A model generated the notes under the pieces. It was not told the origin of the DNA. It searched no databases and saw only the letters and a list, made by a program, of their open reading frames with translations. Shown here piece after piece: positions 1 to 26,267 of a stretch of DNA of 26,267 nucleotides. Both the position numbers and the translations under genes were made by a program. Position 1 is the stretch's first letter. Each line of letters starts with the position of its first letter. Location: positions 1 to 26,267 of the IMG/VR virus record IMGVR_UViG_3300046517_001108. One strand, written 5' to 3'. The stretch is from a virus.

Positions 1-45
1 CGCCCGGCCGCCGCTTGACAAAGCAAACCTGAATGAGAGGTTGCC

Positions 46-558
46 ATGCCCAGACCGGATCCTATCTCAGTTGGTCAACGATTTGGCCGATTAATCGCAG
101 TCAAACGCGATAAATCAAACAAACATTCTCGCACAAAATGGATATGTGTTTGTGATTGCGGCAACAATGTATCGGTATTTAATTTCAATTTGAACAGGGA
201 TAACACGCGATCTTGCGGCTGTTTGCAGGTTGATCGGGCAATAGACGCACATCTTACGCACGGAGAAAGTCGGCGGCGAAATGGCGATGGGGACTCGCTA
301 GAATATAAAACTTGGTGCGCGATGTGGCAGCGGTGTCTAAATAATAATAACCCGGCCTATTATCGGTACGGCGGTCGCGGCATTACTATTTGCAAACGCT
401 GGCTGAAATTTGAGAACTTTCTAATGGACATGGGCCGCAAGCCAACACCACGACATAGCATTGATAGAATCAATAACGATAAGGGCTATTCACCAAATAA
501 CTGCCGATGGGCCACAGTGAAACAACAGGCTAATAATCGGCGCAAGCCTCCGAGCTAA
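46..558 (+). CDS. HNH-type endonuclease / DNA-binding protein, free-standing
   Basis: The 170-aa product has the layout of a phage family of small HNH-like nucleases. An N-terminal GQRFGRLIAV segment (residues 10-19) is followed by a cysteine cluster (C34, C36, C38 and C57, C59 in SCGC) that probably binds zinc. Next comes YYRYGGRGITICKRW (105-119), then the HNH-like core HSIDRINN (137-144) and NNCRWAT (151-157). Such proteins usually nick or cut DNA and often behave as homing or moron genes; that role is inferred here. The ATG at 46 follows GAGAGG at 35-40 with good spacing. It is the only convincing plus-strand gene, is visibly AT-richer than its neighbours, and its TAA overlaps the stop of the convergent gene. 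These points suggest recent acquisition. Family call is fairly sure; activity is not. Confidence 0.85.
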   Translation: MPRPDPISVGQRFGRLIAVKRDKSNKHSRTKWICVCDCGNNVSVFNFNLNRDNTRSCGCLQVDRAIDAHLTHGESRRRNGDGDSLEYKTWCAMWQRCLNNNNPAYYRYGGRGITICKRWLKFENFLMDMGRKPTPRHSIDRINNDKGYSPNNCRWATVKQQANNRRKPPS

Positions 559-782
559 TGACGATCCGCATTGTAAATCAGCTCCCTTATCTGATCCGGT
601 TTCTCGCGCACGCACAGCGCATTACTGCCAACACGAATGACCGAGCCGTGACCGTCCTGGCATTCGTGCGACTGGGTGCGGATGATAACCACCGCGCTAC
701 TTTCTACCCAGATCGGTTTGCCATCCAACGACGTCAGCAGGATAAGGGCGAGAGCAAGAAAAGCGGGAGGGGCAGCATGCAT
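555..782 (-). CDS. Small FlbD-like protein, last gene of the operon
   Basis: This 75-aa product starts with a hydrophobic stretch (about residues 5-17) and continues with LDGKPIWVESSAVVIIR, then GSVIRVGSNALCVREKP. The pattern of a DGKP strand, a V-I strand, a loop, a second strand and VRE-P-x-x-I resembles FlbD-like small beta proteins, which are common as uncharacterised phage ORFs. The resemblance is from memory and weak evidence of function. I chose ATG 782 because GGGAGG lies 8 nt upstream; ATG 803, just 5 nt after the previous stop, has no ribosome binding site. The hydrophobic start could be a membrane anchor, but it lacks the basic residues of a normal signal peptide. The TAG stop (555-557) overlaps the TAA of the convergent HNH gene within CTAA. 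Confidence 0.6.
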   Translation of the reverse strand: MHAAPPAFLALALILLTSLDGKPIWVESSAVVIIRTQSHECQDGHGSVIRVGSNALCVREKPDQIRELIYNADRH

Positions 783-808
783 CAGAAGCCCCTCCCTATC
801 CATATCAG

Positions 809-1150
809 CTATGGGCGCTTTGGTGTGGCACTTCCCGGCGGCGGGAAATATCCCCATCCATAATCCGGGGACCAGCCCCAACCGCCGTTTGCCGGTGGCG
901 GTTTTGGTTCTGTTGGCGTTGTCGGAATCGCTGGCGGCGGCTGCGGCAGCGGCAAGCCGGCGTCGATATAATCACCGATGTCACCCCATATCTCGAGCGG
1001 AGGACCTCCACCGGGACCACCCGGCATTGGGCCTCCACCGGGCTTGAGCCCCGTTATCCAAGCGAAGCCGCAAATAGTCGCCGGATAAGGCTTCACACTC
1101 TTGTCGCGCGGGTAGACTACGACTTGCATAGAAACTGGAACTTGCGCCAT
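809..1150 (-). CDS. Pro/Gly-rich small tail-region protein
   Basis: The product is 113 aa. Its first half (MAQVPVSMQVVVYPRDKSV and onward) looks like a short folded segment. The rest is low complexity and dominated by proline, glycine and tryptophan: a GGGP-PGGPGGGPP run near residues 37-50, then PQPPP, then GGWGWSPDYGWGYFPPP. I recognise no family. AGGAG six nt before ATG 1150 supports the start, and the gene follows the LamG-like fibre gene by 15 nt. It sits at the distal end of the tail module, so a role as a virion accessory, a fibre linker or a fibre-assembly protein is possible but only by position. Confidence 0.7.
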   Translation of the reverse strand: MAQVPVSMQVVVYPRDKSVKPYPATICGFAWITGLKPGGGPMPGGPGGGPPLEIWGDIGDYIDAGLPLPQPPPAIPTTPTEPKPPPANGGWGWSPDYGWGYFPPPGSATPKRP

Positions 1151-1165
1151 TTTGATCTCCTGTTG

Positions 1166-1906
1166 TTATGGGTTACTTGACGCGGCTGTTAGTGATCCGG
1201 TCAAGGTAGCGGCCCCGCCAGAACCTTGGTTCGTTGCAAAGGTAGTATTGTTGCCAAGAAACATAACCGGCGCGGCGGGAAAATTAACCGGATCGACAGG
1301 GTTGCCGAGCGCATCGATGAATTTTCTGCGATCCGTTGTGGAAATAGTAGTACCGGTTAACAGAGATATTCCAGGCGCCAGCCATATATCGGCAAAGTCG
1401 CAAATAATCCCGGCACCAGCTCCATCCGCACCGAAAACCAACGATTTGCCGTTTACTACAAGATTGAACGATGCATCCCCATCGTTGGTGGTGGTCGGGG
1501 TTTGCAATACATCATCGAGATACAAAACCAATAATTTGCTTCCGGCGGATAGATTGGTTTGCACCGTACCGAGCAGGTGATGCCAGCCGGATGCCAACGT
1601 GGCAAACCTCTTTTCAAAAAATGGTGGTGTCGGTCCAAAATCAAATACCAATGTCAGGACATTGCTGACCCAGAACGTTGGCTGAAATGCATTGGCTGCA
1701 TCGTGCGTTACATAAAAATCGCTGTTGTTTATCGAGACCGTCAGATCCTTGGTCCAAAAACTGAACGAATAAAACGCGTTGTCGGTCGCCGCCAGCGAGG
1801 GAATGGTCAGCCAGGCGCTACCATTGAAATGTACTCCCGCGCCAACATAGCCGGCCGGTGCTGCGGCAGATTGCGCTGGATCCTGTGCCGTTATGCCGGG
1901 GATCAT
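1166..1906 (-). CDS. LamG/concanavalin-like tail fibre or receptor-binding protein
   Basis: The 246-aa product has the strand pattern of a LamG/concanavalin A-like jelly roll: HFNGSAWLTIPSL (26-38), YSFSFWTK (46-53), WHHLLGTVQ (108-116), LLVLYLDD (125-132) and a later FADIWLAPG segment. Such domains bind sugars and are frequent in phage tail fibres and other virion surface proteins. Its place among the last tail genes fits receptor binding. It starts with ATGA overlapping the stop of the 565-aa protein, so the two are probably translationally coupled. The C-terminus is Gly/Thr/Ala-rich. The fold call is from pattern only. A second LamG-like protein is encoded at 14922-15812. Confidence 0.75.
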   Translation of the reverse strand: MIPGITAQDPAQSAAAPAGYVGAGVHFNGSAWLTIPSLAATDNAFYSFSFWTKDLTVSINNSDFYVTHDAANAFQPTFWVSNVLTLVFDFGPTPPFFEKRFATLASGWHHLLGTVQTNLSAGSKLLVLYLDDVLQTPTTTNDGDASFNLVVNGKSLVFGADGAGAGIICDFADIWLAPGISLLTGTTISTTDRRKFIDALGNPVDPVNFPAAPVMFLGNNTTFATNQGSGGAATLTGSLTAASSNP

Positions 1907-3600
1907 GGCGGCGGTATCCCGAATTTTATATCCGGCGGATCGTTCTCAAGCTCGCCGCCTGTTGTGCCTAACCAAATCGAGTAATGATAGCGTCTATAGT
2001 CCTGGCCACCCGAAGTCACAAACCCTGGTCGTTTCGGCCACGGAATTGTTCTCGTCTTGTTGGGTTCATCGTCCGGCACCGTGAACGACTCCAGACGAAT
2101 CTCATAAGTCCCGTTGCCAAGCACCGGCACAATGTTGCCGCCCTCGTTGTATGCCAGTACTGCGCTGCAATTGACCGAGGTATTCGGCAAGTCCAGGGTT
2201 TCGGCCAGAGATCCGGTATCTGTTGGATCGATACCCTTTTTCCTTAGCGGGAATTCCTCGTCGGCAAGATAGGGCTCGACCAGTCCGCTGGAAAATACAT
2301 AGACATGAAACCGGAATCCTCCGATATCAGTGACAGCGGTTTGCTGCGTATAGGAGCCGGTCGTCGCCACCGTATAGGTTCCATAATTTATTATTGCCGG
2401 CGTTTGCGCTATCGCATTGGCGACCGTGAACATTATTTTCGTCGTGTTGGCCTGCTCTGATGTAGGCAGTTCTGAACTATCCGGGGTCGGTGCCGCCCTA
2501 AACAGAAAGGTTCTTTGATAGCCAATAATCGGAACAGAGGCGGAATCATCGTAATACTGGATCAACGGCATATGCGGCGGCGGAATCGACATGTCCGGGC
2601 AACCGGCCGGTTGATATAAATTAACACCGGCGGCCGCAATTGGCGGCGACTCGCAGGGACCGAAGATGTGGATGGCTTCTGTCAGTCCTTGCGGTCCCGG
2701 TCCGGCCGTCGTTGCTTCGTCCTCGAGCAGGCCGGATTGAAAAACCAGAGTGGCGCCCTGTGAATTGTCTTCATCGAAGGTGATGGTATTGTTGCCATTG
2801 GTGGAATGCAAAATGGAAGCAATGCCCGGCACGAATGTATCGACTAAACCAAGCAACTGGCTGCGTATCCAGACTTCATTTGCCGACTGTTCCTGATAGT
2901 CGTGCCAAGTCCATTGCACCAAGACGTAGGCGCCACTGGAATAATTGACAATGTTCTGAAATGGATCGAGCCGTACCGGGTTTGCTTCAGTGCCTTCGGC
3001 ATCGCCACCGATAGTCAAGTCTGGATCGTTGTCGCTGGCTTGCCCGGAAAGATCATCCTCCTGAAATTGTGCGTTGGTGGGATTGACCAGCGTATAGCGC
3101 GTTTCCTGGCCGCGGTCAGGAGCATCGATCACCGCCACTTCGTCGATCAATTCACTGTCTATCCAGACGGCGTTGTCGTCCGGGTTGCTCGGGTCCTGGA
3201 AATATCTGTAGATGTGCGTCCGCGTATGGTTGGAAAAATGCGGCGGCAACAGATCGTTGCCGGTCCTATTGTCGAGCGTGAGCTGCGTTTCTTGCCCCCG
3301 ATCGATGGCATCAAGTGCCTTCCAGGTATCGACGCGCTCGACGAATAGCCCTTCGCCGGTATCAGCACGCGGCGGATCGTCGGTCGGCACCCCGTTCTCG
3401 TCCACCGGAACCGCATGCACCTGATCGACATGCGCCAGCCGCGTCGAATTCTCGGTATTGTCGAGCGCGTGCTGTGTCTCCTGGTATCGGTCGAGCGGAT
3501 CGATGAACGATATATTGGTAATAACCGGGACTTTAACCCTGTCGCCGCTCGGCAATAGGATTGTCTTGCGCGCGGTCGTGCGGGAAAATTCCGCCGGCAT
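1903..3600 (-). CDS. Large tail-region structural protein with triplicated DR-QET motif
   Basis: This 565-aa product has no family I recognise. Its N-terminal third holds three copies of a motif, DRYQETQ (37-43), DRGQETQ (100-106) and DRGQETR (162-168), each preceded by a short hydrophobic strand and followed by T/A-L-x-N. The copies lie about 62-63 residues apart, so this part is probably three tandem copies of a small beta domain. The remainder is acidic, rich in Thr/Ser/Asn and strand-like, with no transmembrane segment, as in fibre or baseplate proteins. Its start overlaps the stop of the fibre-like gene upstream by 1 nt (TGATG), and its stop overlaps the LamG gene start by 4 nt. A tail tip or fibre role is inferred from position. 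Confidence 0.8.
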   Translation of the reverse strand: MPAEFSRTTARKTILLPSGDRVKVPVITNISFIDPLDRYQETQHALDNTENSTRLAHVDQVHAVPVDENGVPTDDPPRADTGEGLFVERVDTWKALDAIDRGQETQLTLDNRTGNDLLPPHFSNHTRTHIYRYFQDPSNPDDNAVWIDSELIDEVAVIDAPDRGQETRYTLVNPTNAQFQEDDLSGQASDNDPDLTIGGDAEGTEANPVRLDPFQNIVNYSSGAYVLVQWTWHDYQEQSANEVWIRSQLLGLVDTFVPGIASILHSTNGNNTITFDEDNSQGATLVFQSGLLEDEATTAGPGPQGLTEAIHIFGPCESPPIAAAGVNLYQPAGCPDMSIPPPHMPLIQYYDDSASVPIIGYQRTFLFRAAPTPDSSELPTSEQANTTKIMFTVANAIAQTPAIINYGTYTVATTGSYTQQTAVTDIGGFRFHVYVFSSGLVEPYLADEEFPLRKKGIDPTDTGSLAETLDLPNTSVNCSAVLAYNEGGNIVPVLGNGTYEIRLESFTVPDDEPNKTRTIPWPKRPGFVTSGGQDYRRYHYSIWLGTTGGELENDPPDIKFGIPPP

Positions 3601-4334
3601 CAGGTTGTCTCTGGCGCCAGCAACCCAATGATATCCCAGACCTTGCTATCGCCAACCTGCTTCAGTGTAAGCGTACCGCCCATGGCTGCCGTGGTAAACT
3701 GGAAACCCCTGACCGGATTGATGGCGCCCGGTGTCGGTGCCTCGACGGTCAGCCCGCCAATGCCCGCGGTGATACCGATGTCGCACTCGTCGCGCAAATG
3801 CAGCTCGGTCCAGGGCGGATAATCCACTGCCGGATCGATGCTGACGATGCAGCCTGTGGAACTGGTGAACCGCATGTAGGTATTGGCATCAATGGCGGTG
3901 GTCGTATAAGTCGCATCGCTGATGGTCTGCCCCCACACCGGCTCCTTGGGCAGGATCAGCGCATAGAAGTTATGGCCAAGGCCATCGTTGTCGGCGGCAT
4001 CGAATGATGTATGCGAGGTATGCGCGAAGATGACCAGATAGAGCGAACCGAAATAGGAAACCACGTCGTTGACCGCATAGACGGTCGAGGCCTGCCATTC
4101 GCCTTTTGGTATCCATGTGCCTAACGTCGCTGGCGGTATCGTCACCGTCTCCAGCGTAGAATCGCTCATATGGAATGTGATAATATTGCCGCTGATCGTT
4201 ATGTCATCGATGCCGCGCCCGGCGGTGATGTTGTCTTCGACCGCAGCGATCAGATCGTTCAAATAAGTGAAATTTCCATCCGCCTCGTTCGGCGTCAGGT
4301 TCGATCCCTTTACGCTGCGCAGGATGAGCGGCAT
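3600..4334 (-). CDS. Tail fibre-like protein with carbohydrate-binding (CBM5/12-like) module
   Basis: The 244-aa product opens with SVKGSNLTPNEADGNFTYLND (residues 7-27), a motif typical of the N-terminus of phage fibre-like proteins. A CBM5/12-like segment follows at about 74-107: tryptophans in WIPKGEW, then YAVNDVVSYFGSLYL and HTS. This resembles chitin/sugar-binding modules. A beta-rich C-terminal half ends in a strand containing KQVGDSKVWDIIGL, as in trimeric fibre tips. It probably contributes to host adsorption. ATG 4334 has AAGGA upstream. The gene is coupled by TGATG to the downstream 565-aa protein. Motif recognition is good; receptor and oligomeric state are unknown. Confidence 0.8.
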   Translation of the reverse strand: MPLILRSVKGSNLTPNEADGNFTYLNDLIAAVEDNITAGRGIDDITISGNIITFHMSDSTLETVTIPPATLGTWIPKGEWQASTVYAVNDVVSYFGSLYLVIFAHTSHTSFDAADNDGLGHNFYALILPKEPVWGQTISDATYTTTAIDANTYMRFTSSTGCIVSIDPAVDYPPWTELHLRDECDIGITAGIGGLTVEAPTPGAINPVRGFQFTTAAMGGTLTLKQVGDSKVWDIIGLLAPETT

Positions 4335-4343
4335 TGCTATTCC

Positions 4344-4652
4344 TTATAACGGTGGGTTGCCCTGTTGTGGGTTTGGATTGCCGCCCAGGATATTACCGGG
4401 ATCGCTAGAGCTGGCTCCTGCCTTCTTCTTCTCTTTCGGCTTCTTGATATAATAATAGGTAATGGTCAGGCTGAAGCTGCCGGAAAATGTTTTTACCTGA
4501 CCATCCTTGCCGGGGTTGATGATCGTGTTCTTTGCCGCATCGGCGGTGGTCGATGTCGCGGTTGACGTTCCAAGACTGCCGAGCAATGGCGATCGCGGCG
4601 GGCCGATTTCGCTGGTCTGGAATGGACGGACGATACCTTCTAGGCCCGACAC
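4344..4652 (-). CDS. Small tail-region protein, unknown
   Basis: The 102-aa product begins at GTG 4652, with GAGGA a few nt upstream, and lies between the large tail hub gene and the fibre gene with 9-nt gaps on either side. The N-terminus (GIVRPFQTSEIGPPRS) is followed by a Thr/Ser/Ala-rich region, one strand-like segment (FSGSFSLTITYYYIKK), a lysine cluster KKPKEKKK and a Gly/Asn/Pro-rich disordered tail. No family is recognised. A small tail accessory or assembly factor is plausible from position alone. Confidence 0.65.
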   Translation of the reverse strand: MSGLEGIVRPFQTSEIGPPRSPLLGSLGTSTATSTTADAAKNTIINPGKDGQVKTFSGSFSLTITYYYIKKPKEKKKAGASSSDPGNILGGNPNPQQGNPPL

Positions 4653-4661
4653 TCTATTTCC

Positions 4662-6620
4662 TCATGCTGTTATTGGATCGGCTTCAAGGTCGATCTGCTT
4701 CGGTATTTTCAACATGCTGACGTTCGCCGTGTAAGGCGTGTTGAATACGTTGTCGGTGGTCGGCAGCAATTCCAGGTAATAGGACTGACTGGCGAATGTC
4801 TGGAAATATTTCGTAACGGATGTGTAGATGAACGGCTCGCGCCGCCCCGGTGGGTCTTCGCCGACCTGTACCGGGTCGGTCAACGTAGTATCGATCCTTT
4901 CGGCGACAACCACCTGATCCTTGGTGAGCGGATAGATCAGCCCGCCCGGCGTCACCGAAGGCAATTCATAGGCCACCGTCCCGCCACCAAGCGTGGTGGT
5001 GGCGCCGTCCATGACTTGCCAGCCGGTCTCGACCCATCCCGCCGCAACCCATGTCTCTGTCCCGGTTGCCGCCGTTACCGTCCCGTCGCGGCCGATCGCA
5101 CAGCCGATGGTCACGTTGCCGGTCTGCATCCCCGCAGGACCGTCGCCGCTGATCTCATAGGCGATGATCTTGCCGGTTGCCGAGCCGCCGCCGATGCGGT
5201 CATCGAACAGCGTTGCATTCTTGCGGCAAGACAATTCCAAAGCCGCGTCGAATGGAACGTCCCAGGACAGATTCACCGCGCGCGCTCGATAGCGGAGATG
5301 CGCACAGGCCACCGAGATCATGTATTCCAGCGACCAGCGTCCGCGATCAGTCTCGAAATAGACGTAACGGCTGGTGTCCGTTTGCGGCGCCACGCCGTCG
5401 ATCGGGATACCGACATCGGCGCCGTTCAACGGGATCTGCTCTACCACGTCGGCCGGATCCGGCAATGTCACGATCGGCTGCAAGTCGGCGGCAATGGTGA
5501 AAAGAACGGTTTCCTCGCGCTTGTTGTTGGCGTTGTAGTCGAGCACCAGCTTGGTATTGACCAGCCAACCGGCGACCAGCGTCTGGTGATATTCGACGTG
5601 CAGCGGGATCGCCGCTTTTTCTCCGCTGTCGCTATCAATGGCGGCATAAGGATCGAACGGTTGCCCGGCGCTGTCGTAGGAAATAACGCTTTGCGCCGGA
5701 ATAACGCCTGCCTGGCGTTGCAGGCCGGAGGTAAAAACAAAGCCACCAACCGGGAATGTGGTCCACGATTGGTGCATGGACATGGTATCGCCAACCGCGT
5801 GTTCCTTGGCGCGGTTCTCATAGCTTAAATTATGGCTGGTGGCCGACTGCCCGCCAATGTTGAGCACGTCGATGGCAAAGCCTTCGCGCACGCTCCATCC
5901 ACCGGATAGCTGCTGTCCGGTTCTCGGCCATGAGGAAACAATCGAGCCTCCGGTCCATGTATCGAATGACCTGGTGCCGAAGTCTATGGTCCCGGTCGCC
6001 GCCTGCGCCCAATTGATGTCACCGGTAACCTGCACCGAGGTGAGCGGTGGCTTGCCGAAACTTTGTTGCACGCTGGCATAGGGAACCGCGTCAGGGGCAA
6101 ATACCAACACGCCATCCTCGCCCTGCAACACGTCGCTGATGCTGACGACAAGATCAGTGCGGCCGATGTGCCACAACGCACTGTAGCCTTCGAGCACGGT
6201 GTCAGGATCGGAGCGCTTTTGCTCGTCGATGAATATCGGATCGTAATATGGCCTGATCTTGAGGCTTTCCGCCAATGCCGCCTTCTGCGCATTGAAGTCC
6301 AGCGGCTTGGCGACGAATTCCAGCGTCACCACCTCGGCAAACATGTTCGACGGCGAGCCGACCAGCCGGCCAAAGAACAAGGGAACCACGCCGCCGGTGC
6401 CGGCACTGTCCCAGGAAAACCACGCCCACACGTTGCGGCCGGGATTGAGCAGACCGATGCGCGGGTTGCGCACATCGAGACTCAGCGTGGCGAAGTCGCC
6501 CTCCACCTGCGCGATACGAAAGCGGATGATTTCCTCATCCTCGACGTGATGCTCGGCACCAAACGTGGTCTCGGTTTCGGCCACCCAGGCGAAATAATAC
6601 GGGCCAGCCGCCGCCGTCAT
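4662..6620 (-). CDS. Large tail tip / hub (Tal-like) protein
   Basis: The 652-aa product is the largest tail protein downstream of the tape measure and its 119-aa neighbour, where siphophages encode the hub that closes the tube. The N-terminus has the layout of a hub first domain: strands around FRIAQVEGDFATLSLDV, then NPRIGLLNPGRNVWAWFSW and PLFFGRLVG (roughly residues 30-87), which matches the 'expansion around NP, then lF-G-v' pattern of gp27/Tal-like hubs. The rest is mixed beta sequence with repeated aromatic motifs and no clear enzymatic domain. It follows the 119-aa gene after a single base. I am confident it is a tail structural protein, less so of the exact hub assignment. Confidence 0.75.
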   Translation of the reverse strand: MTAAAGPYYFAWVAETETTFGAEHHVEDEEIIRFRIAQVEGDFATLSLDVRNPRIGLLNPGRNVWAWFSWDSAGTGGVVPLFFGRLVGSPSNMFAEVVTLEFVAKPLDFNAQKAALAESLKIRPYYDPIFIDEQKRSDPDTVLEGYSALWHIGRTDLVVSISDVLQGEDGVLVFAPDAVPYASVQQSFGKPPLTSVQVTGDINWAQAATGTIDFGTRSFDTWTGGSIVSSWPRTGQQLSGGWSVREGFAIDVLNIGGQSATSHNLSYENRAKEHAVGDTMSMHQSWTTFPVGGFVFTSGLQRQAGVIPAQSVISYDSAGQPFDPYAAIDSDSGEKAAIPLHVEYHQTLVAGWLVNTKLVLDYNANNKREETVLFTIAADLQPIVTLPDPADVVEQIPLNGADVGIPIDGVAPQTDTSRYVYFETDRGRWSLEYMISVACAHLRYRARAVNLSWDVPFDAALELSCRKNATLFDDRIGGGSATGKIIAYEISGDGPAGMQTGNVTIGCAIGRDGTVTAATGTETWVAAGWVETGWQVMDGATTTLGGGTVAYELPSVTPGGLIYPLTKDQVVVAERIDTTLTDPVQVGEDPPGRREPFIYTSVTKYFQTFASQSYYLELLPTTDNVFNTPYTANVSMLKIPKQIDLEADPITA

Positions 6621-6621
6621 T

Positions 6622-6981
6622 TCAGATTTCCAGAAAGTTTATAGACCAGCTCGTCAGTGCATCCCATTCCGCCCTGCTGGTAGTCCAGCTATCGACCATC
6701 ATGCTAAGCGTGACCGTGCCGATGCCGGAACCTTCGATGAAGGTCAGGCTGACGATCTGCCCTTGCCAGATATCGGTCAGCGTCGGCACATCCTGGTCCT
6801 CGCAGGTGAGCGTTGCCTTGTATTTGCGAAACTGCGGCGCCGTCAGGTCGAGCAATGCCCCGTTGATCGAGCGCTGCAAACCATCGCTGGCGCTGATCAA
6901 CTCGAGGTCGAGCGTCAGCCCGCGGATGGCATAGTCGGGGATGGTTATGCCGGTGATGGCGAGCAGTGTGCTGTCGGACAT
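6622..6981 (-). CDS. Tail protein immediately downstream of tape measure
   Basis: The product is 119 aa. Strand-rich segments GLTLDLELIS, QRSINGALLDLTAPQFRKY and GQIVSLTF resemble small phage tail proteins encoded between the tape measure and the tail hub. The position fits a distal tail or hub-adapter protein, but it is much shorter than most Dit proteins. TAATG overlaps the tape-measure stop and its own start by 1 nt, so translation is coupled. A specific name is not justified by sequence alone. Confidence 0.75.
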   Translation of the reverse strand: MSDSTLLAITGITIPDYAIRGLTLDLELISASDGLQRSINGALLDLTAPQFRKYKATLTCEDQDVPTLTDIWQGQIVSLTFIEGSGIGTVTLSMMVDSWTTSRAEWDALTSWSINFLEI

Positions 6982-9023
6982 TACCGGACAAACCGCGGCT
7001 TGCGCCCGGTCGAGGATATCTGCGCGGCCACCGCGAACCGCTTGATTGCCGCGACGGTATCGTCGCCCGCCGTCATATTGAAAGTATGCCGATCGATGTT
7101 GATGGTAACCGGGGTGCCACGAACCTGCCCGCCCGCTGCGAGGTGGTTTCCACCGCTTACCCTTGCCAGCCCGCCCATGGCGAAGCGGTTCATGAAGTCT
7201 CTGGGCAATGCCATGGCATTCAATGCACCGAACAGATCGGCGCCATAATGGCGCACGGCACGCGCGTTGATGACGTACTCAAAGTCCGACAACCACGCCA
7301 TGATCGAGTCTGATGTGGTTGAGCCAGGTCCACGAACATGGCCCCCGGCGGCAAAGGGCGCACCACCGAGCTGACCGCCAAAGCCTCCAGTATCGAAATT
7401 TACTTTTATCGGCTGGCTGAACGCAGCCTGCACGCTGGCAAACCATGATTGCGCCAGGCTGGATATCTGAGAAGCGACATCGCCAAGCCATGTGCTCACG
7501 TCGAGCTGTTGTGACGTAACACCCTCGTTAAATCCTTTGCCGGCATTGGCGCCGGTTGCTTTGAACTGCTCGGCAAGAGCAGCTTGCGCCTCATCCGGAA
7601 TTACCAAACCAGTCTTGATTATGTTTTGAATCGGTTCGACAATTGCGGCAGGCGCTTCTTCCTGAAAGAACTTGTTGTCGATGAACCCTTTGCCAAGGTT
7701 TGCGGCAATATCTGCACCGGCGTCCTGCACCGGCTTGGGCGGAAACACAAATCCTTTCTTTAAGAATCCTTCGCGGAAAGCATCGGCGGCATCGGCGCCA
7801 ATCTTGCCCGCCTGCTCTGGTGTTGGCAGAAACGCGGCGCCCGCCAAGCCTGCCTGCTCAAGCGTCGGGCCGACGAAGGCCCGCCCGGTTAAATCGCTGG
7901 CCAGCTTACCAATGCCAGGAATCTCGGTAGCCTTTTCAATCCGCCGCAGCAATTCAATAAAGTCTTGGCCTTCCTGAATGGTGTCCTGCAAGCCCTTGCG
8001 GATACGCGCCAGCTCGCCGATGACAAAGTCACTGAATGGCTTCCCCGTCAGTTTGCCGAAACCATCGCTAAGTGTAGCCAGAAGCTTGCCAATCTCGTCA
8101 CTGAATGTCTTGATCGCCTTGAGCTGAAATGCCCGCTCGGCCTCGGGTCCAAACCCGGCAAGTCCCGCCTTGAGTTTTTCGACCGTCACATTGCCTGCTT
8201 CGACTTCCTGGAAAAAGGCCTTGGTGCTCAAGCCGGCCGCGCCCATGGCCTGCTTCAGCAATTCAACCGTTCCCACCGGCAACGCTTGCAATGCAGCCTT
8301 GGTGATCGGCCCGCCATCTTTGAGAGTGTCGAAGAACGCCTTGGCCGACTTCTGCGCCTCGTCCTGATCCAGCCGGCCGGCGCGCAATATCTTGATAAAA
8401 TTGGTGTAGGCTTCGGTTATGTCTCTGACGTTGCGCGGCCCGCCGCCAGGCAAGTCCTCGGCGCGCAACGCGACAAATCCCTGTGCCGTCTTGTCAACGT
8501 TGGAAAGCGCGGTTTGAAAGGCGACCAATCCAGGCGTCAGTCCGGCGACCGTGCTACCGAATTCCTTGGCGCCGGTAGTCAACGCCGCGAATGCCTGGTC
8601 GCCCTTTTCATTGGAACGGAATAGGTCAGCCAATTGGCCGCGTGCCCGCGCAGTCTTTTCTTCCAGACCGGCAAGGCCAACGATCACGGCACCAGTCAGT
8701 GCCGCACCAAACCCGACAATAGACGTGCTGGCCAACCGGCCGAGAGCGCCGAAATTTCCTATTTCCAGACCTGCCTCGTGGATGACCGGCTTCAGCGCTT
8801 TGAACACTGTGCTCAGCTTCAGCGTGCTTTCTGAGGTCTTGTCCATCTCCAGCCCGGCGCTTTTTGCGCCTTGCACCAGCTTGTCGAAACCCCCACCGCT
8901 GCTGCCTGCTTGCCCAAGATCTGAAAATTGTTTGAGGCTTTTTTCTCCAGCGACGTTGATACGGGCAAGCTGCGCTTCAACCTGTTCGACGCCTTCCAGT
9001 GTAATGAGTTCTTTGATCGCCAT
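6981..9023 (-). CDS. Tail tape measure protein
   Basis: The 680-aa product has the marks of a tape measure protein. A helical N-terminus carries spaced Leu/Ala heptads, a hydrophobic Gly/Ala segment lies at about 99-120 (STSIVGFGAALTGAVIVGL), long amphipathic helices follow, and the C-terminus has the common motif FAAGGHVRGPGSTTSD with a following LSDFEYVINARAV. It sets tail length and is threaded through the tail tube before DNA ejection. Using the usual rule of about 1.5 angstrom per residue, 680 residues would suggest a tail of roughly 100 nm; that is an estimate. It lies two genes downstream of the chaperone frameshift, and TAATG joins it to the previous gene. It is short for the class but complete. 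Confidence 0.93.
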   Translation of the reverse strand: MAIKELITLEGVEQVEAQLARINVAGEKSLKQFSDLGQAGSSGGGFDKLVQGAKSAGLEMDKTSESTLKLSTVFKALKPVIHEAGLEIGNFGALGRLASTSIVGFGAALTGAVIVGLAGLEEKTARARGQLADLFRSNEKGDQAFAALTTGAKEFGSTVAGLTPGLVAFQTALSNVDKTAQGFVALRAEDLPGGGPRNVRDITEAYTNFIKILRAGRLDQDEAQKSAKAFFDTLKDGGPITKAALQALPVGTVELLKQAMGAAGLSTKAFFQEVEAGNVTVEKLKAGLAGFGPEAERAFQLKAIKTFSDEIGKLLATLSDGFGKLTGKPFSDFVIGELARIRKGLQDTIQEGQDFIELLRRIEKATEIPGIGKLASDLTGRAFVGPTLEQAGLAGAAFLPTPEQAGKIGADAADAFREGFLKKGFVFPPKPVQDAGADIAANLGKGFIDNKFFQEEAPAAIVEPIQNIIKTGLVIPDEAQAALAEQFKATGANAGKGFNEGVTSQQLDVSTWLGDVASQISSLAQSWFASVQAAFSQPIKVNFDTGGFGGQLGGAPFAAGGHVRGPGSTTSDSIMAWLSDFEYVINARAVRHYGADLFGALNAMALPRDFMNRFAMGGLARVSGGNHLAAGGQVRGTPVTINIDRHTFNMTAGDDTVAAIKRFAVAAQISSTGRKPRFVR

Positions 9024-9673
9024 TATTTACGGCCCTCATAAGCCTCTAGGCGTTTCCGGTATAAGGCATCCAGCTCATCCGATGCGTCTTGCACCGCACC
9101 TGCCACGTCGAATTTCTTCGGGATGTTCACCGATGACACCGCCACAAATAATGGAATGGTAGTGGTCACACGCCTGCGTTCGCCAAATGCGCCCTTGAGG
9201 AATGTCTGCCGCAGCCGCCGCCTGGTTGGCTTGCCGCCCCGTTCCACCACCGCGCCAAGCATGGGCAAGCCGCCCGCGCGCCGCATGGTCACCAATGGGC
9301 CAACGATGCGGACATACTGCGCCGGCGTCATGTGCTCACGATCCTTGTAGGGCGGCACATTCGGCAGCGGCAACCAAAGGAATGGCGAACCGGTTATGGT
9401 CTTACCGGTCTCAAACACGTCGGCATAATTGATGGTGCTGTGAATGTAAGCCGCCGGATTAAGCACATAACCCGAGGCCGGCCTGTTGATCACCCGCAAT
9501 GTGCGCTGAAACTTGGCGCTAAATCCTGCCTGAGCAATCGCCGCGCGACCTTTACTTACGGCTTCCTTGCCCACATCGCGCATGGCCTGCGTTGCCGCCT
9601 TGGCCATGATCTTCTCGTATTGATTAGTCGCCTTCAGCCATTGCCCGGCATCAGCCTTGGTGACAATCCTCAC
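9023..9673 (-). CDS. gpZ/HK97 gp10-like minor tail protein
   Basis: The 216-aa product starts at GTG 9673, overlapping the chaperone frameshift stop as GTGA. A basic, helical N-terminus (AKAATQAMRDVGKEAVSKGRAA, in part) precedes a strand/loop segment with YADVFETGKTITGSPFLWLP, a pattern seen in gpZ/gp10-type tail completion or head-tail joining proteins. A very basic stretch (KPTRRRLRQTF) comes later. In many siphophages such genes lie upstream of the major tail protein; here it lies between chaperone and tape measure. The class is probable; a DUF-type tail protein of similar layout is the alternative. Confidence 0.7.
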   Translation of the reverse strand: MRIVTKADAGQWLKATNQYEKIMAKAATQAMRDVGKEAVSKGRAAIAQAGFSAKFQRTLRVINRPASGYVLNPAAYIHSTINYADVFETGKTITGSPFLWLPLPNVPPYKDREHMTPAQYVRIVGPLVTMRRAGGLPMLGAVVERGGKPTRRRLRQTFLKGAFGERRRVTTTIPLFVAVSSVNIPKKFDVAGAVQDASDELDALYRKRLEAYEGRK

Positions 9674-10214
9674 GACTTCATCCGCTCGAAGCGTTTCTTT
9701 GCAAGGCTCATATAACCGGCGAGCTGCCGTGGCGTCATGTGCCAGATTGCTTCAAGGGAATGTCCGCACTCTCCGGTGAGGAATTCGATGGTGTCGGCAA
9801 AACCTTGAAGCGTATCTTGCGCGGTGGTGGTGCTGCGAATTTTTCCATGAGCGCCGCCCACTGTGCCACGAAAGGGCCGAGGCCATCGGGCATGGTCTTC
9901 TCCACTATTTTGGTGAGCGCCTTCAATTGCTCGGCCGCCGACATCATTGCAGCACGCTTCTCAGCTTCTTCATCACCGGGATGACCGAGGCCGGCTGCAA
10001 GCACCGGACCAATGGCAGGGCCTGCCACTTCCATGATGCCAACCAATGTCAGTGCTCCGTCCTTCTGCATGCGATCCTGCAAGGCCTTCATCAGATCTGG
10101 AAAGCGCGGGATCAGATGCCCGAAGCCTTCCATCGATATGCCATGCACAGTAATTTTCTTGCCGCCGATCGTCACCGTGTCTGGCGCCGGATTGATCGAG
10201 AGAAAGTCACTCAT
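9670..10214 (-). CDS. Tail assembly chaperone, -1 frameshift long form (gpGT-like)
   Basis: Reading the chaperone gene to about 9840 and then shifting to the -1 frame gives a long form ending at 9670. Across the shift it reads WAALMEK then IRSTTTAQDTLQGFADTIEF and continues with EAIWHMTPRQLAGYMSLAKKR. The latter is the typical C-terminal domain of gpGT-like fusions (aromatic, TP-Q, then a basic LAKKR). The -1 ORF has no ATG of its own; its first usable start is a GTG with no good ribosome binding site. In lambda the short and long forms act together, the long one bridging tape measure and tube protein. The fused domain is only about 55 residues, but the layout is convincing. Confidence 0.8.
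9735..10214 (-). CDS. Tail assembly chaperone, short form (gpG-like)
   Basis: The 159-aa product sits between the major tail protein and the tape measure region, the standard place for lambda gpG-like chaperones. It begins SINPAPDTVTIGGKKITVHGIS and is then mainly helical, as in this family; the last part (APPPRKIRFKVLPTPSN and onward) is proline-rich and looks disordered. Chaperones of this class coat the tape measure during tail assembly and are absent from the finished virion. The start overlaps the major tail protein stop as ATGA. A second ORF in the -1 frame overlaps its 3' end and makes the long form described separately. Confidence 0.85.
   Translation of the reverse strand: MSDFLSINPAPDTVTIGGKKITVHGISMEGFGHLIPRFPDLMKALQDRMQKDGALTLVGIMEVAGPAIGPVLAAGLGHPGDEEAEKRAAMMSAAEQLKALTKIVEKTMPDGLGPFVAQWAALMEKFAAPPPRKIRFKVLPTPSNSSPESADIPLKQSGT
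9840..9846 (-). promoter_or_regulatory. Putative -1 ribosomal frameshift site GGAAAAA
   Basis: On the minus strand the chaperone reads ATG GAA AAA TTC; the heptamer G GAA AAA covers the run. A -1 slip keeps perfect A-site pairing (AAA to AAA) and near-cognate P-site pairing (GAA to GGA), and opens the long-form ORF. It is a variant of the lambda GGGAAAG type. I cannot judge a downstream stimulatory RNA structure by eye. Confidence 0.65.
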
Positions 10215-10765
10215 GCCGTCAGGCCCTCATGCAACGCCCGCTCGGTGAAGTGTCCCAGGCCATGCACCGGATGCGCCTGGATTTTTCCCTGCAGCGGGAC
10301 AGTATTCCAATCATCGTTATTGCGGATGAGGAAAAGTGCAGAAGTGGGCGAGAGGTTCACATAGCCGATCCAATCCACCTGCGGCCCTTCGACGTTATCG
10401 CCGTTGATTTCCAGCACGCCGTTAAAGTTCAGCCTAGTGAGCGCCATGATATCCCAACCGGCGCCGCCGGTATTGTCGGTGACAGTGCCGAGGGAAAACA
10501 TGCCGAGGGCAATCTGCGTGATCTCGTCAAGTGTGAAGTTCACCGTGCCCGATGCCAGCGTGACAATAGTTTTGTCAATCAGCCGTGAGCCGCCATAGGT
10601 GCGGGTATGGTCCTTGGTGGTGATGCTGGGAGTGATCGAGAATTCAACGCAGTTGCCAAGATTGACGCGGCCGGCCGTTAGGGCGTGGTCATCCGTGAAG
10701 TAGACTTTTCCGGTGGGTATTTGGTAATTCGTGATCGATGGGATCGTGCCAGGACTTACGGGCAT
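10211..10765 (-). CDS. Major tail (tube) protein
   Basis: The 184-aa product has the size, beta-rich composition and position (after the tail terminator, before the chaperone pair) of a siphovirus tail tube protein. Strand-like segments include GKVYFTDD, VEFSITPSIT, TIVTLASGTVNFTLDEI and WIGYVNLSPTSALFLIRN. AAGGAG upstream of ATG 10765 is a strong ribosome binding site with a 15-nt gap from the previous gene, consistent with high expression. Assignment rests on synteny and fold pattern. Confidence 0.82.
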   Translation of the reverse strand: MPVSPGTIPSITNYQIPTGKVYFTDDHALTAGRVNLGNCVEFSITPSITTKDHTRTYGGSRLIDKTIVTLASGTVNFTLDEITQIALGMFSLGTVTDNTGGAGWDIMALTRLNFNGVLEINGDNVEGPQVDWIGYVNLSPTSALFLIRNNDDWNTVPLQGKIQAHPVHGLGHFTERALHEGLTA

Positions 10766-10780
10766 TGATGTTTCTCCTTG

Positions 10781-11242
10781 TCAGAGTTCGCTGGGGATGA
10801 AGGGATAGGCAACAGTAAAAAACACATTCAGATCGACTTGCGATGAGCGACCCTCGTGCAATGAATTGGTGTGATTGAGGTAACGCGCCCCACGCCGGTC
10901 GCGCCGCCTTCCCGAAGCCGTGCCCGAACACAGCAGTTCTATTTCGCTATCGAACAGGACCGCCTTCTGTACCTTGGCCAACCATTCGTTGGTTACAGTT
11001 CCAATGTTCTCTGGCACATCGCCCAACGACACCACGATAACCGGCGTCATCAATGCGATATTAGGCGCGCTGCCGGTCGCATTCGAGTTGTCAACAGTAT
11101 CCTCGTCGCCATCGAATAGGATAGCCGCCGGCAATTTGGTATCGGCCACGCGGTCAAGATTGCGCGCCGATGTCTCCACCCCGGAGATATTCCCGATCAC
11201 GACAGCCAGACGGGCCAAGATCAACTCGCGGCGACTGCTCAT
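10781..11242 (-). CDS. Tail terminator (gpU-like) protein
   Basis: The 153-aa product begins MSSRRELILARLAVVIGNI followed by a strand/loop with LPAAILFDGDED, a pattern common to phage tail terminator/completion proteins of the gpU type. Further strands (ALMTPVIVVSLG and QVDLNVFFTVAYPF) fit the small alpha/beta fold. It would cap the tail tube and join it to the head. Its ATGA overlap with the head closure gene and its place before the major tail protein match the usual order in siphovirus joining modules. Confidence 0.8.
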   Translation of the reverse strand: MSSRRELILARLAVVIGNISGVETSARNLDRVADTKLPAAILFDGDEDTVDNSNATGSAPNIALMTPVIVVSLGDVPENIGTVTNEWLAKVQKAVLFDSEIELLCSGTASGRRRDRRGARYLNHTNSLHEGRSSQVDLNVFFTVAYPFIPSEL

Positions 11243-11577
11243 GCTTCAAACAGCAGGATCAGCATGATTTCGCCATCGGCCTCGCCGCCGGGTGACGGCA
11301 TCGGCTGATAGGTTTTTATCCGCCACGTCTGCCCGTTAAGAGTGATCTGACCTTCCGGCAGATCCGCCACCGGGATTCCGATTTGCTCCAACTCCCGCGC
11401 CCTGACCCGCGCCACGGGTCGGACGGTTTCGATCTGCGTTCGAGGATCGGGAATGCTGATGCCGCTGGTTCTATCCACGGCAGTGACGGTTGCGGATTGT
11501 CCACCGGCGGATGCAAGGGTGGCCGCGACCCCGAGGGTATTATAGATCGGGTCATAGTGCGTCTGCCAATCGATCAT
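11239..11577 (-). CDS. Head closure / head-tail joining protein (gpFII-like)
   Basis: The 112-aa beta-rich product begins DWQTHYDPIYNTLGVAATL and ends with LNGQTWRIKTYQPMPSPGG and a closing hydrophobic strand. This layout (DPIY at the start; a strand with W-x-I followed by a P-x-x-D/G loop) resembles lambda gpFII-like joining proteins, which close the portal-connector channel. Its neighbour downstream is the tail terminator. It is separated from the gp6-like connector by about 9.4 kb of accessory genes, which is unusual. Both its own start and its stop overlap neighbours by 4 nt. Confidence 0.75.
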   Translation of the reverse strand: MIDWQTHYDPIYNTLGVAATLASAGGQSATVTAVDRTSGISIPDPRTQIETVRPVARVRARELEQIGIPVADLPEGQITLNGQTWRIKTYQPMPSPGGEADGEIMLILLFEA

Positions 11578-11876
11578 GGTGGGTTCGCCGGATTAGCAAC
11601 AATCGTGAACTTGATGTCCTCAGCGCCGGGCGGATTGGCGGCACGCAATGAGGCGAATGCCGCACCCGGTTTTGTGTCGGCAGTATCGAAGTCGGCTTTC
11701 CATTTTCCATCGGTTTGCATCAGCATATCGATTGGCTCGTCGGTCGAGGTGATGCCGTTCGGGTGCGGATAGTTCAGATAGAGCTTGATCGATGATGGCG
11801 TCACCGGGTTGCCATCGTCGTCCTTCGGCGTTGACGTGAATACCAAGAGCTGCCCGCGAAAGACTTTGGTGGTCAT
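11574..11876 (-). CDS. Small beta-sandwich-like protein, unknown
   Basis: This 100-aa product starts at ATG 11876, joined by TGATG to the stop of the giant repeat protein; an upstream in-frame ATG lies inside that gene and is less likely. The sequence is a likely single beta domain: FRGQLLVFTSTPKDDDGNPV, SSIKLYLNYPHP, a strand with GKWKADFDTAD, and DIKFTIVANP. It resembles Ig-like or BppU-like modules of phage structural proteins in its strand spacing, but I recognise no named family. Position between the repeat protein and the head closure gene suggests a virion accessory protein. Confidence 0.75.
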   Translation of the reverse strand: MTTKVFRGQLLVFTSTPKDDDGNPVTPSSIKLYLNYPHPNGITSTDEPIDMLMQTDGKWKADFDTADTKPGAAFASLRAANPPGAEDIKFTIVANPANPP

Positions 11877-14131
11877 CAGTGGCACCCCATTTCCGCATCC
11901 AGCATGGCGCTATCGATCTCGACGTTCAGGGCATCGGCGGCCAGGATTGTATTTAATTCGCCCGCGGTTATCAGCGTATTGAGTTCATTGGTAGATAGGG
12001 CCGTATTCAATCCGCCTTCTGTCATTGTCGCATTCAGATGACAGATCGTAATCGGCAGCACATAGCCGTCGGTCGTTTTTACAACAACAGGAGCGACTGC
12101 ACTAAGAGCAAGCGATCCGGCCGGGACGGTGAGCGTGGTTCCGATACTGCGCCGGGGTATATTACCAGTGAGCGAGAGCGATGCAGTCGCCGGCCGCAAT
12201 TGTCCGCCGAGCTGGACGTTCGGTATTTGCCCCGATAGCGCCAACGAGCCTGCCGCCGCGATATCGCGGTAGTTGCGCAGCAGGATTGGCGTGCCGCCGG
12301 ACAGCGCCAACACCGCGCTTGCCGGCATGAACGCAACACCAACATCGCGGCTTGGTGTTTGCCCACTTAAGACTAGCGCCGCTGCCGCCGGCGTTAGCCG
12401 TATGTCGGTTTTTGCAACCGGCGCATTGCCGGTCAGTGTTAATGCGCCCGCAGTCGGTTGCTTTGTTACGACCCCGCCGACACTCGGGGCATTGCCCGTT
12501 AACGTCAGGCTGGCAACCGATGGAACGAGGTAATAGCCACCCGTGATGGTGGATATCGTTCCACTTAGCGTTAGTGCGCCAGCCGCCGCGACCAGCGGCA
12601 TATTTTGCACGACTGAAGGAGCAACGCCCGTAAGCGCCAGAGCACCCGCCGCAGGTGCAACCTGGAATGTCGTCTTCAGCGAAGGTGCGAGGGCCGATAA
12701 TGTGAGGCTTGCGGTGTTCGGATAAAGCGCACCGCTTAGCAACACGTTCGGCATTTCGCGGGTGAGCGTTAGTGCTCCCGCCGCCGGTACGAAAATGTAA
12801 CTGAACGTCAGGACCGGTATGTTGCCGGATAGCGTCAGCGCTCCCGCCGCTGGCGTCTTGAAAAGGCTTTGACTTAGGCTCGGCGCAACGCCGGTTAGTG
12901 TCAGTGACCCAACAACAGGTGTCGCAATGACGTTTTGAACGAGCGCCGAAACCGTACCGCTCAGCGTCAATGACGCAACGGTCGGAACTTGGCCAATATT
13001 CTGAACGCTGGTCGGTGTTTGTCCACTCAGGCTGAGCGAGCCAACCGTCGGGATTTTGTTGTTATTGACGGCCGCGACCGGCGTCTGGCCGCTCAGCGTT
13101 AGCGCACCGACCGTCGGAATGCAGATGACATTGCGAGCGCTGGTCGGGGTTTGCCCGCTTAACGTCAAAGAGCCGGCGGCAGGAACAAAGATAACGCCGC
13201 CGATGACCGCAGTAATGCGCGGTGTTACATCATATCCACCGGCAAGCGGACTGCCGCCCGCATAAACCCTGAAGTCGAGGGTGTCATTATTCGCCAGATT
13301 GGCGTTGTCGAGAACGACACCGAATTCCACCTCGGTGTACGATAGGCCCGGTATGTTGATCGCGCCGGTCTCGCCGGTCTCGTCGTATTGGCCGATGAAG
13401 AATTTGAATGACGGAGCGGCCGAAGTAAGAGCAAGCGACGCGGCCGCAGGAGAAAACGCAAGTCCAACCGTCGCCGTAGAAACCGTGCCGGATAAATTCA
13501 GACTGGCGGCGGACGGTGTTAGCGAAATACTCTGTTTCAGTGCCGGTATCGTGCCGCTGAGCGTCAGCGATCCAACGGTCGGGACTATTGCGCTGTCCTG
13601 AACCCTGCTCGGCGCAGCCGATGATAACGCAAGCGTGGCAACGGACGGAACAATCGAGAATGCTAGGCTTATGCTCGGCGCATTGCCTGATAGCGCGAGA
13701 GCAGCAAAGGCCGGTGTCTTAATCGAGCCCTGCAACAATGCCGGAGCGGCGGACGACAGCGCAAGGCTGGCGACTGCCGGTAATGCGGCGGCAATTAGTT
13801 CCGGCGTTACGTCATAGGATATCGCAACGCCGTTGGCATAAATCTGAAAATCCAGCCGGTCTCCAACCGCCAGATTTGCGTAATCGAGAACAACACCGAA
13901 TTCGACCTCAGTATAAGATGGCGCCGGCGCCAGGGTGATGCTGTCGGTCTCGCCGGTCTCGTCGTATTGCCCGGCGACAAACGTAACTTTCGCCGCCGTA
14001 TCATCAGATAATGCAAGAGCAGCGCTCGCCGGACTTGCCGGAATATCGATCGGGATTAAATTGGGCTGTTGCGCCCAAAACCCTATGCCTCTACCGGGTC
14101 CTCCCGCATGCGGGCCAAGAGTCTTTGGCAT
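11876..14131 (-). CDS. 751-aa repeat protein: 22-residue beta repeats, two inserted domains, nonapeptide tail
   Basis: After a short N-terminus rich in Gly and Pro (1-29), the protein consists of about 24 copies of a 22-residue repeat with consensus P-x-x-G/A-x-L-x-L-S/T-G-x-x-P (residues about 116-241 and 315-690, plus single copies at 30-48). Two copies, near 49-115 and 242-309, carry an inserted domain of about 65 residues: GQYDETGET, SYTEVEFGVVLD, a strand with DFQIY or DFRVY, and YDVTP. The C-terminus (699-751) is a perfect-period nonapeptide array, LN-T/A-x5-E/G. Such repeats suggest a long, fibrous or solenoid-like virion surface protein; there is no signal peptide. Related repeats occur in other phage proteins, in my recollection, but with no known function. 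The start at ATG 14131 follows the previous stop by 6 nt. Confidence 0.85.
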   Translation of the reverse strand: MPKTLGPHAGGPGRGIGFWAQQPNLIPIDIPASPASAALALSDDTAAKVTFVAGQYDETGETDSITLAPAPSYTEVEFGVVLDYANLAVGDRLDFQIYANGVAISYDVTPELIAAALPAVASLALSSAAPALLQGSIKTPAFAALALSGNAPSISLAFSIVPSVATLALSSAAPSRVQDSAIVPTVGSLTLSGTIPALKQSISLTPSAASLNLSGTVSTATVGLAFSPAAASLALTSAAPSFKFFIGQYDETGETGAINIPGLSYTEVEFGVVLDNANLANNDTLDFRVYAGGSPLAGGYDVTPRITAVIGGVIFVPAAGSLTLSGQTPTSARNVICIPTVGALTLSGQTPVAAVNNNKIPTVGSLSLSGQTPTSVQNIGQVPTVASLTLSGTVSALVQNVIATPVVGSLTLTGVAPSLSQSLFKTPAAGALTLSGNIPVLTFSYIFVPAAGALTLTREMPNVLLSGALYPNTASLTLSALAPSLKTTFQVAPAAGALALTGVAPSVVQNMPLVAAAGALTLSGTISTITGGYYLVPSVASLTLTGNAPSVGGVVTKQPTAGALTLTGNAPVAKTDIRLTPAAAALVLSGQTPSRDVGVAFMPASAVLALSGGTPILLRNYRDIAAAGSLALSGQIPNVQLGGQLRPATASLSLTGNIPRRSIGTTLTVPAGSLALSAVAPVVVKTTDGYVLPITICHLNATMTEGGLNTALSTNELNTLITAGELNTILAADALNVEIDSAMLDAEMGCH
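11879..12037 (-). repeat. 27-nt (nonapeptide) tandem repeat at the C-terminus
   Basis: Six consecutive units begin LNATMTEGG, LNTALSTNE, LNTLITAGE, LNTILAADA, LNVEIDSAM and LDAEMGCH (the last one residue short). The period is nine residues without slips, distinct from the 22-residue repeat upstream in the same protein. Confidence 0.85.
12062..13189 (-). repeat. 66-nt tandem repeat block (17 copies of the 22-aa repeat)
   Basis: This encodes residues 315-690 of the 751-aa protein. The copies are spaced at exactly 22 residues throughout, with core motifs GSLTLSGQTP, GALTLSGQTP, GSLSLSGQTP, ASLTLSGTV and so on. They are diverged from one another in sequence while the period is kept, which indicates old duplication with selection on register. 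Confidence 0.9.
13205..13408 (-). repeat. Duplicated YDETGET domain, copy 2
   Basis: This encodes residues 242-309 of the 751-aa protein, the second of two inserted domains. It differs from copy 1 by a short insertion (GGSPLAGG) in the last hairpin and by a shorter loop after the YDETGETG turn. Confidence 0.88.
13409..13786 (-). repeat. 66-nt tandem repeat block (6 copies of the 22-aa repeat)
   Basis: This encodes residues 116-241 of the same protein, between the two copies of the inserted domain. The period is 22 residues, with cores ASLALSSAAP, AALALSGNAP, ATLALSSAAP, GSLTLSGTIP, ASLNLSGTV and ASLALTSAAP. Confidence 0.88.
13787..13987 (-). repeat. Duplicated YDETGET domain, copy 1
   Basis: This encodes residues 49-115 of the 751-aa protein. 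It matches copy 2 (13205-13408) in GQYDETGET, SYTEVEFGVVLD, ANLA, a DF-x-x-Y strand and YDVTP. A 23-nt stretch covering the YDETGETD/G codons is identical between the two copies on the DNA. Confidence 0.88.
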
Positions 14132-14137
14132 GTCATG

Positions 14138-14674
14138 CTAGTTCAGCGATCGCCACATATGAAATTTTGGAATGACTGATGGCGCGACGGAGAAAGTAAT
14201 ACCAATCCAAAGCGCCGATGCGACTGTCGTGTCCACCGAAGCCGTTGCTGTCCCGGCAACGTTGACTGTCGTCTGGCTCGCCGCTGTGGCGACCGCTCCG
14301 CCAGATACCCATTGTCCGCAGCCATAAACCACTGAGTTCGCCCCGGCGAGGCCAAGCGAGCGGATGGTGAGAAGATAGCGAAAGAAGAATGGAGCAGTCG
14401 TGATCGAAGGAACGTAGTTTTGTGTTGGCGAAACGCCAATACTCACGCCGCCGATCACCGTCCCATAGCGGGGAGTGATAATCAATGTTCCGGCTGTGCC
14501 GGTGGTGACTGTGCCAGCCACGATCAGCTCATAGACTTTCCCCGCCCTCGGCTCCATGGCATTGATCGGCGTGTAAACAGTCGGGATGAGAACGGTTTCA
14601 GTTATGGCGGTTATGGTGGCGAAGTCCGCATTGATCGGTTCGGTAAGGGTATCATCGAAGTATTGCCTTGACAT
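14138..14674 (-). CDS. Beta-rich phage structural protein, unknown
   Basis: The 178-aa product begins RQYFDDTLTEPINADFATIT, with a following ETVLIPT and INAMEPRAGKVYELIVAGT. Later strands include LIITPRYG, FFFRYLLTIRSLG and WIGITFSV. The composition (Thr, Ala, Val, Gly) and strand spacing are typical of a family of phage virion proteins of unknown function. AGAGGGA lies upstream of ATG 14674, with 22 nt between the genes. It lies between the 74-aa partial-domain protein and the repeat protein, among presumed surface decorations. Confidence 0.78.
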   Translation of the reverse strand: MSRQYFDDTLTEPINADFATITAITETVLIPTVYTPINAMEPRAGKVYELIVAGTVTTGTAGTLIITPRYGTVIGGVSIGVSPTQNYVPSITTAPFFFRYLLTIRSLGLAGANSVVYGCGQWVSGGAVATAASQTTVNVAGTATASVDTTVASALWIGITFSVAPSVIPKFHMWRSLN

Positions 14675-14696
14675 GAGGAGATCCCTCTGAAGTGGG

Positions 14697-14921
14697 TCAG
14701 GCGCCTGCGGTCAGGCGTGGAATGGTGATGATCGTGTTATCGACATCCGATCCGGCGTCGGTGGATTTAACGCCGTTGGTTGACGTCGTAGTAACCGGCG
14801 CATAGGCGCCGCCGTTCTTCGACATATATAGCTCGAACAATGTCGCGCCGCTCGCTGCTGCGTCAGTATTGGCGATGCTGAAGCGGATGCGGAATGTTGC
14901 CGTGCCTGGATTGAATGCCAT
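14697..14921 (-). CDS. 74-aa protein resembling the N-terminal half of the YDETGET domain protein
   Basis: The product runs FRIRFSIANTDAAASGATLF, then ELYMSKNGGAYAPVTTTS, and ends ITIPRLTAGA. In the phage family I recall, this beta half is followed directly by F-V-A-G-x-Y-D-E-T-G and a second half like the inserted domains of the 751-aa protein. Here it stops just at that boundary and the second half is missing; no remnant is readable in the 22 nt downstream. ATG 14921 directly follows the TAA of the LamG-like gene, with GGAGGA upstream, so it is translated by coupling. It may be a real half-domain subunit or a deletion remnant. Confidence 0.7.
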   Translation of the reverse strand: MAFNPGTATFRIRFSIANTDAAASGATLFELYMSKNGGAYAPVTTTSTNGVKSTDAGSDVDNTIITIPRLTAGA

Positions 14922-15812
14922 TTAATTCGTGTCCTCCGCCGCACCCCATGTCGGCGTTGCATCAACGGCGCCAGTGTCGGTACGAAAACGGAAGTGGCGT
15001 TGGCGTAATGGGGGCGGCGACAAAAATGCTAGAGGCAATTCATATTCTGCCGGGATCAGAAACGAATACGGCTCGCGATGCAGTCGTGCCCATTCATCCG
15101 CAGCCAACGCACGATTCCAGAAATAGGCAGCAGTCGTAATTGAATTACTATACCGAGTTGGTGTAGGTGAATAAGTATTGATTCCGACCGAGGATGTTGC
15201 CGAACTTATTGGACCGGATGCACCAAAAGCAAAAGCTGAACCGGACGCAACGCCATTGCTATACATCTGGCATAGTGCCGATGCGCTCACGGTGAAACTG
15301 CATCCAAAGCTATTGATGACTGATGTCGTGATGATTGGACCCGGACTAACTTCAGTGAAGACGCCCCCGGTATTCCAAAGCGCACGCACCGTTAGCGGGT
15401 TTGATGCTACGCCAATTGATGCGACAACATATGGCGATGCCTCAGGAATTGCATAAGACACCCCAGCAAAGTCAGTCGTGGCAATTGGAGCGCCGATGAC
15501 ATAGGCCCGCCAGTAAATAGAAAATTGTGTCCACGACTTGAATGCCGGCGTTGCCGTTGCGGTCATGCCACTGTTCGCTGCGACCGATTGCAGCCCCGGT
15601 CCTTCCTCCATCGAAGAAATAGTAGCGGCCGACAATGGAGTAAGATTAGGACCCATGCCGGTGATATCGGTCCCGCGCATGACGCCGGGCAGATAACAGC
15701 CAATAAGGCCGTTGGTAAGCGAATGACTCCAATCAATAGTAAGGTTCCCGCCCGGAATCCGTAACGGTCCGGGATTGAGAATGTTTGAGAACGGGCGAAG
15801 AATAGAGGCCAT
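14922..15812 (-). CDS. LamG/concanavalin-like virion protein
   Basis: The 296-aa product has the pattern of a LamG-like lectin domain: an N-terminal SHSLTNGLIGCYLPG, strands around SWTQFSIYWRAYV and a terminal AAYFWNRALAADEWARLHRE motif (near 228-247) that is typical of LamG-type domains in phage proteins ('NRALS-x-x-E-x-A-x-L'). The C-terminal tail is Pro/Arg-rich. It probably binds glycans on the host or on the virion itself. TAATG joins it to the gene upstream. A second, unrelated LamG-like protein is encoded in the distal tail region. Confidence 0.78.
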   Translation of the reverse strand: MASILRPFSNILNPGPLRIPGGNLTIDWSHSLTNGLIGCYLPGVMRGTDITGMGPNLTPLSAATISSMEEGPGLQSVAANSGMTATATPAFKSWTQFSIYWRAYVIGAPIATTDFAGVSYAIPEASPYVVASIGVASNPLTVRALWNTGGVFTEVSPGPIITTSVINSFGCSFTVSASALCQMYSNGVASGSAFAFGASGPISSATSSVGINTYSPTPTRYSNSITTAAYFWNRALAADEWARLHREPYSFLIPAEYELPLAFLSPPPLRQRHFRFRTDTGAVDATPTWGAAEDTN

Positions 15813-16276
15813 TAGGCAATGGCCCGATTATAGCTGCGATATTTTAACAGGTTGCCGCTCGATGCAAGCGCCACTCCGGCCGAATTCCAAAGCACCGGCT
15901 TCCAGGTGCCGGGCGGCATGATGACTCGTGTTAGCGTTCCCGTCTGTGCCTGTGTTGCCGCTACGATGCCGATGCTGCCAACGGAATAATTCGATGGTGG
16001 TGGTCCCGCGGCGGATGAGCCGAAACGCGAATCTCCATAACTCGAAGCATCATCGTTTAGGGGATAAAGATAAATTCCTATAAAGTTGGGAGCAACGAAC
16101 ACCGCACTCGCCAGCACCAGTGAGAAGTCGCAGAAAATATCCAGCGCGGTCTGGTTGGTTACCGCCGCGCCGCCCAAGATCGCGTTACCTGATGCAATGG
16201 AATTTAATTCCGTGGACATCAGCGTGGTCCAGGTAAAGCCTACGCCAGAGCCAGCGATCCATTTTTCTGTTGCCAT
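15812..16276 (-). CDS. Virion protein of unknown function
   Basis: The product is 154 aa when started at ATG 16276, which overlaps the upstream stop as TGATG; a longer in-frame reading from 16366 lies within the upstream gene and has no ribosome binding site. The sequence (ATEKWIAGSGVGFTWTTLMS, then NQTALDIFCDFSLVLAS, FIGIYLYPLND, and YSVGSIGIV) is beta-rich and resembles small phage surface proteins. No family name can be given with confidence. Confidence 0.75.
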   Translation of the reverse strand: MATEKWIAGSGVGFTWTTLMSTELNSIASGNAILGGAAVTNQTALDIFCDFSLVLASAVFVAPNFIGIYLYPLNDDASSYGDSRFGSSAAGPPPSNYSVGSIGIVAATQAQTGTLTRVIMPPGTWKPVLWNSAGVALASSGNLLKYRSYNRAIA

Positions 16277-16746
16277 CAGACTAGCCCCGCGTTCGCCGCG
16301 TCCGAGGTTGAAAGGTTGCCGGGTCCATCTGTGCCGTGGCTCGGATAGCCGTTGGTAAAACACCAATCGACATTGCCCGGAGTGTCAAATTGTGTTGTCA
16401 GTGCGATAAGATTATTCCGCGTCTGTGATCCGGCGCCAAACGTTGATAGCAATGTCGTGCGTGTTGCCGTGCCGACCGATCCGTCAGTCGTGCCAAGCAT
16501 GAAGATGTCGCGCACGTTCTGCCGCTGCACATCGGTCAGTGCTGCCCATTCCGACGCGACTAAACAGTTATACAGCTTGTAGGTTGGGATCAGCATCGGC
16601 TGCGCCGCAGGCGCGACCTTCCATCCATTGACGGTCGTCACCTTCTGCGACGTGCTCCAAGCCGGATTAAGTCCGGTGCCGACAACGCCGGGCGGCGGCT
16701 GCGTCGGATTATTCCATGCCGCTATGAGCGTGTCATAATAAGCCAT
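16276..16746 (-). CDS. Hypothetical phage protein, virion-region
   Basis: The 156-aa product begins AYYDTLIAAWNNPTQPPPGV and continues with VNGWKV and a helix SEWAALTDVQRQNVRDIFML. The first part resembles a family of uncharacterised phage proteins near head-tail genes. The last part (NVDWCFTNGYPSHG) is rich in aromatic and glycine residues. Its ATG directly follows the TGA of the 50-aa ORF without a spacer, so translation is probably coupled. Function unknown. Confidence 0.72.
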   Translation of the reverse strand: MAYYDTLIAAWNNPTQPPPGVVGTGLNPAWSTSQKVTTVNGWKVAPAAQPMLIPTYKLYNCLVASEWAALTDVQRQNVRDIFMLGTTDGSVGTATRTTLLSTFGAGSQTRNNLIALTTQFDTPGNVDWCFTNGYPSHGTDGPGNLSTSDAANAGLV

Positions 16747-16899
16747 TCACCCAACTCCGAATGTAGCCGTCGGTGGCGATATCACCATCGGTGCATCAGG
16801 CTTCGGTTTGACGCGCAGTTTGGGCGGCTCGGTCTTGATGCAAAGCGCAGCCTCATCGTGCACAACCTCACGGCCTTGTGCCGATTGTTTTTCTTGCAT
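16747..16899 (-). CDS. 50-aa coupled small ORF
   Basis: A short reading frame fills the 150-nt gap between two longer genes exactly. ATG 16899 comes 2 nt after the previous stop, and its TGA (16747-16749) directly abuts the next ATG. The product is charged and Pro-rich: EKQSAQGREVVHDEAALCIK, then TEPPKLRVKPKPD, and a hydrophobic end PPTATFGVG. No family is recognised. The stop-start fit argues that it is real even though it is small. Confidence 0.65.
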   Translation of the reverse strand: MQEKQSAQGREVVHDEAALCIKTEPPKLRVKPKPDAPMVISPPTATFGVG

Positions 16900-16901
16900 G
16901 G

Positions 16902-17357
16902 TCAGCCTGCCAAATTGAAGATGCCCGTCGCCGCCGGCGTGATCGTCAACGTGTTGTTGATCGTCAAGTTGAACTGCGCCGTTGAAAGCTGGCTATAGCA
17001 CACCAGTTTGCGGGCAATAGCCGAAGCACCAGAGGCCCAGATCACGGCAAACTTGATGTTCGAAATGGTGCCGCCGGTGCCGGTCCACACGGTGGCCGCC
17101 GCATTGAACCGCATTTGCCCGCCCGATGCACCGGCCGTCCAAGTCTTCGACGCCAATGCCTTGCCCGATGACGAATAGCCGTTCGCCTCGGTCACTTCAC
17201 CGGTGACGCTCGAAATGATCGACAACGTTGCCGTCGCGGCATTCGATGCCGATGTGTAGAGCGCGATGCGGAAGTTGCCGCTCCCCAGATTGATCGGGAA
17301 TGCTTGGCCAAGGTTTCGTTTGAACTTGTTATAAAAGGTCCACGCGCCGACTGCCAT
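16902..17357 (-). CDS. Beta-rich phage structural protein
   Basis: The 151-aa product has the typical layout of a widespread phage family of unknown function: GAWTFYNKFKRNLGQAFPIN, then FRIALYTSASNAATATLSII, EVTEANGYSSSGKALASKTW, a strand QMRFNAAATVWTGTGGTIS and KFAVIWASG. Members lie among head-tail and tail genes and are thought to be virion components. GGAG precedes ATG 17357 by about 8 nt, and 1 nt separates it from the cassette gene upstream. Not assignable to decoration versus fibre from sequence alone. Confidence 0.78.
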   Translation of the reverse strand: MAVGAWTFYNKFKRNLGQAFPINLGSGNFRIALYTSASNAATATLSIISSVTGEVTEANGYSSSGKALASKTWTAGASGGQMRFNAAATVWTGTGGTISNIKFAVIWASGASAIARKLVCYSQLSTAQFNLTINNTLTITPAATGIFNLAG

Positions 17358-17358
17358 T

Positions 17359-18243
17359 TTATTTCTCCTCTATTTCCAGTTCCGCGCCAGTGCGGATCAT
17401 TGTCGCAATGAGTCCAGGACCGTGCACGTTCAACTGAAACAGCTCGCCACGTTCCTTAACGAGCTGCAAAAAGTCCTCTGCTTGTTTGGCTTGCCACACC
17501 GAACAGACAAAGCGTTGCGCCAGGTCATCTCGCCCCTTCGGCCGACACCACACGCTCATGGTCTTTTCGTTATTGTTTTCCGCCTGCTCGTAGGCGTGAT
17601 GGTCACCGTCGAGCCAGCATGAGTCGAGGCCGAAAATCTCCAGCCGCTGGAAGCCGAGCATGCGCATCAGCGAGATGGCGCGCATCGAAACGGTCACACC
17701 AATGGTGATCGGGTTAATGCGCTTGAAGTAATAGTCCTCCAGCAACTTGATCTCGTCATCGCCGGCGCTCAGCGCGTGCCAGATGGTGACAATGCGGTCG
17801 CGACACATCTCGAATGTCTTTGGATGGCACTGCGAGGCCAGCAGATAATGGCAGTCATGCACCGGGGTTTCGACAAACCGTGCATTGAATTCGCGCGCAT
17901 CCATGACCACCGCGGCATGCACCCGAATATTATGATCAATGCACCATTGATAGGCGCCGTTGACGGTGAACACCTTGCCGCCGGTGCGCCAGATCGTCTC
18001 GACCAACTCCTTCTCGGTGGTCTTGAGCGACGGCCCGCCCGCCACCAGGATGGCCACGTCGGGGTTGGGATCGTAGGGCATCGCCTGCGGCAGACCGCGC
18101 CGGATATTCTCCGCGACTTGCGCCAGCAACTGTTTGTCTGTCACGTTCACCCTGCAGTCGGGTGAGAACGATATTTCGAGGACTTTCTTCGGATCAAAGG
18201 TGACGTGTGTTTGCGCCGCGTCGTGCCTGCCGCGCCCGCTCAT
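17359..18243 (-). CDS. DUF115/MptE-like Rossmann protein (GT42-like), second copy in the cassette
   Basis: The 294-aa product (started at ATG 18243, which forms ATGA with the upstream stop) has the marks of the DUF115 family: VAILVAGGPSL (63-73), TVNGAYQW (93-100), TVSMRAISLMRMLGFQRLEI (184-203) leading to FGLDSCW, and a late NVHGPGL. The layout (GGPSL loop, Ser-rich helix, 'hydrophobic-GLD', C-terminal HGPGL) is also that of GT42 sialyltransferases, so nucleotide-sugar use or transfer of a phosphate-linked group is a fair inference. It shares a layout with the gene at 20310-20948. Members occur in surface-glycan loci and, as here, in phages. The enzymatic reaction is unproven. Confidence 0.75.
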   Translation of the reverse strand: MSGRGRHDAAQTHVTFDPKKVLEISFSPDCRVNVTDKQLLAQVAENIRRGLPQAMPYDPNPDVAILVAGGPSLKTTEKELVETIWRTGGKVFTVNGAYQWCIDHNIRVHAAVVMDAREFNARFVETPVHDCHYLLASQCHPKTFEMCRDRIVTIWHALSAGDDEIKLLEDYYFKRINPITIGVTVSMRAISLMRMLGFQRLEIFGLDSCWLDGDHHAYEQAENNNEKTMSVWCRPKGRDDLAQRFVCSVWQAKQAEDFLQLVKERGELFQLNVHGPGLIATMIRTGAELEIEEK

Positions 18244-18818
18244 CGTTGCACCACGTAAAGACCCGTTCCGCACAGGTCGCGGGCTTCAACCAATTCACCG
18301 AGCGTCGCGATGCGGTCGCGCCACCATGCGAAATTCTGTACGGTCAGATGCAGCGGCTTGCCGATGAACTTACCGAATCCGTCGTCATGCAAGGCAATTT
18401 GTAGCCATGTCGTCCGGCACGCCTCGAACATGCGGTGAAGCGCCAGCATGGTATATTCGGGCGGCAGATGTTCCATCACATCGCAGCAAAAGCCATAGTC
18501 CCACAGGCTTCTATCTTCCAAAGCCCAATAATCCCATAGCGCTTCCTGCATGAAGCGATTGCGGTCGATCTGTGGATCAAGCGCGGCGTCAGTCAGATCG
18601 AGCCACGAAACGTCGAAGCCGAGGCTGGCGAACTTCAACCCGGCGCAACCAGACCCACAACCAATGTCGATAAGGCTCGCCCCGACAACAGGCTCAAGCA
18701 CCTCGATGAAGCGCTCGACGTTCTCCAGGCCGGGCGAAAATACTTTATATTCCGGGTAGCTCCAGATTTCCTCGTACTTGTGTCGTTCCGGCGCCGTGCT
18801 GTCGACAATGTGCAACAT
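18240..18818 (-). CDS. SAM-dependent methyltransferase 2
   Basis: The 192-aa product has a complete class I methyltransferase core: motif I DIGCGSGCAG (51-60), an acidic loop after it (WLDLTDAAL) and the post-II motif CCDVMEHLPPE (111-121), which is typical of UbiG-like, glycan- or small-molecule-type enzymes rather than DNA methylases. HLT and QNFAWWRDRIATLG follow near 157-174. It begins 3 nt after the stop of the first methyltransferase, with AGGAG upstream. As part of the cassette, it probably modifies a sugar or sugar-linked intermediate; the substrate is unknown. Confidence 0.82.
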   Translation of the reverse strand: MLHIVDSTAPERHKYEEIWSYPEYKVFSPGLENVERFIEVLEPVVGASLIDIGCGSGCAGLKFASLGFDVSWLDLTDAALDPQIDRNRFMQEALWDYWALEDRSLWDYGFCCDVMEHLPPEYTMLALHRMFEACRTTWLQIALHDDGFGKFIGKPLHLTVQNFAWWRDRIATLGELVEARDLCGTGLYVVQR

Positions 18819-18821
18819 TGC

Positions 18822-19520
18822 TTAACTTCTCCTGAAAGCAAAGGCCCCGATGTCCTCACGCCCCGCACTCATTTCCATGTTGCTGCTGCCGGCCAGCACG
18901 AAGCCAAGGCCGCGCATGACAGTGATCAGGCCGTTCCGCGTCCAGTACCAGCAGTGCTCGTCTTTGCGGTAATGCTTGGAGCGCAGCACATGCTCGGCAT
19001 CACGGAATATCGGCACCGCCAGGAACAGCCACTGCTGCACATTGGCCAGCAACGGCCGGAAATCATGCATGTGTTCGAGCACATCCCACATCGAAATGGC
19101 TGGCACCGAGTTGGTATAAGGATCGCGCCACAAATCGCGTTGCTTCAGCCAAGCAATACCTGCCGGATTGATGTCGAAGCCAAGCGTCGAGCGGTAAAAA
19201 ATCGCATTTCGTCTTTCGATGAACGCCCCACAACCAATGCCAACATCTACCAGTTCGCCGCGATGATATTGCGCCACGAACCGCACCCGGCCCGCCATCA
19301 GGCTGCGGCCAATCGGACTGTCCGCCTGCTTGGCGAAGCGATCGAAATACGCCTGGTCATAAGGCGATGCCGTTACTGGGAAATAGCCGATGCCAAGCTC
19401 GGGGAACCATTGCAGATGTTTGCCGGCGATGCTGTCATAAAGCGTCGGTCGAGGAAACGGCAGAACTGTTGCATCAGGTCGGGGATCGCCTTGTTGCAGT
19501 TGTGCCGCATGTTCGTGCAT
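18822..19520 (-). CDS. SAM-dependent methyltransferase 1
   Basis: The 232-aa product has a class I methyltransferase core: motif I DVGIGCGAF (92-100), GFDINPAG, motif DVLEHM (146-151) and the late EHCWYWT that is typical of the UbiG-like and glycan-associated group. The upstream segment FPELGIGYFPVTASPYDQAY resembles the N-terminus of phage methyltransferases of this type. ATG 19520 is chosen because AAGGA lies 9 nt upstream; the extra in-frame TTG at 19526 has too short a spacer. This start places the first 148 nt inside the GT9-like gene in another frame. Substrate unknown. Confidence 0.8.
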   Translation of the reverse strand: MHEHAAQLQQGDPRPDATVLPFPRPTLYDSIAGKHLQWFPELGIGYFPVTASPYDQAYFDRFAKQADSPIGRSLMAGRVRFVAQYHRGELVDVGIGCGAFIERRNAIFYRSTLGFDINPAGIAWLKQRDLWRDPYTNSVPAISMWDVLEHMHDFRPLLANVQQWLFLAVPIFRDAEHVLRSKHYRKDEHCWYWTRNGLITVMRGLGFVLAGSSNMEMSAGREDIGAFAFRRS

Positions 19521-20356
19521 TGGCAAAAGTCCTTCGGGGTAGCGAAGCCGATGCGCGAACAGTCGAGCCGCGGATCGAGCACACGGCCTGGTGCGTTATG
19601 CCCGCCCTGGCCGCCGAGCACGACAAAGCAGTGCTTGTTGAGGGCGAGCGCCGCCGGGATGATGAAACCCATGCCGCCGATAATGATGTCGGACGTCGCC
19701 AGTAGCGCCAGCATATCCATCGCCGGCAATTCGCCGTGAATGAACTCGCTGTCGCCCTTAGGCGGTACTCCAATGAACCACTCGGCGGCATGGGCAACGT
19801 CGGCCACGCAAACGATGTGATGCGTCGGCCGTAATGCCTCGACGATATCGAGAATATATTGCGGTTCGGGATTGCGCGCCGCGTTGAACCATTCACTCCT
19901 GACGGTGATCGGGCGAACAAAGGCGATCGGCTTATCTGTCTTGATCGGTGATGGTGGCAATGGTGGCAGATCGAAAAGCGCCGGATCCAATTTGATGCCA
20001 AACGATTGTTCCATGCCGTTAATAATCGAAAGCCCCATCTGGAATGCGCGTTGATAACTATTGCGGATAGCCTGCATGCGTGTTGGCCGCGGTGCCCAGA
20101 TCACGCGACTTCTTGCTACGTTCTTGTTCTGCGTACGCAGCCGCGAATAACCGCCGGTTGGCCTGACAAATTTGATCGGCAGATCCGCATATAATTCCGG
20201 CCACGAAGTCTCTAGGTAAATTTCCCGCTGCAACGAAAGCGCATGAATGAACGCGCGTTGATAGATATTATCGCCCAACCCCTGCATGCCGAGGATGTGC
20301 AGCCGCCGGTCAGGCGACGCGAGCGATGGATGCGATCGGATCGGCTGCAGCAACAT
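19373..20356 (-). CDS. GT9-like glycosyltransferase (heptosyltransferase family)
   Basis: The 327-aa product has the GT-B/GT9 pattern. The N-terminal domain opens HILGMQGLGDNIYQRAFIHA (residues 20-39), the usual 'GLGD-x-x' glycine loop with following helix. The C-terminal domain has PIAFVRP (143-149), HIVCVAD and the loop SDIIIGGMGFIIPAALALNK (222-241), equivalent to the nucleotide-sugar binding 'G-x-x-G-x-x-H' zone, followed by CFVVLGGQGGHN. It ends with a Cys-rich segment FCQCTNMRHNC that is common in phage members. It probably transfers a sugar from a nucleotide donor. Start at ATG 20356 (GGAAG upstream) overlaps the previous gene by 47 nt; the last 148 nt overlap the methyltransferase. 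Confidence 0.8.
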   Translation of the reverse strand: MLLQPIRSHPSLASPDRRLHILGMQGLGDNIYQRAFIHALSLQREIYLETSWPELYADLPIKFVRPTGGYSRLRTQNKNVARSRVIWAPRPTRMQAIRNSYQRAFQMGLSIINGMEQSFGIKLDPALFDLPPLPPSPIKTDKPIAFVRPITVRSEWFNAARNPEPQYILDIVEALRPTHHIVCVADVAHAAEWFIGVPPKGDSEFIHGELPAMDMLALLATSDIIIGGMGFIIPAALALNKHCFVVLGGQGGHNAPGRVLDPRLDCSRIGFATPKDFCQCTNMRHNCNKAIPDLMQQFCRFLDRRFMTASPANICNGSPSLASAISQ

Positions 20357-20948
20357 GGTCTTCCAATCGCACGATCGGCCAAAGCGTCAGCGCGCTTCCC
20401 GGCGAGGCGTTGACGCATTCGATATTCATCTGCGTCAGGTCTTCGGCAGCCTTCGGCAGATCGGTCTGTTGCCGCCGCCAGCAATCTGCCGTCGGTTTCC
20501 ATGGGTGCGGCGGATGATGATGGATCTTGCCGTCCGGCCCGGCCTTCTGGTCGATGCCGAGCAGGACAATCTTTGCCACGCCCAGATGCACCGCCAGATT
20601 CATCGCCGCGGTGAGCGTCGTATTTTTCACCATCAAGGTATGCGTGTCGGTGGCCAGGCCGGGCGTGGTCTTGCGGATCATCGTCAGGATCTGCGGCGGG
20701 CCGGTTGCCGAAGTCGAGCAACTGATGATCTTGCCGCCAAAGTTCATCAATGCCTTGCGATGATGCAGGAACCAACGCATGTCGGCAAACACCACATACT
20801 GCGCCCATGGCACCGCAACATATGAGCTGTTGATGGCGATGACGTTCCTGTCCTTGAGCAACTCAAGATTCTGCTCAAGCAGTGAAGTGCCGCCGCCGAT
20901 AATATAGCCAACATCCCCTTTCCATAACGGCTCGACGCGCCAGCTCAA
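20310..20948 (-). CDS. DUF115/GT42-like Rossmann protein, first gene of the cassette
   Basis: The 212-aa product starts at TTG 20948, overlapping the connector stop as TTGA. It has GDVGYIIGGGTSLLEQ (11-26), INSSYVAVPWAQYVVFADMR (39-58), KNTTLTAAMNLAVHLGVAKI (108-127) leading to VLLGIDQ, a His-rich patch HHHPPHPW (143-150) and the ending ECVNASPGSAL. This is the layout of GT42-type sialyltransferases and DUF115 proteins: glycine loop, hydroxyl-rich helix, 'hydrophobic-GID' and N-x-SPGS-x-L. It is smaller than the second copy at 17359-18243. Donor and acceptor are unknown, and catalytic identity is an inference from the fold pattern. Confidence 0.75.
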   Translation of the reverse strand: MSWRVEPLWKGDVGYIIGGGTSLLEQNLELLKDRNVIAINSSYVAVPWAQYVVFADMRWFLHHRKALMNFGGKIISCSTSATGPPQILTMIRKTTPGLATDTHTLMVKNTTLTAAMNLAVHLGVAKIVLLGIDQKAGPDGKIHHHPPHPWKPTADCWRRQQTDLPKAAEDLTQMNIECVNASPGSALTLWPIVRLEDHVAAADPIASIARVA

Positions 20949-21625
20949 ACGTTGAGCCTCGCGTAATTCTGGATCATTTCAGTGACGTTTGGCGGCAGAA
21001 TTGAACTGACCGGAGCAGCAGCACCCTTGCCGGCGGACGCATAGCGGAAGCGATTGTAATAATCCCCATATGTGACGGTCGTATCGCCATGCGTCGTCGA
21101 GCGGATGGACGGATCGCGGTTGCCGCTGAAATGCTGCCACCGCAAAGTCTCGATACACGCCTGTGACAGCAATACCGGCGCATCGTCGGGCAAATCATAG
21201 CCGCCACTGTATTGCGCAATCACTTCGCCCGACCAATGACTATTGACCGGCGAATAGGCCCACGACCACATGCCAGGAACCAACCAAAGTAGACCGGCCT
21301 CCTTGTCGAGCTCGTAGCCGGTAGGGTCGGCTATGCTGCCGCCGACCGTGATCGAGTTAAGTTCGCTGACCGGAAATTGGCGCAGATTAATCCCGCGTGT
21401 CGGATCATAAAACGACAGGCGAAAGCTTTCCGAGACCGTCAGCATAGCGAAATAGCGGTCGCACAATTCACCGATCATCTTGGAAATCGCCGTGATCTTC
21501 TCAGCCATGATCGCATCGTCGGCGGTATTACCGGGGATGCCGAGCGCGACATTAACCGCATCCACCGTGGTCAGGTCATAGACCGGCGATGTCGGTTCGA
21601 GGATGGTGAAAAGTGATTTCCTCAT
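20945..21625 (-). CDS. Head-tail connector (gp6-like, DNA packaging adaptor)
   Basis: The 226-aa product begins FTILEPTSPVYDLTTVDAVN, then AEKITAISKMIGELCDRYFA, followed by a strand segment and late PDDAPVLLSQACIETLRWQ. This is the helical layout of gp6/gp15-like adaptor proteins that dock under the portal: N-terminal 'L-T-x-D-x-V' segment, long helix with two-basic/aromatic end, C-terminal helix 'P-x-x-L-x-x-A-x-x-E/L'. It is placed after portal and collagen-like genes, and both ends overlap neighbours by 4 nt. The head closure partner lies 9.4 kb away, beyond the cassette and the decoration genes. Confidence 0.82.
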   Translation of the reverse strand: MRKSLFTILEPTSPVYDLTTVDAVNVALGIPGNTADDAIMAEKITAISKMIGELCDRYFAMLTVSESFRLSFYDPTRGINLRQFPVSELNSITVGGSIADPTGYELDKEAGLLWLVPGMWSWAYSPVNSHWSGEVIAQYSGGYDLPDDAPVLLSQACIETLRWQHFSGNRDPSIRSTTHGDTTVTYGDYYNRFRYASAGKGAAAPVSSILPPNVTEMIQNYARLNV

Positions 21626-22179
21626 GGCTCATATTTACCCGTCGGCCCCTGTGGACCGGGCGGACCTCGTTCGCCGTCCTTGCCGTTGCTGCCCTTCCTG
21701 ACAAACAATTGCCATTGCTTGGAGTCGCCCGGCTTGTCTTTTGCGCCCTCTATCATGCAGACCCAACCATTGCCGCCGCAGGAAACCGTGTCGTCAAGAT
21801 GGAAATCATCATCATGTTTCCATGGTCCGCGATGGCGCCCGCGCGAGGGCCCTGCACCGTCCTTGCCGTCTTGGCCCGGCGGACCTGGCGGTCCCGGCTC
21901 GCCCTTTTCGCCATGAATGGACAGGCCGTCCCTGCCATCTTTGCCATCCTTGCCGGGGATGCCGACTTCGCCACGCAAGCCGATATCGCCGCGATCGCCT
22001 TTTTCGCCGCGCGGACCCTGCAGTCCGTTTTCTCCGCGGTCGCCTTTTTCCGGCATACGCGCCTCGAGCGCAGCTATGCGCTGTTCCTGTTGAATGACGA
22101 TCGCTCTATAAGGCGCAATGTGTTCCTTGATGATCTCGGCTATTTCTCGCCCGAGCATATCCTCAAGCTGCAGTTGCAT
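21622..22179 (-). CDS. Collagen-like protein with central carbohydrate-binding-like module
   Basis: The 185-aa product begins with a helical, coiled-coil-like stretch (about 1-42; LEDMLGREIAEIIKEHIAPY), then Gly-X-Y triplets from about residue 46 to 109 (roughly 20 triplets with one interruption at GLSIH), a non-collagenous centre (about 112-162; DDTVSCGGNGWVCMIEGAKD and WQLFVRKG) and 7 more triplets to the end (GSNGKDGERGPPGPQGPTG). The centre resembles the CBM5/12-like module of phage fibres. Collagen helices form trimers, so the protein is probably a fibrous trimer on the head or neck. ATG 22179, preceded by AGGAG at 8 nt, overlaps the portal end by 17 nt. Confidence 0.82.
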   Translation of the reverse strand: MQLQLEDMLGREIAEIIKEHIAPYRAIVIQQEQRIAALEARMPEKGDRGENGLQGPRGEKGDRGDIGLRGEVGIPGKDGKDGRDGLSIHGEKGEPGPPGPPGQDGKDGAGPSRGRHRGPWKHDDDFHLDDTVSCGGNGWVCMIEGAKDKPGDSKQWQLFVRKGSNGKDGERGPPGPQGPTGKYEP

Positions 22180-23518
22180 GGCCTAGGCTCCTGCGGATCG
22201 CGTCGAGCAAGGCGCGCTGATTGATTGGGGTCGGTGCTGGCGTTGTCGGATTCGGCATCGGCGCTGGGGCAGCCGGCAAGGCCGGCGCATTGGCACGGTT
22301 GGCCAATGCCTGCAAGGTAAACATTTGCTGCTGCGCCATCGGCGATTCGCCGCCGGTTACATCGACATAACCCAGCACCCTGCGCGCTTCATTGGGCGAT
22401 AGGATGCCCTTGCTTACGGCCTCTGCCAGCACCGTGATCTGCGTCTGCGAATCCATGCGGAATAAGCCGGTCAGGTCGAATTCGGCGCGATAGCCGGCAC
22501 CGATCAAGCCAAGGCCTTCCGACAGGATCAGTTCGATGTGCTCGATCAGACTTTGCAGACATTGCTTGTAATATTGCAGATCGAGCAGTTCAGCGTTTTG
22601 ATAATTCGGCGGATCTTTCGCCCCGACCATGAACGCCGGGATGCCGAATGCCGTGCAGATCGTTTCGTTGTTGTGCTTGAGCTGCTCGATCAATTGGCTA
22701 TCGACGGCGTTCTGTTGCAGCGGATTCCAGGTCAGCCCGCTACCAAGAATCGCCACCTTGCCCTGATTGATGCCAGTATAATTGTTATGCCAGTTGTTCT
22801 CCAACCGCGCTGCGGTGGCCTCATCGATGTTGCCGGGCGCCGTCAGGATGCCGGAAGGTCGCGCCGCATTGCCGAAAAACATTGCCGAAAACTGTTCAAT
22901 CGACAGCCCGCGTGCAGCAGGCGCGGCCGTGGAATAAAGCGGCGACATGCCGACCATCTTATGGAACAGGCAATTGATGCGGTCGTGCATGATCTCACTG
23001 GCCGGAATCACGACATGTTCTTCGGTAATACCGGCCAGGTGATCGGTATTGAGATCGTAGAATAACGATCCGTCCAATGCCTCCATCGGCTTGACGCGAT
23101 TGGGATCGAGCACGTGCAGCGCGCTGACGACGTTGCGATTGTCGCGTTCCTTGAGAACGTAAGCGTTGCCGGCCCGCAGTTTGGAGATCATCCAGCTTTC
23201 AAAGAATTGAATGCGGGTCTGATAGCGATTTGGCTTATTGAGGACGGTTGAGAAAGCGCTTGCCGTAGTCTCCTGCCATACCTGATCGACCGGCTGCATC
23301 AGCTTGAGCCGCATCTTGGCGATATCGGCTGAAATCATGGCGACGCAACGATAAAGCGTCGCGTTCTGCAGCGGATTCTCCATGCTCAGCGGTTGATTAC
23401 GCTGCCAAGCTCCGGCAAATGGCTCGCGCACGATCGGCCACCAGCCGCGGTCATAGATGTTGGTCGGCAGCATGGGCGACTGCTTGCGCACGGAAACCTC
23501 GAAGCCGAGGATTCTCAT
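22163..23518 (-). CDS. Portal protein (HK97 family)
   Basis: The 451-aa product has HK97-type portal features: NATLYRCVAMISADIAKMRL near the N-terminus, LLD/LKAGNAY-like SKLRAGNAYVL with the following LDPNRVKP, the EIMHDR and PLYSTAAPAAR region, the channel-forming helix with FFGNAARPSGIL, then AFGIPAFMVGA, the helical crown segment and a C-terminal Pro/Ala-rich tail (PALPAAPAPMPNPTTPAPTP). The portal is the dodecameric DNA gate at one vertex. Its ATGA overlaps the small gene upstream. Unlike in HK97, where the portal gene precedes protease and capsid genes, here it follows them. Confidence 0.93.
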   Translation of the reverse strand: MRILGFEVSVRKQSPMLPTNIYDRGWWPIVREPFAGAWQRNQPLSMENPLQNATLYRCVAMISADIAKMRLKLMQPVDQVWQETTASAFSTVLNKPNRYQTRIQFFESWMISKLRAGNAYVLKERDNRNVVSALHVLDPNRVKPMEALDGSLFYDLNTDHLAGITEEHVVIPASEIMHDRINCLFHKMVGMSPLYSTAAPAARGLSIEQFSAMFFGNAARPSGILTAPGNIDEATAARLENNWHNNYTGINQGKVAILGSGLTWNPLQQNAVDSQLIEQLKHNNETICTAFGIPAFMVGAKDPPNYQNAELLDLQYYKQCLQSLIEHIELILSEGLGLIGAGYRAEFDLTGLFRMDSQTQITVLAEAVSKGILSPNEARRVLGYVDVTGGESPMAQQQMFTLQALANRANAPALPAAPAPMPNPTTPAPTPINQRALLDAIRRSLGHATAA

Positions 23519-23709
23519 CCTTTCTCGGCCTCGAGTTTGCGATGCCGGTAGCGCTGTTTTTTGCGCACCGGCACCACATCATCACTCTCCGCAGCCAGCT
23601 TGGCCGCGGACAACACCATGCGATGCGCGTCTGAAAGCGGCTCGAATATTTGGCCTGCCGCAAGCTTGCGGTGGTTATAATCGAACGACTTCAATGCGCG
23701 CATCATCAT
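23515..23709 (-). CDS. 64-aa small head-region protein
   Basis: The product begins MMMRALKSFDYNHRKLAAGQ, then EPLSDAHRMVLSAAKLAAES, and ends in a basic tail (RKKQRYRHRKLEAEKG). The start 'RALKSFDY-x-L-x-AG' resembles small uncharacterised proteins of phage head modules. Three ATG codons in a row overlap the capsid stop as ATGA at 23706-23709, and the exact start is uncertain within 6 nt. The stop overlaps the portal start. A head assembly or capsid-associated role is inferred from its place between capsid and portal. Confidence 0.7.
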   Translation of the reverse strand: MMMRALKSFDYNHRKLAAGQIFEPLSDAHRMVLSAAKLAAESDDVVPVRKKQRYRHRKLEAEKG

Positions 23710-25052
23710 CCGGTCACCGCCCCACCGTAGGCAGCGTTTGTCATATAAAACACGCCTTTGTCTCGACCACGCATCCATGTGATGTAACGCTCGGCACGCA
23801 CGAACACCAAATTGTTCTGGAATGCCGAGACCAGGTGGTAGTTGCCGGCCGCAGGTGCCGAATCCAGTTCAACCGATGCCTCGCGTGACACATCGATTTG
23901 CAATCCGCCCTCGTCCGCCACAAACACCGACGGTGGATGAATTGCAGTGATTTGCCCGGCCGGTGAGTTATTCGAGGTCAACACCGTGATGCCGAGGATA
24001 TTGCCGCCATTGCCATTGACATTCGGGAACGCCACCACGCCCAAAGTTGTCAGCATGGTGCCGATCGAAGTCGCCAGCACCGGCTGCATGATCAGCGTCA
24101 GGTTATCGGTCGGGATATTGTACTCCTGGAAGTGGTACAGGATCTGCCGGATATCATGGATCACCGCGGTGATATCGGTACCGGAAGCTGCATCGCTGTC
24201 GGCACCATTGGTGATCGATGCCGGCGACACGTTGGTCACAGCGGTAACCGATGGCTTGATGAACTGCTCGTCGAGGAATTTGGCGATGCCCTTGGCGAGG
24301 TTATCACGCACCAGCATTTCAACCGACGGGCTTGAGAAGCGCGCCAGTTCGTCGGTGACGCCCATGATGCACGCCGTCTTGGCAAACGTCAGCGTGACGG
24401 TGTCGAACGTGCCTGCAGCCACTGGCTTGCTGGCGCCTTCCCCGACCCACTGGGCCGTGATGACGCTATTTTCGCGCGGGATGCGCGAGTTAAATGGCAC
24501 CCGCGTCAACCCTGGAATGCGGCCGAGATAGGTCTGCGGCACCAGAAATTCGAGAAATTCACTGGCGAGGTTCTGCGCGTAGACCAAGTTGCCGGCCCAT
24601 GTTGCCGAGGTAACCGTGCCGGTCGCCACTGCTGCCTTGATATCCATTTCGATCTGTGGCCACTGCCCGCAGTATTGTCGCGCCACGGCAATAACATCGC
24701 GATGATAAACATCGGCGTGTAACTGGCAGGCGAGCCGCTTGATCAGGCCGAGGCCTGGCGGCAGCGTCGGTGCCTTCACCTGGATCGACTGCGAATGCAT
24801 CTCGATGCCATCGCTGTTCGATACCGGCTTTGCCGTGCTTATCAATTCCTTTTCGATCAGCCGGCAGTCGGTGAGCTCGCGATCGACCGACTTGATAACG
24901 GCCGAGTGTTCGTCAAACGCATTCTGTTCCGCCTCGTCCTTGGTGCGGTCTTCTTCAACGATCTTGCTTTGGATTGCGTCACGCGCGGCCACTTCGGCGG
25001 CGCGTTTTGCCTCGAGGTCTTTCATCCTCTCGGCGTTGGTCTTCGTGGCCAT
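23706..25052 (-). CDS. Major capsid protein precursor, nested internal start
   Basis: An in-frame ATG at 25052 begins ATKTNAERMKDLEAKRAAEV, which is exactly where an HK97-type capsid precursor would begin with its delta domain. GGAGG at 25061-25065 lies 8 nt upstream, the best ribosome binding site I see in the head module. Use of this start would give a 448-aa precursor separate from the protease fusion and so allow the large excess of shell protein over protease that assembly needs. Lambda uses the same logic for its C/Nu3 pair. Whether both products exist is not shown by sequence alone. Confidence 0.7.
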   Translation of the reverse strand: MATKTNAERMKDLEAKRAAEVAARDAIQSKIVEEDRTKDEAEQNAFDEHSAVIKSVDRELTDCRLIEKELISTAKPVSNSDGIEMHSQSIQVKAPTLPPGLGLIKRLACQLHADVYHRDVIAVARQYCGQWPQIEMDIKAAVATGTVTSATWAGNLVYAQNLASEFLEFLVPQTYLGRIPGLTRVPFNSRIPRENSVITAQWVGEGASKPVAAGTFDTVTLTFAKTACIMGVTDELARFSSPSVEMLVRDNLAKGIAKFLDEQFIKPSVTAVTNVSPASITNGADSDAASGTDITAVIHDIRQILYHFQEYNIPTDNLTLIMQPVLATSIGTMLTTLGVVAFPNVNGNGGNILGITVLTSNNSPAGQITAIHPPSVFVADEGGLQIDVSREASVELDSAPAAGNYHLVSAFQNNLVFVRAERYITWMRGRDKGVFYMTNAAYGGAVTG

Positions 25053-25643
25053 AGTCGTGGCCTCCAATTTGATGGAACGGGATGCCGCGACAGCGACGGA
25101 TTTGCCGGAATGGCCTGACGAGGCCGGGGTCACTTCTTGCGTATCGCCGGACGCGGCGCGCAATCCGTGATAAATGGCGCGAATGGTATGGATGGAAGCA
25201 TCAACATTGGCGGGAATCGTAACGGCCGATAATTCGAGAATTTCATACTCGTCGTATTGAATCCCACCGCCCTTAAGCATCGTGACCTTGTCGGCGGCAG
25301 CCTGGAACCCGATTGACACCGCACGCACCAATCCCAATTTGATTGATTGCCACGCCTCGTCGAGCCGGTCCTTTAATTTGCCAGGCTCTACCGATTTGGC
25401 GATTTTCGCCCTGAACGGAATCCCGTCGTCACGCGCCTCGGCCCACACCACATGTCCAATTGGTTCGCCTGAACGATGCTGCCATAGCATCGGCATCGGC
25501 AGGCTGAACTTGGCGCCGCGCGGCTTGACGATATCGCCGACGCGATCGACCGTTGGCGTCGAGGCAACGCCCTCGATGATGCGCTGATCTTCATCAAACG
25601 ATTTGATGTCGAGCACCGCGTAGGCGCGGTTGAGTTTTGACAT
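23706..25643 (-). CDS. Fused prohead protease - major capsid protein (HK97 type)
   Basis: The 645-aa product joins two usually separate proteins. The N-terminal S78-like protease carries the expected catalytic positions: H56 in QHRSGEPIG, S110 in VRAVSIGF and E137 in ILELSAVTIPANVDA. A linker then leads into a coiled-coil delta domain (about 198-270; AERMKDLEAKRAAEVAAR) and the HK97-fold shell protein (QWVGEGASKPVAAGTFDTVT, TACIMGVTDELARF, KFLDEQFIKP). The protease would trim the delta domain and itself during maturation. ATG 25643 has AAAGGA upstream; a further in-frame codon at 25670 overlaps the terminase end. There is no stop between the parts, but there is a strong internal start. Confidence 0.9.
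   Translation of the reverse strand: MSKLNRAYAVLDIKSFDEDQRIIEGVASTPTVDRVGDIVKPRGAKFSLPMPMLWQHRSGEPIGHVVWAEARDDGIPFRAKIAKSVEPGKLKDRLDEAWQSIKLGLVRAVSIGFQAAADKVTMLKGGGIQYDEYEILELSAVTIPANVDASIHTIRAIYHGLRAASGDTQEVTPASSGHSGKSVAVAASRSIKLEATTMATKTNAERMKDLEAKRAAEVAARDAIQSKIVEEDRTKDEAEQNAFDEHSAVIKSVDRELTDCRLIEKELISTAKPVSNSDGIEMHSQSIQVKAPTLPPGLGLIKRLACQLHADVYHRDVIAVARQYCGQWPQIEMDIKAAVATGTVTSATWAGNLVYAQNLASEFLEFLVPQTYLGRIPGLTRVPFNSRIPRENSVITAQWVGEGASKPVAAGTFDTVTLTFAKTACIMGVTDELARFSSPSVEMLVRDNLAKGIAKFLDEQFIKPSVTAVTNVSPASITNGADSDAASGTDITAVIHDIRQILYHFQEYNIPTDNLTLIMQPVLATSIGTMLTTLGVVAFPNVNGNGGNILGITVLTSNNSPAGQITAIHPPSVFVADEGGLQIDVSREASVELDSAPAAGNYHLVSAFQNNLVFVRAERYITWMRGRDKGVFYMTNAAYGGAVTG
25061..25065 (-). 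promoter_or_regulatory. Internal Shine-Dalgarno GGAGG for capsid protein
   Basis: The minus strand reads TTGGAGG, then 8 nt, then ATG (25052) in frame with the protease-capsid ORF. The match to the anti-Shine-Dalgarno is better than that of the upstream start at 25643 (AAAGGA). Confidence 0.7.
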
Positions 25644-25659
25644 GGGTTTTCCTTTGAGT

Positions 25660-26267
25660 TCAGCCGACAAAGAACATCTGAAAGGCGGGCGCCTCTGTCG
25701 GCCTGTCGCTCATGACCATGGCCGCATCGAACAGCGCCATGGCGGCGTCGATCTTGGCATCGCCGGCGTTCTGTTTGGTCATGCGTATAGCCGTGGCGGT
25801 CGGCTCTATTTTGCAATTGCCCACACACCACGACATCAAATCGGATTTGCTATGCCACAGCGTGCCGTTGGCCAATTTGCGTTCGGTGCCCTTGATCGCA
25901 TTCATCATGCGATAGCCTTGCGGCGCGCCGATCAGGTTCTTGTCGGCAACGGAGACTCCGATGCGTCCGAGCGCGTCCACGACTTCACCGAGGCCAGCAG
26001 GGTCAACAGCGACAGCCGCCAAAAGATTTCTTCGCTTGATGTCGGAAATAATCTCAATGATGGCGGTGATGTCATCCAGTTCGTCTTTGACAATTGTCAA
26101 TTCCCCACTAGTTTGGAAATCCTGCAGCGTTGCCGCGATGGTTTGCCTTCGCTGCAGGACGCTCTCGTGACACCAAGCATGTGACCAGGAAAGCCAGTGT
26201 TTGGTCTCGCGGCAGCGTCCGAGAGTACAAAGCCCGAACAAGTCATCCAGCCCGCCACCGTCGATCC
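25660..26267 (-). CDS. terL: Terminase large subunit, C-terminal nuclease domain (partial)
   Basis: The reading frame is open to the window edge, so the ATPase half is missing. What is present is the RNase H-like nuclease of the packaging terminase: GIDGGGLDDL-type motif at the edge (IDGGGLDDLFGLCTL) with the first metal-binding Asp, WLSWSHAWCHES, then AVDPAGLGEVVDA with the second acidic position and NAGDAKIDAAMALFDAAM with the third. The protein cuts concatemers and pairs with the portal to fill the head. TGA at 25660-25662 precedes the protease-capsid start by 16 nt. The order terminase then protease-capsid differs from HK97, where the portal comes between. Confidence 0.9.
   Translation of the reverse strand, partial: IDGGGLDDLFGLCTLGRCRETKHWLSWSHAWCHESVLQRRQTIAATLQDFQTSGELTIVKDELDDITAIIEIISDIKRRNLLAAVAVDPAGLGEVVDALGRIGVSVADKNLIGAPQGYRMMNAIKGTERKLANGTLWHSKSDLMSWCVGNCKIEPTATAIRMTKQNAGDAKIDAAMALFDAAMVMSDRPTEAPAFQMFFVG

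Follow-up and report, generated by a model that had tools for sequence, protein, structure and literature searches.

A glycosyltransferase–methyltransferase cassette among the head-tail joining genes of Gram-negative-host phages and its possible role in virion glycosylation

Phages that decorate their own particles have been described among the actinobacteriophages, where glycans are reported on the C-termini of capsid and tail-tube proteins (as cited in PMC12619734) and where virion glycosylation of Che8 is credited to Freeman et al. 2023 (as cited in PMC11256854, PMC12619734 and PMC13313380). Phage Corndog provides a functional parallel to the locus described here: its gp35-gp38 include glycosyltransferases and an O-methyltransferase encoded in a virion operon. 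PMC4351075 proposes a methyl and glycan modification of the capsid and describes the modifying enzymes as not detected in virions. The Corndog set differs from ours in sitting between the portal and protease genes and in belonging to a phage of mycobacterial hosts. An acceptor is reported for the actinobacteriophage sets. Neither Corndog nor Che8 is among the records matched by its three core proteins, P0001, P0002 and P0003.

Two further systems are relevant. Phages D3 and PAJU2 (Uchiyama et al. 2009, as referenced in PMC7326022), which also carry relatives of the cassette, have O-antigen conversion genes, and PMC7326022 cites iap, orf28 and wzy as having a role in serotype conversion by D3. 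The orf12 and orf13 named in that paper belong to phage YA3 rather than to D3. The conversion genes share with the cassette a link to carbohydrate modification by the same phages; they differ in annotated function and in location, as none of these three D3 genes, nor PAJU2 gp24, lies among the neck genes, and three of these four are encoded on the opposite strand. A serotype-conversion cassette of this kind would lie outside the late virion operon, and the genes studied here lie inside it. The second system is bacterial: TibC is a BAHT protein heptosyltransferase, an enzyme that glycosylates a protein and carries a four-Cys iron finger (PMC4358343). A search of open-access literature (titles and abstract starts, with subscription journals mostly outside) returned no paper on the core trio, which does not prove that none exists.

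Gene content and layout of the cassette

The window, by which we mean the whole 26,267-nucleotide stretch of IMG/VR record IMGVR_UViG_3300046517_001108 that was analysed, carries the five open reading frames, all on the minus strand, where the first-pass annotation had placed them. The features to which the text refers are as follows.

20310..20948, minus strand: P0001, GT42/DUF115-like glycosyltransferase ("SIA"), core trio gene 1 (phrog_4603, 6e-28)
19373..20356, minus strand: P0002, GT9-like GT-B glycosyltransferase, core trio gene 2 (phrog_6804, 2.1e-84)
18822..19526, minus strand: P0003, SAM methyltransferase, core trio gene 3 (PF13489 Methyltransf_23, 6.8e-10; phrog_6564, 2.7e-62)
18240..18818, minus strand: P0004, SAM methyltransferase-like, second-module gene 1 (Methyltransf_12, 1.1e-4, below cut-off)
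17359..18273, minus strand: P0005, MptE-like/DUF115, second-module gene 2 (PF01973, 3.2e-15, above cut-off)
16902..17357, minus strand: phrog_644 family protein, 1 nt after P0005 (phrog_644, 7.5e-19)
20945..21625, minus strand: head-tail connector, directly upstream of the cassette (phrog_442 head-tail adaptor, 5.3e-15)
21622..22179, minus strand: collagen-like protein (PF01391, 9.1e-11; phrog_1289, 4.9e-6)
22163..23518, minus strand: portal protein (PF04860, 7.1e-86)
23706..25670, minus strand: protease-capsid fusion (phrog_617 major head protein, 4.9e-116; phrog_80 head maturation protease, 1.9e-32)
11239..11577, minus strand: head-closure/head-tail attachment protein (PF05354 Phage_attach, 26.3 against a cut-off of 26; phrog_82 Hc1, 7.6e-4)
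10781-11242: tail terminator, labelled by position, with no PHROG match
10211..10765, minus strand: major tail protein (phrog_807, 5.2e-16)

Terminase, capsid, portal, connector, major tail and tape-measure families are matched in PHROGs, which confirms the late-operon setting that had been proposed. The cassette lies between the connector and the head-closure gene, and in relatives the latter is the first neck gene to follow the cassette downstream. Recomputed from the DNA, the connector and P0001 overlap by 4 nt, with the TTG start of P0001 on the connector stop, and P0001 and P0002 overlap by 47 nt. P0002 and P0003 overlap by 148 nt with the alternative ATG start of P0003 at 19520, or by 154 nt if the TTG further upstream, at 19526, is taken as the start; P0004 and P0005 overlap by 4 nt with the ATG at 18243, or by 34 nt with the GTG at 18273. 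The overlaps of 4 to 148 nt first described thus hold at four of the five junctions, and P0003 and P0004 are instead separated by 3 nt. Across 16-24 kb of the window, promoter-like and terminator-like sites show no excess over chance. The dN/dS values of the five genes are 0.02-0.38 (P0001-P0003 against 8 relatives, P0004 and P0005 against 7; two pairs of relatives gave identical values, leaving 6 and 5 distinct). All five are real genes on which purifying selection acts.

The GT42 and GT9 assignments of P0001 and P0002 are based on folds and PHROGs. For P0001 the best Pfam score is 17.1 bits, below cut-off, and its PHROG family is annotated as "alpha-2,3-sialyltransferase". The AlphaFold2 model (pLDDT 93.4) is closest in a second-look structure alignment to the GT42 enzyme Cst-I (2p2v; Z 12.8, 185 residues aligned), followed by CstII (Z 12.3) and the MptE-type 8sd5 (Z 11.3), and the first eight rows of that alignment are all sialyltransferases. 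Foldseek on the same model gave nothing at E 0.001 or better, its best match being a human sialyltransferase at 3.6e-3. P0001 has its fold in common with the GT42 Cst-I/CstII and DUF115/MptE group, and its sequence similarity to CstII is weak (profile E 0.13). Of the possible CMP-sugar-binding and catalytic residues, the alignment of the P0001 family with CstII pairs a GPS-type loop and an invariant Asn (N40), and it stops ahead of the CstII catalytic His.

P0002 matched no Pfam family. Its model (pLDDT 90.0) has a GT9 fold, and the best fold match among the 50 listed is TibC (4rap; E 7e-9, Z 18.1, 263 aligned, rmsd 3.4), tied within 1 Z unit with the GT9 structure 3tov (Z 17.4); the LPS heptosyltransferases WaaF (1psw, Z 16.9) and WaaC (Z 15.4-15.8) match as well. 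A 7-row sequence profile gave weak matches to 1psw (0.021) and TibC (0.06), and a 52-row profile matched neither. TibC is thus found among the weak sequence matches as well as at the top of the fold search. The GxGD motif and a Cys-His cluster are kept in 52/52 aligned GT9 sequences. By comparison with PMC4358343, P0002 resembles TibC in its GT9 GT-B fold, in a conserved Cys-containing cluster in the C-terminal part and in an invariant GxGD Asp that is the probable base. The four-Cys iron finger of TibC appears, at the level of sequence, to be absent from the P0002 family, in which the invariant residues C278, C280, H285 and C287 (52 sequences) spell CxC-x4-HxC. Among the TibC donor contacts Thr-226, Lys-230, Arg-286 and Trp-305, the latter two face Leu- and Pro-type positions in a weak HMM alignment that leaves 226-230 outside.

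P0003 scores above the Methyltransf_23 cut-off, its profile matches UbiG at 0.0017, and the SAM-motif residues are kept in 34/34 aligned methyltransferases of its type. P0004 reaches 23.3 bits against Methyltransf_12 (cut-off 30), with a D(I/W)GCGxG motif kept in 13 aligned relatives. The glycan-type label given to both methyltransferases is one that we infer. For P0005, whose assignment includes Pfam in its basis (PF01973, 56.8 bits, cut-off 34.6), no solved structure matched below E 0.35.

The five genes had been read as one set. They are two separable modules, the core trio P0001-P0003 and the pair P0004-P0005: relatives of P0004 adjoin MptE-like genes at loci that have no core trio in the examined flank. 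The phrog_644 protein also lies 3' of the pair in the trio-free loci L172-L175 and L177, and the L172 relative of the 16902..17357 protein belongs to phrog_644 too. The P0005 search matched no phage record, the P0004 search matched only one, from an uncultured phage, and the second module was not seen in PAJU2, Eowyn, Psp6 or D3.

Distribution and exchange of the core trio

The core trio is not unique to the window. PHROGs holds one family for each core protein (phrog_4603, phrog_6804 and phrog_6564), and the trio occurs in the order GT42-like, GT9-like, methyltransferase in the cultured Pseudomonas phages PAJU2 (gp10-gp11-gp12) and Psp6 and in Klebsiella phage Eowyn (gp5-gp4-gp3). The window trio lies on a single strand with overlapping genes, and its order is identical in PAJU2 and Eowyn; the neighbours of the Eowyn trio (L009) carry no annotated names. 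In PAJU2, Psp6 and D3 the trio likewise lies among head-tail joining genes, and the GT9 and methyltransferase genes overlap. Psp6 differs by a 344 nt gap in the record's annotation, and D3 by a split trio (orf7, orf12, orf13), in which the connector, the head-closure gene and one further gene stand between the GT42-like gene and the GT9-methyltransferase pair. The first-pass annotation knew of no described system with exactly this set, a statement not supported in view of these phages and of the functional parallel in Corndog.

The linkage was examined in 168 GT9 loci, collapsed to 68 clusters at 90% identity and drawn from best-match loci. The methyltransferase gene directly follows the GT9 gene in 60/63 clusters with enough sequence and lies ~0.5 kb beyond it in two more, and a GT42-like gene lies within 2.5 kb upstream of the GT9 gene in 53/60. 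Virion genes are present in the examined flank of 75/78 GT9 loci (the 68 clusters plus 10 added loci, partly dependent, as L098 and L180 look like one prophage; the flank is up to 10 kb a side, the virion genes are not always adjacent, and the methyltransferase was not seen in 4). Because the IMG/VR scans keep the best 80 loci, of 396 relatives (A1), at least 573 (A2) and at least 586 (A9), such frequencies are tilted to near relatives and carriers. Relatives of the set occupy this place in many phages. The proposal that glycan-building genes are embedded in the head-tail joining module and are probably expressed together with virion genes is upheld.

The pair occupies at least four slots: connector to head closure (30), head closure to neck (8), capsid to connector (6) and capsid to portal (1). 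The recurrence of one module at different slots points to selection for co-expression with assembly genes. That the set always flanks connector genes, a question raised at the outset, is ruled out as a rule by two loci among replication genes, both with no GT42-like gene detected. At L158 the pair keeps company with genes for a clamp loader, a regA-type repressor and a DNA polymerase in a T4-like replication cluster, and at L144 it lies between exonuclease and DNA polymerase genes, where a collagen-like protein matching tail PHROGs is also encoded.

Empty sites are found in related phages. The interval survey covered 175 distinct loci, 64 with both borders; nine intervals lack the trio, including that of Psp6 (L004), which has its trio before the connector and was not counted as empty. 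The connector-to-terminator interval is 814-1090 nt in 8 trio-free loci, compared with 2219-11354 nt when occupied. Ten trio-free loci retain the head-closure, neck and tail-terminator genes, eight of them with a measured interval; two of the ten (L178, L179) were also read gene by gene, and the trio proteins are thus dispensable for assembly there. Loci with the GT42-like gene alone carry other modification genes in the interval (Methyltransf_24 in L204, a weak Glyco_transf_8 in L236). A GT42-like gene without GT9 and methyltransferase lies near the neck in 9/42 portal-related loci with at least 5 kb after the portal.

The GT9-methyltransferase pair is mobile, since its proteins are 80/74% identical between D3 and PAJU2 while capsid and portal are 15-22% identical; every measured neighbour of the pair is at most 51% identical. 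The divergence of the major tail protein tracks the cassette (rho 0.77 against GT9 distances). In larger, unequal sets portal (0.40) and capsid (0.34) are correlated with GT9 too, exceeding every one of 199 permutations, and the GT9-tail gene correlation is 0.88, so the contrast with portal and capsid is kept.

No structural gene tied to the cassette was found among the loci compared. The collagen-like protein, suggested early as an acceptor, was rejected in a dedicated role: in the 42 portal-related loci a collagen or C-terminal-domain gene is present in 41, compared with only five for GT9 plus methyltransferase, and across 80 portal-related loci such a gene is labelled in 7/7 with the pair and 63/73 without it. 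Its relatives have in common a C-terminal domain of the phrog_1289 "portal" family. The Ser/Thr content of C-termini, in carriers against 10 cassette-free loci, gave no coherent signal for capsid and tail. Medians over the last 30 residues are 0.133 against 0.100 for capsid and 0.167 against 0.233 for tail tube, and 6/9 proteins differ at nominal p < 0.05, uncorrected for lineage, with capsid, connector and tape measure up in carriers and tail tube, collagen-like protein and terminator down.

Candidate roles of the cassette

Because the trio recurs among the head-tail genes of many phages of Gram-negative hosts, a methylated-sugar decoration of the particle is probable. We lean, with some reserve, towards a core trio that serves as a mobile cassette by which a virion protein would be glycosylated late, with sugars drawn from the host, and methylated, in the manner of actinobacteriophages. 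The trio would be made late, along with neck and tail proteins, and would use host activated sugars to build a short glycan; the acceptor would be one virion protein or several, most likely on the neck/tail side. The TibC-like GT9 enzyme may put the first sugar on Ser/Thr, the GT42-like enzyme may then add a second, possibly CMP-activated, sugar, and P0003 could cap the glycan with a methyl group. The second module, travelling with the phrog_644 protein, might make a further modification, perhaps on that protein. The benefit could be particle shielding or a tuning of tail behaviour, as proposed for actinobacteriophages. We count for virion-protein glycosylation that the best match of the GT9 model is a protein-glycosylating enzyme, that the serotype-conversion genes of D3 and PAJU2 are located elsewhere, and that the depositors of PAJU2 (AP009624) labelled its GT42-like gene ORF010 a "structural protein", although this label could be a mislabel by analogy with Corndog. 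The missing linked acceptor and the pair among replication genes in L144 and L158 count against it.

A bolder form of this reading, which we offer as a speculation and hold to be rather unlikely, is that many Gram-negative phages, D3 included, divert host LPS-core donors into a methyl-capped O-glycan on neck/tail proteins, with ADP-heptose entering via the TibC-like GT9 enzyme and a CMP-sugar such as CMP-Kdo via the GT42-like one. On this view glycan modules would generally be exchanged at the neck locus, the viral equivalent of the bacterial autotransporter/flagellin glycosylation islands, and this would possibly be the first viral protein heptosylation.

It is conceivable, though doubtful, that the cassette instead acts late in infection on a glycan of the host envelope, the LPS core or a similar one, which would spare progeny from loss on debris and lysing cells or block superinfection. 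GT9 is also the fold of the LPS heptosyltransferases, and Campylobacter GT42 enzymes act on LOS. D3 and PAJU2 both grow on P. aeruginosa, and the similarity of their pair, far above that of any measured neighbour, could likewise reflect a cassette suited to a host molecule, as could the want of a linked virion acceptor among the loci compared. Against this, the cassette is embedded among virion genes of unrelated phages, there is no excess of promoter-like sites around it in the window, the known surface-modifying genes of D3 and PAJU2 lie outside the neck, and late synthesis would leave little time for a bulk change of LPS.

We consider it improbable that one or more of the proteins (the GT42-like one in the neck, for instance) are now enzymatically inactive virion or assembly components. 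The PAJU2 label and the GT42-like genes that stand near the neck without their partners would agree with such a role, but the GT9 and SAM-motif residues are kept throughout, dN/dS is low and the empty sites show the proteins to be dispensable for assembly in relatives. Finally, glycosylation and methylation of phage DNA bases against restriction is highly improbable: DNA-modifying phage glycosyltransferases are known (cited in PMC12619734) and the L158 pair lies in a replication cluster, but no base hydroxymethylase or hypermodification gene is annotated in the complete D3, PAJU2 and Psp6 genomes, where many genes lack an annotated function, and the fold resembles that of heptosyltransferases; the 50 matches listed per search include no DNA glucosyltransferase.

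Returning to virion glycosylation, this is established in actinobacteriophages as far as the papers cited here go. If modification genes are swapped in and out at the neck locus, this would also account for genes labelled "methyltransferase" or "hypothetical" within head-tail modules. Complete genome records exist for the named phages D3, PAJU2 and Psp6, in which the cassette is part of a late operon that is ordinary in other respects. If the trio acts as its actinobacteriophage counterparts do, particles bearing glycans would be common in phages of Proteobacteria, those of P. aeruginosa among them, with consequences for antibody recognition, particle stability and adsorption.

Identity and placement of the five genes

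The record (26,267 bases, the entire IMG/VR entry) is probably a genome fragment, with its late genes on the − strand in the order terminase C-terminus, protease-capsid fusion, portal, collagen-like protein, connector and tail genes. On the opposite strand, an ORF at 46–558 (+) may encode an HNH-type endonuclease, to judge by resemblance. ORF coordinates and Pfam/PHROG matches bear out the first-pass annotation in placing five closely coupled genes (P0001–P0005) directly 3′ of the connector within these late genes; the overlaps that it described between genes hold at four of the five junctions and fail at one. Its protein types were likewise confirmed by family and fold tests: two of DUF115/GT42 type (P0001 and P0005), one of GT9 type (P0002) and two of SAM methyltransferase type (P0003 and P0004), the second methyltransferase having only a sub-threshold Pfam match. 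Purifying selection acts on all five genes, with dN/dS of 0.02–0.38 against 7–8 relatives per gene (5–6 distinct).

The structure nearest to the GT9 model is TibC (Foldseek E 7e-9; 5e-7 for the LPS enzyme WaaF), with Z-scores of 18.1 for TibC, 17.4 for another GT9 structure and 16.9 for WaaF. TibC is described as a heptosyltransferase acting on an autotransporter protein (PMC4358343). A CxC-x4-HxC cluster conserved near the C-terminus of the GT9 protein is reminiscent of, though not equal to, the TibC iron finger as presented there, while two of the TibC donor contacts described are seemingly not kept in the phage protein, as judged from a weak HMM alignment. For P0001, GT42 sialyltransferases are nearest (Z 12.8), the Foldseek match alone being weak.

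Two modules and their distribution

All five genes are present and coupled in the window, but in surveys of viral contigs and of named phages the proposed five-gene set splits into two units. The first three genes form one unit: among 68 GT9 clusters, a P0003-type methyltransferase directly follows the GT9 gene in 60 of the 63 with enough downstream sequence, and a GT42-like gene lies within 2.5 kb upstream in 53 of the 60 with enough upstream sequence. The methyltransferase lies ∼0.5 kb further on in L066 and L085, and none of P0003 type was detected after the GT9 gene in L161. P0004 and P0005 form the second unit, recurring in the order P0004-type, P0005-type, phrog_644-type in five loci (L172–L175 and L177), where no trio gene was detected in the sequenced flank examined. 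In the window, this module follows the trio, and further unassigned ORFs and a repeat protein precede the next neck gene.

Features beside the second module
16902–17357, − strand: phrog_644 protein, function not assigned, 1 nt after the DUF115-like gene
11876–14131, − strand: 751-aa protein built from short, degenerate repeat units (of a recurring 'LALSG..P' type)

The phrog_644 protein is a candidate partner or acceptor of the second module. The repeat protein has no PHROG match, and its relatives occur alongside the module in L172–L174 and L177. In the Manatee Spring phage (L006, 8001–9385), a P0004-like methyltransferase lies directly 3′ of the major capsid gene, and after it comes a protein with a weak MptE-like match (E 0.0022); we read this as the second module in another setting.

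The first-pass annotation knew of no described system with exactly this set; the trio, however, is found in named phages. It comprises gp10–gp12 of PAJU2, right after head closure, and gp5–gp3 of Klebsiella phage Eowyn; Psp6, whose host is Pseudomonas putida, has the same order, with 344 nt separating its GT42-like gene from the GT9-methyltransferase pair, and in D3 the GT42-like orf7 stands apart from the pair, orf12–orf13. In the T4-like cyanophage BUCT-ZZ01, the pair comes after neck and packaging genes of the gp13 to gp16 types. Across 50,697 phage records, tblastn matched the GT9 protein in 29 (23 of them Pseudomonas phages), the P0003 methyltransferase in 30, P0001 in 23 (19 from phages of Caulobacter or Brevundimonas), P0004 in one and P0005 in none; the diverged P0001 copies of PAJU2 and D3 were missed by tblastn and detected by PHROGs only. 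When 84,980 bacterial and archaeal genomes were scanned for a single peptide pattern, five loci emerged, all with labelled virion genes; therefore, within the limits of that pattern, the family appears to belong to phages and not to their hosts.

Exchange of the pair and its place among neck genes

In the 23 loci with all genes present, pairwise GT9 distances correlate with those of the methyltransferase (rho 0.80), GT42-like gene (0.76), connector (0.72), head closure (0.67), tail terminator (0.82) and tail tube (0.77), and much more weakly with portal (0.24) and capsid (0.32); the portal correlation falls to −0.03 once tail tube is controlled for. Between D3 and PAJU2, identity is 80% for GT9 and 74% for the methyltransferase, despite 22% for portal, 15% for capsid, 23% for connector and 35–51% for other neck-tail genes. 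This likeness amid divergent neighbors argues that the pair moves as one unit and makes a lineage-specific capsid sequence an unlikely acceptor. Alternatively, since both are P. aeruginosa phages, the pair may be matched to the host.

Of 78 loci, 30 have connector and head closure as the borders of the pair, eight have head closure and neck, and six have capsid and connector; in the rest, the borders are other genes or only partly visible. Virion genes occur in the examined flank of 75 loci, counting those settled by depositor labels or PHROGs. The expectation that the genes always flank connector genes fails in L144 and L158, where the pair sits among replication genes; Eowyn, the remaining locus, is counted in neither group. 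In L158 (9564–12071), genes for a regA-type translation repressor and Hsp20 flank the pair, with DNA polymerase downstream; this T4-like replication cluster is an exception to the neck position. L144 encodes a 1027-aa collagen-like protein matching tail-fibre PHROGs (13059–16142), ∼2 kb after the pair and directly upstream of a DNA polymerase gene.

The connector-to-terminator interval spans 814–1090 nt in eight trio-free loci versus 2219–11354 nt when occupied. In L178 and L179, whose neck proteins share 75% and 72% identity with the D3 protein, the neck gene immediately follows head closure and the trio is absent. Four loci have a GT42-like gene with other genes in place of the pair, including the following.

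Neck intervals with a GT42-like gene and other companions
L204, 9813–11227: GT42-like gene and Methyltransf_24 protein
L236, 8881–12962: GT42-like gene and weak Glyco_transf_8 match
L239, 16716–20170: GT42-like gene with other companions

The short trio-free intervals and these substitutions therefore make the neck look like a site where modification genes are exchanged. D3 orf11 (L001, 7184–7684), a KilA-N/ORF11CD3 domain gene placed after head closure and before the GT9 gene, is a second sign of the interval taking up extra genes. The 44 interval ORFs scanned together included a 2OG-Fe(II) oxygenase, perhaps L236 11030–11782, by motif only.

Proposed function

The simplest mechanism would be late O-glycosylation of a virion protein using host-made donors, with the methyltransferase capping that glycan. 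A described parallel is Corndog, whose O-methyltransferase and glycosyltransferases between portal and protease are proposed capsid modifiers, reported there from infected cells and not from virions (PMC4351075). The GT9 fold, as modeled, does not prove the acceptor, and none could be named. The collagen-like protein, suggested earlier as acceptor, occurs whether or not the cassette is present, the Ser/Thr content of C-termini is uninformative, and the two replication loci count against a virion target. We therefore favor virion glycosylation with only moderate confidence; modification of the host surface is its main rival.

The cassette is real, conserved and mobile, and it merits a direct test in a phage that carries it. 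It is a variant form of phage glycan-modification gene sets, not a new kind of system.
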